Assembly (NCBI GenBank): GCA_026390795.1
Contig: JAPLFG010000003.1
Coordinates: forward strand, 248,001-312,000
DNA length: 64,000 nucleotides
Direction: 5' to 3'
Origin: Ignavibacteriales bacterium
Lineage (GTDB): Bacteria > Bacteroidota > Ignavibacteria > Ignavibacteriales > Melioribacteraceae
Shown: piece after piece, positions 1-64,000 of the stretch
Position numbering within the stretch: position 1 is the stretch's first letter
Layout of the letters: each line of letters begins with the position of its first letter
Program-made: the position numbers and the translations under genes
The notes under the pieces: generated by a model
Database searches by the model: none
What the model saw: only the letters and a program-made list of their open reading frames with translations
What the model was told of the DNA's origin: nothing

Positions 1-36
1 ACCGATCCTGGTTTTTCTTAGACTTCTTTTCTCCAT
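1..36 (-). CDS. rpsQ: 30S ribosomal protein S17, N-terminal 12 codons only (partial)
   Basis: Only the first twelve codons lie inside the window. They read MEKRSLRKTRIG, which matches the usual S17 N-terminus. The ATG is at 34-36, shortly downstream of the rpmC stop at 53-55, as expected for the S10 operon order L16-L29-S17. S17 is a primary 16S rRNA-binding protein of the small subunit. The rest of the gene lies left of the window. Confidence 0.85.
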   Translation of the reverse strand, partial: MEKRSLRKTRIG

Positions 37-52
37 GGAACTCGAATACTCC

Positions 53-271
53 TTATTTTTTTGCCTTTGAGGTTTTTGCTTCCTGCATTTCTCGCTCTTT
101 CAAAATAGTTTTCAACTTGGCGATATCTTTTTTGACCGAATGCAGTTTAGCAGTGTTTGTTAAGTTTTTTAATTCCTGCTGAAAATTTAGATCCACAAGA
201 CTTTTTTGATCTTCAAAAATTCTTTTCTTGATCTCTTCTGTGGCCATTTCTCTAATTTCAAAAATCTTCAT
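53..271 (-). CDS. rpmC: 50S ribosomal protein L29
   Basis: This 72-residue basic, helical protein has the usual L29 length and fold pattern, with charged N-terminal and C-terminal helices. L29 binds 23S rRNA near the polypeptide exit tunnel and forms part of the docking site for SRP and trigger factor. It lies between rplP and rpsQ in the conserved S10 operon. An AAAAGGA ribosome site precedes the ATG. The C-terminus is rich in Lys and Ala, which is common for the family. Confidence 0.95.
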   Translation of the reverse strand: MKIFEIREMATEEIKKRIFEDQKSLVDLNFQQELKNLTNTAKLHSVKKDIAKLKTILKEREMQEAKTSKAKK

Positions 272-286
272 TTTCTATAAATCCTT

Positions 287-706
287 TTATGCTTCTAAGT
301 CCGGACGTTGACAAATTTTAGTTTTAATTGGCAGTTTGTGAGAAGCAATAGCCATTGCCTCGTGAGCAGTTTTTTTATCAATACCGCCAATCTCGAACAT
401 GATTCTACCGGGTTTAACAACGGCAACCCAAAATTCTGGAGCGCCTTTACCTTTACCCATTCTTGTTTCAAGAGGTTTTTTGGTAACCGGTTTATCTGGA
501 AAAATTCTGATCCACATTTTTCCGTCTCTTTTCATATGACGTGATAAAGCAACACGGCAAGCTTCAATTTGTCTGCTTGTGATCCATGCTGGTTCCAATG
601 CTTTTAAACCGTAATCACCAAAGTTCACAAGATGACCGCGTGTAGCTTTACCGGCTCTTCTACCTCTATGTGCTTTACGAAACTTTACTCTTTTGGGCAT
701 TAACAT
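287..706 (-). CDS. rplP: 50S ribosomal protein L16
   Basis: This 139-residue protein has the typical L16 start ([16 protein letters not shown]) and the conserved central stretch [20 protein letters not shown]16 helps to position the acceptor arm of tRNA and is needed for late 50S assembly. The first ATG is kept because GAGGAAT lies at good spacing before it. It sits between rpsC and rpmC in the S10 operon. Confidence 0.97.
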
Positions 707-727
707 GAAAAAAATTCCTCAAACTTA

Positions 728-1369
728 TTATTCGGTTGAACGTTTACCTAAAATTTCTCCGCGGCAAATCCAGACTTTAACTCCTAGTGAACCGTAGATT
801 GTCTGCGCAGTTGCTGTACCGTAATCTATATCGGCACGTATCGTATGCAAAGGAATTCTACCTTCTTTGTATTGTTCTGTACGAGCCATTTCAGCGCCGC
901 CTAATCTTCCGGCACACATAATTCTAATTCCTTCAGCACCCATTCTCATTGCTGTAGTAATTGATTGTTTCATAGCTCTTCTAAACGATACTCTTCCTTC
1001 GAGTTGTCTTGCAATATTTTCCGCTACTAAATTTGCATCTAGTTCCGGTCTTTTAATTTCCGTGATCTGAATCTTAACTTCTTTATCAGTCAATTTTTTT
1101 AATTCTTCTTCAAGCTGAGCAATTTCTTTACCGCTTTTTCCAATAACTACGCCAGGTCTAGAAGTATGTATAGTTAGAACAATATTTTTAGAAGTTCTAT
1201 CAATTACGATGGAAGAAATTCCAGCGTTCTGTAATCTTTTTCTTACATAGGTTCTAAGTTTCTTATCTTCAACAAGCTTAACCGCATAGCTTTTGTTTTC
1301 ATACCAGTTCGATTCCCAGCCTTTGATGACGCCAACTCTAAAACCGATTGGATTAACCTTCTGACCCAA
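728..1369 (-). CDS. rpsC: 30S ribosomal protein S3
   Basis: The protein is 213 residues, close to the family norm, and begins [13 protein letters not shown]. It has a type II KH RNA-binding domain with the GKSG loop near residues 77-80 and the conserved [21 protein letters not shown] region of the C-terminal domain. S3 lines the mRNA entry channel. The start codon is TTG, supported by a perfect AGGAGG five bases upstream and by the family N-terminus. The TTG start is unusual for this gene. Confidence 0.96.
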
Positions 1370-1384
1370 AACTTCCTCCTGAGA

Positions 1385-1732
1385 TTACTTTTTTGTAGCT
1401 ACTACAATAGTTACGTGATTAGATCTTTTTCTTATTTTGTACGCACGGCCCATCGGTGCAGCCGAAATTCTTTTCAAGGTCGGACCTTGATTCACAAATG
1501 CTTCTTTCACAAAGAAGTCGGAGACTTCATGCTTTGTGTTTTCGTCCTTGTTCATTAAATTCGATACAGCGGAACGCAAAACCTTAACTGCATCAGCAGA
1601 AGAATGCTTTGGCGAAAAGTGAAGTATCTCGATAGCTTGTTCTACCGATTTACCTCTGATAAGATCAATAACTAATCTCATCTTTCGCGGTGAAGTTCCA
1701 ATGTATTTGTGAGTTGATTTTGCTTCCATCAT
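1385..1732 (-). CDS. rplV: 50S ribosomal protein L22
   Basis: This 115-residue protein shows the L22 signature: an N-terminal YIGTSPRKMRLVIDLIRGK segment and a C-terminal tunnel-loop region ending in HVTIVVATKK. The extended beta-hairpin of L22 reaches into the exit tunnel of the large subunit. Two consecutive ATG codons are possible starts and I cannot separate them. It is placed between rpsS and rpsC, as in the standard S10 operon. Confidence 0.96.
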   Translation of the reverse strand: MMEAKSTHKYIGTSPRKMRLVIDLIRGKSVEQAIEILHFSPKHSSADAVKVLRSAVSNLMNKDENTKHEVSDFFVKEAFVNQGPTLKRISAAPMGRAYKIRKRSNHVTIVVATKK

Positions 1733-1745
1733 TATTTCCCTAGAA

Positions 1746-2033
1746 TCACTTTACTTTAGATGCTTTTTCAGCTTTAGTTCCCGGATGACCTCTGAAAATT
1801 CTTGTTGGTGCAAACTCTCCGAGTTTATGACCAACCATATTTTCAGATACATAAACGGGTATCATTTTGTTGCCGTTATGAACAGCAATTGTGTGACCGA
1901 CAAAGTCAGGAGTAATTGTACTTGTACGGGACCAAGTTTTAATTATTTTCTTCTGGTTTGTGTCGTTCAATTTTTGAACTTTTGACATTAACTTCAGGTC
2001 TATGAATGGACCTTTTTTGACTGATCTTGGCAT
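1746..2033 (-). CDS. rpsS: 30S ribosomal protein S19
   Basis: This 95-residue protein begins [12 protein letters not shown] and carries the conserved [23 protein letters not shown] and [10 protein letters not shown] segments of S19. S19 sits in the head of the 30S subunit and contacts the P-site side through S13. It lies between rplB and rplV with short spacers, consistent with translation from one polycistronic message. Confidence 0.97.
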
Positions 2034-2045
2034 ATTTACTCTGTC

Positions 2046-2870
2046 TTATTTTCTACGCTTGACAATGTATTTATTAGAAAGATTTTTTCTCTTTCGTGTT
2101 TTTAAACCTTTTGCTTTTTGACCCCAAGGAGAGACCGGATGACCTCCACCTGAAGTTTTACCTTCTCCACCACCCATCGGGTGATCAACTGGATTCTTTG
2201 CAACACCACGACTTGCAGGACGAATACCTAACCATCTGCTTCTTCCAGCTTTACCAAGACTAATATTTTCATGATCAATATTTCCAACGACACCATATGT
2301 AGCCATACATTCAACAGAAACCATTCTTACTTCACCGGAAGGCATTTTTAACTGAGCCATCTTTCCTTCGCGTGCCATCAATTGAAGTGATGAACCGGCT
2401 GATCTTCCAAGCTGACCGCCTTTACCGGGTCTTAATTCCACGTTGTGAATAAAACTTCCAGGCGGAATTTCTTTTAACGGCATTGCATTGCCGACTTTAA
2501 TTTCTGAACCCGTACCTGATACAACCGAAGCACCAACTTTCAAACCATCCGGCGCAATGATGTATCTTTTCTCTCCATCTGCATAATTAAGAAGAGCAAT
2601 TCTTGATGTTCTGTTCGGATCGTATTCAATAGAAAATACTTTTGCCGGAATTCCATTTTTATCACGTTTAAAATCTACAATTCTATAACGTCTTTTATGT
2701 CCGCCGCCGCGATGACGAGAAGTAATTCTACCTTGATTATTTCTACCACCGGATTTTTTAATTGCAGCAGTCAACGCTTTTTCGGGCGCAGTTTTGGTTA
2801 TCTCATCAAATGATGAGATACTCATAAATCTTGTTCCGGGTGTATTTGGTTTTAATTTTCTAATTGCCAT
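2046..2870 (-). CDS. rplB: 50S ribosomal protein L2
   Basis: This 274-residue protein matches the family length. It includes the highly conserved C-terminal region [12 protein letters not shown] followed by a second glycine-rich stretch. That region contains the histidine linked with peptidyl transferase centre organisation. L2 is a primary 23S rRNA-binding protein required for subunit association. The N-terminal OB-fold and central SH3-like domains are intact, with no frameshift. Confidence 0.97.
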
Positions 2871-2897
2871 TTAATTCAGCTCCGAGTTTCGGTAATA

Positions 2898-3194
2898 CTA
2901 TGCTTGACCGAAAATATCTAAAGTTTGACCTTCTTTTAAGGTAACAATTGCTTTTTTGAACTTAGGTGTTCTTCCTGTAAATCTGCCCTTCTTAGTCAAC
3001 TGAGTTTTAGCTTTTCCTTTGTATCTAATCGTATTTACGGAAGAGACATCTACATTAAATTTTTCTTTGAGAGCTTTAGCTATTTCTATTTTATTTGCGT
3101 CGATAGCAACTATAAAACCGTACTTGCTTGCATTCTTTTCGCTAATGCCGCTCATTTTTTCTGTTATTAAAGGTCGTACTAGAACACTTTTCAT
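2898..3194 (-). CDS. rplW: 50S ribosomal protein L23
   Basis: This is L23, about 98 residues, beginning MKSVLVRPLITEKM. L23 lies at the tunnel exit and binds trigger factor and SRP. The ORF can be extended two codons to a TTG at 3200, but the in-frame ATG at 3192-3194 gives the normal family N-terminus and was preferred. The gene follows rplD by a few bases, typical of the operon. Confidence 0.93.
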   Translation of the reverse strand: MKSVLVRPLITEKMSGISEKNASKYGFIVAIDANKIEIAKALKEKFNVDVSSVNTIRYKGKAKTQLTKKGRFTGRTPKFKKAIVTLKEGQTLDIFGQA

Positions 3195-3206
3195 TTTCAA
3201 ACCGAT

Positions 3207-3833
3207 TTAATTTATTGTGTTTTCTAAAATTGTAACTGCGCTTTTCTGTACTAATAAAACTTGATTGTTCAACAAATCGTACGCGGATGCTTTGTTGGCT
3301 TCCAATACATTTACTTTTGTAATATTTCGTCCGGATTTATAAACATTCTCCTGTGTTCCGTTTGTAAGAAGCAATGTTCTTTTACCAGTTACTTTCAATG
3401 CGGTTAACAAGGTTGCAAATTCTTTAGTCTTTGGTCCGTCGAAGTTGAAATCTTCAACAACCATTATTTGATTTGCTTTAGCTTTGTAAGAGAGCGCAGA
3501 CTTTCTTGCAAGACTCAAAACTTTCTTATTCAATTTTTGTTTATATGTATGCGGTTTAGGTCCGAATATCCTTCCGCCGCCAACCCATATAGGAGAACGA
3601 GAGGTACCGGCACGAGCTCCGCCACGACCTTTTTGCTTCCAAGGTTTTTTACCGCCACCGCTTACTTCACTTCTTTCTTTTGACTTGTGAGTGCCTTGGC
3701 GTTGATTTGCCAAGAAAGCTTTTACAGCCAAATAAAGAACGTGATCATTCGGTTCGATTTCGAAAATTTCTTTTGAGAGTTCAACTGTCTCGCCAGATTT
3801 TGTGCCGTCTTGTTTATAAACTTCTAATTTCAT
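3207..3833 (-). CDS. rplD: 50S ribosomal protein L4
   Basis: L4, about 208 residues, has the expected tunnel-loop sequence rich in Gly, Arg and Lys (KKPWKQKGRGGARAG near residue 65). In many bacteria L4 also represses its own operon, but no matching mRNA structure was identified here. A longer reading to a TTG at 3842 is possible. The ATG at 3831-3833 (MKLEVYKQDG) fits the family better. The gene follows rplC with a short gap. Confidence 0.94.
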   Translation of the reverse strand: MKLEVYKQDGTKSGETVELSKEIFEIEPNDHVLYLAVKAFLANQRQGTHKSKERSEVSGGGKKPWKQKGRGGARAGTSRSPIWVGGGRIFGPKPHTYKQKLNKKVLSLARKSALSYKAKANQIMVVEDFNFDGPKTKEFATLLTALKVTGKRTLLLTNGTQENVYKSGRNITKVNVLEANKASAYDLLNNQVLLVQKSAVTILENTIN

Positions 3834-3844
3834 TTTTATCAAAC

Positions 3845-4468
3845 TTATTTTTTGTTGATAGCAACAATTGAATTAATAGAGCCTGGAACAGCTCCTTTAA
3901 CCATAATTATATTTTTTTCAGCAATAATTTTTACAACTTTCAAATTTGGAGCGGTAACGTTGTCAAAGCCCATTCTTCCGGCCATACGCTGACCTTTGAA
4001 AACTCTTGATGGATAAGAACTTGAACCGATTGAACCGGGAGCTCTCAATCTATCACTTTGACCATGTGTTGTTCCGCCGACACCGCCAAAATTGTGTCTT
4101 CTCATTACACCTTGAAAACCTTTTCCTTTACTCTTTCCGGAAACTTTTACTTTATCTCCGACCTCAAAAACATCAGTTTTTAATTCATCACCAATTTTAT
4201 ATTGCGATGCATCAAAATTTCTGAATTCTTTTACAGTCTGTGGAATTTTCAATCCGTGTTTTTTATAATAATCGAGTTGAGGTTTACTTGTTCTCTTCTC
4301 TTTCTTTTCGCCAAATCCAAGTTGAACAGCTTCGTAGCCATCTCTCTCTTTCGATTTGATTGCGTATACATTACACGGACCGACTTCTAAAACTGTAACC
4401 GGTACAATTTTGCCGTCTTCCGAAAATATATTTGTCATTCCTAATTTTTTTGCTAACAAGCCAGGCAT
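3845..4468 (-). CDS. rplC: 50S ribosomal protein L3
   Basis: L3, 207 residues from the chosen start, begins MPGLLAKKLGMTNIF and contains the conserved VTGKSKGKGFQG-like stretch and the MAGRMG region near the C-terminus. The open frame extends eleven codons further upstream into rpsJ. The ATG at 4466-4468 gives the family N-terminus, sits behind AGGAATC and avoids most of that overlap. L3 initiates 50S assembly and lies near the peptidyl transferase centre. Confidence 0.95.
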   Translation of the reverse strand: MPGLLAKKLGMTNIFSEDGKIVPVTVLEVGPCNVYAIKSKERDGYEAVQLGFGEKKEKRTSKPQLDYYKKHGLKIPQTVKEFRNFDASQYKIGDELKTDVFEVGDKVKVSGKSKGKGFQGVMRRHNFGGVGGTTHGQSDRLRAPGSIGSSSYPSRVFKGQRMAGRMGFDNVTAPNLKVVKIIAEKNIIMVKGAVPGSINSIVAINKK

Positions 4469-4478
4469 TTCATGATTC

Positions 4479-4787
4479 CTATAACTTAATCTCAATGTCA
4501 ACGCCAGCGGGAATATCTAATTTGCTGAGTGCGTCAACTGTTTTATTATTTGAATTATGTATATCTATAATTCTTTTATGTGCCCTAATTTCAAATTGTT
4601 CTCTTGATTTTTTATCAACGTGCGGAGATCTTAAAACTGTGAACACTGTTCTGCGTGTTGGCAATGGAATCGGTCCAGATACAACCGCGCCAGTGCTCTT
4701 AACCGTTTTGATAATCTTTTCGGTTGATTTGTCAATCAATATATGATCATATGACTTAAGCTTGATTCTAATTTTCTGACCGGGCAC
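4479..4787 (-). CDS. rpsJ: 30S ribosomal protein S10 (NusE)
   Basis: This 102-residue S10 protein carries the conserved [10 protein letters not shown] start and the GPIPLPTRR loop. S10 is a 30S head protein and, as NusE, pairs with NusB/NusG in antitermination. It is the first gene of the S10 operon and lies directly downstream of tuf. A GC-rich hairpin lies in the tuf-rpsJ gap. Confidence 0.97.
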
Positions 4788-4815
4788 TTTTTATAATCTC
4801 CTTGTTCAACATAGT

Positions 4816-4833
4816 GCCCCGCGTTAGCGGGGC
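4816..4833. repeat. GC-rich perfect palindrome between tuf and rpsJ
   Basis: Arms GCCCCGC and GCGGGGC are separated by the four bases GTTA. No T-tract follows on the minus strand, so it is not a canonical terminator. It resembles two other short CCCGC...GCGGG palindromes in this half of the window (18367-18385 and 20739-20754). That suggests a small interspersed intergenic repeat or an RNA processing/stability hairpin. Confidence 0.6.
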
Positions 4834-4848
4834 TCAAATAATTTATTT

Positions 4849-6054
4849 TTACTCAATAATCTTTGTTACGAAACCAGCACCAACTGTTCTTCCGCCTTCA
4901 CGAATAGCGAACTTCAAACCTTCTTCCATTGCGATCTCAGAAATCAAATCGATTTTTAGAGTTACGCTATCACCAGGCATAACCATTTCGGTTCCTTCCG
5001 GTAAAGTTGCAATTCCGGTTACGTCAGTTGTTCTGAAATAGAACTGAGGTCTGTAACCATTAAAGAATGGTGTGTGACGTCCGCCTTCATCTTTCGAAAG
5101 GATGTAAACTTTACCTTCATATTTTTTGTGAGGAGTAATAGAACCAGTTTTTGCAAGTACCATTCCTCTTTCGATCTCTAATTTATCAACGCCTCTTAAT
5201 AAGATACCGGCGTTATCACCAGCCATTGCAGAATCAAGTTCTTTACGGAACATTTCAATTCCCGTAACAACTGTTTTTTTATGAGCGCCTAATCCAATTA
5301 ATTCAACTTCTTCTTGAATTTTAACTTGACCTCTTTCAACTCTACCAGTAGCAACAGTTCCGCGTCCGGTAATAGAGAACACATCTTCCACAGGCATCAA
5401 GAAAGGTTTATCAATACTTCTTTCCGGAACCGGAATGTAAGTATCAACTGCATCCATGAGTTCCCAAATACAATTGTATCTTGGATCAGAAGGATCAGCA
5501 CCAGATGCACCAGCTTCCAAAGCATGTAAAGCAGAACCTTTGATAATCGGAATTTCATCGCCAGGAAATTCATATTTTGTTAATAGCTCTCTCAATTCCA
5601 TTTCAACAAGATCAATAAGTTCTTGATCATCTACTGCATCAACTTTATTCATAAAAACTACCATTTTCGGAACACCAACTTGACGAGCAAGCAAAATATG
5701 TTCTCGTGTCTGAGGCATAGGACCATCTGTAGCAGCGACTACTAATATTGCACCATCCATCTGAGCAGCACCGGTGATCATGTTCTTAACATAATCCGCG
5801 TGACCAGGACAATCAACATGAGCATAATGTCTATTTGCAGTTGAATATTCTACGTGCGCTGTTGCAATAGTAATACCTCTTTCTCTTTCTTCAGGGGCAT
5901 TATCAATACTGTCGAATGTTCTAACTTGTGATAATCCTTTTTTTGCAAGGGCCATGGTGATGGCAGCAGTAAGAGTAGTTTTACCATGGTCGACATGTCC
6001 GATAGTACCAATATTAACGTGAGGTTTACTCCGGTCAAATTTTTCTTTTGCCAT
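4849..6054 (-). CDS. tuf: Elongation factor Tu
   Basis: This 401-residue EF-Tu has the P-loop GHVDHGKT at residues 19-26, the DCPGH switch II motif and the NKVD base-recognition motif, followed by the two beta-barrel domains. EF-Tu delivers aminoacyl-tRNA to the ribosome as a GTP complex. It is intact and lies between fusA and rpsJ, joining the str and S10 gene sets. A GGAGAG ribosome site precedes the ATG. Confidence 0.98.
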
Positions 6055-6111
6055 CTTAAATACTCTCCTTAATGATTTTTATTTCTTTAATTATTTATTT
6101 TAAATTATTGT

Positions 6112-8211
6112 CTAATGTGATTCAGCATGCTTCTTTGCCTGAGATTTTTCTTGAATCTCTTCAGCAACAGATTTCGGCACTTCTGAATAATGTGAAAACT
6201 GCATCGAATAAATCGCACGCCCTTGAGTCATAGATCTAAGTATTGTTGCATAACCAAACATTTGCGCAAGCGGAACCATTGCTTTAATTACTTGAGCATC
6301 TTTTCTTGATGTAAATCCTTCTATTTTTCCTCTTCTCGAATTAAGATCACCCATAACATCACCAAGATATTCTTCAGGCGAAATGACTTCAACACTCATC
6401 ATCGGTTCAAGTAAAATCGGACCTGCTTTCAAAGCGCCTTGTTTAAAAGCCATTGAAGCAGCTACCTTAAATGAAATTTCATCAGAATCAACATCGTGAT
6501 AAGAACCATCATATAGTTTTGCTTTTACATCAACTACTGGGAAACCAGCTAAAACACCATTTCTTAATGAATCCTGCAAGCCATGCATAACGGGATTAAT
6601 ATATTCTTTTGGAACTACTCCACCAACAATTGCATTTTCAAACTCAAAACCTTTTCCAGTTTCATTTGGTGAAAGTTCAATCCATACATGTCCGTATTTA
6701 CCACGCCCGCCGGATTGTTTAACAAACTTACCTTCAGCTTGTACGGTTTTAGTAATAGTTTCTCTATAAGCTACCTGAGGTTTGCCAACATTAGCTTCAA
6801 CCTTAAATTCACGTTTCATTCTATCAACAAGAATTTCAAGATGAAGTTCTCCCATTCCGCTGATTAGAGTCTGACCGGTTTCGTCATCGACTTTAACTTT
6901 AAATGTCGGATCCTCGTCAGAAAGTTTTGCAAGCGACTCGGAAAGTTTATCTTGATCAGCTTTCGTCTTCGGTTCAATAGCAATTTGAATAACAGGTTCT
7001 GGAAAGATCATCTTTTCAAGAACAATTGCATCTTCTTCGGAACAAAGTGTATCACCGGTTCTTGTATGTTTTAAACCAACAATTGCCGCAATATCACCGC
7101 ATCTTATAGTTTCTAAATCTTCTCGTGTATTAGCATGCATCTGAAGTACTCTTCCAACTCTCTCTTTTTTATCGGAGACAGAGTTAAGCACATACGATCC
7201 TGCCTTAAGTGTTCCAGTATATACTCTAATAAATGTTAGTTTACCAACATATGGATCGGTCATAATTTTAAAAGCGAGTGCAGCAAATTTTTCATTAGGA
7301 TCAATTTTTCTTTCAACGTGATCATTCTTAAAAATATGATGCGCTGATAAACTGCCAGAATCAAGAGGAGATGGCAAAAAATCAACAACAGAATCTAATA
7401 ATTGCTGTACGCCTTTATTTTTGAATGACGACCCGCATAATACCGGAATAATTTTACCTTGTATTGTAGCTACTCTTAAAACATTTTTGATTTCATCTTC
7501 TGAAATTTCTTTTCCTTCAAGGTAGTTCTCTAATAATGTATCGTCAACATCGGATACTGCTTCAAGCATCCATGTTCTATACTTTTGAGCTAAAGGCAGA
7601 AGATCAAGAGGAATATCAACCTCTTCAAAATCAACTCCTAAAGATTCTTCAACAAACATAATAGCACGCATTTTCATTAAGTCTATTATGCCTCTAAATA
7701 GATCACCTTCTCCAACAGGAAGATTAATTGGAACAGCCGGTGCACCAAGTTTTTCTTTCATCATCTTCACAGCATTAAAGAAATCGGCGCCAATTCTATC
7801 CATTTTATTTACAAACGAAATTCTCGGTACATTATATTTATCAGCTTGTCTCCAAACTGTTTCCGATTGGGGTTCAACACCGCCAACAGCACAAAAAAGA
7901 GCTATTGCGCCATCTAAAACTCGTAACGATCTTTCTACTTCAACTGTGAAATCAACATGCCCGGGAGTATCAATAATATTTATTTGATGTTCTCTCCAGA
8001 AAGTTGTGGTAGCGGCACTTGTAATTGTAATACCGCGTTCTTTTTCCTGCTCCATCCAATCCATAGTTGCGGCACCATCATGTACTTCACCCATTCTATG
8101 CAATTTTCCAGTATAATATAGAATGCGCTCTGTAGTTGTTGTTTTACCAGCATCTATATGAGCCATAATACCAATGTTTCTTACTTTATTTATTTCAACA
8201 CGCTTGGACAT
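6112..8211 (-). CDS. fusA: Elongation factor G
   Basis: This 699-residue EF-G has the P-loop AHIDAGKTT near residues 17-25, DTPGHVDF and NKMDR in the G domain, and full-length domains II-V. EF-G uses GTP to drive translocation and, with RRF, ribosome recycling. The gene is in its usual place between rpsG and tuf in the str operon. I see no frameshift or unusual insertion. Confidence 0.98.
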
Positions 8212-8235
8212 CTAAATTATAATTCCTTTTCTACC

Positions 8236-8703
8236 TTACCACTTAAAATGAGCAAATGCTTTATTTGCTTCCGCCATACGATGAGTATCATCTTTTTTCT
8301 TAACTGCAGATCCTTCTCCATTTGCCGCAGCCATTAATTCTGCTGCAACTTTAAGAGCCATAGATTTATCTTTTCTATCACGTGCATAAGTCTTAATCCA
8401 GCGGAAAGCCAATGCAGTTCTTCTTTCTGGTCTAACTTCCATGGGCACCTGATAAGTTGCACCACCCACTCTTCTGCTTCTTACCTCGACCAATGGCTGA
8501 ACATTTTGAACTGCTTTCTTAAAAACTTCAATAGCAGGTTTTTTTGTTTTTTGTTCAATCAGATCGAAGCTGTCATAGACAATACTTCTAGCTGTAGATT
8601 TTTTCCCAGCCCACATCAAGTAATTAATGAATTTCGAAACGAGGATATCATTAAACTTTGGATCTGGTTTCAAATACCTTTTTTCTGCTTTTTTCTTTCT
8701 CAT
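8236..8703 (-). CDS. rpsG: 30S ribosomal protein S7
   Basis: This 155-residue S7 protein begins [17 protein letters not shown] and has the VGGATYQVP beta-hairpin that reaches towards the E site. S7 nucleates assembly of the 30S head. It follows rpsL by six bases, so the two are probably translationally coupled. The length and residues fit the family. Confidence 0.97.
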
Positions 8704-8709
8704 AGTCGC

Positions 8710-9087
8710 TTATTTTGCTTTTGGTTTTTTAGTTCCGTATTTGGAACGACTTTTCTTTCTGTCTTCAACGCCACTTGTATCAAGTGTGCCACGAATTATA
8801 TGATAACGAACTCCAGGTAAATCTTTTACTCTACCACCTCTAATAAGAACAATAGAGTGTTCTTGCAAATTATGACCTTCACCAGGAATGTAAGCAGTAA
8901 CTTCAATTCCATTTGTTAAACGAACTCTTGCAACTTTTCTTAAAGCAGAATTCGGTTTTTTGGGAGTTGTTGTATATACTCTAGTGCAAACACCTCTTTT
9001 TTGAGGGCAAGCATCTAACGCCGGAGCCTTATTCTTTGACGAAACAACTACTCTACCTTTTCTAACCAACTGGTTTATCGTCGGCAC
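8710..9087 (-). CDS. rpsL: 30S ribosomal protein S12
   Basis: S12, 125 residues, has the decoding-centre loops [11 protein letters not shown] and the later [13 protein letters not shown]. Lysines in these loops are the known streptomycin-resistance positions and are the wild-type residues here. The frame is open five codons further upstream. The GTG at 9085-9087 (read as [12 protein letters not shown]) has GGAGG six bases upstream and matches the family start, so it was chosen. It is the first gene of the str unit. Confidence 0.95.
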
Positions 9088-9132
9088 TACAGTCCTCCAC
9101 AACTAATATTTTATATTAAAATTCAGACTTGA

Positions 9133-9161
9133 AATTTATTATTATTCATTTCAATTGTCAA
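9133..9161 (-). promoter_or_regulatory. Possible sigma70-type promoter for the str/S10 genes
   Basis: In the 105-base gap between rpoC and rpsL the minus strand reads TTGACA (9156-9161), then 17 bases, then TAAATT (9133-9138). The spacing is ideal for a housekeeping promoter upstream of rpsL. Flanking CAGACTT/AAGTCTG arms could form a hairpin around it. This is motif evidence only. Confidence 0.4.
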
Positions 9162-9192
9162 GAAAGTCTGCCCTTATTTTTCAACTTTATTA

Positions 9193-12100
9193 CTAAAGTG
9201 ATTGTTTTTCTGTCTCTAATACTTCCTCTGTTACTATAGTTTCTACTTCATCGCTGGTAAGTATGATATTTTTATATTTCTTAAGTCCGGTACCAGCAGG
9301 AATTAGATGTCCCATAACCACATTTTCTTTAAGACCAACCAAAGTATCAACTCGAGCTTCTGTTGCAGCATTTGTTAATACCTTTGTTGTTTCTTGGAAA
9401 GACGCTGCAGAAATGAAACTTTCCGTTGAAAGTGCAGCATGGGTAATTCCAAGCAAAATGTTATCAAAAGTCGCTGGTTCAGCATCGCGAACTTTCATCG
9501 GCTTTTTGCTCTTTCTTGTCAGATCTGCATTAATTTCTCTATACTTTGTACGGGTAATTAGCTGACCCATTTTGTATTTCGACTGTCCAGGATCCGAAGT
9601 GAAAACCATTTGTTTGACTTTTTCATTTTCGTCAATAAATTTATTTCTATCAACTAAATCCTCTTCGATAAAAATTGTATCCCCGGCAGAAATAACTTGA
9701 AGTTTCTGCAACATCTGGCGTACTATAACTTCAATATGTTTATCATTAATCTTAACACCTTGCAAACGATAAACATCTTGAATCTCATTTACCAAATATT
9801 CTTGAACTGCATTTGTTCCTTTGATTTTAAGAATATCATGCGGATCAGTAGGACCATCGGTTATTTTTTCACCGGCAGGAATTTCATCGCCTTCCTGAAC
9901 AAGGGTGTGTTTTCCATAAGCAATGTTATATACTTTTTGGATTGAACCGTCGAGTGATTCGATTATAATTTCACGCGAACCTTTTTTACGAGCACCAAAC
10001 TTCACTTTACCTTCAATCTCAGAAACTACTGCTGGATCGTGCGGACGGCGTGCTTCAAAAAGTTCTGTTACTCTTGGTAAACCACCTGTAATGTCTCGTG
10101 ACTTTGTTGATGATTTTGAAATTTTCGCCAAAATTGTTCCAGCTTGAATTTCTTCACCTTCTTCAACTGATAAGTAAGCACGTGTTGGAATGTTAAATAC
10201 TTTTTCATTCCCTTTATTATCTTTTATAGAGATGCTAGGAGTTAAAGTTTTATCTTTTGATTCGATTACTACTTTTTGAACGTGGCCTGTCTGCTCATCA
10301 GCGACTTGTTGTATAGTAACGTTATCGATCAAATCGATAAATGAAACTTTACCACTTACATCGGCAACAATTACAGAGTTGTATGGATCGTGATTATAAA
10401 GCGGTTGACCTTTCTTAATTTCTTGACCTTCACCCACCATCAACTCAGCACCGTAAGGCACATCAAATTTCTTTATTTGTCTGTTGTCATCATCATAAAT
10501 TCCAATTGAACCGCGGCGACCGATTACAACTTTAACTTTACCAAAGAAATCAGTTTTCTCTACGAAAGTTAATCTGTCTAATTTAATTGTTCCGTTGACG
10601 TTTGCTTCAACTTGCGATTGACTTGCAATACGTGATGAAGTTCCGCCCAAGTGGAATGTACGTAAAGTTAACTGTGTACCAGGCTCGCCAATGGATTGAG
10701 CAGCAATAATTCCAACTGCTTCTCCGTTTTCTACTAACTGGCCTGTTGTTAAATTACGACCATAACATTTTGCACACACTCCGCGCTTTGCTTCACAAGT
10801 TAGAACAGTACGGATGTAAACTTGATCAATATTTGCTTCGTCTATTTTTTCAGCAATTTCTTCTGTAATAACGTCGCCTGCTTCGATCAACAAATCATCT
10901 GTGCGAGGATCGTAAACATCTTCTTGCGCAACACGACCGGTGATTCTCTCTGCCAATGGTTCTCTTTCGAGTTCGACATCTTTCAAAGCAGAAATGTAAA
11001 CACCACGAATTGTACCGCAATCGAGTTCAGTAATAATAACATCTTGAGCAACATCGCATAAACGGCGTGTTAGATAACCGGCATCCGCAGTTTTCAAAGC
11101 TGTATCTGCAAGACCCTTACGTGCACCGTGAGTTGATATGAAATATTCTAATACTGATAATCCTTCTTTAAAATTTGCAACGATCGGATTTTCAATAATT
11201 TCACCAGATTGCCCAGTTAAACTCTTTTGTGGTTTCATCATCAAACCACGCATACCGGCAAGCTGACGAACCTGATCCTGCGAACCTCTTGCACCGGAAT
11301 CAACCATCATGTGAAGAGAGTTAAAACCACCTTGGTCAGTTTTAATTCTATCCATTAATGATTTGGCAACGTTGTTTGTTGTGTGGGTCCAAACGTCAAC
11401 AATTTTATTGTAACGTTCGGCATCAGTAATCAAACCTTGTTCATGTTCATTCAAAATTCCAGATACTTTTTTATTCGAGTCATCAATCAATTTTACTTTT
11501 TCATCAGGAACAATCATATCACTGAAACTGATTGAAATACCAGCAGCTGTTGCGTATCTATAACCTAATTCCTTTAAGTCATCAAGGAAGATTGCGGTTT
11601 TTTCATTTCCGATTTTTATAAACATTTTATAAATGAAGCCGGAGAAACTTTTCTTAACGAGAAGTTCATTAATGTAGCCCATCTCTTTTGGCACAATTTC
11701 ATTGAAAATGACACGTCCGACAGTTGTCTCAATCATCTGAGCATCAATTCTAACTTTTATCTTCGCATGAAGATCTACAGCTTTCGAATTGTAAGCAATA
11801 AGAACTTCGGCAACATTACTAAAAAGCTTTCCTTCACCTTTTGCACCGGGTCTTAATTTTGTGAGATAGTACAGACCAAGAACGATATCCTGTGACGGAA
11901 GTACTATTGGTAAACCATTTTGTGGAGAAAGAATATTGTGACTGCTTAACATTAGTACAGATGCTTCGAGCTGAGCTTCATAAGAAAGCGGAACGTGAAC
12001 TGCCATCTGATCGCCGTCGAAATCCGCGTTGAAAGCTGTACAAACTAACGGATGTAATTGAATTGCCTTTCCATCAATCAAGATTGGCTGAAATGCTTGA

Positions 12101-13434
12101 ATACCAAGACGATGCAATGTAGGCGCACGGTTTAACATAACCGGATGACCATCAATCAATTTTTCTAGAATATCCCAAATCATCGCGTCTTTTCTATCAA
12201 CTGCTTTTCGTGCGCTCTTCACAGTTTTAAAATGTCCGCGTTCAATCAGTTTACGAATGATGAACGGTTTGAATAATTCGACTGCCATATCTTTCGGCAA
12301 TCCACACTGATGTAATTTCAATTCCGGTCCGACAACAATTACAGAACGACCAGAATAATCAACACGTTTACCAAGTAAGTTCTGACGGAAACGACCTTGT
12401 TTACCTTTCAACATATCGCTGAGAGATTTCAACGGTCTGTTGCCATCGCTGCGAACTGCACTTGCGCGGCGCGAGTTATCGAATAAAGCATCAACAGCTT
12501 CTTGAAGCATTCTTTTTTCATTACGAAGAATTACTTCAGGAGCTTTTATATCAATTAATCTTTTTAAACGATTATTACGAATTATTACTCTTCTATATAG
12601 ATCATTCAAATCCGATGTTGCGAATCTTCCACCTTCAAGCGGAACTAAAGGACGAAGTTCAGGCGGAATTACAGGCACAACATTGAGCACCATCCATTCC
12701 GGTTTGTTAGGAACTTTTCCTTCGTACTCGCGGAACGCTTCGTAAACTCTTAATCTCTTCAGAAGTTCGGCACGTTTTTGCTGAGATATATCGGGACCAA
12801 GCTGAGATTTTAAATCGAGGAATGTAAATTCAATATCGATTTTCTTCAATAAATGTTTGATTGCGTCGCCGCCGATTCTTGCAACAAATTTTTTCGGATC
12901 TTCATCTTCCAGAGAATCGTTTTCGTGTGGAAGTGAACCCATGATTTCATAATACTGATCTTCCGAAATCAAATCTTTTTTATTTAATCCTGTTGGACCC
13001 GGATTGATAACTACATAAGATTCATAGTAGATAACTTTTTCCAGTTCTTTAGTGGTCATTCCAATGATGTTACCGATTTTAGATGGTAACGCTTTGAAAA
13101 ACCAAATATGAACAACCGGAACAGCAAGTTGAATATGTCCCATTCTTTCGCGGCGTACACTTTTCAATGTAACTTCAACACCGCATCTATCGCACACAAT
13201 TCCTTTATAGCGAATGCCTTTGTATTTACCACATGCGCATTCCCAATCTTTAACAGGCCCAAAAATTTTCTCACAGAACAATCCATCCTTCTCGGGACGG
13301 AATGAACGGTAGTTGATTGTTTCTGGTTTGGTTACCTCGCCATGAGAGCGGGATAGAATATCATCAGGACTAGCCAAGCCAATTGTAAGACTTTCAATCA
13401 ATTTGATTTTATTTTCTTGCGGTTTAAATCGCAT
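9193..13434 (-). CDS. rpoC: RNA polymerase subunit beta'
   Basis: This is a full-length beta' subunit of about 1413 residues. It has the N-terminal zinc site (cysteine pairs CAC and CDRC near residues 70-90), the catalytic NADFDGDQM aspartate motif near residues 468-476, and the second zinc-binding cysteine set [11 protein letters not shown]. It forms the active centre with RpoB. The ATG at 13432-13434 was preferred to the one six bases upstream because GGAG is then seven bases away. It follows rpoB directly. Confidence 0.97.
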
Positions 13435-13466
13435 TGTCATACTCCTTTAATCAAACTCTTGGTTGA

Positions 13467-16400
13467 TTATTTAATTTTTATATCGAGAGCGAGACCTTGA
13501 AGTTCTTTAATAAGAACATTAAATGCCTCAGGAATATTTGGTGTTGGTATATTTTCACCTTTTACAATCGCTTCGTAAGCCTTAGCTCTGCCTTGAACAT
13601 CATCACTCTTCACTGTTAACACTTCTTGAAGAATATGTGCAGCGCCATAACCTTCCAAAGCCCAAACTTCCATTTCTCCAAATCTCTGTCCGCCAAACTG
13701 AGCTTTACCGCCTAGAGGTTGCTGTGTGATAAGCGAGTATGGTCCAATTGAACGGGCATGAATCTTATCGTCAACCATGTGGCCCAGTTTCATCATATAG
13801 ATGTAGCCACAAGTAACTTTCTGATGGAATCTCTCACCGCTTCTTCCATCGTATAGCCAGGTTTTACTTCCTTCGTCAAGTCCGGCTTGTGTCAGCCAAC
13901 CTTCAACTTCGGAAACTTGGGCACTATCAAAAATTGGTGTTTCGAATTTGACGCCGAGTTTTTTTCCAACCCATCCGAGTGCGGTTTCATATAACTGACC
14001 TAAATTCATACGAGATGGTACACCAAGCGGATTAAGAACAATATCAACAGGAGTTCCATCTTCATGATGCGGCATGTCTTCAACAGGAACAACTTTTGCG
14101 ACAACGCCTTTGTTACCATGACGGCCTGCCATTTTATCACCGACAGAAACTTTTCTTTTCTTAGCAACATAAACTTTGGCAAGTTGAGTGATTCCCGGAG
14201 GTAATTCATCACCGCTCTGAATTTTTAATTTATCTCGTTTATAATCTTCTTCTATCTCAGCTAGAAGAGGAAAATAATTTGTAAAAAGTTGTTTGATAAG
14301 TTCGTTTGGAGCTTTTCTTTCAAACCACTCTTTTGTGTAATCTAATTTTGTAACATCTTCAAGATTAGAAAAAGTATCTTCCTTAATAGATGTTCCACTT
14401 CTTAATACAACGCTTCCATCTAAATCACGAATTCCGGAGGTTGTTTTACCTTCTGTGATTCGTGTTAATTTAGTAATGAGTTTATTGTAATGATTCTCTT
14501 TCCGTTTCTTGTATTCTACTTCAAGAGTATCCAACAATTTCTTTTCAACTTTTTTTGATTCTATATCTTTCTTTTTACGGCTGAATAATCTTGTTTTAAT
14601 TACAATTCCTTTAAGACCTGGAGGAGCTTTTAATGATGCATCTTTTACATCACCTGCTTTATCTCCAAAGATTGCTTTCAATAATTTTTCTTCAGGTGTT
14701 GGATCGGTCTCGCCTTTAGGAGTGATCTTTCCAATTAGAATATCACCTTCTTTAACTTCAGCGCCTTCGCGAACAATTCCGTGTTCATCAAGATCTTTTG
14801 TTGCTTCTTCACTAACATTCGGAATATCGCGTGTAAGTTCTTCTTCGCCGCGTTTAGTTTCGCGAACTTGTAATTCAAATTCTTCTATATGGATTGATGT
14901 AAATACATCATCGGCAACAAGGCGTTCGCTAAGAACAATTGCATCTTCAAAATTGTAACCGCGCCAAGGCATGAATGCAACAGAAACGTTTCGTCCGAGT
15001 GCGAGTTCTCCTTTTTCAATTCCAGGACCATCGGCAAGAACATCACCTTTTTTAAGTTTCTGGCCTGTAACAACAATTGGTTTTTGATTGAAGCATGTTT
15101 CTTGATTTGTTCCGGAGAATTTTGTGAGTATATGTTCAACTCTTCTTTCATCGTCGAAGCTTACCAAAGTTTCTGGGGCGCTTTCATCAACATCATATTT
15201 TACAATAATTTTTTTAGAATCGGCATATTCAACAATTCCGTTATCTTCTGCTATAATGACAGATCGAGAATCGCGAGCAATCTTTGCTTCCATACCGGTT
15301 CCGACAATTGGAGCTTGGGGAACCAAAAGCGGTACTGCCTGACGTTGCATGTTAGAACCCATCAAAGCTCTGTTGGCATCATCATGCTCAAGAAATGGAA
15401 TTAATGCTGCGGCTGCAGATACAATTTGCGCGGGTGCAACATCCATATAATGAAGTGCGCTTGCAGGAACAATTGGAAATTCTCCGCGTTCACGGCTTTT
15501 AATTCTTTCCGTTAAAAATTTTCCTTGTTCATCAATCGGAGCGTTTGCTTGTGCAATAATAAATTCATCTTCTTGATCTGCACTTAAAAAGTCTACGCTG
15601 TTTGTAACTCTTCCATCTTTTACTTTTCTATATGGTGTTTCTAAAAATCCGTAGTGATTAACCCGTGCATAAATCGTAAGTGAAGAGATTAGACCAATGT
15701 TTGGACCTTCCGGTGTTTCGATTGGACATAACCGACCGTAATGTGAATGATGCACGTCGCGAACTTCAAATCCTGCGCGTTCGCGTGTTAAACCGCCAGG
15801 TCCCAACGCAGAGATTCTTCTCTTGTGCGTTAGTTCTGAAAGCGGATTTGTCTGATCCATGAATTGAGAAAGCTGGTTGGTTCCGAAAAATGCATTGATA
15901 ACACTGCTGATGGTTCTTGCATTAACTAAATCTTGCGGTTGCATGTTTTCGTTATCGCGCATATTCATTCTTTCTTTTATTGTACGCGACATTCTAGCCA
16001 AACCAACATTATACTGTTGCTGCAATTGTTCGCCAACTGTACGAACTCTTCTGTTGCCAAGATGATCGATATCATCAACCGCAACGTTTCCGTTTTTAAG
16101 TTTGACGATATTTTTCATGATCGCAACTATATCTTCAACTGTAAGCACTTTCACGTTATCAGGCACATTCAGATTTAACCTGTCATTCATTCTAAAACGT
16201 CCAACATCGCCAAGATCATAACGTTTTTCGTTGAAGAACAATTTATCGATCAAACTGACTGCCGTATCAACGTCCGGTGCTTCGCCTGAACGCAACTGAC
16301 GGTAAATTGCATAAAGCGCTTCTTCTTTATTTGTCGATGTATCTTTCTTCAGAGTATTAACAATAAGATCCTGTTCGAAAGAAGTATCGATACTTAGAAG

Positions 16401-17246
16401 CTGAACTCTTGTAAGTGCAGATTTTTTAATGTTCAGGATGATTTCTTCTGTAAGCTCGGTGTCTTTAGTTGCATAAATTTCACCGGTTGAAGTATCTATA
16501 ATATCGCTTGCAGCAACTCGTCCGGTATGTTTATCAACATTGAGTTGTTTTGCGGTTATTTCTTCAATCAAATCAAATAGATTTAAAATCTGTTCATCAG
16601 TTTCGTATCCAAGTGCTCTCAACAAAGTTGTTGACGGGAATTTCTTTCTTCTATCTATATAAACATAGAGAATGTTATTAATGTCGGTTGCAAATTCAAC
16701 CCAAGAACCTCTGAACGGAATAATACGTGCGGAGTAAATCGGCGTTCCGTTCGGATGCAACGTTTGAGCAAACGCAACACCGGGTGAACGGTGCAATTGA
16801 CTTACAATAACTCTTTCTGCACCATTAATTATAAATGTACCGCGTCCCGTCATGAAAGGTAGATTGCCAAGATATACTTCTTGTTCAACGGAGTTTACGT
16901 ACTCTCCGGTTTCATCATCTTTTGTAGAAAGACGTAGTTTTGCTTTCAGCGGAGCGGAATAAGTAAGTCCTCTCTCTTCGCATTCAGCCATAGAGAAACG
17001 TGGTTTCTCAATGTAGTATTCAATAAAATCTAATCTGTAAAATTCTTTGTTATCAAGGATTGGGAAGTTGGTATTGAATACCGCGTGTAAACCTTTATTC
17101 TCTCTTTGCGACGGTGTGACTTTCAATTGAATAAATTCTTCAAAAGAATCCAATTGAATGTTCAGAAGATCCGGAACTTTCACCGATTGAGAAATAGAAG
17201 CAAAGGTAATTCTACCTGTGCTTTTGTTAATTTTTTGTTTTTCCAA
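13467..17246 (-). CDS. rpoB: RNA polymerase subunit beta
   Basis: This 1259-residue beta subunit has the rifampicin-pocket region (NQLSQFMDQTNPLSELTHKRR) with the usual wild-type residues, and the conserved C-terminal GGKAQFGGQRFGEMEVWALE segment that contacts beta'. It is transcribed after rplL and before rpoC, as in most bacteria. The gene is intact. Confidence 0.98.
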   Translation of the reverse strand: MEKQKINKSTGRITFASISQSVKVPDLLNIQLDSFEEFIQLKVTPSQRENKGLHAVFNTNFPILDNKEFYRLDFIEYYIEKPRFSMAECEERGLTYSAPLKAKLRLSTKDDETGEYVNSVEQEVYLGNLPFMTGRGTFIINGAERVIVSQLHRSPGVAFAQTLHPNGTPIYSARIIPFRGSWVEFATDINNILYVYIDRRKKFPSTTLLRALGYETDEQILNLFDLIEEITAKQLNVDKHTGRVAASDIIDTSTGEIYATKDTELTEEIILNIKKSALTRVQLLSIDTSFEQDLIVNTLKKDTSTNKEEALYAIYRQLRSGEAPDVDTAVSLIDKLFFNEKRYDLGDVGRFRMNDRLNLNVPDNVKVLTVEDIVAIMKNIVKLKNGNVAVDDIDHLGNRRVRTVGEQLQQQYNVGLARMSRTIKERMNMRDNENMQPQDLVNARTISSVINAFFGTNQLSQFMDQTNPLSELTHKRRISALGPGGLTRERAGFEVRDVHHSHYGRLCPIETPEGPNIGLISSLTIYARVNHYGFLETPYRKVKDGRVTNSVDFLSADQEDEFIIAQANAPIDEQGKFLTERIKSRERGEFPIVPASALHYMDVAPAQIVSAAAALIPFLEHDDANRALMGSNMQRQAVPLLVPQAPIVGTGMEAKIARDSRSVIIAEDNGIVEYADSKKIIVKYDVDESAPETLVSFDDERRVEHILTKFSGTNQETCFNQKPIVVTGQKLKKGDVLADGPGIEKGELALGRNVSVAFMPWRGYNFEDAIVLSERLVADDVFTSIHIEEFELQVRETKRGEEELTRDIPNVSEEATKDLDEHGIVREGAEVKEGDILIGKITPKGETDPTPEEKLLKAIFGDKAGDVKDASLKAPPGLKGIVIKTRLFSRKKKDIESKKVEKKLLDTLEVEYKKRKENHYNKLITKLTRITEGKTTSGIRDLDGSVVLRSGTSIKEDTFSNLEDVTKLDYTKEWFERKAPNELIKQLFTNYFPLLAEIEEDYKRDKLKIQSGDELPPGITQLAKVYVAKKRKVSVGDKMAGRHGNKGVVAKVVPVEDMPHHEDGTPVDIVLNPLGVPSRMNLGQLYETALGWVGKKLGVKFETPIFDSAQVSEVEGWLTQAGLDEGSKTWLYDGRSGERFHQKVTCGYIYMMKLGHMVDDKIHARSIGPYSLITQQPLGGKAQFGGQRFGEMEVWALEGYGAAHILQEVLTVKSDDVQGRAKAYEAIVKGENIPTPNIPEAFNVLIKELQGLALDIKIK

Positions 17247-17300
17247 CCCTAACCTCCAATGTGGTTTTTGTCAGTTTTACTTACATCAAAAAATGCAAGA

Positions 17301-17334
17301 AAGTGGTAAGACGGATTTTACCATCTTACCACTT
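17301..17334 (-). promoter_or_regulatory. Hairpin between rplL and rpoB
   Basis: Perfect 11-base arms AAGTGGTAAGA and TCTTACCACTT enclose a 12-base loop in the rplL-rpoB gap. In E. coli the same gap contains an attenuator and an RNase III site that lower rpoBC expression relative to rplL. A similar role is an inference from position and structure. Confidence 0.5.
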
Positions 17335-17368
17335 CAATTATATATCGAATGAAGGGAATTGAATCAGT

Positions 17369-17743
17369 TTATTTTACTTTAACTGTTGCGCCAGCTTCTT
17401 CTAATTCTTTCTTTATTTTTTCAGCTTCGTCTTTAGAGATCGCTTCTTTAACTGTCTTAGGAGCGCCGTCAACTAAGTCTTTTGCTTCTTTCAAACCAAG
17501 ACCAGTATGAGCACGAACGACTTTAATGACGTTAATTTTTGTTGCGCCTGCTGCTTCAAGAACAACATCGAATTCTGTTTTTTCTTCAACTGCTGCTGCT
17601 GCCGGTGCTGCTGCGCCAGCCATCATCATTGGTGCAGAAGCTGTAACACCAAATTCTTCTTCTAATGCTTTTTTTAATTCTGATGCTTCAACGAGTGTAA
17701 GAGCTTTAATCTTCTCTACAATCTCTGCAATTTTCTCTGACAT
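17369..17743 (-). CDS. rplL: 50S ribosomal protein L7/L12
   Basis: This 124-residue stalk protein has an N-terminal dimerisation helix region, an Ala/Pro-rich hinge (about residues 37-52) and the conserved C-terminal domain with the [20 protein letters not shown] motif. L7/L12 recruits translational GTPases. It lies between rplJ and rpoB, and a hairpin follows in the gap. Confidence 0.97.
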
Positions 17744-17790
17744 TTTATTTCTCCTATAACTTATAATTAATTGTTCAATTCAAATTTTAT

Positions 17791-18312
17791 TTATGCAGCT
17801 TTCTTCTTTGCAACCTCATCAATAACACTCACAAGGTCTCTAATAACTGCATTGATTGCACCAACGATTCCGCTTGCAGGTGCTGCAATGCTTCCAACAA
17901 TTCCAGACATGATTTCATCTTTTGTCGGCATGGATGCAATTGTATTTAATTGGTCTGCCCCGTAATAAGCAGAATCGATGTAACAGCCCTTAAAGGAAAG
18001 TTTTTGTTTTTCGTCGAAGTATTTTTTGATAACCTTTGCAGCCGAAACAAAATTTTCTCCGGTAAAAGCAACACCAATCATTCCTAAAAGTTGCGGATTA
18101 AATTTTTCAAATCCACCCGATTGCTCGAGTGCTTTTTTGAAGAGAGTATTTTTAAAGACCTTATAAGTAACTCCTTCCTTTCTGAATTCAGAACGTATCT
18201 TATTAATATCTGCAACGTTTACGCCGCGGTAATCAACAAGAAACATGGAGGGAGACTTTTTGATAAGCTCTTTTATCTGCTCAATCATCTCTCCTTTTTC
18301 TTCTTTTTTCAT
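17791..18312 (-). CDS. rplJ: 50S ribosomal protein L10
   Basis: This 173-residue protein carries the DYRGVNVADINKIRSEFRKEG signature of the L10 rRNA-binding domain and a helical C-terminus that would bind L7/L12 dimers. L10 is the base of the ribosomal stalk and represses its own operon in many bacteria. It is placed between rplA and rplL as usual. Confidence 0.97.
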   Translation of the reverse strand: MKKEEKGEMIEQIKELIKKSPSMFLVDYRGVNVADINKIRSEFRKEGVTYKVFKNTLFKKALEQSGGFEKFNPQLLGMIGVAFTGENFVSAAKVIKKYFDEKQKLSFKGCYIDSAYYGADQLNTIASMPTKDEIMSGIVGSIAAPASGIVGAINAVIRDLVSVIDEVAKKKAA

Positions 18313-18366
18313 CGTACTCCCATTCAGTTATAACAACACACTAATTAATGTAGAAGCATTTAATTT

Positions 18367-18385
18367 ATCCCGCTCTGCGCGGGAT
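18367..18385. repeat. GC-rich palindrome between rplA and rplJ
   Basis: Arms ATCCCGC and GCGGGAT flank five bases. It belongs to the same short CCCGC/GCGGG family as the palindromes at 4816-4833 and 20739-20754. It lies in the leader of rplJ, where an L10-binding mRNA structure is found in other bacteria, so a regulatory role is possible. Confidence 0.55.
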
Positions 18386-18400
18386 GAGTGCGTAAAATTT

Positions 18401-19108
18401 TTATTCGTGTTTAGTAGAAACTGCAGTTTCTTCTTTCGTAATTCTTAAACCAGGTCCCATAGTAGATGAGAGGAAAAGACTTCTAACATAATGGCCTTTT
18501 GCAGAAGATGGTTTCATCTTAACAATTGTTTTAAGAAAAGCACGTGTATTTTCTGTTAATTGTTCAGTCGAAAAGTCTAGTTTACCTAAAGCAGTATGAA
18601 CTATTCCCGCTTTCTCAACTCTAAATTCAATCTTTCCGGCTTTAACTTCTTTAACTGCTTTTGCAACTTCTTGAGTAACTGTTCCGCTCTTGGGATTAGG
18701 CATTAAACCTTTCGGTCCAAGAACACGCCCAAGTTTACCAAGTTCACCCATTGAATCTGGTGTAGCGATAATTACATCAACCTCAGCCCAGCCGCCTTTT
18801 ATTTTTTCAAGATACTCGTCAAAGCCTGCATAATCTGCGCCTGCTTTAAGAGCTTCTTCAGCTTGAGCGCCGCGTGCAATTACAAGAACGGAAACTTTTT
18901 TTCCGGTTCCGTGAGGCAGGGAAACTGTTCCTCTAATCATTTGATCTGCATGACGCGGATCTACGCCGAGACGGATTGCGCAGTTAAGAGTTTCTGTAAA
19001 TTTAACTTTTGAATTATCTTTAAGAAGTTTTATTGCTTCTTCTACAGAATATTCTTTTTCTCTATCAACATTTTTGTTGATTGCTTTAATTCTTTTTGAA
19101 ACTTTCAT
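18401..19108 (-). CDS. rplA: 50S ribosomal protein L1
   Basis: This 235-residue L1 has the conserved segment ATPDSMGELGKLGRVLGPKGLMPNPKSGTVT of domain II. L1 forms the mobile stalk at the E site and represses the L11 operon in many bacteria. It follows rplK with a 32-base gap. A short acidic extension ends the protein. Confidence 0.97.
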   Translation of the reverse strand: MKVSKRIKAINKNVDREKEYSVEEAIKLLKDNSKVKFTETLNCAIRLGVDPRHADQMIRGTVSLPHGTGKKVSVLVIARGAQAEEALKAGADYAGFDEYLEKIKGGWAEVDVIIATPDSMGELGKLGRVLGPKGLMPNPKSGTVTQEVAKAVKEVKAGKIEFRVEKAGIVHTALGKLDFSTEQLTENTRAFLKTIVKMKPSSAKGHYVRSLFLSSTMGPGLRITKEETAVSTKHE

Positions 19109-19140
19109 TTTAATTCCGATGAAAAATTATTTTTATAAAA

Positions 19141-19566
19141 TTAGTCTTCAACAGTGAAACCCATACTGCGAGCTGTTCCGGCAACCATACTCATTGCATG
19201 GTCAACATCATGAGCGTTTAAGTCGGGCATTTTCAATGTTGCAATCTCTCGAACTTGAGAACTGGTTACTTTTGCAACCTTAGTTTTGTTCGGTTCAGCA
19301 GAACCTTTTTCAACCTTTGCCGCTTTTTTCAACAATACGGCAGCAGGCGGTGTTTTTGTAATGAATGTAAAAGATTTATCAGAATAAACTGTGATAACAA
19401 CAGGAATAATTAATCCCTGCTGTGCTGAAGTTCTAGCATTGAACTGCTTACAAAACTCCATAATGTTAACGCCTTTTTGACCTAATGCCGGGCCAACAGG
19501 TGGAGACGGATTTGCAGCTCCCGCAGGAATTTGTAATTTAATGAAACTATCAATTTTCTTTGCCAT
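19141..19566 (-). CDS. rplK: 50S ribosomal protein L11
   Basis: This 141-residue L11 has the N-terminal [17 protein letters not shown] motif and a C-terminal 23S GTPase-centre-binding domain with the AGTARSMGF motif. L11 is required for stringent-factor activation and thiostrepton binding in other bacteria. It lies between nusG and rplA. Confidence 0.97.
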
Positions 19567-19585
19567 TGTTTAACCTATCTAATAT

Positions 19586-20131
19586 TTATTTTTCAAATTC
19601 AGCTTGTGCAAAATCAATTTCAACCGGAGTTTTTCTACCAAAAATCGAAACCATAACTTTAATTTTCATTTTCTCTTCATTTACTTCTTGAATAAAGCCT
19701 GAAAAATTATTGAATGGTCCATCTGTAATCTTGACAAAATCGCCGGTTCTAAAAATTGTTTCCGTTCTTTCTGTTTCTTCTGTTTGCGAAAGTCTTCCTA
19801 CGATCCTCTTAACTTCTTCCGGAAGTAAAGGCACGGGGTGATTTGCGGATCCGAGAAATCCCATTACAGAAGGAGTATTAATAATAAAATCCTTAACTCG
19901 AATATCTAAATCAGCGCATACCAAAATATAACCGGGGAAAAAATTTTTCTTTTTGGTTTTCTTTTTCCCGTCTTTAACTTCAAAAACTTTTTCAGTTGGA
20001 ACAAGTACATCAAAAATTCTTGCACGTAATTCATCACTGTCTTTCAATTCAGCGTCAATCAAAGTTTTTACTTTGTTCTCATGCCCGGAGAAAGTTCTAA
20101 CGACGTACCATTTTGCCTTTTCGTTTTCCAA
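19586..20131 (-). CDS. nusG: Transcription elongation/antitermination protein NusG
   Basis: This 181-residue protein begins with the NGN fold (KWYVVRTFSGHENKV) and ends with a KOW domain (FVKITDGPFNNFSGFIQEV). A Lys-rich linker (VKDGKKKTKKKNFFPGYILV) is typical of Bacteroidota-type NusG. NusG bridges RNA polymerase with Rho or S10. The gene follows secE directly. Confidence 0.97.
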   Translation of the reverse strand: MENEKAKWYVVRTFSGHENKVKTLIDAELKDSDELRARIFDVLVPTEKVFEVKDGKKKTKKKNFFPGYILVCADLDIRVKDFIINTPSVMGFLGSANHPVPLLPEEVKRIVGRLSQTEETERTETIFRTGDFVKITDGPFNNFSGFIQEVNEEKMKIKVMVSIFGRKTPVEIDFAQAEFEK

Positions 20132-20133
20132 TC

Positions 20134-20316
20134 CTAAAAAATTCCTTGCAATATTTTATTGACGACCATATCTACAACATAAGTGAATGCAGAGAGAATG
20201 AGGCATACCACAATTACTACCGAAGTAGATTCTTTCAATTCTTCACGAGTAGGCCAGGTAACTTTTTTCATTTCCTTTACTACGTCATTAACGAAGTTGA
20301 TTATTTTTTCTTTCAT
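20134..20316 (-). CDS. secE: Preprotein translocase subunit SecE
   Basis: This is a 60-residue single-span SecE of the short type. It has the conserved amphipathic EMKKVTWPTREEL segment followed by one transmembrane helix at about residues 31-53. SecE clamps SecY in the Sec translocon. It is adjacent to nusG, as usual, and follows tRNA-Trp. Confidence 0.96.
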   Translation of the reverse strand: MKEKIINFVNDVVKEMKKVTWPTREELKESTSVVIVVCLILSAFTYVVDMVVNKILQGIF

Positions 20317-20341
20317 AAAATTTTACCAGTTTTAATTCTCG

Positions 20342-20414
20342 CACGTCAGGAGGGACTCGAACCCCCAACCTGCGGTTTTGGAGACCGCTGCTCTACCAAT
20401 TGAGCCACTGACGT
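20342..20414 (-). tRNA. trnW: tRNA-Trp (CCA)
   Basis: The minus strand folds into a complete cloverleaf with a seven-base acceptor stem (ACGTCAG with CTGACGT), a D-arm with TTGGTAGA and a TTCGAGT T-loop. The anticodon loop CTCCAAA gives anticodon CCA. CCA is not encoded at the 3' end. It lies between rpmG and secE. Confidence 0.95.
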
Positions 20415-20415
20415 A

Positions 20416-20583
20416 TTATTTAGTTTCTTTAAATACTACGTGCTTGCGAACAACAGGATCGTATTTTTTATATTCAACTCTATTTGGATGTTCTCTTTTA
20501 TTCTTTTTTGTTGAATAACGGAAGCCGGTATTTGCACTGCTTTCTAATATTATTATTTGTCTAACGTTTTTAGATTTTGCCAT
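20416..20583 (-). CDS. rpmG: 50S ribosomal protein L33
   Basis: This 55-residue protein starts [25 protein letters not shown] and ends [12 protein letters not shown]. It shows the L33 pattern [20 protein letters not shown]. The zinc-binding cysteines of C+ type L33 are absent, so it is the zinc-free form. It lies between tRNA-Thr and tRNA-Trp, a place where rpmG occurs in many bacteria (tRNA-rpmG-tRNA-Trp-secE-nusG). Confidence 0.93.
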
Positions 20584-20632
20584 CTTATAATTCCTCTAAT
20601 AAAACTTTTTGCAATAAAATTTTTCAACTTTG

Positions 20633-20705
<73 letters not shown>

Positions 20706-20738
20706 ATCAGTAAAAACCGACTTCCAGTTTACTTCTTC

Positions 20739-20754
20739 TCCCGCTAAAGCGGGA
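20739..20754. repeat. GC-rich palindrome inside a tRNA relic
   Basis: Arms TCCCGCT and AGCGGGA flank two bases. This third member of the CCCGC/GCGGG family lies where the tRNA-Thr relic at 20755-20780 loses its similarity to tRNA. That position suggests it was inserted there or marks the break. Confidence 0.55.
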
Positions 20755-20780
20755 TGCTCTACCAACTGAGCTACATCAGC
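20755..20780 (-). pseudogene. 5'-half tRNA-Thr relic
   Basis: The minus strand reads the first 26 bases of tRNA-Thr (acceptor 5' strand plus D-arm, GCTGATG...GGTAGAGCA) with no mismatch seen, 75 bases upstream of the complete tRNA-Thr. The anticodon arm and everything 3' are missing. A GC palindrome follows directly. It is a partial duplicate, not a functional tRNA. Confidence 0.8.
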
Positions 20781-20786
20781 TTTCAG

Positions 20787-20860
20787 AGCGGGAGACGGGA
20801 CTCGAACCCGCGACCAACAGCTTGGAAGGCTGTGACTCTAGCCAACTGAGTTACTCCCGC
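20787..20860 (-). tRNA. trnG: tRNA-Gly (TCC)
   Basis: The acceptor GCGGGAG pairs with CTCCCGC. The anticodon stem ACAGC/GCTGT holds the loop CTTCCAA, giving anticodon TCC. The T-arm is GCGGGTTCGAGTCCCGT. It lies in a tRNA-Tyr/Gly/Thr cluster upstream of rpmG. Confidence 0.94.
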
Positions 20861-20988
20861 ATTTTCAAAAAGAACAAAACAATAGCAGCAGATATTCTCT
20901 GCCTAAAATTTATTTTTTTTATTCCCAGAGTGAATCAGCGAAGTGTGAATATGTTTGGTGATATTCTACTTCATCAATTCGTTTTATG

Positions 20989-21072
20989 TGGGCGGCGAGG
21001 GATTCGAACCCCCAAAGGCTTTAGCCAACGGATTTACAGTCCGCCCCGGCTCTCCAACTCCGGCGTCCGCCC
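20989..21072 (-). tRNA. trnY: tRNA-Tyr (GTA)
   Basis: This 84-base tRNA has the long variable arm expected of bacterial tRNA-Tyr. The anticodon loop CTGTAAA gives anticodon GTA, and the T-arm GGGGGTTCGAATCCCTC is intact. The last acceptor pair is an A-G mismatch. It is the first gene of the tRNA cluster in the minus direction. Confidence 0.93.
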
Positions 21073-21178
21073 AGATAGATTTCACCCAATAACTCAAAAA
21101 TCGAGCTTCAAATATAGAACGGAGGAAATAAAAAAGCAAGAAAAGTTATTATGAATTAATTTATTGCCTAAAATGGAC

Positions 21179-21664
21179 TTAATGACCCCACAATTCCCGA
21201 TCTAAACTCCGGTACTGGATTGCTTCGGAAATATGTTGCGGTTTTATTTCAGACGATCCGTCTAAATCAGCAATTGTTCTACTCACTTTAAGAATTCTAT
21301 CATATGCACGAGCCGACAATCCTAACCGTGTCATTGCCATCTTTAATAAATCTTCACATTGATTGTCTACTTTACAAAATTTGCGAATTTCTTTAGAAGC
21401 CATATCTGCATTTTTATAAATATTTTTGATACCGTGAAATCTCGATTGTTGAATTTCCCTTGCAGAAATTACTCGTTTTCTAATCTCACTTGATTTTTCA
21501 CCTATAGAGCTTGAAGCAAGCTCTTTAAACTTTACCGCGGGTACTTCAATATGAATATCAATTCTGTCCAATAGAGGGCCTGAAATTCTTGCCATGTATT
21601 TTTGAATTTGCATCGTATTGCAGGTACACTCTTTAGTTGGATCTGTAAAAAATCCGCATGGGCA
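21179..21664 (-). pseudogene. comM/yifB (Mg-chelatase-like AAA ATPase), 3' fragment
   Basis: The frame encodes the C-terminal ~160 residues of a ComM/YifB family protein. It starts at the CPCGFFTDPTKECTC cysteine motif and runs through the arginine-finger segment ISGPLLDRIDIHIEVPAV to the Mg-chelatase C-terminal helices (GLSARAYDRILKVSRTIADL). ComM aids branch migration during transformation in other bacteria. About 320 N-terminal residues, including Walker A and B, are missing and were not found upstream. Similarity stops exactly where the double-HTH gene begins on the other strand, so the insertion or rearrangement broke the gene there. Confidence 0.85.
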
Positions 21665-22119
21665 TACCTGCGTTGCCCATCTGTCAAATAACATTAAAGG
21701 CTCAAAAACCATCAAATATTCCTCAAAACCCACAAACTATAGGGGAACATATAAGAAAACGAAGATTAGAGCAATCACTTTTTCAATCTGATGTTGCAAG
21801 GATTATTGGGGTTGAAGAAACGAGCATTTATAATTGGGAAAGTAATAGAAGTAACCCATCAGTTAAATACATTCCCACGATCATAAAATTTTTGGGATAT
21901 GTACCGGATATATTTCCCCATACGACATTAGGAGAAAAACTTATCTATTATAGAGAGATTCATGGACTCAGTCAGAAAAAATTGGCAATGAAACTTGGGG
22001 TTGATCAAACAACTTTGAGGAGATGGGAGAGAAATATAAGTAAGCCGAGCAAAAAGTTATTGAAAAGACATTCAAATTTCTTTGTATTCATATCCATCAA
22101 TGAAATGAAAGCAAAATAA
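21658..22119 (+). CDS. Double helix-turn-helix (XRE) protein, copy 1
   Basis: This 153-residue protein has a short N-terminal segment (PALPICQITLKAQKP) and two XRE-type HTH domains: about residues 27-80 (IGEHIRKRRLEQ...SIYNWESNR) and 95-133 (LGEKLIYYREIHGLSQ...TLRRWER). It is one of the few plus-strand genes here and starts against the broken end of comM. A close copy lies at 39,302. The shared DNA starts at CATACCTGCG in both places, and the ATG here comes from the comM-side sequence. The family is widespread but, as far as I know, has no proven role; a mobile or selfish unit is an inference. Confidence 0.8.
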   Translation: MGIPALPICQITLKAQKPSNIPQNPQTIGEHIRKRRLEQSLFQSDVARIIGVEETSIYNWESNRSNPSVKYIPTIIKFLGYVPDIFPHTTLGEKLIYYREIHGLSQKKLAMKLGVDQTTLRRWERNISKPSKKLLKRHSNFFVFISINEMKAK

Positions 22120-22394
22120 TAGATTTTTAAATTGGCAATAACTAGTAGTTCATCTGTAAATAATTGATAGGTTTTTCTATTTGTAAAATTTATCTTAGTT
22201 CATGACAGTAAATCAAAAACTCATTGCATTGATCACTACTTTAACGATTCATGAGCGAATGAATAAATCTAAATTTGAGATGAAAGTGATAAAAAGCAGA
22301 TGCAAAAAACGATAGTATATTAAAGTCAAAATTGCTTAGGCCAAATCAAAAATAAAAAGGTTTTACAAACTATTCGTTTATAAAACCCAGAATG
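22120..22394. other. Non-coding stretch after the HTH gene
   Basis: No open frame with coding character and no recognisable part of the missing comM N-terminus was found. The sequence is AT-rich. Together with the tRNA relic that follows, it looks like the residue of past insertions. Confidence 0.5.
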
Positions 22395-22437
22395 TGCTGC
22401 CCAGTCAGGGGTCGAACCTGAAGTCTTCTGATCCAGA
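22395..22437 (-). pseudogene. 3'-half tRNA relic (best fit tRNA-Arg)
   Basis: The minus strand reads GGATCAGAAG, a T-arm (TCAGG, loop TTCGACC, CCTGA) and an acceptor 3' strand CTGGGCA. These are the 3' half of a tRNA from the anticodon onward, most like tRNA-Arg. No matching D-arm or acceptor 5' strand lies upstream. Such 3' halves are typical remnants of attachment sites left by tRNA-targeting integrases. Confidence 0.55.
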
Positions 22438-22656
22438 GAAAGACAGGTAATTCCGTATCAAGCTAAATTCGATACCGAATTCTTAATTATTTATTTAAAA
22501 ATGTACAGTTGCTGTACGCATTAACAACAATTTAGGAAAATTATTCAATTTATGTAAATTTATTTTTAGACTTTATCAATTTCTTGAAAGAATAATAGCT
22601 TAAAATGAAAATCATTTAAGAATTCTTCTGGAATATATTTTGAATATCACAATGCT

Positions 22657-25600
22657 CTACTTGCGCCAGATTTTCCTTTTTCGAAGAACAACTAATTTAT
22701 ATATGAGTAGTAAAAATAGACTGATATATATGTATGAAATGAATATTCCTCCCGCTATGCTAATGCTTAAATTCTTCCAGAATGTTGCACGATCACTCAA
22801 AATAAAAGGAAGTAAGGCAGCAAATGTTGTTAATGTCGTGGATGTTATTGCGCGAAGCCGATTCTTTGCCGCACTTATTAATTCTTCCGAACTCATAATA
22901 ACATTTTTTGAAAGATAGCTAACAAGAACAATTGAGTTTGATACAGATAAACCAACTAACAGCAACATTCCTGCATAAGCACCTCGTTCAATATTATTAT
23001 CGGTTAACCAGAAAAGAAAGATAGCTCCGACAATTGCATAGGGGACCGCTGTTATAATTATCAAAGGTTTCTTAAATGATTCGAAAAATCCTGCAGTAAC
23101 CATAAAAATTATGAAAAGTGAAGCACCTAATACTTTCCAAATATTAATTTCATCTTCTTGAGCAAAAAGATACGAATAGTCTGATTGTTTAAGCGAATAA
23201 CCTTCCGGCACTTTTATGGATGCAACGGAGGATTCCAAAAACTTATTACCATATTTATACGGACCTTTGAACTCGAAACTAACGTAACGGACATACTGCT
23301 GGTCGATCCGGTTGATTGATGAAAGTACTTTTCTTTCTTCAAATGTTACAAGATCACTTACTTTTAGTCTCTCATTCCCTTTTTCGTTTACAATCAGATT
23401 TTTAAGCTCATCTAGTTGCATATCATTATAATTAGAAAATTTTACACGATAGTTTACAGATTCATTTAATATTTTGAAGCGGCTGTAGTTCATGTTACCA
23501 CTTGTGTTCTTAGCAATAATTGCAAATAGTTCTTGAACTGAAATTCCATATGCAGCCAATTGCGAACGGTCAATTTTCCCTACTAATTCATATGTTTCAG
23601 GCGACCAGTAAGACATCGATTTGTCTATATCAATATTATCAACTCGCGGATTTCTTTTTATAATATCTCTGAATGATTCCGCAAGTGATCTTACTCGTTC
23701 GAAATTAAATCCTTTCACTTCAACATTGAACATGCTTGATGACCCGCCGCCGGCATTTGAGAAACCGGGGCCAAATCCGTAAACGTAAGAATCAACTCCA
23801 CCTAGACGTGTTGCATAAGCGGTAACATAATTTTTCAGCATGTAGGGAAATGCGGAATTTGATTGTTCGAGTGTAAATTCAATTCTAAGTGTTGCGGTTT
23901 CTTCATCAAGTACGTTGGCTATAATTGTTTTAAAACTTTCCTTGTAAGCAAGAATTTCATTTTCCAGATCTTTGCATAATTTATTTATTCTTTCAATTCT
24001 GTTTCCGTTCGGAAGATCGAGCCGTACATAAATGTATGTTTCTTCTCCATACTTCCAAAGTTCTCCGCGTGAGACATGATTAAAGAACAAATTCAGTACA
24101 CCGCCCAATGCATAGTTTACATACGGTTTTATATCTTGATAAGTCTCTGAATCAAAAATAGAATTATATGCTTCTCCAATTACAGGTGTTTCAATTCTAT
24201 TCGGAATTAGCCAAACAGGAAACCCGATGACCAATATCAGAAATGCAATGCTCAACTTTTTCCTTTTTATGATTTGTGATACGATCTTCCTGTAAATTTT
24301 ATATAACCATCCTTCACTATTTTTTTCTTTTACTTTCCTTTTATGAAATGTTTTGAGATATAACAACGGCACAACTGTAAAAGAAACTATTAAAGAAGCG
24401 AATAGAGTAAAGCCGATTCCAAGAGCAAATTGTTGGAAATAAAGTTGAAGTTCCCCTGTTAGAAAAATTAATGGAATGAAGACTGCCGTAATTGTAATTG
24501 TAGAGGTAAATAATGGAAAGAAAATTTCTTTGACAAGTACAGTTAAATGTCTTTCACCGCGTCCCTCATAATGTCTATCAAGATAATCTAGAACAACTAT
24601 TGAATTATCTACAATAAAACCGAAACCAAGAACAAAACATGAAAACGTGATTATGTTAAGGGTTAAATTGAATAGATAAAATAAAGAGAATGAAGCCAAC
24701 AAAGAGAAGAAAATTGATGACAATATTATTAAGGAATAACGAATTCTTCTAAAAATAACCAATACAACAAGAAAGATAATAAGAATTGAGAAGAGTCCGT
24801 CTTTATATAGTTCATCCAAATCTTTGGAAATATCTTTACTTCTATCAACTTCTTTTGTGATGATAAAATCCGAAGGGAATTCTTTGGAGAGTACTTTTAG
24901 CTTCTCGTCAGCAGACTTTGCTACGCTAAGTGTATTTGCACCGAGTTCTTTATCTATAATGAGTGTTACGGTTTCTTTCCCATTGATTCTATAATAAGAG
25001 CGTTGTTCTTCATAATCATCAATTATCCTTGCTATATCTTTTATACGGATTGAATTTCCATTTGGTAAAATTTTAACAACCTGCTCTCCTATTAATGACG
25101 GCTTCACCACCTCATTGTTTATCTTTACAAATACTTGATTGTTATTTCTTTCCAGTTTACCTGCGGGAATTATTTTTTCAGTCTCGGAAATTGCATTATT
25201 GATCTCTTCGTTGAGTATACCAAGCGATTTGGATTTATCGTAATCAATTTCTATCTCTATTAATCTATCTGAACCGCCTCTTATCTCAACTTCGGAAACG
25301 CCGTCAACATTTTTTAAACGCATCACAACATTTTCAGTCAAGTATTTGCGGACATCGTTTGATGATCTATTAGAGGAAATTGAATAAGTTAAAAAACCTT
25401 GCAAGTTTTGAAGATCTTTGGGTATGTATTGGGATACTCTAGGTGATAAAACTCCAACCGGCAAATTATTTTTAATTGATGAGAGTTTTTCATTTATTTC
25501 TACACGGGCAAATTCTATATCAACAGAAGGATGGAACTCTAAGGAGATTTGCGCCGAACCCTCCGACGAAGTAGAGGAAATTTTCTTTACTCCTTGAATT

Positions 25601-25821
25601 GTTGAAAGCTCTGCTTCGATTGGAGATGTTAGATGTGCTTCGACCGCTTCAGGTGAAACGCCGGGCCAAGCAACAGAAACAGATAACCGAGGATATTCAA
25701 CATTGGGGCTTAACTCAATCGGCAGATTAAGAACGGATACAATTCCAACAACAACTACACTGAAAAAGAACATCGCTGTTGTTATGGGACGAGTGAGAAA
25801 TATGTAAAATATTTTTTTCAA
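22657..25821 (-). CDS. RND-family efflux permease (AcrB/CusA-like)
   Basis: From the preferred start this is about 1054 residues, the usual RND length. It has a first transmembrane helix after the TRPITTAM segment, two large periplasmic porter loops, and paired six-helix blocks. The acidic proton-relay pattern in TM4 is visible as FIVDNSIVVLDYL. It would pump substrates in exchange for protons with the adaptor encoded just upstream. The open frame continues 27 codons to a TTG at 25902, but that stretch is an intergenic-type repeat. The TTG at 25819-25821 gives the normal N-terminus MKKIFYIFLTRP. No outer-membrane TolC partner is nearby. Confidence 0.85.
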   Translation of the reverse strand: MKKIFYIFLTRPITTAMFFFSVVVVGIVSVLNLPIELSPNVEYPRLSVSVAWPGVSPEAVEAHLTSPIEAELSTIQGVKKISSTSSEGSAQISLEFHPSVDIEFARVEINEKLSSIKNNLPVGVLSPRVSQYIPKDLQNLQGFLTYSISSNRSSNDVRKYLTENVVMRLKNVDGVSEVEIRGGSDRLIEIEIDYDKSKSLGILNEEINNAISETEKIIPAGKLERNNNQVFVKINNEVVKPSLIGEQVVKILPNGNSIRIKDIARIIDDYEEQRSYYRINGKETVTLIIDKELGANTLSVAKSADEKLKVLSKEFPSDFIITKEVDRSKDISKDLDELYKDGLFSILIIFLVVLVIFRRIRYSLIILSSIFFSLLASFSLFYLFNLTLNIITFSCFVLGFGFIVDNSIVVLDYLDRHYEGRGERHLTVLVKEIFFPLFTSTITITAVFIPLIFLTGELQLYFQQFALGIGFTLFASLIVSFTVVPLLYLKTFHKRKVKEKNSEGWLYKIYRKIVSQIIKRKKLSIAFLILVIGFPVWLIPNRIETPVIGEAYNSIFDSETYQDIKPYVNYALGGVLNLFFNHVSRGELWKYGEETYIYVRLDLPNGNRIERINKLCKDLENEILAYKESFKTIIANVLDEETATLRIEFTLEQSNSAFPYMLKNYVTAYATRLGGVDSYVYGFGPGFSNAGGGSSSMFNVEVKGFNFERVRSLAESFRDIIKRNPRVDNIDIDKSMSYWSPETYELVGKIDRSQLAAYGISVQELFAIIAKNTSGNMNYSRFKILNESVNYRVKFSNYNDMQLDELKNLIVNEKGNERLKVSDLVTFEERKVLSSINRIDQQYVRYVSFEFKGPYKYGNKFLESSVASIKVPEGYSLKQSDYSYLFAQEDEINIWKVLGASLFIIFMVTAGFFESFKKPLIIITAVPYAIVGAIFLFWLTDNNIERGAYAGMLLLVGLSVSNSIVLVSYLSKNVIMSSEELISAAKNRLRAITSTTLTTFAALLPFILSDRATFWKNLSISIAGGIFISYIYISLFLLLIYKLVVLRKRKIWRK

Positions 25822-25839
25822 AAATTTTCTAAATAAATA

Positions 25840-25915
25840 GAACGCAGATTGAACAGACTTGCCTGCTGCAAGCAGGTCAAACAGATTATCACAGATAAAC
25901 AAAACATTATCAGCG
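25840..25915. repeat. CAGATT-type intergenic repeat with CCTGC palindrome
   Basis: Between the adaptor and the permease the DNA reads CGCAGATTGAACAGA, then a CCTGC-TGCAA-GCAGG palindrome (25862-25876), then AAACAGATTATCACAGAT. The same ACAGATT wording forms the inverted ends around the GxxExxY gene at 27,159-27,627. It overlaps the over-long reading of the downstream permease. Confidence 0.5.
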
Positions 25916-25924
25916 TAAGACTGA

Positions 25925-27136
25925 TTATTTTATCACCCTCACTTTAGCATCGTGAGCTAATGTATACTGCCCTTCTACAATAACATTCTCTCCTTTATCA
26001 ACACCTTCTTTTACTTCTATAAATTCATCATTCTGCTCGCCAATCTGAACATATTTCCACTTTGCAAGATCACCTTCTACAACAAAAACAAGAGGACGTT
26101 TATCCCTTACAAGCAATGCTTCCTTAGGAATCAGAATTCTATTTTGAAGATTATTTGATTCGATGAATACCTTAACAAACATGCCCGGTTTTAATTTATT
26201 CGAACTGTTCTGTATTTGTATCGTCACTTTACAAGTTTTAGTTTCTTTATCTATGTAAGGACTAACATTTAACACGCGCCCGCTGAACGCTTCGCCTGTT
26301 ACGGATGGTACTTCTACCTTTGCAATATTTCCGACTTTAATTTTAGTTACATCATTTTCCAGAACTCCAACATCAACTCTGAGTGTGGAGGTATTGAATA
26401 GCTTACAAAGTTTCTGTCCAGCATTAATCCGCTGCCCGTTTACCAAATCGAAATCACCTACAACACCATTGAAAGGTGCTAATATTTTTGTGTATTCATA
26501 ATTAAGTTTTGCTCTCTTGTAAGCATTTATAGCCGTGGTTAACCCGCTTTTATTTTGAATTACTTCTTCTCTTTTAGCTCCTGAGAATATTAGTTTCATG
26601 TCAAGGTCATCTTTCGATGCGTTGTATTTTAACTCATCTATCTTTCCGTCCTTATAATCTTTGTCTAATTTTTTAATCTGTTCCATAATCTCGCGGACTT
26701 TAGAATTGTTTGTTGTGTCTGTCGGAGCTTCCCTCTCAAGAAATCCGTATTCTACTCTTGAATCTGTCACCTTCACCCTGGTATCGTTTAACGCCAATTC
26801 ATATTCTCTGTCGTCAAGACCAATTAGCAGATCCCCTTTATTAACATCTTTGCCTTCAAAAATATTGAGTGTATTTATTATACCGCTGATATTTGAAGTT
26901 AATTCAAGTTCTTCAGTTGCTCTTACAATACCATTTGCGTTTATATAGAGAATCAAATCACCTATTACTACCGGTTTTGCACGCACATCAAAAACAACTT
27001 CATCCAATTTATCGTAGTTTATGTTTGCTTCATCTCCATCTTTCTTTTGATCTGATTTAGCCGGAAGGATTATCCAGAGAAACGCAAGGATTACCAAAAT
27101 AACGATAGTTATAGAAACCCATAATTTAATTTTCAT
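25925..27136 (-). CDS. RND efflux periplasmic adaptor (membrane fusion protein)
   Basis: This 403-residue adaptor has an N-terminal membrane anchor (about residues 5-25). A lipoyl-type half-motif follows (ATEELELTSNISGIINTL and the matching APFNGVVGDFDLVNGQRI), with an alpha-hairpin between the two halves. Beta-barrel and membrane-proximal domains end the protein. It couples an inner-membrane RND pump to an outer-membrane channel. It lies between two permease genes, so it may serve both. A GxxExxY gene has been inserted just upstream. Confidence 0.9.
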   Translation of the reverse strand: MKIKLWVSITIVILVILAFLWIILPAKSDQKKDGDEANINYDKLDEVVFDVRAKPVVIGDLILYINANGIVRATEELELTSNISGIINTLNIFEGKDVNKGDLLIGLDDREYELALNDTRVKVTDSRVEYGFLEREAPTDTTNNSKVREIMEQIKKLDKDYKDGKIDELKYNASKDDLDMKLIFSGAKREEVIQNKSGLTTAINAYKRAKLNYEYTKILAPFNGVVGDFDLVNGQRINAGQKLCKLFNTSTLRVDVGVLENDVTKIKVGNIAKVEVPSVTGEAFSGRVLNVSPYIDKETKTCKVTIQIQNSSNKLKPGMFVKVFIESNNLQNRILIPKEALLVRDKRPLVFVVEGDLAKWKYVQIGEQNDEFIEVKEGVDKGENVIVEGQYTLAHDAKVRVIK

Positions 27137-27158
27137 ATTTATCTCCTATATCCAGATT

Positions 27159-27181
27159 AATAGGACACAGATTAAACTGAT
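27159..27181. repeat. Left inverted repeat of the GxxExxY insertion
   Basis: AATAGGACACAGATTAAAC and the next four bases match the reverse complement of 27605-27627 at 20 of 23 positions. The repeat ends at the GxxExxY stop codon. The pair brackets one gene, like the ends of a small mobile element. Confidence 0.6.
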
Positions 27182-27579
27182 TAAACAGATTGAAACTGAT
27201 TTTTGAATTTGTTTTCAAATATTTGCCTTTTGATCTGTGGAGTTTTTCCAAAATTTAATAATAATCCAATTTCTATTTCTGTAGCTTTTAAATAATTTAA
27301 TAATTGTGCCTCATGTTCAGTTATAATTCCTTCCGCAGATTTTAATTCAACAATTACTTTATTTTCAACCATTATATCTGCAAAATATTCACCGACTCCC
27401 TTTCCTTTATAAAAAACATCAATTGGAACTTGTTTTTCGCATTTTATATTCATTGCATTTAATTCAATACTAATGGCGTTTTCATAAACTTTTTCTAAAA
27501 ACCCATAACCAAGACAATTATAAACATTATAAAATGCTTTGATAATTTTATCAGTAATTTCTTTGTGCAAATATTCCAT
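27181..27579 (-). CDS. GxxExxY family protein (PD-(D/E)XK nuclease-like)
   Basis: This 132-residue protein has the name-giving motif GFLEKVY (residues 26-32) and a nuclease-type site: Asp69 and Glu78-x-Lys80 in ADIMVENKVIVELK. The family belongs to the PD-(D/E)XK superfamily, but I know of no established function. It sits inside an RND efflux operon between the first permease and the adaptor, flanked by 23-base inverted repeats. The last codons of the permease upstream lie within the right repeat, which supports insertion. Confidence 0.85.
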   Translation of the reverse strand: MEYLHKEITDKIIKAFYNVYNCLGYGFLEKVYENAISIELNAMNIKCEKQVPIDVFYKGKGVGEYFADIMVENKVIVELKSAEGIITEHEAQLLNYLKATEIEIGLLLNFGKTPQIKRQIFENKFKNQFQSV

Positions 27580-27604
27580 TTTTTTATCTGTTTATATCCA
27601 TTGT

Positions 27605-27627
27605 ATCTGTTAAATCTGTGTGCTATT
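27605..27627. repeat. Right inverted repeat of the GxxExxY insertion
   Basis: ATCTGTTAAATCTGTGTGC and four more bases form the inverted partner of 27159-27181. It supplies the last five codons and stop of the upstream RND permease (Asn-Ser-Thr-Gln-Ile-stop). Confidence 0.6.
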
Positions 27628-30600
27628 CTTTTTTTTTCTTGAGTACTTCTCCATATAAGTATACAAAACAGGAATAATCGTCAACGTCAAAAATGTTGAA
27701 GAGATTAAACCACCGAATACAGCAAGCGAAAGAGAAATACGTAATTGTGTTGCCGCACCGATACCGATCATCATTGGTATTAATCCAAACATGACCGTAA
27801 ATGAGTTCATAACGATCGGTCTGAATCTGTCTTTGCCTGCAGCTACAATCGCGTCATGAACCGAAAGTCCTTCTTCTCTTTTTCTGATTATAAACTCAAC
27901 TTTTACAACAGCATCATTATCAGCAATACCAACAAGGATAATTAAACCCATTAAAGAGATAACGCTAATACTTTCACCGAATACATATAGAAGTAAAATG
28001 CCTCCAATAAGTCCAAGCGGAACCGAGAACAAAATAATAAACGGGTAGAGAATAGATTCAAATTCCGAGGCAAGTACCATATACATCAATAAAACTGAGA
28101 TTATAAGAGCAATATAAAGTGCTGAAAAAGCATTCGTAATCTCTTCATTCACACCACCGACAGTTATTATCTCTTCCGGTGATTTTGGAAGAGTGGAAAT
28201 TGCGTTATTGATTTTCTTAATCACATCATCCAGCTTTGCATTTTGTAGTGTAGCATAAATATAGAGCATTCTGGATTGATCTTCCCTCCATATCTCGCTG
28301 TAGTTATAACCGAATTTATAATCAACCAAATCTTTTATCTGAATTTTATTATTACCGTTTTGGATATAATATTGAAGAAGTGTTGTAATATCGTTTCTAT
28401 TATTTTCCGAAGTTCTAACGTTTATACCGATCTTTTTATCAAAATCGGAGAAATATGTAGCAACATTTCCTTTAACCATATTGACAATCTGATTCGCCAC
28501 CAAAGCAATACTTACACCTTTTGCAAGACACTTTTCACGGTTAATTGTAATAGAGTATTCCGGTGTTCCTCTTTCCAGACCAATTCTGATCTCTTTTATT
28601 CCATCAATTTTTGTTTCATTTATTTTTTTCAGTATCTCTTCAGCTTTTGAAAAAGCTTTATCAAGATCTTTGTTTTTTATCTTTATCGCTATGTCGTTTT
28701 CGGACGGGTTAAGCAGCATGGAGTAGGAAGTTTTTACATCTTTGAAAGTATATTTAATTCCTTTCAGTTTTTCAAGAATCTTTCTTAGATAATTCTGCAC
28801 ATCATAATAGTTTTCATAGGAATCCAATTTGACAATAAGATTTGTTTTATTAACCGTAATCTGTTCTTTATTCATAAAATCAAATTCATTTACTCTCCCG
28901 ATATTTGAAACGAGAGCACTTACATGAGGGATTGCGAGAATCGAGCTTTCAATTTTAGAAGTGAGTGCCGCGTTTCCCCTCAAGGAAGTTCCTGCGGTAT
29001 AATCGAATTCAAGTATGAACTCATCCTGCGCTCCCTTTGGAATAAATTCTTTCTTCATATCCATTGCGGCAAGAACAGTAATTACAATTAAACCGAGTGT
29101 AACTGCGAGAACGGTTTTTTTGTTTCCAAGCGACCACTCGAGAAGCAGTTCATATTTTTCAATAAGGTATTCCATAAACTTATCAACTCTCTTAAAGAAA
29201 AAAGAGAGCTTCTTATTCAGGTATCCGCCGATCTTTATATAGATTAAAGCAAGAAGATAGATGAAAGACTTTATGCAGACTTTAAACGGAAATAGTATCC
29301 AGAATAATAAACGTCTGGAGAATTTCTTTTCTTCATTTCTTTTAATTATTAGAAAGCCTTGAGTGAATTTTTCGGGATTGCTGATCAGTCTAAAACTTTC
29401 ACGGGAATCCAGCATCGGTATTAATGTGAGTGCCGTAATTATAGATGCAAAAAGAGAGAATGCTATTGCCAGGGATTCGTCTCTGAAAAGTTCGCTTACT
29501 ATTCCACGGACAAATATCAGCGGAAGAAATACAGCGATTGTTGTTAATGTGGATGCAACTACAGGCATTGCAACTTCTTCAGTTCCTTTTATTACTGCCA
29601 GCCGGTTGGAATATCCGAGCTCTCTATAACGCATATTATTCTCGATAACAATGATAGCATTATCGAGAAGCATTCCAACACCCACCGCTATTCCGCCAAG
29701 AGAAATAATATTAAAATTTATTTTAAACAGGTAAAGGAGAAGTATAGTTATCACCAATGATGCGGGAATAGTAATTCCAATTATTAAGATATGTCTTAGG
29801 TTAGCAAGAAAGAAGAAGAGAACTATTACTGCTAATATTCCGCCGTAATAAATCTCCTGTTTTACGTTTGATATTGCATTTTCAATAAAACCGGATTGAT
29901 CCGAAACTACAAGAAGAGCATACTCGGGATAGTTCTTCCTTAGCGAGGAGATTGTATTCCTTACCGATTGAGCGATTGAAACGGTATTTGCATCTGGCTG
30001 TTTGTAGATAAGGATTCCGATCGCTTCATTACCGTTGATACGGGTTAGACCTTCCCTCTCTTTGAAATTCTCTGTTACAGTCCCAATATCTTCAACAAGA
30101 ATTGAACTGCCGTTATTATTTTTCCTAACAACCGTTTTTTCAATCTCATTTACATTTTTATATTCACCTAAAGTTCTTAATGAATAGCGGAATAATCCTT
30201 TCATTATTGAACCAGCGGACATGTTAAGATTTGCGGAGTTAAGCGCTGAGGACACTCCATCAAATGTAAGATTGAGAGAATTTAATTTTACCGGATCAAT
30301 TTGTATTAAAATTTCCCGTTCAAGTCCACCAGTTATTATTGCTTGTGCAACTCCATCAATCTGTTCCAGCCGCCGTTTGAATAAAACTCTTCCAGCTTCC
30401 TTAAGTTCAATCAGCCGTTGTATATCTTCCTTCGGAGAATCGTGATCGATGTATCTAATGTTGAATGCTGAATGTTGAGTGTAGAGTGAATCTGAAATTT
30501 CTCCGGCAGTCTTTTCTTCTTTCCTTTCAACCTCTCGTCTCTCGCCTCTCATCTCTTGACGATACGAAAGAATCAACGTCATTATCGGGCTGGACGAAGG

Positions 30601-30996
30601 ATCCGAGCGAATGATTGTCGGTCTGCCAGTCTCTCGAGGTAAAGCAAAACTCATGTTATCAAGTTTCTCTCTTAATGAAAGAAGAGCAAACTTCATATCC
30701 GTTCCCCAGACAAAATCCACAGAAATAATTGAAACACCTTCTTTAGAAACAGATGTTACTTTTTTCACACCGGATACAGTTGCAACTGCTGATTCAAGAG
30801 GTTCGGTAATTTGTTTTTCTACTTCTTCAGGTGAAGCGTTTGTGTATGTTGTTTGAACTATTAAATGAGGAATATTAACGTTTGGGAGAAGATCGATTCC
30901 GAGATTGGAAAAGGAGAAGATACCGAGCAGGGTGACTGCCACAAAAATAACAGTTATTGTAATAGGGCGGTGGATACTGGTTGAGGTTATTGACAC
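27610..30996 (-). CDS. RND-family efflux permease, long variant with insertion
   Basis: This 1128-residue RND pump begins with the canonical MSITSTSIHRPITITVIFVAVTLLG and has the TM4 segment VGMLLDNAIIVIENN with its acidic residue. It is longer than the ~1040 norm, partly because of a ~45-residue low-complexity insertion in the first porter domain (DNA about 30,445-30,560; Glu/Arg/Lys-rich then Ser/Tyr/His). It is the first gene of the efflux operon in the minus direction, followed by the GxxExxY insertion, the adaptor and the second permease. Its final codons come from an inverted repeat. Proton-driven export across the envelope is inferred from the family; the substrate is unknown. Confidence 0.88.
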   Translation of the reverse strand: MSITSTSIHRPITITVIFVAVTLLGIFSFSNLGIDLLPNVNIPHLIVQTTYTNASPEEVEKQITEPLESAVATVSGVKKVTSVSKEGVSIISVDFVWGTDMKFALLSLREKLDNMSFALPRETGRPTIIRSDPSSSPIMTLILSYRQEMRGERREVERKEEKTAGEISDSLYTQHSAFNIRYIDHDSPKEDIQRLIELKEAGRVLFKRRLEQIDGVAQAIITGGLEREILIQIDPVKLNSLNLTFDGVSSALNSANLNMSAGSIMKGLFRYSLRTLGEYKNVNEIEKTVVRKNNNGSSILVEDIGTVTENFKEREGLTRINGNEAIGILIYKQPDANTVSIAQSVRNTISSLRKNYPEYALLVVSDQSGFIENAISNVKQEIYYGGILAVIVLFFFLANLRHILIIGITIPASLVITILLLYLFKINFNIISLGGIAVGVGMLLDNAIIVIENNMRYRELGYSNRLAVIKGTEEVAMPVVASTLTTIAVFLPLIFVRGIVSELFRDESLAIAFSLFASIITALTLIPMLDSRESFRLISNPEKFTQGFLIIKRNEEKKFSRRLLFWILFPFKVCIKSFIYLLALIYIKIGGYLNKKLSFFFKRVDKFMEYLIEKYELLLEWSLGNKKTVLAVTLGLIVITVLAAMDMKKEFIPKGAQDEFILEFDYTAGTSLRGNAALTSKIESSILAIPHVSALVSNIGRVNEFDFMNKEQITVNKTNLIVKLDSYENYYDVQNYLRKILEKLKGIKYTFKDVKTSYSMLLNPSENDIAIKIKNKDLDKAFSKAEEILKKINETKIDGIKEIRIGLERGTPEYSITINREKCLAKGVSIALVANQIVNMVKGNVATYFSDFDKKIGINVRTSENNRNDITTLLQYYIQNGNNKIQIKDLVDYKFGYNYSEIWREDQSRMLYIYATLQNAKLDDVIKKINNAISTLPKSPEEIITVGGVNEEITNAFSALYIALIISVLLMYMVLASEFESILYPFIILFSVPLGLIGGILLLYVFGESISVISLMGLIILVGIADNDAVVKVEFIIRKREEGLSVHDAIVAAGKDRFRPIVMNSFTVMFGLIPMMIGIGAATQLRISLSLAVFGGLISSTFLTLTIIPVLYTYMEKYSRKKKNSTQI

Positions 30997-31602
30997 AGAA
31001 ATGAATTCCCATTAATTCTCAATAGATCAGGGTTATTATAAGTCTTCAAATGGTTTGATGCAAGTTCAAAAAAGAATTTTCTAACTTCATATAGTCACCC
31101 AAATTAAATTCAAAGAGAGAACAAACATAATTTCTACTAAATGATTATTAACGATCAACATTTTATTACTCCTTATAGTAGGGATTTAGTGGGACTCTCC
31201 ATTATTCTTATATGACGTGGATTCTTTATGAACTTATCAACACGAACTATAGATCTCTACAACAATTACTGATGAATTTAATGTCTGTTTAGTAAATTTT
31301 TGCTCCAAAATTCTCAATATTATTTCAAAATGAAGGAAATAAAAAAATAAAGGTATTACGATTCAGCTACAGAATGGTTTTATAAATGAGCTGAATAAAA
31401 ATTGGTATATACCCATTGAACAATGTATTTTTTAGAGACTAATGATCTTCTAAAAATTCACTTTGTTTGTTGAGTATTTTCTATAGCTAATTCTTAATCA
31501 CATATAATTTTTCTTTCGTTATCAATAAAGAGACATATAACTTGAGAACTATTAATAATCAGCAATTTTATATATTACAATTTTGTGTTTCGAAAACAAG
31601 AA
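30997..31602. other. AT-rich intergenic stretch, no gene seen
   Basis: Six hundred bases without a credible frame on either strand. It separates the efflux operon from the beta-propeller cluster. Promoters for the efflux operon should be here, but I could not pick one with confidence. Confidence 0.5.
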
Positions 31603-32238
31603 TCATTTTTTTTCATTTATAAGCTTTTTCGACTTACTAACAAAGCTCTTAAACTGATCTTTTACTATAGTCGTAAAATAACTTATATATACAATATGAA
31701 GTTTCTTATCAATTAGAAAAAGAAAATTTACCGGTAGAATATTACTCAATAATAGGTTTTTTTGAATATATTGATTTATATCAATAAAATATGAATTCTC
31801 AAGGTTATACCTTTTTAAAAAAACAAAGGTATCACGAGAATTTTTACTTCCAATGATTATCAGTTTATCTGAAAGTCCCTGAGGGAATTTTTGAGAATTT
31901 TCAGCCCAATAATTCTGAATAAATTCCAAACATGGATCGCACACCATTCCATTTTGGTAAACTGCAATAAAAAAATCATGATTCTCAAATAAATCACCCA
32001 AATACTTTTTACCTTTAACATTATGCAACACAATATTATCCATTATTTGTCCTTCCACAGTGTCGCAAATAGCTTGGAGGTTTGAATCTACATAAGAACT
32101 ATTATGTAATAAAACTATGCTATCATGGTTCTGCTTTATTTTTAACTTTAGATATAAAATATGCCATGTTAAGAGCGCTATGAGTATTAATAACAAAGGT
32201 AAATAATACCTACTTGAAAAATTGATCTTGAAATTCAT
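31603..32238 (-). CDS. Membrane-anchored thioredoxin-fold protein (CDPC)
   Basis: This is about 211 residues. An N-terminal hydrophobic helix (about residues 10-30) anchors a periplasmic thioredoxin-like domain with the redox motif CDPC in FFIAVYQNGMVCDPCLEF. A cis-Pro-type segment ILPVNFLFLIDKK follows. It is likely to handle thiol chemistry outside the cytoplasm. The ATG at 32236-32238 is chosen over an upstream TTG because AGGA lies before it. The gene overlaps the preceding propeller gene by 29 bases, so the two are probably translationally coupled. A related protein is encoded at 36,662. Confidence 0.72.
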   Translation of the reverse strand: MNFKINFSSRYYLPLLLILIALLTWHILYLKLKIKQNHDSIVLLHNSSYVDSNLQAICDTVEGQIMDNIVLHNVKGKKYLGDLFENHDFFIAVYQNGMVCDPCLEFIQNYWAENSQKFPQGLSDKLIIIGSKNSRDTFVFLKRYNLENSYFIDINQYIQKNLLLSNILPVNFLFLIDKKLHIVYISYFTTIVKDQFKSFVSKSKKLINEKK

Positions 32239-33202
32239 AACTAACAATCCTAGGTAGATTCTTGCTAGAAATATCTGTTTTTTTATTTTCTAAAAAATAG
32301 ATTCTATTTTGAAAAGTCCCTACTAAAGAGATTGTGGATGGTAAGAGTACTTCTAAAGATTTTCTATCGTTCTGGAGAAATAGCCAGCGTTTGGTTCCAT
32401 CAACTCTTTCAAAATAAGAGACTATAATATTGTTCCCAAAAGAATAACTATTTAATAGCTGAGTTGTACGATGCCATATTTTCATCTCTTTTTCATCTAA
32501 GGAATTAATTTCCATAGGCATGAAAAAAAATGTTGGTCGTTTTTTATAAGTTTTGGTTAAAATCCATATTCGGTTATATACATCAATAATGTAATCGGAA
32601 CTATGACAAACAAAAATATCCTTTCCATTATAAGTAATATTTCCTGCACCTAACGGAATTAACCCAATTTTAGGTTTCCTAGGTTCCTTTCCAAAGGAAC
32701 GGACAAAACTTCCATCCCGAGCATAATAATGTATTACCGGATCGTGTAATCTATCATTAATATGGTACTTATTGTAAAGCAACAATTCATTATCTACAAG
32801 ACACAACATTTGGCCACTTTTAACCCGAATTGACTTAAGTTCAATACCATTTTTATCGAATTTTTTTAATTGATTATCGTAGTCATTAACAACGAAAAAG
32901 AAGCCTGAAGAGTCAATATCAACATCATCAATAAAATTGATTTTACCTTTCAAATCGAGATGAGTAATTATTTTATTGTTCTCGTCATATCTTTCAACGA
33001 GAAACTCGTTTTTGTACACTAAAAGTATGGTGCCATCACGAAGTATTTTGACAATATCCGTATTAACTTTCCTAAAGTTACTAGATAAAATATTTTTCTC
33101 CTCAACTTGAGTAAAAAATCTTGCGAATTCTTTCTCAATGTTTTGTGCACCTGTTAGATAAAATGTAAATAAACCGGAAATTAATAGAAATAAATTATAC
33201 AT
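32210..33202 (-). CDS. 6-bladed beta-propeller protein, secreted
   Basis: This 330-residue protein has a cleavable-type signal peptide (about residues 1-19) and repeated propeller strands such as ILRDGTILLVYKNEFLVERYDENN and IDVDIDSSGFFFVVNDYDNQLKKFDKNG. It belongs to the 6-bladed beta-propeller group (DUF5128-like) common in Bacteroidota. No lipobox cysteine was seen, unlike its neighbour. It starts two bases after the lipoprotein gene stop, within one transcription unit. The ligand is unknown. Confidence 0.75.
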   Translation of the reverse strand: MYNLFLLISGLFTFYLTGAQNIEKEFARFFTQVEEKNILSSNFRKVNTDIVKILRDGTILLVYKNEFLVERYDENNKIITHLDLKGKINFIDDVDIDSSGFFFVVNDYDNQLKKFDKNGIELKSIRVKSGQMLCLVDNELLLYNKYHINDRLHDPVIHYYARDGSFVRSFGKEPRKPKIGLIPLGAGNITYNGKDIFVCHSSDYIIDVYNRIWILTKTYKKRPTFFFMPMEINSLDEKEMKIWHRTTQLLNSYSFGNNIIVSYFERVDGTKRWLFLQNDRKSLEVLLPSTISLVGTFQNRIYFLENKKTDISSKNLPRIVSYEFQDQFFK

Positions 33203-33204
33203 AA

Positions 33205-34236
33205 TTATTTTCCATTAATTTTATAACAAACAAGCTGATAATCTGGTACTTCATTACTATTAGGGGATGGTTCCTCTGGTGGGTTTTTAATAAAATAAAT
33301 TGAATCATCTCTTCCGACTGCAGTCAATGCAAGATCGGGATCAACTTTAATTCCACCAATTAAGGAATTTCCGTCAGTATCATAAATTTCAATCCAATGT
33401 GTGCGAGGCTTTGAACGAACTAGCTCAATCATAACTAAATTGCTTTTTGTTACTAATATTTTTGTGAGTGACGTAAAAGCATCAAGTTCTTCACGGTTAG
33501 CAAATCTTCCTGGGAGGACTTCTAAAGGTTTATAAAACTTTGGGATTTTCCCAAATTCTTTAATGTAATCTCCAGAAGGAGAAAATTTTTTTATTAAATA
33601 CATAGAAGAATGAATAACATAAACATTCCCTTCATTGTCAATAGTTATATTAGCACCAATCATACCAATTTTATAAAACGGTGGACAAAAGGATTTCTCA
33701 TATATTCCGTTTTCGTTATAATGTTTTATTGAATTCTTTTCCGCAATTGCAGATTCACTAGGATTATACTGATAAAAACCGCCATTTAAATCTGAACAAA
33801 CTCCAAATCCAATTTGAACATTATAAGCAGTAATATATGAACCATCTTCCTTAAATTTTGAGATGCGCTGACTTCCAACATCTAGGACTAAAATTTCATT
33901 ATTCAAATTAGTATCAATGTCAAATGGAGTAATATATTCTCCAGGTGCATGACCTTTTTTACCAATTGTGTTTTCAAACTTACCATCTTTATTAAACACA
34001 AGTATATTTTTTGAACGGCTATCAAGAACGACGATTTTCGTCTTTGTTAAGCATATTTTTCTTATACTAGCGATTGAATGTTCGAGATTGCCTTTTAGAT
34101 TAATTTGGGATGTTTTTACAAAGATCGAATCAAATGTTGCTTTACTAAAGTTAAATTTTTTATGATTCATTTTGAGATCATCGGAGCTACATGCAAATAA
34201 AAATAATATTATAAGCAATGGAACAATTCTTCTCAT
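33205..34236 (-). CDS. 6-bladed beta-propeller lipoprotein
   Basis: This 343-residue protein has a lipoprotein signal with lipobox LFAC (Cys near residue 16) followed by SSDD. NHL-like blades repeat the pattern ILVFNKDGKFENTIGKKGHAPGEY and ISKFKEDGSYITAYN. The 'GKKGxxPGEF/Y' wording is typical of the family. It has a strong AGGAGA ribosome site. It is preceded by a terminator and a short Cys-rich exported peptide gene, the same association as at 35,215-36,632. Confidence 0.8.
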   Translation of the reverse strand: MRRIVPLLIILFLFACSSDDLKMNHKKFNFSKATFDSIFVKTSQINLKGNLEHSIASIRKICLTKTKIVVLDSRSKNILVFNKDGKFENTIGKKGHAPGEYITPFDIDTNLNNEILVLDVGSQRISKFKEDGSYITAYNVQIGFGVCSDLNGGFYQYNPSESAIAEKNSIKHYNENGIYEKSFCPPFYKIGMIGANITIDNEGNVYVIHSSMYLIKKFSPSGDYIKEFGKIPKFYKPLEVLPGRFANREELDAFTSLTKILVTKSNLVMIELVRSKPRTHWIEIYDTDGNSLIGGIKVDPDLALTAVGRDDSIYFIKNPPEEPSPNSNEVPDYQLVCYKINGK

Positions 34237-34298
34237 ATCTAACTTCTCCTATAAAACAACTTAATATTTAATATGACACAAAATCAGATAAATAAATT

Positions 34299-34323
34299 CC
34301 TACCTCTCTTTTTGAAAGGTAGG
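34299..34323 (-). terminator. Hairpin after the Cys-rich peptide gene
   Basis: Arms CCTACCT and AGGTAGG flank an 11-base loop, 13 bases beyond the stop of the 34,336 gene in the minus direction. AATTTATTT follows rather than a clean T-tract, so termination may be partial. That would give more peptide than propeller transcript. Confidence 0.5.
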
Positions 34324-34335
34324 AAAATACTAACC

Positions 34336-34632
34336 TTAATTACCTCTATCACATTCCGGGACATAAGCACAACCAGCTGTTGAGGCATTATGCAAGCAAC
34401 AGATTATCGTTCCGCCAGGAGTACTCATATAAGTTAATCCAGTTCTAGGATCTGCTTCTAAAGCAGAAGTGGCTTGGAACAAGGTTAACTTCATCCCGAA
34501 CAATGAAATGTCACCATCTGAAAGATCATCAGTAAAAGCAATTTTAATGTTGAGTAAAAAGAGCATAGCAAAAAGTACAACACTTGCTCTCTTACTCCAA
34601 ACTTTTAGTTTGTTTTTTGTTGGTACCGACAT
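34336..34632 (-). CDS. Short exported Cys-rich peptide (NVEALA-like)
   Basis: This 98-residue protein has a hydrophobic leader (about residues 12-32) and a C-terminal Cys cluster ICCLHNASTAGCAYVPEC. Its size, leader and place beside 6-bladed beta-propeller lipoproteins recall the NVEALA and related short exported peptides of Bacteroidota; the assignment is by architecture, not by a clear motif. The ATG at 34630-34632 is chosen because GGAGG lies just upstream; a longer reading adds twelve codons. A hairpin terminator follows. Confidence 0.65.
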   Translation of the reverse strand: MSVPTKNKLKVWSKRASVVLFAMLFLLNIKIAFTDDLSDGDISLFGMKLTLFQATSALEADPRTGLTYMSTPGGTIICCLHNASTAGCAYVPECDRGN

Positions 34633-35214
34633 GTAACCTCCATTTTGTTTAATTAATTGATTTGTCATACATCTGCTTTTAAATAGTGAATTGTTTTTTT
34701 CACATTTTCAGCACTCAATCACAATCCCTATTTTTCTGGCGCGAGTGGGATAACATTTACATTTATATAATTATACAGGGTATGTCATTTCCCTTTTTGT
34801 TGTTCTTAAATAATATTTTTTAAATATAACATTAATTCACCATGTACTTTATACAAATTGATGAATTTAACTTTACTTATATTTGATTTAATATCGAATT
34901 ATTCGAGCAACAATGGATGTCCAAATAATTTTTATAATTAGTATTCCTTGAAAATATTATTACAATAATTTTTCCATTGGAGGCACACTTTTCTTTATCA
35001 TCACCAGGCAAAAACATTCGTTAACAAAACCAAAATTCAAATTATTATAATTACAGTAAAACTTACTTTTAATGGTAGTACTAAAACGTATTCAACTCGC
35101 GCCTAACCTAATTACATTTCCATTAACGCTACTCAATTAAGGACGAAGAATAATATAGTAGTAACTAAAAGTGCTTTCTGAATCATTCAATTCACAAAAC
35201 ATTTATCGGAATAT
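34633..35214. other. Intergenic stretch upstream of the peptide gene
   Basis: About 580 AT-rich bases with no credible gene. It separates the two peptide/propeller/thioredoxin sets and presumably carries the promoter of the second set. No clear operator or riboswitch was recognised. Confidence 0.45.
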
Positions 35215-36345
35215 TTAGTCCAATTTATCTTTTAATTTATAGTAGACTAATGTTGGATTTGCACTAATGGGTTTTTCTTTTTCATACCCATAAATAATTA
35301 ATCCTTCGGATGTGAATTTATAATTTGGCTCATCTCTGAACATTAAGTTTTTATATGAACTTAGAAAATCATAATCATTTAGAATATTCAGTAAGTTTCC
35401 ATTTGAATCATAGATATAATACTTTCCACCTTTAGAAGTAATTATTTGTTCAACAAAAATAAAACCTTGAACTGTTTGTATATTATATAAAGGCTTGAAA
35501 TTATTGCTTATGTCTCTATTCTTTTGTTTCCACATTACTTGCTGATTTTGATCTTTTATATTTTTAAACTTATCGGGAAGTATAGTCACATCATCAAGAG
35601 TGGAAAACACTTTAATAGTTTTATTATCCAGATCAATTTGATAAAGGTCTTTGTTAAAACTGTTACCATATATAAAATAAGTATTGTTTAATTGAGTGAA
35701 CAAGTTGACCTGATAACCATAATTTGTTTCTCCATGTCCGTACACATTTATAATTTTCTCTTTGCTTAATGAGTAAACAATTACGTCATTTTTTTTACTA
35801 CTAGGATACCTTTGATATGTTACTAAAATGTCATCTTTTACATATATTTTATGAACATAAATAATATCTTCATTCTTGATTAATGAATAGTAAGTTAGGT
35901 AGTCACCGGTTTTAATATCATAAACTAACAGCGTGTAATTCGTACCTATATAAATTTTATCATTATCATAACAAGCCGAAAATAATCTAATAAATTCGCC
36001 TGGACCCTTTCCTTTTTTCCCAATTTGATTAATGAATTTTCCATCGGTATCAAATAGAAATACTTCTGAGTTCTTATAGTCTAGAACGATTATTCTATTC
36101 TTTGATTTTACTTCAATAAATTCGTCAATCCTACCAATTTTACATCTATTATTTGTCTCTAATTCAATTAAGGATTGTTTTTCGAATATATCTTCAAGCG
36201 TTTTAGTTTGTTTTATTACTTCAGCCTTTGCCGTGTCAATAGTAAAATGATTATTTGCTCTTTCATATGGAGTTTCTTTACTACAAGACAGAACAATGCA
36301 AAAAGTAGCTAATATAGAGAGTCCAATTTTTCTTTTATTTTTCAT
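35215..36345 (-). CDS. 6-bladed beta-propeller lipoprotein
   Basis: This is about 376 residues from the chosen start, with lipobox VLSC (Cys near residue 21). Propeller strands include IIVLDYKNSEVFLFDTDGK followed by FINQIGKKGKGPGEF, the same family signature as the 33,205 protein. The ATG at 36343-36345 is used because it gives a good lipoprotein signal and follows AAAGAAG. The longer frame adds 21 residues with no leader logic. The gene lies after an intrinsic terminator that follows the small peptide gene. Confidence 0.78.
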   Translation of the reverse strand: MKNKRKIGLSILATFCIVLSCSKETPYERANNHFTIDTAKAEVIKQTKTLEDIFEKQSLIELETNNRCKIGRIDEFIEVKSKNRIIVLDYKNSEVFLFDTDGKFINQIGKKGKGPGEFIRLFSACYDNDKIYIGTNYTLLVYDIKTGDYLTYYSLIKNEDIIYVHKIYVKDDILVTYQRYPSSKKNDVIVYSLSKEKIINVYGHGETNYGYQVNLFTQLNNTYFIYGNSFNKDLYQIDLDNKTIKVFSTLDDVTILPDKFKNIKDQNQQVMWKQKNRDISNNFKPLYNIQTVQGFIFVEQIITSKGGKYYIYDSNGNLLNILNDYDFLSSYKNLMFRDEPNYKFTSEGLIIYGYEKEKPISANPTLVYYKLKDKLD

Positions 36346-36369
36346 ATAAACTTCTTTTAGGAAAAAAGT

Positions 36370-36410
36370 GATTGAGTTTGTTATCAAATACCTAGCAAAC
36401 AAACTCAATC
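36370..36410 (-). terminator. Intrinsic terminator after the 67-aa peptide gene
   Basis: Perfect 13-base arms GATTGAGTTTGTT and AACAAACTCAATC enclose a 15-base loop. In the minus direction the stem is followed by ACTTTTTTCC, a usable T-tract. It lies between the peptide gene and the propeller gene, so the peptide should be expressed above the downstream gene. Confidence 0.75.
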
Positions 36411-36428
36411 GACTAATTAAATTTTTAA

Positions 36429-36632
36429 TTATGCACTACATTTGTGGTGTTGACTTGTACAAATACCACTATCACCAGCACAATTTACATCCCAAGCTTG
36501 GTCTTTATTGCAATAACTTTCGGTCATAGGGCCTTTTTCATAAGGTTCTGGCAAGGCTTTAACTTGTGAATAGAAAAAAATACTAAGGGATAATAATAAT
36601 ACAGCGGAATAAATAACTTTTTGCACTTTCAT
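36429..36632 (-). CDS. Short exported Cys-rich peptide
   Basis: This 67-residue peptide has a leader of about 26 residues (MKVQKVIYSAVLLLSLSIFF... ending in VKA). The mature part holds four cysteines, in YCNKDQAWDVNCAGDSGICTSQHHKC. It resembles the small NVEALA-type exported peptides of Bacteroidota. Directly upstream are a thioredoxin-like and a MauE-like gene that could form or reduce its disulfides. A strong terminator follows. The role of the peptide is unknown. Confidence 0.72.
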   Translation of the reverse strand: MKVQKVIYSAVLLLSLSIFFYSQVKALPEPYEKGPMTESYCNKDQAWDVNCAGDSGICTSQHHKCSA

Positions 36633-36661
36633 AAATACCTCCTAACACTGAGTTTAAAGTA

Positions 36662-37267
36662 TTAACTACTTGGTTTTGTAATTACCTGTGACCTGATGTA
36701 ATCAAAAAATATCCTAGTTATATTCTCAAGTTCAGGTTGTAAAAAGTGTGAATTAATTATATTATTATTTTTATCAACCCATAAAATAACTGGACTTTCT
36801 GTAATTTTTAATTTTTCCATGAATTGATTTTCAGGGTCATAAAGAGATGGATAGTTCACATAATTATTAATTACAAATCTTTTAGCTTCATTCATATCCT
36901 CATAATTGAAAATCCCATAAATTTTATTGTAGCCACTTTGAGTTAGTTCATTACAAAAATTAAGAAGTAATTCTGAACAAGGATTACATGAGTGTTCCGA
37001 ATATACAACTATTAAATAATTTTCATGTTTTGATTCGTTTAGGATATTTACACTATTAGTATTTTTTAAATTAATAAATGACAGATCTGGAATAAAGTGA
37101 TTATCGATTTGAAGTGATTGCGAAACACTTATTTCATATGGTTGTAAATAAAATTTAGTAAAGTCTTTGTTTTTGTTTTTTGTCTCAATAAAATTAAAAA
37201 AAGAAAACAAAAGCAATAGAGCTGGAATGGACCATGCTAAAATTACCTTAATATTTTTAATCTTCAT
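36662..37267 (-). CDS. Membrane-anchored thioredoxin-like protein (CNPC)
   Basis: This 201-residue protein has one N-terminal transmembrane helix (about residues 8-26) and a periplasmic redoxin fold with CNPC in YSEHSCNPCSELLL. A predicted cis-Pro region ITESPVILWVDKNNNI follows. It is likely to be a TlpA/ResA-like thiol oxidoreductase. It is sandwiched between the MauE-like membrane protein and the Cys-rich peptide gene, which points to a disulfide-handling pathway for that peptide. Confidence 0.75.
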   Translation of the reverse strand: MKIKNIKVILAWSIPALLLLFSFFNFIETKNKNKDFTKFYLQPYEISVSQSLQIDNHFIPDLSFINLKNTNSVNILNESKHENYLIVVYSEHSCNPCSELLLNFCNELTQSGYNKIYGIFNYEDMNEAKRFVINNYVNYPSLYDPENQFMEKLKITESPVILWVDKNNNIINSHFLQPELENITRIFFDYIRSQVITKPSS

Positions 37268-37346
37268 AACTTCTTAAACATTCTATTTTATTAATTAGTG
37301 ATTAAATAAAAACACAGATTGAGTTTTATCCTCAATTATTTAATAG

Positions 37347-37844
37347 TTACTTTATTTTGTGCCTGGTAGAAGCAAACTTCTTAATATCAACTGCTAACCA
37401 TATTATTATGGTTAACAAAACTAAATTTCTAATTATCATCGTAATCCCAAACTCACTGCTAACCGCATCTCCAAAGCATCCACAGTCTGTATTCAAACCA
37501 ATTGCAGTTCCGTAAACACTGAACACAAAAAAAGCAAAGAATAATACTATAGTTGCCAAGAAGGTTTTCTTTGTTTGTACTTTTAAAAGCAACATCAAGC
37601 CAAGTGCACTTTCTACTATAGGGACTACTGTTACCGCAAGTATTAACAATTCCTCATTAATCTTAAAAGCCGCTTTCATTGTTCCAAACATTGGGGAAGG
37701 ATCAAGAACTTTACTCACCCCTGAGAAAAGCAGAATCACAGCAATAAAATAATATAAAAGTTCCAATAAAATAGTCAGCAATTTAGTTGTCGTAACCCCC
37801 ATCCCTGGATTTGTATTAGCTGTAGTGAAGATTTGCTTTTGCAC
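37347..37844 (-). CDS. MauE/DoxX-family redox-associated membrane protein
   Basis: This 165-residue protein has four predicted transmembrane helices and the MauE-type motif NTDCGCFGDAV. In methylotrophs MauE supports disulfide formation in methylamine dehydrogenase; in Bacteroidota related proteins sit beside TlpA-like redoxins. It begins with GTG at 37844. It heads the cluster of thioredoxin, peptide and propeller genes and may relay electrons across the membrane to them. Confidence 0.75.
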   Translation of the reverse strand: MQKQIFTTANTNPGMGVTTTKLLTILLELLYYFIAVILLFSGVSKVLDPSPMFGTMKAAFKINEELLILAVTVVPIVESALGLMLLLKVQTKKTFLATIVLFFAFFVFSVYGTAIGLNTDCGCFGDAVSSEFGITMIIRNLVLLTIIIWLAVDIKKFASTRHKIK

Positions 37845-37958
37845 CTTAGATTTTCAATTTTAAGATAATATTTAATTCTATCATGCAAATAAGTATAAAG
37901 TACCTATTTTATACTTATATATTTATTTCCATAATAAAATCAGTCTTATATTTTCATG

Positions 37959-38615
37959 CTAATTTACTCTCGGGAATTGTTTAATATTTTTTAGAAGATC
38001 AACAATTTCAGATCTCTTGTTAAGACCTGTTTTTTCTTTTATTGAAAAACGGTGACAATCAACCGTTCTTTTAGATATATTTAATTTTATCGAGACTTCA
38101 TCACTTGTCATTCCGGCTGCAACCCAAAATAATACTTCTTTCTCACGCGTTGATAATTCATCAAATTTACCATCCATTCCCTTGTTGCAACATCTAGATT
38201 TAATTTCTTCTATTTCCTCAATTGTCTTTCCCAGATAATATGTTCCCCCCTCGTATACAGATTGAATCGCAAATCTCAAATCGCTATCCAATAAGTATTT
38301 AGTAACGTAGCCCAATATACCAAGTCTTATTGCACCGCAGATATATTCTTCCTCATTGTGCATTGTAAACAAAATTATTTTAGCAAATCTGTCTTGTTTG
38401 AGGATTTTAGCCGAAGATTCTAATCCATTCATAATCGGCATAGTTAAGTCGCAAAGAACAATGTCAGGCTTTGCTTTCGGATACTTTTCCATTAATTCAT
38501 GACCGTTTTCAGCTTCACCAACAACACAATATCCGGAATAAGATTCGAGTAATTTAATAAGAGCCATTCTTATAATGGTCTCATCCTCAGCCACAAGCAA
38601 TCGGATTTTCTCCAT
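37959..38615 (-). CDS. LuxR/NarL-family response regulator
   Basis: This 218-residue regulator has a receiver domain: acidic pocket EDE near residues 9-11, phospho-acceptor Asp in PDIVLCDLTMPIMNG, conserved Lys in YVTKYL. It also has a C-terminal LuxR HTH (LSTREKEVLFWVAAGMTSDEVSIKLNISKRTVDCHR). The ATG at 38613-38615 follows GAGGAATAACC and was preferred to one five codons upstream. It lies upstream of the MauE/thioredoxin/peptide cluster on the same strand and may control it. No histidine kinase is nearby. Confidence 0.88.
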   Translation of the reverse strand: MEKIRLLVAEDETIIRMALIKLLESYSGYCVVGEAENGHELMEKYPKAKPDIVLCDLTMPIMNGLESSAKILKQDRFAKIILFTMHNEEEYICGAIRLGILGYVTKYLLDSDLRFAIQSVYEGGTYYLGKTIEEIEEIKSRCCNKGMDGKFDELSTREKEVLFWVAAGMTSDEVSIKLNISKRTVDCHRFSIKEKTGLNKRSEIVDLLKNIKQFPRVN

Positions 38616-38630
38616 GGTTATTCCTCGCAT

Positions 38631-39301
38631 ATTATAGTTGATGTTTTTTGTAAAAATTTAATTTTGCCTGTCCAAGAAATCGAGAGAGCAATTAAGAAGA
38701 CCGGTATTATTAAATTTATAGCCGTTCGAAACTTTAAAACGATAAAATATTTGACAACTTTAAAAGTCCTCGCTGTTCAGGAGTTATCAATTCTACTACT
38801 GAATATATTGCGAGGTCTTGAATATAGCATTAGTAGTTATACGACATTTTTAAAATATTTAGGGCATTTTTACCGGAAAAGTTTAGTAGTTGTACTAATG
38901 TTATTCAAATTGAAAGGGATTTCATGTAACTAAATCAGTTTTTTGTCTTTAAACTTGTATCCGAGTTTTTATTGTTCTTTACCAATACTTCTTCCACAAC
39001 ATCTTAATTTGATTTCTAAAATTGATGACAAGGCAAAGAAGAATTTCATTGGATAGTTAGGTCAGTTTTTCGAGTATCGAATAGATATTTGTGAAGAATT
39101 AAATATTTTACAACAATTATACCTTTATCCATGAATCGAATTCTTGAAAAATGAGCATGTGATTGAGCTGACTGATTAACAATCAGGCAATTTACAGCGA
39201 TTCTGAGCTATTATTATAGATTGTGAACTTCAACTATTTAGATAAGGAAAAAATCCTTCCAAAGTTTATATTGCTTTCAGCTATAAATTTTCATACCTGC
39301 G
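38631..39301. other. Intergenic stretch, no convincing gene
   Basis: About 670 bases before the second HTH copy. A plus-strand 89-codon frame from a TTG at 38664 exists but has no ribosome site and no family resemblance, so it is not annotated. The stretch contains the shared CATACCTGCG border at its right end. Confidence 0.45.
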
Positions 39302-39745
39302 TTGCCCATCTGCCAAATAACATTAAAGGCTCAAAAACCTTCACATATACCTCAAAATCCACAATCTATAGGGGAACATATTAGAAAACGAAGACTAGAG
39401 CAAAATCTTTTTCAAGCTGATGTTGCTAGATTAATCGGTGTCGAAGAGACGAGTATCTATAATTGGGAAAGTAATAGAAGTAATCCATCGGTTAAGTACA
39501 TTCCCAAGGTCATAAAATTTTTAGGATATATACCTGAGATTTTTCCAAATAAAACACTTGGAGAACAACTAATCTATTATAGAAAGATTCATGGACTAAG
39601 TCAGAAAAAAATGGCAACGAATCTTGGGATTGATCAAGGAACCCTTAGGAGGTACGAAAAATATTATTTCACATCCAACAATAATCTTATGAGACAAAAG
39701 TTACTTTTAAAATTAGATTTATTTTTTCCTGAAATAATCAAATAG
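39302..39745 (+). CDS. Double helix-turn-helix (XRE) protein, copy 2
   Basis: This 147-residue protein is a close paralogue of the 21,658 gene over about the first 120 residues (both HTH domains), with a diverged C-terminus. The two DNA copies are very similar from CATACCTGCG onward. No ATG is available: the frame opens after a TAA 18 bases upstream of the TTG at 39302, so TTG is the probable start. It converges on and overlaps the DUF6527 gene by 27 bases. Two same-direction copies 17.6 kb apart form a direct repeat. Confidence 0.7.
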   Translation: MPICQITLKAQKPSHIPQNPQSIGEHIRKRRLEQNLFQADVARLIGVEETSIYNWESNRSNPSVKYIPKVIKFLGYIPEIFPNKTLGEQLIYYRKIHGLSQKKMATNLGIDQGTLRRYEKYYFTSNNNLMRQKLLLKLDLFFPEIIK

Positions 39746-40096
39746 AGACCATTTTTCCTTACCACTGTAATATTCTTTCTTATTGGATTTATCTTGTTTC
39801 ACTCCTGTGGCTATTTGTTCTTTTGACCATTTAGGTGCCCACTTGATTTGGCTTCTTTCAATCCAGTAATGAGATTGACAGGCAAAATTCCAATTACCTA
39901 TTGAAGGATATAAAGAAATTGTTTTTCCATCGAAAATTAATTTCCAATCTGTTGGTGAGAGGGGAGTTACAACCTCTTTCCCACATCCGCACGCACATTT
40001 ATGTATAACCGAGGCATAATCTATGGATATATAAATAACACCATCTTCTATTTTCTCAGGGATATTTTTTACAAACTTATGCGTTAATTGATTCAT
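39719..40096 (-). CDS. DUF6527-family protein
   Basis: This 125-residue protein has the family-like Cys/His set KCACGCGKEVVTPLSPTDW, followed by a WNFACQSHYWI segment. These look like a metal-binding site. Members of this family are typically encoded beside ThiF/E1 and multiubiquitin-domain genes, which is the case here. It overlaps the E1 gene by 20 bases. Its step in the pathway (E2-like, protease-like or structural) cannot be told from the sequence. Confidence 0.75.
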   Translation of the reverse strand: MNQLTHKFVKNIPEKIEDGVIYISIDYASVIHKCACGCGKEVVTPLSPTDWKLIFDGKTISLYPSIGNWNFACQSHYWIERSQIKWAPKWSKEQIATGVKQDKSNKKEYYSGKEKWSLFDYFRKK

Positions 40097-41261
40097 CGTT
40101 TACCATTTGATTACAATTGATATTAAAAACTGAATGATATTCTTTTTGCAAATCATGATAGAAACCAAACAACTTTTTCCATTTTATTACAGCAAGGGCT
40201 GCATTGAGCGCATTGATCTCTGCAATTTGAATATTCTTATTATAATCACCCCCACCAGTGTCAGAAAAAGATATTCTTGAATCAATATGATTATTCTTTT
40301 CCACCGTACCTGTGGTCACTCGTACACTACCCGTTAATTTACCATCAATATTATCGATACCTACGCCCGTATCTATAAATGGTATTCCTAACTCCATTAG
40401 TTTTTGTATTATAAGTTTCTTAATCTCTCCTTTATCTATACAGATAAACACAAAGTCCATTCCACGCAATTCATCTAAATTTGAGGGTGAAAGGTTATAT
40501 GCGTGTGGGAAAACAAAATTCCGCATATGTGAATATACTTCGTGATGATAGGCAACCTTTTTCTGTTGTTTATTTAGATCGTCTATTGAAGCTGCCCCAG
40601 GCGCGCGGAAAGCGTTATGAGAAAAAAATTGATCTTCATCAAAAAGATGAATCTCCTTTACGTGAGTCTTTGTAATAAAATCTAAAATGTATGATCCCGT
40701 CCCACCTAATCCCACGATTGATATTTTTAAGTTTTGTAACTTTTCGGAGATAGCATCAATCTCAGCCCTACTTGAATTTGAATCTGAATATTTGAAAACA
40801 TCATCTGGATCGGTAGATTCAATAATATTAAACGTTTTTGCCTTGGTGTTTTCATCTATTGCTTGTGCATGAGACAGCAATGTGTAAACATATGTGGTAA
40901 TTTTATCATAGAAATTTTCATAATTACCATTAATAGGTTTTGCAGAAAAGTAGTGATCAACTTCGATACCTTCAGCTAGAGTTTTGTGCCTACTTTCATT
41001 AACCATTCCTTTCAAAGGTATTCCATTTTGGTCGCAAGGATGTTCTCCAACAAAGTGAATTGTATGGTCGTTAGGTTTTGCTATTCGATTATCTTGTATA
41101 ATCTGTATAGGAGCAACAAGCACACCTAAAACAACTTCCTTTTTCGAGTTTACATATGGGACATGATACACGAGTAAATAGGATTTAACGACATTAATCT
41201 CATACCCTTCATCCCTAAGCCTTTTTAAATCTGGATTAAGATTTATTAGTTTGTGTGACAT
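40077..41261 (-). CDS. ThiF/E1-like adenylyltransferase with N-terminal DUF6791-like domain
   Basis: This 394-residue protein has an N-terminal domain of about 150 residues resembling DUF6791. A ThiF/E1 adenylation domain follows, with the nucleotide loop GLGGTGS (residues 184-190) and the acidic strand EIHLFDEDQFFSHNAFR. The D-x-V-x-x-C pattern MDFVFICID is also present. E1 enzymes activate the C-terminus of ubiquitin-like proteins as adenylates. The gene overlaps the ubiquitin-like gene by 26 bases and the DUF6527 gene by 20 bases, a tight operon. No separate E2 or deubiquitinase was found. Confidence 0.85.
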   Translation of the reverse strand: MSHKLINLNPDLKRLRDEGYEINVVKSYLLVYHVPYVNSKKEVVLGVLVAPIQIIQDNRIAKPNDHTIHFVGEHPCDQNGIPLKGMVNESRHKTLAEGIEVDHYFSAKPINGNYENFYDKITTYVYTLLSHAQAIDENTKAKTFNIIESTDPDDVFKYSDSNSSRAEIDAISEKLQNLKISIVGLGGTGSYILDFITKTHVKEIHLFDEDQFFSHNAFRAPGAASIDDLNKQQKKVAYHHEVYSHMRNFVFPHAYNLSPSNLDELRGMDFVFICIDKGEIKKLIIQKLMELGIPFIDTGVGIDNIDGKLTGSVRVTTGTVEKNNHIDSRISFSDTGGGDYNKNIQIAEINALNAALAVIKWKKLFGFYHDLQKEYHSVFNINCNQMVNDESINA

Positions 41262-41526
41262 TAAAAATCATTCCGTCCTTAACCATAACACTTCCACCTT
41301 GCACAAGTGATCCTTCGTGTTTTGAATCTGCACCTTTTGCGTAAGTGACAGTGTAAATAATATTTTCGTCTGAAGAATACGAACCAAAGGCAATTACGAT
41401 CACTTCTTCATACGTTATCTTGGTTTTGGGCCATTTTTTTTCACGCGTGTTTACGATGATAGTAACTTCTTTTTTTTCTCCACCGTTTCCTTCGTACTTT
41501 TCTTTTTGATCTTTTTCGTTTTCCAT
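41236..41526 (-). CDS. Ubiquitin-like protein (multiubiquitin-domain type)
   Basis: This is 96 residues from the chosen start: a charged tail of about 20 residues, then one beta-grasp domain with the family wording VNTREKKWPKTKITYEEV, YTVTYAKGA and SVMVKDGMIFNVT. It ends in TQTNKS, not Gly-Gly, as is usual for this family. The ATG at 41524-41526 has GGAGG eight bases upstream. It is the likely substrate of the E1 encoded next. The family is associated with bacterial ubiquitination-like operons, some linked to phage defence. Confidence 0.85.
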   Translation of the reverse strand: MENEKDQKEKYEGNGGEKKEVTIIVNTREKKWPKTKITYEEVIVIAFGSYSSDENIIYTVTYAKGADSKHEGSLVQGGSVMVKDGMIFNVTQTNKS

Positions 41527-41581
41527 ATTATGTACCTCCATCAAATTTACTAACGACCTTTAATTTATAATTACATTCATT

Positions 41582-42655
41582 TTATTCAGATGCTATTTTT
41601 AATCTTGGACGCAAGCTTGAAACCGTATTCCAATTAACCTTCTTATCATGGCATAATCTACCGGCCACTATTCCTGGATGAATCTTGAGACTATTTGCAA
41701 ATTCTAGGATACTACTTTTTGAAATAATGGGATTGTTTTTTAAGAACTGTGAATAACTCTTGGGTGAAATGAGTTCATCACTCGCAAATTCATCCGCTTC
41801 ATCTTCTTTGTCTCTTGCAAGAGCTAATTCCTTCTTATCAAATTCAATAAATTTTTCTTTCTTTCCATGTAATACCAAGTGGCCAAGTTCGTGATATAAA
41901 TTAAACCAGAAAATATCCGCCCACGAATAATACAAGCTCAACTGAATAACGGGTTTGTTGTTAATCCAACGAACAGCACCACTTACACCCGATCCCGGGA
42001 AATGTGAAATATATATTAGGGCAATACCAACTTCATTCAATTGTTTAATAACCTCTACTGAATATTGTTCGGGTTTTTTCGTAGATAATAATTTTAGGGT
42101 ACTCAGTATATCCCTCAATTTTGTTTCGGAATATTCTGGAAGAATTTGTTTTTTAGCTTCTAGTTCTCCGCATCTTAACCATGCAGCGATAGATTCACTT
42201 TTTATACTTGCTTCGTTTCGTTTACGAAAGGCTACTCCTTCGGTTGTCGATACGAAAGAAAGAGAATTCACACCGAAAAATTTCCAAAGATTCTCGATTC
42301 TCTTTTCTTTATTAGTTGTTTGTTCCACATACCTACGCTTAACTAATTCTAAATAAGGATATTTTGATAAAATGGATATTTCTTCTTTAATTATTGAAAG
42401 CTTTTCGATACGCACTTTCGTTTCCTGAAAGTTTTTTTCAAGATTGATCCAAAATGAAGCCGATCCACCAAGCGCATTCTCCAATAAAAGAGATGTTTCA
42501 ACGGTGATGGATGCCTCCCCATTAATGATTTGGCTGAGATGCTTTTCCGTAATACCCATTCGTTCACAGAGACTTTTTTGGGTCATTCCCTCACGCGAAA
42601 GCTCTTCAGCTATGATGCGACCAGGATGTATTGCTTTATTAGGTAAGTAGCTCAT
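41582..42655 (-). CDS. HigA-type antitoxin with C-terminal ImmA/IrrE metallopeptidase domain
   Basis: This 357-residue protein begins with a HigA-like XRE HTH (PGRIIAEELSREGMTQ, about residues 11-60). It ends with an ImmA/IrrE peptidase domain carrying HELGH at residues 255-259 and a downstream acidic EDEADEFA. It follows the HigB-like toxin gene by seven bases. The dual architecture suggests DNA binding plus regulated proteolysis. It lies 55 bases upstream of the ubiquitin-like gene on the same strand and may be co-transcribed with it. Confidence 0.85.
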   Translation of the reverse strand: MSYLPNKAIHPGRIIAEELSREGMTQKSLCERMGITEKHLSQIINGEASITVETSLLLENALGGSASFWINLEKNFQETKVRIEKLSIIKEEISILSKYPYLELVKRRYVEQTTNKEKRIENLWKFFGVNSLSFVSTTEGVAFRKRNEASIKSESIAAWLRCGELEAKKQILPEYSETKLRDILSTLKLLSTKKPEQYSVEVIKQLNEVGIALIYISHFPGSGVSGAVRWINNKPVIQLSLYYSWADIFWFNLYHELGHLVLHGKKEKFIEFDKKELALARDKEDEADEFASDELISPKSYSQFLKNNPIISKSSILEFANSLKIHPGIVAGRLCHDKKVNWNTVSSLRPRLKIASE

Positions 42656-42662
42656 ATTAATG

Positions 42663-43007
42663 TTAGCCCTTATGATAGTTCGAAAATATTTCTATGACTG
42701 AAATATTTTTAATGGTTTTATAATTATCTATTCTATATTCGGAATCCCCCTCGTGATTTGGTCTGAAAATAACTCTAATAACTTTATCAACATCTACTGC
42801 AAAATAGCCTTTGTAAGTTCCTTTTAGTGGATGGGGACGAAACCCCGTTGGAACATCCGCTAAGGTAGGTGCTGCAAACAAAACATCTAAGGTTGCAATA
42901 ATATCGGAAGCCGAATCAACGCCCTTCACCTTATTATAACGCTTTTTCAACGACTCATAATCATTCACGAGTCTCTCATGTTTTAGATTATAAAATTCTA
43001 TATTCAT
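42663..43007 (-). CDS. HigB/RelE-type toxin
   Basis: This is about 114 residues from the chosen start, with the RelE-superfamily C-terminal pattern RPHPLKGTYKGYFAVDVD...RVIFRPN...VIEIFSNYHKG. The family cleaves mRNA on the ribosome. A longer reading starts at a TTG (43052) that lies inside a palindromic operator, so the ATG at 43005-43007 is preferred. The toxin-first order is typical of higBA. Confidence 0.82.
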   Translation of the reverse strand: MNIEFYNLKHERLVNDYESLKKRYNKVKGVDSASDIIATLDVLFAAPTLADVPTGFRPHPLKGTYKGYFAVDVDKVIRVIFRPNHEGDSEYRIDNYKTIKNISVIEIFSNYHKG

Positions 43008-43037
43008 AGTAGCATATCGGCATAAAATAAGCCAAGT

Positions 43038-43068
43038 ATTTTTCTTTACCAACTTGGTAAAGAAAAAT
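43038..43068. promoter_or_regulatory. 31-bp palindromic operator of the toxin-antitoxin operon
   Basis: A perfect inverted repeat with a single central C: left arm ATTTTTCTTTACCAA, right arm TTGGTAAAGAAAAAT. It lies 31 bases upstream of the toxin ATG, where a HigA-like repressor would bind. The symmetry is seen directly; the function is inferred from position. Confidence 0.75.
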
Positions 43069-43568
43069 TATCTAATTAATGTATGAAAGTCAATATTATT
43101 TATTGTATCTCTTTTTCGATTAAAAAAGAATATTTTTTCTCTAATCTCGAAGTGATGGTTAAAGAATGTTATTGCTCCTCGATAGCACATTCCCATATTG
43201 TGTCGGGGGCCAAAAGCGTTCCTTAGTAATATTAAATTATTTACTTGACTTTTCTTTTCTATAGATACTTATGACCCAGCTGGGGATTATGATGACCCTC
43301 GACACATATTGGAAAATCTGGAGAGATGTTTTTATTGTACTATTTCTAAATTATTAAGTTTTATCAGTGCGTTAATTACAACTCCACTTATTACTTTGTG
43401 CTATTCTTTTTTCTCATTCTAATGATTGTCTTGGATTCCACATTAACTTGAACCAAAAACATTTGTAGTCGCCAAGGATGAGAATTTCATCTTGAAATTG
43501 AGAGTGCCCTCAACTTAGATTTATGAGCCTAGGTAACCCCTTTTATAAAGTGCGTTTTACAACATTTT
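43069..43568. other. Intergenic stretch between toxin operon and the seven-gene operon
   Basis: Five hundred bases with no credible gene and no terminator with a clean T-tract. It marks the left edge of the island described at 43,569-64,000. No copy of the repeated ATPase tail could be confirmed here. Confidence 0.45.
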
Positions 43569-44624
43569 TTACAATTTTAGAACTAATACCTTCACGGCCT
43601 CAGCACAACCCCAGGAAAGGCTAAACCCTGACCCCCCATGACCATAGTTGTGAACTATAGGGATTTTAGCAGAAAGAGTATCTGTTTCCAAACGTACACC
43701 ATTAACACGCGCAGGTCGAATTCCCACTACAGGTGACCGAGCCTGATCACTTTCTGAACAACTTTGCAACCAAGGGGTATACAATCCAGCTTTTCTAATT
43801 GCATCAGTAAATTTTAGAGTTAACTCAAGGTCTTCACATCCCTTTTCTGCCCATCCCCCCACCAACACTTCACCAAGTCTTGGAATTACATATGTTATGC
43901 CATTAGGATGGTAATCATCTCCAACATAATCTTTTGGTGATGTAGTAGAAGCCTTAAGCACGAAGTACTGTCCTTTATAAGGAATAAAATTTCTATCTTT
44001 AGTTAATTCTCTTGCACCTAAACCTGAACAGTTGATGATGATTTCATAATCATTTGATATATCATCAAAACTTGAAAGTTTTACTTTTCTAACTTTTACT
44101 CCTTGGTTAATAACGCTTTTCTCTAACCATGATAAATACTTTTGCATATCTGCGGCAGGTGCATCAATATAATATCCCCAAGTGACTGGATTTTCTCGTA
44201 AAAGTTGAAGTTCAATTTCAGTGAGCTCTGAAGCAATATATTTGTTATACATTGCAACCTCTTTCTCTGTAAATATCTTAAATCTCTTTGGAATATGTGA
44301 CCAACTTGGAACATGAGGAATTGGTCCACTTTTACGAAATAGTTCAACACCTGGAACTACCTCAACTCCGGCAGACGGTTCATTAGTTTCTAAATCATAT
44401 AATTTTTCTAATGTGATTTGAGCCCAAGATAGGACTTCGTCAGTTTCAGGAACTAGGTAAACATGCCAGATTGCGGAAGCTTTGATAGAATCAGTTGCTG
44501 TACCAATGTGCTCTGCAACCACAGTGACGTTATACTCTTTTGACAAGATAAAAGCAGTTGTAAGGCCAACGACTCCACCTCCAATTACTGCTATATTACT
44601 TCTTTGTTGTTTTATTTGATGCAT
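43569..44624 (-). CDS. D-amino-acid oxidase-like FAD enzyme
   Basis: This is about 351 residues, with the Rossmann FAD motif VIGGGVVGLTTA near the N-terminus, the INCSGLGA FAD-contact segment and the C-terminal HNYGHGGSGFSLSWG typical of D-amino-acid/D-aspartate oxidases. These enzymes oxidise D-amino acids to keto acids, ammonia and hydrogen peroxide. The ATG at 44622-44624 has GGAG seven bases upstream. It overlaps the aldolase gene by 29 bases and is the last gene of a seven-gene operon. Confidence 0.85.
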   Translation of the reverse strand: MHQIKQQRSNIAVIGGGVVGLTTAFILSKEYNVTVVAEHIGTATDSIKASAIWHVYLVPETDEVLSWAQITLEKLYDLETNEPSAGVEVVPGVELFRKSGPIPHVPSWSHIPKRFKIFTEKEVAMYNKYIASELTEIELQLLRENPVTWGYYIDAPAADMQKYLSWLEKSVINQGVKVRKVKLSSFDDISNDYEIIINCSGLGARELTKDRNFIPYKGQYFVLKASTTSPKDYVGDDYHPNGITYVIPRLGEVLVGGWAEKGCEDLELTLKFTDAIRKAGLYTPWLQSCSESDQARSPVVGIRPARVNGVRLETDTLSAKIPIVHNYGHGGSGFSLSWGCAEAVKVLVLKL

Positions 44625-45354
44625 TTTTATTCTCCAATTGCCGGCAAAAAGCTTCAAAAAGTTGCTTTGCTACAATTTTTCTATCATTTTGTAGTAACTG
44701 ATGTGCTTCATTTATTGAGGATTTTTCAGGAATTATCAGTGGAACACCTTGTGAAAGAGTTAGTACTTGAATTTTGCATGCTTCTTCAATGTAGTATGCT
44801 AGATAGAATGCTTCAGCAATACTATCTGCCACAACTAATGACCCATGATGCCGTAACAGTGCGACCCCACCATGAATAGCAAGATTAGAAATGCTTTCGG
44901 ATAAGATCTGGTTGCGAAACATTCCATCATAGTCAATCATTTTCAACTCGCCTAAAAACTCCATTGCAGTTTGGCTCATCGATTGTAATCCAGATTCAGA
45001 ACAGCCCACTGCTATAGAATAAGGTGAGTGTGTATGAATAATTGCACCTACTTTCCTTCTCAAGCTATGCATGGCAGAATGCATATGTAATCCATCTTTT
45101 ATAACACCAAGTCTAGCTGCTTCTGAAGGCATGTATTCCTTCAAGGCAAAAACACATAAATGCTCTGGGTAAACTTCAATTGAAAGTCTCCCACTAGGAT
45201 TCATTATCAAACTTAATTTTCCTTCTTCATCTCCGGCTACAGCTGAAATATGATTAAAGATTGTGTCAACCAATCCTAATCGTCCAAGAATTCGCCATGC
45301 ATGAGAAACATCTATAATATAAGGTTCAATATGTTTATTAAAACCTATTGCCAT
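44596..45354 (-). CDS. Class II aldolase/adducin-family protein
   Basis: This 252-residue protein shows the class II aldolase zinc site: HTHS in GAIIHTHSPYSIAVG and the later LLRHHGSLV, plus NHISA at the N-terminal glycine-rich loop region. Family members cleave or epimerise phospho-sugars and related hydroxyacids through a zinc enolate. It lies eight bases after the NACHT-like gene and overlaps the oxidase gene. The substrate is unknown. Confidence 0.85.
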   Translation of the reverse strand: MAIGFNKHIEPYIIDVSHAWRILGRLGLVDTIFNHISAVAGDEEGKLSLIMNPSGRLSIEVYPEHLCVFALKEYMPSEAARLGVIKDGLHMHSAMHSLRRKVGAIIHTHSPYSIAVGCSESGLQSMSQTAMEFLGELKMIDYDGMFRNQILSESISNLAIHGGVALLRHHGSLVVADSIAEAFYLAYYIEEACKIQVLTLSQGVPLIIPEKSSINEAHQLLQNDRKIVAKQLFEAFCRQLENKNASNKTTKK

Positions 45355-45362
45355 TTAAATTT

Positions 45363-48053
45363 TTATTTGATAACAATTCTGAAACCAAGATCTTCATAAG
45401 CATTATATGGTGGATCAAAGCTACGAAAAGTAATTTGCGTAGATTCCTCCTCGGAAGAAAGCCAGGATGAACCACGAGAAATTCGGTCCTCTAGACCAAT
45501 TGTGTCTAAAGTTTGTATAAAGCTATTTTTATCATATGGATTAGCTTTGGAACCAGACCATTCCCAAACATTTCCGACAAGATCATAAATTGGAAATTTG
45601 GTTTTGACTGATCGAAATAGGCCAACTCCACATGATCTGAACAAAGGCGCAATATCCTCTTTAGTAAAGGCGACTCTCACTAGAGCGCAATCCGAAGGCT
45701 CTCCGTCTATCCACGGATATATACTGTTATCACCACAGAGACGAGCAGCAATTTCCCATTCTGCTTCAATCGGAAGGCGTATGGTTTTTTGTGGATCTAA
45801 TAAACCTTTATTTTTTAGAGTCTCCTCTAACCAACGACAATATGCTATTGCTTCCCACCAATTTAAACCTACAACTGGTTGATTTGGTCTATTATTGGCT
45901 GGATCTTCCCAGTATAGTGGAAACTTTCGTTTAATCATTTGAATACAACGTTCGGGAATTTCGTCAGGCACTAATCGCTGTGCTGCTAATTCGCTTGAAT
46001 AATGAATTTGTGCAACATCACTAGATTTTTTTATTAGAATTTGAATTGTCTCTTCGTTGCCACGAGCCCATTTTAAAGCTGTTTCATTACACCAATATTT
46101 ATCAATATCATATCCACCAGCTTCAATAAAACGCTGAAACTCTGCATTTGTTACTAAATAGGAACTAATTCCAAATTTTTCTAATTGTCCAGAAAGTGGT
46201 GGTGCCGCCGGACATTTCTGATATTTTAAAATTCTAGTTCGATGGTTTTCAATGCGTCCAATTTGACAATTACCTGCAGCAATCCAAATAATTCTGTCCA
46301 GGACCCCCTTCTCAAGCCTTGGATCTCCTAAGGTACCTAACATATCCCCAATTTTAATCCTATCCACCAACCTCAGATTTTCTTTTTGAAGCAAACAACA
46401 TAATTTTTCCCGAATTTCATCTATTTGGGTCTTCAGCATCCGTGTAATTAGTTGAGATGGTACGATTGCAATAACTTCAACCAGCATTCCACCACAAGCA
46501 AGGGTAGCTTGTAAACTTTCAGATTGAACATCTTGAGACAATTCAGCAACAAAGGAACTTATTTCATATAAACCATCATTTTCTGAAGCTTTTAAACCTG
46601 CCCAGTAACGTATCGGATTTTGCCATTGTTCATTTAGTGCATACAATCGGCGCTCAGACATCGATAGTCTTGCCAATGCACGACCTGCAAGAACCTCTCG
46701 AAATACATTATGAACAAAATCAAATCCATCATCTGAGACTTTAACCAGAATACCGTGCCCACGTCTTAGAAATGAAGCCACACGAGTAATTGCATCTTCT
46801 TGGGAATCATAATCAAGTTTTGTAAAATCCTTTAGAGTACAAGCAGATTTTGTTAGCTCCCTAAGCTCGATGTTGTTAAAAGCCTTTAGTTGACCACCAA
46901 CTACACGCACGTGCATTGACCACCCAATCTCAGTAATTGTTTCCATTAACCAAGCCCCATTCTGTTTAACGAATAAATCTTGGTTCGTATCGCGGTATTT
47001 GTCTATAAAAAACCAATTAATAGCTTGCCAACACAGTTGACTAACAGATGATGGTATATCTTTTACATCCGAAAAAACTGTTTGTAAAGCGTTTAACATA
47101 AGTGGTGTAAGACATACTGTTGCCAAATCAGAATGCTCTCGCAACGTACTTTGTATACCAACACATCGTTCGGCAAGTGACTTAATGGCCTCATTGTTGC
47201 TTTTAAAATGATCAATAACCTGAATTCTAGCAGCCTCATGCCATCTAAGTATTGCCAAATTCATTTGGTTCGGCGAAAATTTTGACATATAATAATGTGG
47301 AAGCGTACCTAGATTTGATGTACGATCTTCAAAATAGTCTTTTGTCCGACAAGTTATAATTAGTTTATAAGGAGTGTCGCTTTCTGCTTGTGGGATTTGT
47401 ACGTAGAGAAGCGATCTTATGAGAGCAGCAGCTTCTTGTCTAAGTGATGCTGAATCTTTATCTGCTATTGTTTTTCGACTAATTGGCAATTCATCAAAAC
47501 CATCAAAAATGATACATGCATAGGAAATGTTTTTTTTCAATTCATCGATAACTTCATTATCCTTCTCTAAACCAACATACTTTGCAGCACAATGTGCTAC
47601 TGCTTCTTGATATGTTTTTCCTGATAATTGAATCAAGCTCAATGGGACTAATATTCCAAAATAATTTTGTTTTTCTTGTCGAAAATTTTTAATAAATAAA
47701 CAAGTGAGATACCTTGATAGTGTAGATTTGCCACAGCCTGGATCAGCAAGAACAAGTTGACCTTGATTTGAGTCATTCAATAAGGTATTGAATGGGACTT
47801 CATCACCAGATTGATCCTGTCTCCGGAATCTAGGGGGCACCCAGATAGATTCAAGAGGACTATTAAATACCTCCATTTTATGTTTTCTTAAGATATATTC
47901 AGAGGGATCACCATATTCTAAATAATTTAAATGTTCAAGTGCTGCCTGAAAGTATTTAGCAAGTCCAGTACTTACTGACTTTTTTTTTCTAGAATTTGAA
48001 GAAGCTTTAATAACTTCTTGTTCAGGAGTTCTATGTTCATCTAGATCAGGCAT
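45363..48053 (-). CDS. NACHT-type STAND NTPase with C-terminal formylglycine-enzyme-like domain
   Basis: This 896-residue protein has a short N-terminal region and a NACHT-type NTPase: Walker A LADPGCGKST at about 102-111, Walker B IIFDGFDEL at 181-189, then LIITCRTKDYF. A helical middle follows, and then a C-terminal sulfatase-modifying/FGE-like domain (about residues 590-896; WWEAIAYCRWLEE, YDLVGNVWEWSG, LGFRIVIK). In STAND proteins such C-terminal domains usually sense a ligand. No classic effector domain is obvious at the N-terminus, so a partner may act, perhaps the adjacent membrane protein. It sits inside an operon of metabolic enzymes, which is unusual. A defence role is inferred. Confidence 0.85.
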   Translation of the reverse strand: MPDLDEHRTPEQEVIKASSNSRKKKSVSTGLAKYFQAALEHLNYLEYGDPSEYILRKHKMEVFNSPLESIWVPPRFRRQDQSGDEVPFNTLLNDSNQGQLVLADPGCGKSTLSRYLTCLFIKNFRQEKQNYFGILVPLSLIQLSGKTYQEAVAHCAAKYVGLEKDNEVIDELKKNISYACIIFDGFDELPISRKTIADKDSASLRQEAAALIRSLLYVQIPQAESDTPYKLIITCRTKDYFEDRTSNLGTLPHYYMSKFSPNQMNLAILRWHEAARIQVIDHFKSNNEAIKSLAERCVGIQSTLREHSDLATVCLTPLMLNALQTVFSDVKDIPSSVSQLCWQAINWFFIDKYRDTNQDLFVKQNGAWLMETITEIGWSMHVRVVGGQLKAFNNIELRELTKSACTLKDFTKLDYDSQEDAITRVASFLRRGHGILVKVSDDGFDFVHNVFREVLAGRALARLSMSERRLYALNEQWQNPIRYWAGLKASENDGLYEISSFVAELSQDVQSESLQATLACGGMLVEVIAIVPSQLITRMLKTQIDEIREKLCCLLQKENLRLVDRIKIGDMLGTLGDPRLEKGVLDRIIWIAAGNCQIGRIENHRTRILKYQKCPAAPPLSGQLEKFGISSYLVTNAEFQRFIEAGGYDIDKYWCNETALKWARGNEETIQILIKKSSDVAQIHYSSELAAQRLVPDEIPERCIQMIKRKFPLYWEDPANNRPNQPVVGLNWWEAIAYCRWLEETLKNKGLLDPQKTIRLPIEAEWEIAARLCGDNSIYPWIDGEPSDCALVRVAFTKEDIAPLFRSCGVGLFRSVKTKFPIYDLVGNVWEWSGSKANPYDKNSFIQTLDTIGLEDRISRGSSWLSSEEESTQITFRSFDPPYNAYEDLGFRIVIK

Positions 48054-48060
48054 ATTTTAA

Positions 48061-48690
48061 TTAACCTTCTATAACATTATGATTACAATTCAAATCTTTA
48101 ATAGTGTCTTCTTTTATAGTGCCTCGAGTTGATCTTGTCCAAATGCGACCAGATCTTCCTTCAAATACCAAAATAGATTCCGGAACCTTGCTGGGCTCAA
48201 GGTTATCAAGAAAAGATAAATTAAATACATTTACCCCTGGCAATAGAGGGTGCTTTAAAAAGCTGCATATATGAGTCGTATAAGAATCAATGGAAATTTG
48301 CCAGTGATAAATTGGGGCAACGGTAGAATTCTGTACGATCATATCCCATAATCTACAAACAAGTTTTCCTGAGTCATCTCTAACTTCTTTGAAGGTAAGC
48401 CATAGGAAGATAGAAGTTTCTTCGTCGATAAAACGGCGAGCTTCAGCTTTTCTGTAAATAGAACGTTGCAAATACAAGCTTGTCAATGCAACTATGAGTG
48501 CGGAGGTCGTTCCAATACCCGAGAGGGCATTACTCCAGGTTCCAAATCGAGTATAATCAATTGTTTCACCAAATAGAGAAAGTCCCCACAAGTTCAGCAT
48601 CAGTACATAAAAAAGTGCAAGACTTAGCAATACACAAATGAATAATAATATCGATTCTTTTCTACTTATTTCTTTCATCGAAAATCTCAA
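48061..48690 (-). CDS. Two-helix membrane protein, unknown
   Basis: This 209-residue protein has two predicted transmembrane helices (about residues 12-35 and 55-72) and a cytoplasmic-looking domain ending in VFEGRSGRIWTRSTRGTIKED. I recognise no family. It is packed between the dehydrogenase gene (seven bases) and the NACHT gene (seven bases), so it is a candidate membrane effector or anchor for the NACHT protein. Confidence 0.6.
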   Translation of the reverse strand: MRFSMKEISRKESILLFICVLLSLALFYVLMLNLWGLSLFGETIDYTRFGTWSNALSGIGTTSALIVALTSLYLQRSIYRKAEARRFIDEETSIFLWLTFKEVRDDSGKLVCRLWDMIVQNSTVAPIYHWQISIDSYTTHICSFLKHPLLPGVNVFNLSFLDNLEPSKVPESILVFEGRSGRIWTRSTRGTIKEDTIKDLNCNHNVIEG

Positions 48691-48697
48691 GCAATGT

Positions 48698-49675
48698 TTA
48701 TTGAGGTCTCTTTAAACTTTCTATAATATATTTATCTCTTCCGGTTCTTAATATATTGAGAATTGACTGTACCGACATTTTAGACATACGATCACGAGCT
48801 TCATGAGTTAGAGATGCAATATGACCAGTTATCATAAGTTTATTTGGAATCATAGTTTTAAGGTATTGTACTACCTCCACGGGATTTTCGAAAAATCCAT
48901 CGAAAGCAGCATATCCTATTTGACCGTTTTGAAGTCCAGTTACTAATGATTCGGGTTCAACAATATCTGCGCGGGCAGTATTGATAAGAATAGTTCCGCT
49001 TTTGAAATTTGAAATCTGAGACATTCCAATTAGATTTTTAGTCTCAGAAGTACTTGGTGTCATTATAATAATTACATCTACTTCTTTAGTTAGTTGTTCA
49101 AATGTTAGGTAGTTTATACCAAGTCGGTTTTCCTCAGTGGGTTTTCTATTTCTTGAATAATAACTAACCTTAGATCCAAATCCCTTTCGAAGAATCTCAG
49201 CTATTTTTGTCCCAATTCCACCGAGTCCGATTATTCCAATATGTAGACTAGATAATTCAGATTGCTTTTCTTCGTTTCCGGAATGACCCAAAGCAAACTC
49301 AGAGGCGTAAAGAAATAACTTGCGTGTACTATTTAGTAATAATCCTACAGTAAACTCAGCAACTGAATTGCTTAAAGTCCCTGGTGTATAAGTAATTGGT
49401 ATCTGAAATTCCTTGGCCGCTGTTACATCGATAAAGGTTTGGTATCCCATTCCAAGAAATGCAATGATCTTTAGCTCATTAGCAGTCACTAAAGTATCAC
49501 GACTGGCGTATTCATCGCCCCCGAGTAAATAAGCCACTGAAGATTTAAGTGCGTTTTTCAATTCGCTCTCAGATAAAAGATGCGTTGGATTATCAATTGT
49601 GTACCCAGCGCTAACAAGTGGTTCTAATAGTTCTTGTCGAACACTAGAGCCAGTTACAAGAATTTTATTTGACAT
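48698..49675 (-). CDS. D-isomer-specific 2-hydroxyacid dehydrogenase
   Basis: This is about 325 residues, with the Rossmann motif GIIGLGGIGTKIAEIL. The catalytic pattern is Arg in NTARADIVE, Glu in FENPVEVV and His in TGHIAS. These enzymes interconvert 2-keto and D-2-hydroxy acids with NAD(H). The ATG at 49673-49675 follows GGTG; five further codons upstream are possible. It belongs to the seven-gene operon and may reduce a keto acid made by its neighbours. Confidence 0.88.
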   Translation of the reverse strand: MSNKILVTGSSVRQELLEPLVSAGYTIDNPTHLLSESELKNALKSSVAYLLGGDEYASRDTLVTANELKIIAFLGMGYQTFIDVTAAKEFQIPITYTPGTLSNSVAEFTVGLLLNSTRKLFLYASEFALGHSGNEEKQSELSSLHIGIIGLGGIGTKIAEILRKGFGSKVSYYSRNRKPTEENRLGINYLTFEQLTKEVDVIIIMTPSTSETKNLIGMSQISNFKSGTILINTARADIVEPESLVTGLQNGQIGYAAFDGFFENPVEVVQYLKTMIPNKLMITGHIASLTHEARDRMSKMSVQSILNILRTGRDKYIIESLKRPQ

Positions 49676-49749
49676 TGTTTTTTTCACCATATATAGTTAT
49701 AAAAATTTTAAACTGATTCAATTCTTAATTTTACAGAATTACTGTGACT

Positions 49750-51087
49750 TCAGTTTCTCTTTTTATTAGAATTGCAAACTATGGGCTTTATAAAAAGATT
49801 GTTTGGATCATATAATTTTACCAAAGTTCTGATTCTTTCAAGTTTTTCTTTTCCAAACACCCTTGTCAACTCTAAATCATTAGGGTAGGTATCGTAAAGA
49901 TAATTAATATAGTTTGTGTCGTTATCTCGAACTAAACTATTATACAACTTTCTAGTCCATAAAACATTTAAATCGTCTCTGTCTTGGTTCTCCCAAGTAG
50001 AGGTTATAAGAATACCATATCCTTCCTCTCTTTTGTTAAAGGCTGAATCCTCGACTGGTATTTGACACATTTTCCCATGATATCTCTCTATAAATATTGA
50101 ACTATATCTAGATGGTTTTTGCTCAATTGCTTCTTTAATTAATTCCCAATCAAAATTTATCAATTCCTTTTTTATTACTGATTTCCAGTATGATCGCATC
50201 CCATATTTTTTCTCATTATCAAAATAACTTTGAAACTCAACGTAGTTAGAAAAAATTTTCTCTATAATAATTTCATTCGTAAATTCTTTTTTAATATTGT
50301 TCACGAAGTTCTCAATTTCGTCACTATTTTGATCCTCGAAATTTGCGAATGCAATTTCTAAACTAATAACTTTTTGATTATTTTCTAACGTCAGAAAGGA
50401 TAAGAAAAAAGTAATTTTAAATGAATCATTATTAGTTAAATCTGAATATAAGTTTACAATTTTGTCAAAATTATCATAACGTATTAAGAAATTATAAGCG
50501 ATGAACTTTTTAATTTTATGCAGGTTAAAAATTATTTTGGTAACAACACCAATTCCAAAACCGGCTCCTTTGAGAAGCCAGAATAGGTCTAAATTAGTTC
50601 TATCGTTACAAACAATTTTTTCTCCTAAATAATTCAAAACTTCAAACTCTAATATATTATCCGAAGTTGAACCAAGGCATCCGTGTAACCAACCGATCCC
50701 TCCTCCTAAAGTAAGACCAGATATTCCCGTTGAAGACACAGTACCACCGGTGCAAACTAAACCATGCATAAATGTGTTTTTATCAAATATTGACATTGTT
50801 ACACCAGGCTCACATATTGCAAGTGATTTTTTAGGAAACACTTTAATGTGTTGCATATTTCTAACCGAAATTACCACCTCTCCTTGAATAGCTCTACCCG
50901 ATACGTTATGCCCACTACCCAGTACACTGATACTTTTTGAATGTATTCTCGCAAATTTTATGGCCTCTATTATATCTTTATCATTATTACAGATAAAGAC
51001 AAATTCAGGTTTTTTAGAAATCATTCCGTTATATATACGTATACTTTCCTTATAACCGATATCATTTGGACACAACGCGATGCTCAT
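49750..51087 (-). CDS. FAD-linked oxidoreductase of the BBE/PCMH type
   Basis: This 445-residue flavoprotein has a PCMH FAD-binding domain. It carries the covalent-FAD histidine in GSGHNVSG (His60), the glycine-rich GLTLGGGIGWLHG segment and the BBE-type C-terminus (NYINYLYDTYPNDL...KLYDPNNLF). Such enzymes oxidise alcohols, sugars or amine carbons with oxygen and often act in natural-product pathways. It follows the MppP-like gene by 11 bases. Confidence 0.85.
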   Translation of the reverse strand: MSIALCPNDIGYKESIRIYNGMISKKPEFVFICNNDKDIIEAIKFARIHSKSISVLGSGHNVSGRAIQGEVVISVRNMQHIKVFPKKSLAICEPGVTMSIFDKNTFMHGLVCTGGTVSSTGISGLTLGGGIGWLHGCLGSTSDNILEFEVLNYLGEKIVCNDRTNLDLFWLLKGAGFGIGVVTKIIFNLHKIKKFIAYNFLIRYDNFDKIVNLYSDLTNNDSFKITFFLSFLTLENNQKVISLEIAFANFEDQNSDEIENFVNNIKKEFTNEIIIEKIFSNYVEFQSYFDNEKKYGMRSYWKSVIKKELINFDWELIKEAIEQKPSRYSSIFIERYHGKMCQIPVEDSAFNKREEGYGILITSTWENQDRDDLNVLWTRKLYNSLVRDNDTNYINYLYDTYPNDLELTRVFGKEKLERIRTLVKLYDPNNLFIKPIVCNSNKKRN

Positions 51088-51098
51088 TGCTGTAATCT

Positions 51099-52223
51099 TT
51101 ATTTAATTGGAAAACTTTTACACATAATTTCCATCATTCTTCGGACTGATTGTTCAAAATACTCTGGTATCCTTGCTAATGCTATTCTCATATACTTTTC
51201 CCCTAATCCATTTCCGCTCCAATAAAACTTTTCTCCAGGTAAAGTTATAACTCCACCTGATTTCAATATTTGGCAAATATAATTGGAGTCTTTATGCAGT
51301 TTAGAAGTATTAATAAATTCAACGCTAACAGTAGAATTGCTATTGTACGTTTCTAAATCCATTGTCTCCAATGCTCTCTTTAAAGTATTTCGATTTTCTT
51401 TAATAACATTAAGTACTGGTCTGCTTTTAAGTTTCATTTCTAAACATGCAAAATCCTTTAGTATACTCAATATAAAAGGAGATACATTCAGCATAAAATC
51501 ACAATGGACATCATTAAGTTTATCAAATAAACTACGAGAACATACAATTATTCCAATTTTTAGGTCGTGTAAAGGCCAATATTTACCAGTGTCTTCTATA
51601 ATAATATAATCAATATTTGATTTTTCACATATCTCTCTCATATCATAACTAAGCATCTGAGGCGAGAAAAGTCTAAAACAAGCGTCAACTATTAACAAAA
51701 CATTATTTGTAAAACAAAAACTACAAATTATTTCCAACGCTTCTTTTGTTATTATTTCTCCAGTTGGATTATTAGGCACAGTGACGAAAATGGCGTTTAA
51801 ATTGTGATACAATTCAGGTTTTTCTAATAAGATTCTATAATTTTCGTGATCGCCGAATGGAATTAACTCAATTCCATGCCTATATAATATGTCAGGTATA
51901 TTATCAAACGTTGGTTCTACAAGAGCCATTTTTTTTAGGTTATACAAACGTAAAAAATTTGCTATAACTTCCATAGAGATTGAGGAGGCATACGATAATA
52001 AAGTCTGTTCATATTTATAGGTTTGCCCAATAAGTCTGAAATACTCTTTCAAAAATTCTTGTCTTAAAGTATAATAATTTTGTAAGTCAACACTGTCGAA
52101 CTTATTGCCAAAAGTATTTATAATAGAATCATATTCTTTTAATTGCAATTTTCGGGTATGAGCGTCCCCAAGGTTAAACATATAATGTAAACCTTCAAGC
52201 TCTATTTTTGTCAAGCTAGCCAA
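51099..52223 (-). CDS. PLP-dependent enzyme of the MppP (arginine oxidase/hydroxylase) type
   Basis: This 374-residue fold-type I enzyme has NNPTG at residues 151-155 and the PLP lysine at Lys222 in DTGKYWPLHDLKIG. The motifs SYASSISMEV, VEPTFDNIPDIL and IIIEDTGK, and a start resembling NIADGHAR, match MppP of enduracididine biosynthesis much better than ordinary aminotransferases. MppP oxidises L-arginine with PLP and oxygen. It is the first gene of the operon, so the pathway may start from a guanidino or other basic amino acid. That is an inference. Confidence 0.8.
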   Translation of the reverse strand: MASLTKIELEGLHYMFNLGDAHTRKLQLKEYDSIINTFGNKFDSVDLQNYYTLRQEFLKEYFRLIGQTYKYEQTLLSYASSISMEVIANFLRLYNLKKMALVEPTFDNIPDILYRHGIELIPFGDHENYRILLEKPELYHNLNAIFVTVPNNPTGEIITKEALEIICSFCFTNNVLLIVDACFRLFSPQMLSYDMREICEKSNIDYIIIEDTGKYWPLHDLKIGIIVCSRSLFDKLNDVHCDFMLNVSPFILSILKDFACLEMKLKSRPVLNVIKENRNTLKRALETMDLETYNSNSTVSVEFINTSKLHKDSNYICQILKSGGVITLPGEKFYWSGNGLGEKYMRIALARIPEYFEQSVRRMMEIMCKSFPIK

Positions 52224-52458
52224 GATACCACCTATCGCATAAGCGCTAAGATTTACAATAACACTTTTAAGTAACCAAAAATTTTATATTATAAATTTTT
52301 TGTACTAGTTTTTAAGTATTCAACATTTAAGAATCATAAACATCACTGTGATGCTTCATTAAGCAAGAAAAAATAAAATATAATATTGGAATTAATCACT
52401 TCTAAAGATATATAGTATTTTTATTATATTTTTTAAAGAGTAATTAGTCTTATCAGAA
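52224..52458. promoter_or_regulatory. Upstream region of the seven-gene operon
   Basis: About 235 AT-rich bases lie between the first operon gene and a repeated ATPase tail. The operon promoter should be here, but no motif is strong enough to name. Confidence 0.35.
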
Positions 52459-52560
52459 TCACCATAAACTCTCTTTCAATCTTCTTAAAGCTCGCACCAC
52501 AAAACCACTTACCATTTCTTGTTTTTCTCTTTTCTGAACTTCTGATATTGCATTCAGCAT
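52459..52560 (-). pseudogene. Repeated 3' tail of the HerA/TraD-like ATPase gene, copy D
   Basis: In the minus direction this reads NAISEVQKREKQEMVSG, then FVVRALRRLKESLW and a TGA. It aligns with the C-terminus of the 62,889 gene (TISETQKKEKQDLVSG, then VVVRALRRLKRDL). The upstream part of a gene is missing. The reading is conserved as protein but diverged as DNA. It separates the Kiwa module from the NACHT/biosynthetic operon. Confidence 0.85.
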
Positions 52561-52738
52561 CCACTTGAGAAACCAGTACAAAAAAATGAACTGTTTTCTT
52601 ATTTATTCGCTCTAACAAAATTGTCAATTCTTGCATCCAAACACAGTAACGCTAATTAATCATCATGGCTTAATACTTATATAAAATGTTTATTAGAATA
52701 ACCAATCTTAATGAGTAACTTAGCCCGATGAATGCAAT

Positions 52739-52754
52739 TTTGCGATCTCGCAAA
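52739..52754. terminator. Palindrome downstream of kwaB
   Basis: Arms TTTGCGA and TCGCAAA are separated by two bases. It lies in a GC-richer patch (52,735-52,800) after kwaB that also contains CGCCC/GGGCG arms. It could be a terminator or part of a recombination site; there is no clean T-tract. Confidence 0.35.
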
Positions 52755-52801
52755 CGCTGCGCCCATAAACTCTGAACGGCAGGGCGGTTAATTAAGTCGT
52801 T

Positions 52802-53785
52802 TTATTTAACAACTTCTTTAGAATCAACAAGATATTCGATATCTGTAATTTGTGAAATCTCATAATCATCATTCAATACTCTTGCAACTACTTTTAAATC
52901 GGCGTCCTTATCAACAAACCATTCTTTTTGATCATCTTTCAATTTTAGTTTTAATTGATATTTTTTATTTAGAGCAACCAACTTCTTATAGTAAATATTT
53001 TTATAATAGTTATTTTTATTTGCTGAAAAGAGTTTGTGAGCTAACCGCGTATTTGTATCAATTTTTATCTTTACATCATCCGTGTCTTCGAATATTATTT
53101 TACAATCTTGTCCGACGGACTTTTGAGCCGTTAGTGCACAAACAAGTTCATTTGCGACATTTTTATAATATTCATGAAAACCAAACACTCTTTCAAATGC
53201 AGACATCTTTGAAACAATGAAAGTATTTTTATAATAAAGAAAGTCCATGGCGTAGTTAATATTAAGAATATTTTCATCAAGCATTTCAAATTGTTTATTC
53301 TTTTCAAATAGAGTAAGAAACTTTTGCGAGAGCATCTTAGATGGCTGAAATTTTTGAAATATTAGTAATTGCTCAGTTCGATTTTTAAGCACCAATTCAA
53401 AACGTAAAATCCAAGATTTGATTTTATCTTCTCTGATGGATTCTTTATTATAATTTGCACATGGTTTTTCACCGGTTACAAATTCTAATATCTCCGGAAA
53501 GCTTTTAATTTCATCTGGGTTCATTTTAAATAATATTTGATGAGAATCAGGGTTATATACGGGTATGCTCTTCATTTCATCAATTTTAAAAATGCTATCA
53601 ATCTCATTTAAATAATCATCTCCAATGGTTCTGATTTTAGCTATCGCATTTTTTTGAATGTTTAACGAATAAATTGTTATGGGATTCGTTTTAGTGCTTT
53701 TATTTTCGAAAAGGTACAGCGATACTTTTGCCACTTTCAATTCATCTAATTTTTTCAATTCCTTAAATTCTTTAATATCAACCAT
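52802..53785 (-). CDS. kwaB: Kiwa defence protein KwaB (DUF4868)
   Basis: This 327-residue protein fits KwaB in length, in its DUF4868-like sequence (central FVTGEKPCANYN, FQKFQPSKMLS and MDFLYYKNTFIVSKMSAFERVFGF) and in its position after KwaA. In the known Kiwa system KwaB is a DNA-binding effector at the membrane with KwaA. It overlaps kwaA by eight bases. The cofactor or ligand sites were not identified. Confidence 0.82.
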   Translation of the reverse strand: MVDIKEFKELKKLDELKVAKVSLYLFENKSTKTNPITIYSLNIQKNAIAKIRTIGDDYLNEIDSIFKIDEMKSIPVYNPDSHQILFKMNPDEIKSFPEILEFVTGEKPCANYNKESIREDKIKSWILRFELVLKNRTEQLLIFQKFQPSKMLSQKFLTLFEKNKQFEMLDENILNINYAMDFLYYKNTFIVSKMSAFERVFGFHEYYKNVANELVCALTAQKSVGQDCKIIFEDTDDVKIKIDTNTRLAHKLFSANKNNYYKNIYYKKLVALNKKYQLKLKLKDDQKEWFVDKDADLKVVARVLNDDYEISQITDIEYLVDSKEVVK

Positions 53786-54350
53786 TACTAATCTCCTTCA
53801 ATAAATAAAGATTTTTCTCGATTTGAATTGTAGAAATAATTTCCGAATGCTTGAGAATAAAATAGTCTTCTTTACTAATTAATACGACTTCTTTAGATTT
53901 TTTCCAGCCATCTTTTGTCCATTCAACCTTTAGAATATGAAACCCAAAGAAAGCAAGTATTGGATTGATACCTATCATATCGCTTTTAATGTATAGGATC
54001 CCAATGACTATCAAAAGGAAAAGTGAAATTGGAAATTGTTTCTCAGTCGGGAATCCTAGAAATGGTAGAATGTAAGTAAAAATGTAGGCAAGAATTTCTC
54101 CATCCATATTTTGAACATTTATTATTTTCATTGATTCAATAGGCGATGATTTATTTTTGAAATATTTCAAAAATGTTAAAAGAAGAACTATTAGAATACA
54201 AGTGAAAACTATAAGAGAGAACGAAATGAAAGGATTCTTGAAAAATGGGTAAATAAGTTCTCGGAAATCAATAATAAGAAAAATGATACCTAGGGGAATA
54301 TAAGAGGTCAGGAATAAAATCAATCTTGATAATAAAGTTAATTTATTCAT
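53778..54350 (-). CDS. kwaA: Kiwa defence protein KwaA, membrane sensor
   Basis: This 190-residue protein has four predicted transmembrane helices (about residues 7-28, 38-62, 87-100 and 106-135) and a cytoplasmic tail, the KwaA plan. KwaA senses phage attack at the inner membrane and acts with KwaB. The ATG follows AGGAATAACC. Together with kwaB it forms a complete two-gene Kiwa system. Confidence 0.82.
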   Translation of the reverse strand: MNKLTLLSRLILFLTSYIPLGIIFLIIDFRELIYPFFKNPFISFSLIVFTCILIVLLLTFLKYFKNKSSPIESMKIINVQNMDGEILAYIFTYILPFLGFPTEKQFPISLFLLIVIGILYIKSDMIGINPILAFFGFHILKVEWTKDGWKKSKEVVLISKEDYFILKHSEIISTIQIEKNLYLLKEISNG

Positions 54351-54589
54351 GGTTATTCCTAATTAAAATTTCAAACTTACGCTGTCTGTAATTAGTACCT
54401 TAGTTCAAGATGTCGAATAGTTACAGCAACTTTTATTTATAAAAATGTTTCTTTGAACAACCTACTTTGAGGAACAACATGGTATTACAAACCAAACTTT
54501 ATAATTACACAAATGCCGCACTGAAAAACGCTGTCCGTGTTGAGCGGCGTGTTAGAACACATTCCCAAAATTATTAATGAAAGAATGTT
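54351..54589. other. Intergenic patch with a possible attC-like site
   Basis: In the minus direction TTCTAACACGCCGC is followed by TCAACACGGACAGCG and GTGCGGC at about 54,515-54,560. The wording is like the left half of integron attC sites, but the right R' box is not clear. No gene is seen. Confidence 0.35.
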
Positions 54590-54697
54590 TAGCACATTCT
54601 TAAAACTGAATTCAATATATAAATCAATCTCTTTGCAAAAATTTATATTTCTTTGTTTTATATTTATCGATTCACTAGAATGTAATTCACAACAAAC
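54590..54697 (-). pseudogene. Remnant of a DUF6232-like gene, C-terminal part
   Basis: The minus strand encodes VCCELHSSESINIKQRNINFCKEID, matching VCVDLHSGETIYIKRRNLDFAKRLTD of the intact 56,485 protein, then degenerates. DNA similarity runs over about 108 bases. It is the tail of a second, decayed DUF6232-like gene on the far side of the RiPP module. Confidence 0.8.
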
Positions 54698-54810
54698 AAT
54701 AGAGTCAATAAAAGATTAAATTTCTCCAAAGAGCCAAACTTTGAAATCACGGTATACTAGTAGCATCCTTGTTGATACGATAGTTTGGCAGATGATTAAA
54801 AAAACAAATT

Positions 54811-56109
54811 TCATACATGCATTTCTTTTTTATACATATTCATCTTTGTTCTTAAACATGTAAACGCACAGCGCGCTTTATAATCCCCGTACTCGGCATA
54901 TGATCTACCTGGACAAATCTGGCAATAGTTGATAGCTTTACAGGAAATGCAATCTATTGGCAAATCTTTAAATTTGAAATTGAGAAATTCTTTTAATGTT
55001 TCCGACTCTGTTAAGATTTGTTCAAGGCTTTCGTACCTTATATTTCCAATAGGTAACCTGAAGGCGCTGCAAGGATAAACTGTCCCGTCAGATTCAATGG
55101 CAACCCTGTCAATTCCCGCATTACATACTAATGACTCAGGATTCTTATCTGAATATTTTAATTTCAAGCGAAAATCACTTTTGTCAAAGTTCACCAAATC
55201 CAGATTTGATATTCTCAAATCAAGTGGGAATGTGTCCCCATCCATCTTTTTTATAATAAATGGATCAAAAATAATTGATTTGGCCCCTAACGAGTATGTA
55301 AATTCTTCGATTTCCTTGAGATAATCTTTATTATATTTTGTAACCATCGTTTTTACAAATACATCTAGTCCTGCATTAGATAAGAGTCGAATAACATTTG
55401 TGGTTTTAGTAAATGTTCCACGCTTCCGAGTAATTTGTTCATGGAGTTGAGCAGTATGTCCGTAAACACTAATACTCAAATCCCTTGGTGAATATACTTT
55501 TAGTAGGTCAATTATGCCTTCGTCTAAAAGAGTACCATTTGTGTTTAATCCAAAAGCTAATTTAGCTTTCGAAGCAAGTTGAAAAATCTGTAGCCAGTCT
55601 GGACGCATAAAGAGTTCCCCACCAGAAAAATGTACAAATTCCGCGCCTCTTTCGACAAGCTGAAAAAATAATGAATCAAAATGTTCTAGTTTCATTTCGT
55701 TATGCCCGCCATAATCATCGATAAAACAATGTCTACATCTAAGATTACATTTCCTCGTTAGAATAACCTGTACATTTTCAATTGCATACTTCTGCCAAGA
55801 TCTTATATTAACCTTTTTTCCACTTTTGTAAATTGATAATATATTTTGACGGTAAAGATTCTTCAGAAGTGATTGAGCATCCTCAAATACTTGTTCAAGG
55901 GTTATGTTGAAGCGAGAGGTCATCTTACGTAAAACACTATCAAGAAATTTATGCTCGATGAGACTAGATATAATGAAAGCTGCGCTAAAGTTAATTTGCT
56001 GACGAGAAACATCATTTGACAAATAGAAATTATCATCATCCTTAATGACTTTATATTTAGGATCAATAACATAATCAAATTGACTTATGTTGGTTGAAGT
56101 TATATTCAT
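54811..56109 (-). CDS. Radical SAM peptide maturase (PqqD-like RRE + radical SAM + SPASM)
   Basis: This 432-residue enzyme has an N-terminal PqqD-like peptide-recognition region (about residues 15-95). The radical SAM cluster motif is C121-x3-C125-x2-C128 (CNLRCRHC), followed by the GGE-type HFSGGELF. A C-terminal SPASM-like cysteine set is visible in VYPCSAF, CISCKAINYCQIC and ARCAFTC. Such enzymes install thioether or C-C crosslinks in ribosomal peptides. The precursor gene lies 75 bases upstream. No peptidase or exporter is next to it. Confidence 0.9.
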   Translation of the reverse strand: MNITSTNISQFDYVIDPKYKVIKDDDNFYLSNDVSRQQINFSAAFIISSLIEHKFLDSVLRKMTSRFNITLEQVFEDAQSLLKNLYRQNILSIYKSGKKVNIRSWQKYAIENVQVILTRKCNLRCRHCFIDDYGGHNEMKLEHFDSLFFQLVERGAEFVHFSGGELFMRPDWLQIFQLASKAKLAFGLNTNGTLLDEGIIDLLKVYSPRDLSISVYGHTAQLHEQITRKRGTFTKTTNVIRLLSNAGLDVFVKTMVTKYNKDYLKEIEEFTYSLGAKSIIFDPFIIKKMDGDTFPLDLRISNLDLVNFDKSDFRLKLKYSDKNPESLVCNAGIDRVAIESDGTVYPCSAFRLPIGNIRYESLEQILTESETLKEFLNFKFKDLPIDCISCKAINYCQICPGRSYAEYGDYKARCAFTCLRTKMNMYKKEMHV

Positions 56110-56184
56110 ATTTTTCTCTTTTTAGAGTACTTAGTTAAAACTTGGCTTGCCCGATCAAATCCAGACAAGCCAAGTTTATTCTAG

Positions 56185-56334
56185 TTAACTCTCGTTGTAA
56201 TGCGCACCACAACTGGACGTACACTTACATGAACCGTCGAGTAAGTTCTCAACTTCCGGTTTCTCGTATTCGAAGTTTAGAAGTTCCAGTTCCTCTGGAT
56301 GCAGCTCTTTTGTGTTCCTAGTTTCTTCGTCCAT
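56185..56334 (-). CDS. Probable RiPP precursor peptide, Cys-rich core
   Basis: A 49-residue ORF with an AAGGAG ribosome site. It has an acidic leader (MDEETRNTKELHPEELELLNF...) and a compact C-terminal core DGSCKCTSSCGAHYNES with three cysteines. It lies 75 bases upstream of a radical SAM maturase with a peptide-recognition domain. The pattern suggests a sactipeptide- or ranthipeptide-like product. The product and its target are unknown. Confidence 0.8.
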   Translation of the reverse strand: MDEETRNTKELHPEELELLNFEYEKPEVENLLDGSCKCTSSCGAHYNES

Positions 56335-56397
56335 TGCATTCTCCTTATTTTAATGAGTGAACAATAGGATTTTTTGTAATACAAATGACTTTAGACA

Positions 56398-56455
56398 TTT
56401 TACTGTCTAACAGCCTTGCCGCTAATAGTTTAACCCGCAGTTTTATTGCGGGGCA
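56398..56455. other. GC patch after the DUF6232-like gene, possible attC-like site
   Basis: The minus strand holds CCGCA/TGCGG inner arms (56,434-56,452 on the plus strand reads CCCGCA...TGCGGG), TTGCC/GGCAA outer arms and ends in GTTAGAC, which fits the GTTRRRY box of integron attC sites. A matching RYYYAAC box was not seen. It could instead be a terminator hairpin. Confidence 0.35.
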
Positions 56456-56484
56456 ACCCAGAACAAGAATGTAGAAAAGAATAA

Positions 56485-56877
56485 TTAGTCCATTCTTAAA
56501 ACCGAATTTAATATATCGGTTAATCTTTTAGCAAAATCTAAATTTCTTCGTTTTATATATATTGTTTCACCAGAATGTAAATCAACACATACAATATATA
56601 CTGGATCTGTAAAATCTTGATAAAAACCTTTAAGATTAAAACCCCCTATTCCCAAACCGATTAATCCTAGAATAAGCCCAATAGTTGAGAAAGTAAGAAT
56701 ACCATAGAGTCCCGCAATCGCTACTAAAAGATTTATAAGTAAACCCTTAACATCAAACGGTTCTTTAATAAAAAGAACGCTTTTAATTGAACTTAGTTGA
56801 TAATATTTGTTTTCGTAACTCAGTTTTGTGCGTGTTACAAGTACACCGCCTTCATCAAATAAATTTTGTTCTTCCAT
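56485..56877 (-). CDS. DUF6232-like small membrane protein
   Basis: This 130-residue protein has an N-terminal beta part (LVTRTKLSYENKYYQLSSIKSV), two close transmembrane helices (about residues 46-80) and a C-terminal PH-like end (VCVDLHSGETIYIKRRNLDFAKRL). This fits the DUF6232 family. The family often sits in defence-type neighbourhoods but has no proven role. A decayed second copy lies at 54,590. It has a good AAGGAT ribosome site. Confidence 0.65.
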   Translation of the reverse strand: MEEQNLFDEGGVLVTRTKLSYENKYYQLSSIKSVLFIKEPFDVKGLLINLLVAIAGLYGILTFSTIGLILGLIGLGIGGFNLKGFYQDFTDPVYIVCVDLHSGETIYIKRRNLDFAKRLTDILNSVLRMD

Positions 56878-56934
56878 TTTAATTTATCCTTAATATTTGA
56901 GAAATAAATTTTTCCACATACATATGGAATTTAA

Positions 56935-57156
56935 CTATCTCAAAGTATGCCCACAAAGTGGACAATGCACATGACGACTTGAGCATGAATGACATATAAA
57001 GTGGCCTTTCGAACATGACTTACCACCAGAAATATCTTTTTCTTCGCCGCAATTATCACAAACTCGGTGGCCCATCGCTGTTCTAAAAAAGTCATTTTGA
57101 ATTGGCATTGAATCCATTTCAAATGAAGGAATTTCTTGTGAGTAAACTTTTTCCAT
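56935..57156 (-). CDS. Small zinc-ribbon/RING-like protein
   Basis: This 73-residue protein has eight ordered Cys/His ligands: CDNC, CSKGHFIC, HSC, HVHCPLCGH. It is consistent with two zinc sites in a cross-brace or ribbon. A strong GGAAGGAG ribosome site precedes the ATG. The function is unknown; RING-like ubiquitin-ligase activity is possible but not shown. Confidence 0.7.
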   Translation of the reverse strand: MEKVYSQEIPSFEMDSMPIQNDFFRTAMGHRVCDNCGEEKDISGGKSCSKGHFICHSCSSRHVHCPLCGHTLR

Positions 57157-57304
57157 TAGGTCTCCTTCCTCTACTGATTGATTATTTTTTGTTCTAACTT
57201 TTACTTACTCAGTATGAAATTATTAGTACGGAAAATATATAAGCATACAGTTTCATTGCTACAGTTACTATGTTTAGCTTTCAAAGTATTGCCTAGCTCA
57301 TTCA

Positions 57305-57448
57305 TTATTCGTAATAATATAGGATCTGATAATACTCGGAGCTAGTAGTTATAATTAAAATATCCTCTCTTTGGATATTCTTTTCTTTTACAAAATCTGT
57401 CAAATGTTTGTAAGATATAAAATCCATTGCTTTTAATTCTTTTTTCAT
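57305..57448 (-). CDS. Small 47-residue protein, unknown
   Basis: The frame reads MKKELKAMDFISYKHLTDFV, then KEKNIQREDILIITTS and ends in YYE. It is a compact alpha-beta-like small protein with no family I can name. An AAAGAGA sits upstream of the ATG. It lies between the zinc-ribbon gene and the tail repeat. Confidence 0.5.
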   Translation of the reverse strand: MKKELKAMDFISYKHLTDFVKEKNIQREDILIITTSSEYYQILYYYE

Positions 57449-57879
57449 TTTATTCTGTCTCTTTAATTATGTGTTCTAACATATATTTATACTGAATTCG
57501 ATCCGCTGTGGTAAATCGCTTTATCTTCCTTTTTTTACTACGATAAAATAAATTCATACTATCCTTTATCATCATATAAATATTCTAAAATCATAAAAAC
57601 AATTTTTTTGTCTTGATAAATAACTTATGTGAAATCATTTATCGCGAAATTATTTCTTGATAAAAACACTAATCCAATGGAATCCTTACGCAAATCCTTC
57701 GACTCAATTCACGTGCATAAATCATGTTTGTCTTAACCAATTGATGTCTGAGTAGTTTTTGTTGTTCATGACCATTTTAAGCTTTGAAGATATTCCTTCT
57801 AATCATGCTTTTTATCTTAGTGTCTGAGATAACATTTCAATAAAAAATAAAAAAAAGTCTCATACATATAACCTCAAAT
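57449..57879. other. Intergenic stretch before the tail repeat
   Basis: About 430 AT-rich bases with no gene seen. It leads into the tail repeat at 57,880. Confidence 0.4.
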
Positions 57880-57965
57880 CTTGAACCTTGATCAAGCTTA
57901 TAAATCTCTCTTTAATCTTCTTATTGCCCTTACAACTACACCATTCACTAGATCTTGTTTTTTTC
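57880..57965 (-). pseudogene. Repeated 3' tail of the HerA/TraD-like ATPase gene, copy B
   Basis: The minus strand reads KQDLVNGVVVRAIRRLKRDL and then TAA. From the end of the gene through CTTGATCAAGGTTCAAG downstream the DNA is nearly identical to the intact gene end at 62,871-62,960, including a run of over 40 identical bases. Similarity ends upstream of the Gln-Lys-Lys codons. It ends the five-gene caspase module. Confidence 0.9.
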
Positions 57966-58133
57966 TGGGAAATAAAAGGTAATGCCAATATTTCAGTTTG
58001 CAAATGTTAATTCATAATCTTTTTTTGTAATTAATTTCATTTAAAAACTTACTAATTTGATAGGAGGTCTACAATTCATTGTTAGAATCTATATATCTAT
58101 AATTAAAGCCCATCTATTGATACAATTTATATA

Positions 58134-58162
58134 GGGGAAAACGAAGAAATATTTTCTTCCCC
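58134..58162. terminator. Hairpin after the 102-aa gene
   Basis: Inner arms GAAGAAA and TTTCTTC flank TAT, with outer GGGG/CCCC. It lies 22 bases past the stop of the 58,184 gene. No T-tract follows on the minus strand, but one does on the plus strand, so it may be bidirectional or only structural. Confidence 0.4.
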
Positions 58163-58183
58163 GTATAAAGATTTTTTATTCAC

Positions 58184-58492
58184 TCACTTTTGGGCCGAGA
58201 CCAGTGTAAACTTTTCATCAAAATGAACAAGAAGCATCTCAATGAATCGACCATGATATACTCCGATGACTTCTTTTGTCAGAATTACATTTTCAGGACT
58301 AACAATTATAAACTTCAAAATATTAGATTGGATACTTGGGCGAAGCCAGGCCTTATTCTTCCATTGAGGAGGAGTATGTGTAAAATCGCCGTCTTTATCA
58401 TACGTCCATGTATCAACGGCTTTATCATCAATTGTCTTCTTAATTAACTTAAGTAAATTTTCGGGTGTAGACGTGCTAATCAAAAGTGCCAT
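58184..58492 (-). CDS. Conserved small protein of unknown function
   Basis: This 102-residue soluble protein begins MALLISTSTPENLLKLIKKTIDD and contains TWTYDKDGDFTHTPPQWKNKAWLRPS. It resembles small hypothetical proteins I have seen in several bacterial groups, without an assigned role. It is the last gene of a five-gene set with a caspase-like protease and has an AAGGAG ribosome site. Confidence 0.6.
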   Translation of the reverse strand: MALLISTSTPENLLKLIKKTIDDKAVDTWTYDKDGDFTHTPPQWKNKAWLRPSIQSNILKFIIVSPENVILTKEVIGVYHGRFIEMLLVHFDEKFTLVSAQK

Positions 58493-58587
58493 TTCGTCTC
58501 CTTATTTTTTTAATATTAGAATAATAAAATGTTATATCCTTAAATTTGCTCTTACGCATATTAAAAAATCAAAGTACCAATATTTTT

Positions 58588-59340
58588 TTATGCTATAACT
58601 GCAAACGGGAAATACTTTTCCTCTTTTGGTTTTTCAATTTGTGGATTTTGTCTATCACCACTTAATCGTTTAGTTTTTATACTAGCCTTCTCGTGCGCCA
58701 CGGGTAAAGAGAAAATGTTATAGAACTTACTTGTATCAGTTGAGTCATTATTCTCCCACTCTTCAGCAGAATCAATAAGGCTAAATGAATAGTATCCACC
58801 GCGAGCACTATCGTCATTTGATACTTCATCAATATTACACGAATATAAGACTAACAATGCTTCAGTACATTCCTCTATGCATTTATCGTAATACATTCTA
58901 CAGCTTTGTTTATTCGTTACGTGATCGGATAGTTTTATCATCCTTTCTTGAAATGATTTAACTAGAACAGATTTTGCAATTTTCCTGCAGCAGTCCACTA
59001 TTATAGTCTGTCTTGGGCTTCCTTTTCGTAATTCATTTAGATCAATTGTTTCAACTTTATTTAGTTCTAGGATCGTTGATTTTACCGAAGAAGAATATTC
59101 ACCGTGACCAGAGAATATTACTTTCGTGTAATCATAATCTTTCAATTTCCCAAGCGCTTCTCTAGTTTTTTTGAGATTTGGTTTTAATAACACTTCGATT
59201 TCATTATCATACCACAACCCACCCAACGGAGATGTTAAAAATGACTTATAATTTTGTAAATCTTTATTAACGCCGTCACAATAATTTACAGCACCGATCT
59301 CACCTGGGTTTCCAATAATTATAGCTCTCCTTTTGATCAT
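58588..59340 (-). CDS. Caspase-like (C14) protease
   Basis: This 250-residue protein has a caspase-type p20 core: strand RRAIIIGNPG, catalytic His79 in VIFSGHGE, and the D-x-C motif IIVDCCR with probable catalytic Cys118 after Asp116. Bacterial caspase-like proteases act in several abortive-infection and cell-death systems. The C-terminal region past residue 200 ends with a Lys/Pro-rich tail. It lies downstream of a membrane-protein gene in a five-gene operon. Confidence 0.8.
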   Translation of the reverse strand: MIKRRAIIIGNPGEIGAVNYCDGVNKDLQNYKSFLTSPLGGLWYDNEIEVLLKPNLKKTREALGKLKDYDYTKVIFSGHGEYSSSVKSTILELNKVETIDLNELRKGSPRQTIIVDCCRKIAKSVLVKSFQERMIKLSDHVTNKQSCRMYYDKCIEECTEALLVLYSCNIDEVSNDDSARGGYYSFSLIDSAEEWENNDSTDTSKFYNIFSLPVAHEKASIKTKRLSGDRQNPQIEKPKEEKYFPFAVIA

Positions 59341-59358
59341 ATTTTACATCCTTGTTTT

Positions 59359-60150
59359 TTATTTATTGGAATCATTTAGTGTGTTGCTTTCAACTTTTGC
59401 GATAAGGGATGGAACCCAGCGCTCGCTAGCGCCTGCAATCACACCAGCTAAAACCATCGCGACTTGAGTATTATTAATATTTGAAAATATTGGTACCAGT
59501 AGTTGCAGTTTTACACACAAAGCTATAATAATGGCAGAAATGCAACCCGCTATAATTCTAGATCCTCCTTCATAAAAATGTAAATCCTTTCCTGCTGCGG
59601 GGTTAAGATTGGTTTTCCCCAATCTCATTATCACAGATAAAAGAGCACCCAAAGCTCCACAACTGCCTGCGATTAAAAGGAAAAAGGTTGTCTCTCCCAA
59701 CATTGGTTTAAGAAAATATTTCGTTAGCCATAAGATAGAACCAAGTACAGTCACAATTAAAGCCGTGCCACCACTTGCTTTCAAAAACCATAAACGTGAC
59801 TGTTCATTATTTCTGTTTGTAATAAACTCTTCAGCATTTTTTGCCATCTGCATAGCATTTTCATAGTCTGTTTTAAGATTTCTTACTATTGCCTCTCCAA
59901 TCATCCTTTTGAAATTAATGCGAATATTTTTGGTAAGATGATCATTTGGAATGCATTCTAATTTAGTAACATAATTAAATACCATATTTTGTTTTTCTTC
60001 ATCTGGATTCCATTTCTCATCGTAATCATCATTATGCGACCAATCGATATCTATCACTTTATCAATCCAGACAATAAATTCATCTGTCTCATAAACTAAG
60101 TATTCGATTTCCTCATCCTTGGGCCACAATCGATTTTCCAAATTTTCCAT
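59359..60150 (-). CDS. Membrane protein with four predicted helices
   Basis: This 263-residue protein has an acidic N-terminal cytoplasmic part of about 120 residues (multiple Asp/Glu-rich segments, one coiled-coil-like stretch). Predicted transmembrane helices lie near 128-148, 156-174, 200-220 and 230-248. I recognise no family. It is the likely membrane component for the adjacent caspase-like protease. Confidence 0.65.
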   Translation of the reverse strand: MENLENRLWPKDEEIEYLVYETDEFIVWIDKVIDIDWSHNDDYDEKWNPDEEKQNMVFNYVTKLECIPNDHLTKNIRINFKRMIGEAIVRNLKTDYENAMQMAKNAEEFITNRNNEQSRLWFLKASGGTALIVTVLGSILWLTKYFLKPMLGETTFFLLIAGSCGALGALLSVIMRLGKTNLNPAAGKDLHFYEGGSRIIAGCISAIIIALCVKLQLLVPIFSNINNTQVAMVLAGVIAGASERWVPSLIAKVESNTLNDSNK

Positions 60151-60191
60151 TTTTTCTCCTTTTCTTACAATTCATTTTTGAATCTTCACTT

Positions 60192-60518
60192 TTAGATTAA
60201 TAGAATCGGCAATTTGGAATTCACCATATTTTTTACTGCATCCATTGCGTTATTAACAGCATTTTGAGCAATTACTTTTGTCATTCCTTCAGCAGCAGCC
60301 AAAATTGCTATAGATGCCTCCTTTTGTTGATTGAGCAAGATAGGTGCTTCCTCAATTGTAATTGATCCTTTTACTACTCCTTCGGTTATCATCACTAAAG
60401 TTTCTGCTAGATTTTGTCCTTCTCTTTTCAAATAGTCAAAAACCGCTTGAGGTTTGTGACCTAATTCAGTTCCAGCCGCACTCAGTATTGTGTTTTTTAA
60501 ATCATCAATAAATGCCAT
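60192..60518 (-). CDS. Small helical protein, unknown
   Basis: This 108-residue, mostly helical protein contains TELGHKPQAVFDYLKREGQNLAETLVMI and an Ala-rich C-terminal half. No motif points to a function. It has an AAAGGAG ribosome site and lies in the caspase operon. Confidence 0.6.
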   Translation of the reverse strand: MAFIDDLKNTILSAAGTELGHKPQAVFDYLKREGQNLAETLVMITEGVVKGSITIEEAPILLNQQKEASIAILAAAEGMTKVIAQNAVNNAMDAVKNMVNSKLPILLI

Positions 60519-60539
60519 GGTAGTTCTCCTTTATAATAG

Positions 60540-61046
60540 TTATTGAGGGCTTTTCCCTGTTTTTTTTGCTAATTCAAGAGTTAGAGCAGCAGAAATGGTT
60601 TGATTTATATTTCTCCTACATACTTCTAAAACAGCCTTTGAGGGTCCATAACTTTTATTATGATCATTTAAACAATGCAAATCTTTTAAGCCGGTTTTGG
60701 GTTGTGATGTATCTTCATTACCCAAAATAGTTAATCGAATTGTTTTCACAATGATAATAGTTTGATCATTCTTTGGAATTGCGGCAACTCTAAACTCGAG
60801 TATCTTGATTTGGTTATCCAGCATGTCATAAGTTTTTTGGTGCTTCGCAAAAGCAGCCGTATCAGTCCCTGAGAATTGTTCAAGGCTGTCAATGAATATT
60901 GATACTGATTGCTGCAATGTTGTGAGATATTTATCGGTAACCTCATCGTAATTTGAAATAATTGTTATTGAATTACAGGCTACTAATAATGAAATAGTTA
61001 GTGAAATGACAAATAGTCTTCTCAAATTATTTTTTTTGAATTTCAT
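60540..61046 (-). CDS. Predicted lipoprotein, first gene of the caspase operon
   Basis: This 168-residue protein has a lipoprotein signal with lipobox LLVAC (Cys near residue 24) and a helical body. It starts with a strong AAGGAGGAAGG ribosome site. As the first gene of the five-gene set, it may be a periplasmic-side sensor. That is an inference. Confidence 0.65.
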   Translation of the reverse strand: MKFKKNNLRRLFVISLTISLLVACNSITIISNYDEVTDKYLTTLQQSVSIFIDSLEQFSGTDTAAFAKHQKTYDMLDNQIKILEFRVAAIPKNDQTIIIVKTIRLTILGNEDTSQPKTGLKDLHCLNDHNKSYGPSKAVLEVCRRNINQTISAALTLELAKKTGKSPQ

Positions 61047-61167
61047 CCTTCCTCCTTAATAAACATTGTGTTTGAATTAATATTTTCATCAAAAATTAAT
61101 TTTGTATAGCATACTACCGAACTTGTATATGTGACTATATTTATATAATAAGTTTCCTAAAACAATT

Positions 61168-61245
61168 TTCTGCTTTTCACCTTTTAATCTTCGAAGTGCG
61201 CGTACTACTACTCCGCTCACAACTTCCTGCTTTTCTACTTATTAA
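61168..61245 (-). pseudogene. Repeated 3' tail of the HerA/TraD-like ATPase gene, copy C
   Basis: The minus strand reads EKQEVVSGVVVRALRRLK, then GEKQ without an immediate stop. The amino acids match the intact end at 62,889 closely while many codons differ synonymously. It lies just beyond the metallophosphoesterase stop (61,261), separating it from the caspase operon. Confidence 0.85.
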
Positions 61246-61260
61246 AGAAGTCATAAACAT

Positions 61261-62781
61261 TCATTTATCGAATGAAAGAGTTATTGGAAACTTACTTAGT
61301 ATTTTATTTGAAAAAGATGATGTCTTTTTTTTATTCGTATCAGTAAATTCTTTTTCTTGCGAAAAACCATCCTTGTCGAAATTTTTTGTATCATCATCCC
61401 AATCATGGCGCGAAGATTTTATGTGATATCCGGCCGCATCTCTTTTTATTGTATAGTCATTAAAGCTTCGCTCCCTGGAAAAATCACTAACTGATTTTGA
61501 TGCTGAGCCAGCCATTAGCTGAAGAAAAGGTCTATGTTTAAATTCTTTTATTATTTTATTTAATTCGGACACTATTTTTTTAAGTTCTTGTCGTTTTGTT
61601 TGAGAAATAGAAGTATTAATAAACTTCTGAATTTCTCTAAGCTCATGAGAAGAAATTTCGGATTTACCTTTGAATTGAAAATCTATTATTAGTTTTTTAA
61701 GTTTTGATTCAACTTTATCCGGATCTTCTAAAAATTCATTTAATAAATCTACTAAGGCAGATTCGGAGACTTCATCATGAGTATTATCTTTAACCGATAA
61801 GGAAAGAAAATTAAAGAATTGAGAGATTAGCCTATCAAAGAATTTTCCATTTTCATCGCTGTATTGCATTGGTAGTGAAGGAATGCCAATGATTCTTCGA
61901 AAATAATTAAATAATAGGCGATGTTTTGCTCTTCGGTTAAAATGGTCACCATATTGTTGAGATTGAAAATCAGGTATATGCTTGTGGCCACATAACAAAA
62001 TATCAAAATCTGACATTGCAAAATTTTTAATAGCCACATCTCTATGGGACATGCTCATAAAGTAATCATATTTTTTTTCAACGGGTTCAAATAAATAATG
62101 GTGCATGACAAGTATTTTTAATGATTGAGCAAATTTCTCTTTGAGTATACATTCTTGATTATTATTAGGAATATTTAGATTGCCTTTCATTCCTTTATCA
62201 TACCATTCCAATAAAACTTCTGATTGCCTTATTGTAATGTTTCCTCGCGCAATTTTATCAAAAATCATAGCTTTATTATCTTCATTCTCAATTTGAGTAT
62301 CACCCAAATGGCATGAATCTAAGAATGCCATAAATATGTACATATTGCTTTTTTCTATCCAATCGTAGTAAGCAAAGTGTGGTGGTTGCATTGCATAATA
62401 ATCCTTAAAAGCAAAATTGTAATGTTCGAGTGATTTTTGTTTCCTATTCGTAAATGTTCCACTTTTTTCATTATTGAAAGCATCATGGTTTCCAGGCACA
62501 ATGCGTGTAATTGAGGGCGATAAATGCAATCCAGTTTCATCACCTTCGCCGATTTGCAATTTATTGAAAATCCATCCTCTCGCAGTTAAGAGACTTTCTT
62601 TATCACCATAATTTGATAAATCGCCAGTAATGATAACTCGATCATAATTATTATTTTCAGTATAAAACTTTTCTATACCTCTTAAACGACTTATAGAATG
62701 CTTATGATTCGGTGATGACTTATCTTTACCTTCAGTAAAATGTAAATCTGATAAATGCAGTATTTTAATTTCTGATTCCAT
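61261..62781 (-). CDS. Calcineurin-like metallophosphoesterase
   Basis: This 506-residue protein has the full metal-site set: Asp12/His14 in LSDLHF, Asp54 in ITGDLSNYGD, GNHD at 97-100, VMHH in the middle and GHKH further on. A C-terminal helical region of about 200 residues with a Ser/Thr-rich end follows. The family hydrolyses phosphodiesters or nucleic acids. It is the only gene between two ATPase tails, so it may form a one-gene defence module. Confidence 0.85.
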   Translation of the reverse strand: MESEIKILHLSDLHFTEGKDKSSPNHKHSISRLRGIEKFYTENNNYDRVIITGDLSNYGDKESLLTARGWIFNKLQIGEGDETGLHLSPSITRIVPGNHDAFNNEKSGTFTNRKQKSLEHYNFAFKDYYAMQPPHFAYYDWIEKSNMYIFMAFLDSCHLGDTQIENEDNKAMIFDKIARGNITIRQSEVLLEWYDKGMKGNLNIPNNNQECILKEKFAQSLKILVMHHYLFEPVEKKYDYFMSMSHRDVAIKNFAMSDFDILLCGHKHIPDFQSQQYGDHFNRRAKHRLLFNYFRRIIGIPSLPMQYSDENGKFFDRLISQFFNFLSLSVKDNTHDEVSESALVDLLNEFLEDPDKVESKLKKLIIDFQFKGKSEISSHELREIQKFINTSISQTKRQELKKIVSELNKIIKEFKHRPFLQLMAGSASKSVSDFSRERSFNDYTIKRDAAGYHIKSSRHDWDDDTKNFDKDGFSQEKEFTDTNKKKTSSFSNKILSKFPITLSFDK

Positions 62782-62888
62782 GTTTACTCTCTTAAGTTAA
62801 TTATGTTTATAGCAATTACTTGTGCTGTATTGGATTGTTGTAGAATAGTCCCATGATTATAACCACCAACCTTGAACCTTGATCAAGC

Positions 62889-64000
62889 TTATAAATCTCT
62901 CTTTAATCTTCTTAAGGCTCTTACAACTACACCACTCACTAAGTCTTGTTTTTCTTTTTTCTGAGTTTCTGAGATTGTTTTGTATTCCACTTTCACTCGA
63001 TATCCTTTTATAACATTTTCATTTCCTTTTTTGATTTCTTTTATTGTTTCTTCTTCAAAGAATAAAATCAGTTTATCTGGTAGCATGAAAAAAACTTTAT
63101 CTAAATATTGCGGGGCTAACTTGTCAGTAATTAATTTTCGAACCGCATCGATTCTTTTCTGTTCCGGAGAGCAGAATAGAACTTTGCTGTATCCGGACTG
63201 AAAACATTTCTCGATATTTTTCAATTCATGATCATCGTTTGTAGTCACTGAGATTTCGCATGCAATTTTTTCACCATCACGCTCAAGCCCCACATCTACT
63301 CGTCCGAGTTTATCAAGAGTCTGCTCTTCGACAACAGCTTTATAACCTCTTTGTTCTGCTAATTGCTTGATCAATGTTTGTAGATATTTATGATAAGTAA
63401 TATTCTTTTGATTTTCATTTTGCACAGGTAGAGTAATAACATCTATTTTATTAGTAGTTGCAGATTCTTTCTTTTCCGCTTTTCTTTTTATCGGTGTGTG
63501 AGATAGTGGATAAATTTGGGGGTCAGATTTTATTCGTTCAATAACAACTGGAATTCCGCCATATTTCTTTCTTGATAATTCTATAATCTCATTTTTATTT
63601 TTTTGAGCTTGTTCAGAAACAATATTTAACGGTAAAAGTGTTTTGATATTAAAATCATAATCAGATCGTTCCACGCGAACCACCGCATCACCAATACTCA
63701 GATTCTGTAAATCATTCGTATCGAAATGTGTAAATCCACTTTCAAGTTTCTGCGCATCAAAGTCACCAATCCGAAAACAAATTCGAGTTCCCGCATTTGA
63801 TATGATGGAGTTGGCAAGTCCGGTGTCTGTTTCCCATAGTTGATGTAAGTCTTGATGTGCAAGAATCAATCCCATATGATATTTTCTTGCACCTGATAAC
63901 ATTGCTTTCATTGATGGAGTAATAAAGTTTTGAAACTCATCTATATATAAATAAAAAGGTTCGCGTTCATGACTACTTTGTAATTGTCGCTGCATGACAA
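62889..64000 (-). CDS. HerA/TraD-like DNA-translocating ATPase, C-terminal part (truncated by window)
   Basis: The visible 368+ residues include Walker B in FYLYIDEFQNF, the LILAHQDLHQL sensor and the RICFRIGDFDAQKL region typical of conjugative coupling or HerA-type ATPases. A C-terminal restriction-like segment follows (GRVDVGLERDGEKIACEISVT, with E-x-S in place of the usual E-x-K), then the tail SGVVVRALRRLKRDL. The N-terminus lies beyond the window and the frame stays open. Copies of its last codons recur at 61,168, 57,880 and 52,459, which makes its 3' end the probable insertion point of the island's modules. Confidence 0.85.
   Translation of the reverse strand, partial: VMQRQLQSSHEREPFYLYIDEFQNFITPSMKAMLSGARKYHMGLILAHQDLHQLWETDTGLANSIISNAGTRICFRIGDFDAQKLESGFTHFDTNDLQNLSIGDAVVRVERSDYDFNIKTLLPLNIVSEQAQKNKNEIIELSRKKYGGIPVVIERIKSDPQIYPLSHTPIKRKAEKKESATTNKIDVITLPVQNENQKNITYHKYLQTLIKQLAEQRGYKAVVEEQTLDKLGRVDVGLERDGEKIACEISVTTNDDHELKNIEKCFQSGYSKVLFCSPEQKRIDAVRKLITDKLAPQYLDKVFFMLPDKLILFFEEETIKEIKKGNENVIKGYRVKVEYKTISETQKKEKQDLVSGVVVRALRRLKRDL

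Follow-up and report, generated by a model that had tools for sequence, protein, structure and literature searches.

Results

A five-gene block bounded by repeats

Within the window, the 64,000-nucleotide stretch of DNA analysed here, five minus-strand open reading frames (ORFs) lie between two copies of a repeat, a third copy of which overlaps an ATPase gene:

61046–60540, minus: predicted lipoprotein, 168 aa (ORF with lipobox Cys24)
60518–60192, minus: helical protein, 108 aa (ORF; putative partner of the lipoprotein)
60150–59359, minus: predicted four-helix membrane protein, 4TM herein, 263 aa (ORF and AlphaFold2 model; core of the pair described below)
59340–58588, minus: single-domain caspase (Peptidase C14), 250 aa (PF00656; core of the same pair)
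58492–58184, minus: small alpha/beta protein, 102 aa (ORF and structure model)
57853–57962, plus: repeat copy bounding the block downstream (profile E 3.2e-30)
61180–61235, plus: partial repeat copy bounding the block upstream (profile E 8.2e-12)
62844–62953, plus: repeat copy with the 3' end of a TraG/VirD4-like ATPase gene (minus strand)

The gaps between the ORFs run, in order from the lipoprotein, from 21 nt through 41 and 18 to 95 nt. Just 5' of all five starts lies a purine-rich ribosome site of the AGGA/GGAG type. Both features agree with the close spacing and strong ribosome sites described in an earlier note on this DNA. Since relatives of every one of the five proteins are found in other genomes, the ORFs are genes rather than chance reading frames, and their number and placement are as that note had given them. 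No Pfam or NCBIfam family scored above its curated cut-off for the lipoprotein, the helical protein, 4TM or the small protein, for which PADLOC and PHROGs returned weak matches at most.

The note had also placed the block between two ATPase-tail repeats. The copies at 57853–57962 and 62844–62953 are indeed 87% identical over 110 bp; the upstream boundary is nevertheless formed by the nearer partial copy at 61180–61235, which matches the 62844 copy at 74% over 54 bp (BLASTN E 3.6e-4). Using a repeat profile built from the same five copies that it then found, we located copies starting at 62844, 61180, 57853, 52464 and 43362, all in one orientation; those at 52464 and 43362 are weaker, and the weakest copy scored E 9e-4, against E 0.72 for the best of five shuffles. 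When the whole genome was searched with one full repeat copy, three places matched, all within the window. Between 61180 and 57853 the interval is taken up by the five-gene block, and a metallophosphoesterase occupies the one before it. A genome of the same genus encodes a relative of the ATPase that is 64% identical and has one tail repeat copy, followed by cargo that includes multiubiquitin and ThiF-type relatives of window genes as well as a BsuBI/PstI restriction gene. These repeat copies, together with the differing cargo of the same-genus genome, suggest an insertion site at which gene blocks accumulate, and the five genes may have arrived here jointly, although the set is not conserved.

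The caspase and 4TM form the conserved core of the block

We searched for each of the five families separately, examined the neighbours of the matches, and ran profiles of the five families over 23 relative loci. As these profiles were built from the same loci that they scored, their E-values are not independent and it is the absences that serve as evidence; loci taken from genome searches carried approximately 1.5 kb of flank per side unless fetched again. The profile search found all five families together in none of the 23 loci. The lipoprotein and the helical protein were adjacent in all six loci that had either, and the caspase was present in none of these six, while the small protein was the sole family of the five in eight loci. 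The caspase and 4TM occurred together in 2/23 loci (L010 and L011), which are near-identical Chlorobiaceae contigs with the two genes adjacent in both. A caspase without 4TM was found in five further loci (L004, L005 and L047–L049) and 4TM without a caspase in two (L012 and L013).

The five genes thus form a single block between repeats, yet they are no single conserved system. The reading of the locus as one five-gene system reaching from the outer envelope to the cytoplasm fails at this point: only some of the five genes co-occur in relatives, the very outcome that the earlier note had named as speaking against it. To judge from gene neighbourhoods, the conserved core is the caspase together with 4TM; the other three genes, for the lipoprotein, the helical protein and the small protein, are members of other gene sets that were brought together in the block. 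The neighbourhood search that the note had proposed for the membrane protein and caspase gave a positive result, with the two genes adjacent in L010, L011 and, as described below, in two viral contigs.

The lipoprotein, helical protein and small protein belong to other gene sets

The lipobox Cys24 is invariant in 7/7 rows of the alignment of the predicted lipoprotein. The helical protein was found in 7/296 genomes, its own included, and four of the six matching genomes besides its own were examined (all but G278 and G303). Among Variovorax plasmid records, one carried the helical protein and four the lipoprotein, and one of each was examined. Genes for lipid-active or other hydrolases lie near the lipoprotein/helical pair in four of six loci, encoding a patatin (L040), a class 3 lipase (L039) and alpha/beta hydrolases on the opposite strand (L037) and, identified by eye, in L038. 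The helical protein is best described as the putative partner of the lipoprotein, and would be accessory to the caspase/4TM pair at most.

The small protein was detected in 4/395 genomes of the phylum, its own included, and in eight plasmid records, five of which were examined. It directly adjoins another predicted effector in half of its eight loci: PLD, NYN and TIR proteins in L021, L032 and L035, respectively, and in L036 a protein that scores as an anti-phage dCTP deaminase (432.6 bits, cut-off 400). Its structure model is confident (mean pLDDT 92.2), and no solved fold matches this model at E 0.001. A Leptospira protein of 110 aa was considered as a relative and set aside, as the match was a single pair at E 0.042. 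Our guess from these neighbours is that the small protein may be a general companion of effectors. Both it and the lipoprotein/helical pair may modulate the caspase/4TM pair, though they are missing beside that pair elsewhere.

The caspase is a single-domain C14 peptidase with an intact dyad

The caspase matches PF00656 with 63.0 bits (cut-off 21.4) over residues 3–238 of 250, and since this match nearly fills the protein, the caspase has no further domain. His79 and Cys118, the residues that the note had singled out for mutation, are invariant in 6/6 aligned rows and in 4/4 rows of paired caspases; with a profile score above the cut-off and the His/Cys dyad in place, the protein belongs to the C14 family. 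Its 4.08 Mb genome has no other C14 match, and such genes are uncommon (1/14 control genomes). The caspase profile matched 6/395 phylum genomes at E 1e-8, own included, and only the two already-known Chlorobiaceae contigs among genome contigs. Plasmid records added five Leptospira caspases, two of which were examined. Among solved structures, only metacaspase-1 matched the profile (E 0.0066).

4TM is a predicted inner-membrane protein

The AlphaFold2 model of 4TM, made from a four-row alignment, has a mean pLDDT of 80.7 and a pTM of 0.63 and contains long helices at residues 96–142, 153–179, 188–214 and 228–241. By hydropathy alone there are four windows above 1.6, two of which overlap, leaving three clear regions. 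We describe 4TM as a predicted inner-membrane protein that combines four predicted membrane helices with a soluble N-terminal part. No PDB fold matched the model at E 0.001, so homology to a channel is unsupported.

Searches with 4TM found it in 1/96 relatives (its own genome) and 5/395 phylum genomes (own included), and its profile matched 12/296 genomes, own included, seven of them over the C-terminal stretch only. Three of the profile matches (L057, L060 and L062) were left out as each contains an in-frame stop, and a fourth (L059) looks on inspection like a chance match. Three loci have the C-terminal part of 4TM without a caspase (L055, L056 and L058). The caspase-free relatives stand beside ordinary genes, so this C-terminal region may be a membrane module of general use. 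Two proposed relationships were rejected: a profile comparison of 4TM with one SLATT sequence gave a probability of 0.1% for a link to SLATT_4, and a comparison with the single-helix protein of Leptospira described below gave no support.

The caspase/4TM pair recurs in viral contigs

Single-sequence scans found no match for 4TM or the caspase in viral contigs, nor for 4TM in genome contigs, which indicates that profiles are needed to detect relatives. When viral contigs were scanned with the 4TM alignment alone, two relatives were recovered, and in both the caspase gene directly adjoins. We consider this our strongest result because the caspase was absent from the query. In the 38 kb contig IMGVR_UViG_3300031416_000031 (L073) the 4TM gene comes first, and the pair lies next to an integrase gene, with the gene for a large phage protein of the LPD39/DarB-like kind on its other side. 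In the 7.7 kb contig IMGVR_UViG_3300047160_011840 (L074) the order is reversed, with the caspase first, and the pair is flanked by the terminase large subunit on one side and the head-tail adaptor and portal on the other; the terminase small subunit is also among the phage genes around it. Foreign cargo genes are often found inside blocks of phage head genes. Since gene order differs between the two contigs, the association of caspase and 4TM outlives rearrangement.

Identity to the window protein is 36% (L006, the locus of L010), 30% (L073) and 28% (L074) for 4TM, and 43%, 40% and 32%, respectively, for the caspase. The pair has few independent settings, namely the window, one Chlorobiaceae lineage represented by the two near-identical contigs, and the two viral contigs. 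A tblastn search of INPHARED phages with the L073 caspase gave no match, and neither did one of PLSDB plasmids with the 4TM proteins. Second viral scans, using alignments of paired members, added only one contig, L076.

The same caspase family adjoins other membrane proteins

This contig (IMGVR_UViG_2846409915_000003), found by the caspase-led viral scan, encodes in order an HTH protein, a protein with one membrane helix (1TM), a caspase, a Panacea-domain protein and an integrase. PF00656 gives no match for its caspase at E 0.01, while a profile built from the four paired caspases, this one excluded, scores it at E 4.8e-50. A 1TM protein also precedes the caspase on a Leptospira plasmid (L005, the Leptospira record used for the comparison), and the two 1TM proteins are homologous (31%, E 2e-17), which makes them a second conserved membrane partner of the caspase. 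In L049 the caspase follows a SLATT_4 protein (213 bits) and a SMODS/AGS_C cyclase (CD-NTase). The L048 caspase has a C-terminal hydrophobic helix of its own and is preceded by a protein of 78 aa that contains a single hydrophobic helix; among the neighbours of the L047 caspase, no membrane partner was recognised. One caspase family therefore adjoins several kinds of membrane protein on phages, plasmids and islands.

Comparison with known systems

No PADLOC or NCBIfam defence model scored above cut-off for any of the five genes, and a search of open-licence literature, a scope that excludes most subscription papers, found no paper on the 4TM/caspase pair. The earlier statement that the locus matches no nameable defence system holds as far as these models go and otherwise overstates the case; it overlooks a two-gene conflict system, EACC1-caspase System 4, predicted in 2020 (Kaur et al., PMC7159879), and the fact that caspase-activated effectors are known. 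System 4, described mainly from actinobacteria and some proteobacteria, is the nearest described plan to the caspase/4TM pair. Both have a 5' membrane-protein gene, a 3' caspase gene and a presumed action at the membrane, and this gene order is seen in the window, L010, L011 and L073 and is reversed in L074. The tests of membership fail, however. EACC1 is described with a single membrane helix, in contrast to the four long helices of the 4TM model, and no Pfam family, in a Pfam copy that may lack an EACC1 model, scored above cut-off for 4TM; System 4 caspases are described with variable C-terminal domains, whereas the window caspase has none, and it scored 16.2 bits against NF047832 (caspase_w_EACC1, cut-off 140), which places it outside the EACC1-associated subfamily.

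Three further systems resemble the pair in part. RexAB of phage lambda and of a P. putida prophage (PMC12894663) likewise consists of two prophage genes, one encoding an inner-membrane effector, which in P. putida has four predicted membrane segments. Its trigger, RexA, is a DNA-binding protein, whereas the partner of 4TM is a caspase and not a RexA-type sensor; RexB and 4TM were compared by family scans only. In bacterial gasdermin systems (PMC9612521) a caspase-like protease gene adjoins that of a membrane-acting protein, which is activated by cleavage and kills the cell. Gasdermin is a soluble pro-protein, in contrast to the predicted integral helical protein 4TM. No gasdermin was recognised beside the window caspase: neither Pfam nor PADLOC has a family that scores above cut-off for 4TM, whose helical membrane model also matches no PDB fold at E 0.001. 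In the canu caspase-nuclease loci, of which K. aerogenes CanABC has demonstrated phage defence (PMC12799240), a caspase gene stands beside the gene of the effector that this caspase activates. The canu effector is a nuclease, and no nuclease family is present among the five window genes (Pfam); CanA is also described with an Ig-like fold, for which the match over residues 3–238 of the 250-aa window caspase leaves no room. As regards Type IV Thoeris, neither the five genes nor the two immediately upstream of them include a TIR gene, and the CD-NTase family of CBASS (PF18144) has no match in the window's own genome, compared with matches in 3/14 controls. L049 alone joins a CD-NTase and SLATT_4 with this caspase family, in the manner of CBASS and SMODS-SLATT loci.

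A mobile caspase/4TM pair may act against other phages

What is directly seen is a set of genes, an intact catalytic dyad, repeated adjacency of the pair, its viral and island settings, and the caspase family beside other membrane proteins. On this sequence evidence the locus is a real two-gene, phage-carried pair whose caspase changes its membrane partner, and the five-gene system is not upheld. Our leading interpretation, in which our confidence is evenly balanced, is that the core is a mobile pair, on phages and islands, that likely acts in abortive infection or superinfection exclusion against other phages. By analogy, its mode of action is best read as similar to that of RexAB, gasdermin or canu loci. 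In the resting cell, 4TM would be closed and the caspase inactive. Infection would activate the caspase, which would either cleave 4TM or be released by it; 4TM would then open or disorder the inner membrane, and the cell would stop or die before phage release. In this scheme we infer where the proteins reside, that they interact directly, the cleavage and the opening of a channel, as well as the trigger and the defence outcome. The membrane-triggered suicide proposed in the note survives in this form, as a pair that recurs in viral contigs and is also found within a variable island fits membrane-acting defence or suicide, without the unity of the five genes.

We prefer the membrane protein as the output, given that Pfam names SLATT domains as effectors and that RexAB and gasdermin provide precedents. 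The roles could instead be exchanged, with 4TM as sensor and anchor and the caspase as killer; a membrane disturbed while the phage enters would then switch on the caspase, and the caspase would cut cell proteins. Kaur et al. propose such a caspase-activating membrane sensor for EACC1 (PMC7159879), and a constant caspase with a varying membrane partner (4TM, 1TM, SLATT_4 or a fused helix) is what would be expected if that partner were the input. The effector role of SLATT domains argues against the partner as sensor, as does L049, where the cyclase would supply the signal, and we regard this arrangement as a reasonable but less likely alternative. A function in the stability or housekeeping of mobile elements, such as addiction or protein quality control, in place of defence would suit a pair that is carried by mobile elements as addiction modules are, and fits the ordinary genes adjoining caspase-free 4TM relatives; we give it only a slim chance, as the caspase family also occurs in the CD-NTase/SLATT_4 locus and the L074 pair lies within a block of phage head genes. 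It is similarly very unlikely that all five genes constitute one envelope-to-cytoplasm suicide system newly assembled in this lineage. Their common strand, short gaps and ribosome sites, and the repeats at 61180 and 57853 between which the five may have come together, would agree with this, whereas the set was complete in 0/23 relative loci, the lipoprotein/helical pair lacked the caspase in 6/6 and the small protein lacked the other four in 8/8.

Starting from the preferred reading of a mobile pair with a membrane output, a bolder joint reading can be drawn, which we consider unlikely. Here the constant, minimal caspase would be an exchangeable trigger for 4TM, 1TM or SLATT proteins, spread by temperate phages for superinfection exclusion; the result would be a membrane channel gated by a protease and distinct from both gasdermin and Rex; and in the window it would be wired to the lipoprotein pair and the effector-companion protein in an envelope-to-cytoplasm suicide circuit.

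Membrane-acting caspases link cell death in bacteria and animals, and a pair of two short genes would make caspase gating of an integral membrane protein, as well as the use of caspases by phages against each other, directly testable. That one caspase family swaps its membrane partners would reveal the way in which such circuits are assembled. The small-protein family, found beside TIR, NYN, PLD and dCTP deaminase proteins and here beside a caspase, may in turn mark unknown effectors.

Repeat copies and gene content of the window

The 3′-tail repeat of the TraG/VirD4-like ATPase gene is present in five copies, all in one orientation, within window positions 43362-62953, with blocks of genes between the copies, and a whole-genome search with the full repeat copy found none outside this region. 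The arrangement suggests that insertions occurred repeatedly at the end of a single gene. In addition to the five-gene caspase block, the window carries:

39719-41544, multiubiquitin protein (PF14452), adjoining a DUF6791-ThiF protein
45363-48053, FGE-sulfatase-domain protein (125 bits)
54811-56334, radical-SAM-like protein preceded by a 49-aa ORF that contains Cys (identified by eye)
61261-62781, metallophosphoesterase (PF00149, 43.1 bits), adjoining the five-gene block

Relatives of the multiubiquitin and DUF6791-ThiF proteins were located after the ATPase in L072, a locus from the same genus. The FGE-sulfatase-domain protein, which is encoded in the same island as the block, also gave a NACHT match slightly below the cut-off (25.2 versus 26.7), and the radical-SAM-like protein and its upstream ORF are possibly a modified-peptide locus. 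When compared with the model of the DS9 anti-phage phosphoesterase, the metallophosphoesterase matched with an E-value of 4e-12 and 45.6 bits, below the cut-off of 420.

Relatives of the block genes in other loci

The lipoprotein and helical-protein genes (60192-61046) are conserved as a pair in L030, L031 and L037-L040, and in four of these six loci a gene for a patatin, a lipase or an alpha/beta hydrolase lies in the vicinity; the pair is without a Pfam model. The small-protein family (58184-58492; also L021, L032, L035 and L036), for which Pfam likewise has no model, is encoded next to PLD, NYN, TIR, dCTP deaminase and caspase proteins, and may be a general effector companion. The locus L049:7115-9776 combines a SMODS/AGS_C cyclase, SLATT_4 and a caspase, a CBASS-like arrangement that includes a caspase.

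Two viral contigs with relatives of the caspase also encode:

L073:7105-8295, second caspase-like protein, opposite the caspase/4TM pair
L076:6483-7614 (with the next ORF), Panacea-domain protein (66 bits)

The L073 protein gave a weak CHAT match (18.8 bits, below the cut-off of 24). In L076, an ORF with hydrophobic stretches overlaps the preceding Panacea-domain gene, both lying between the caspase and an integrase, and the two are perhaps a toxin-antitoxin pair.
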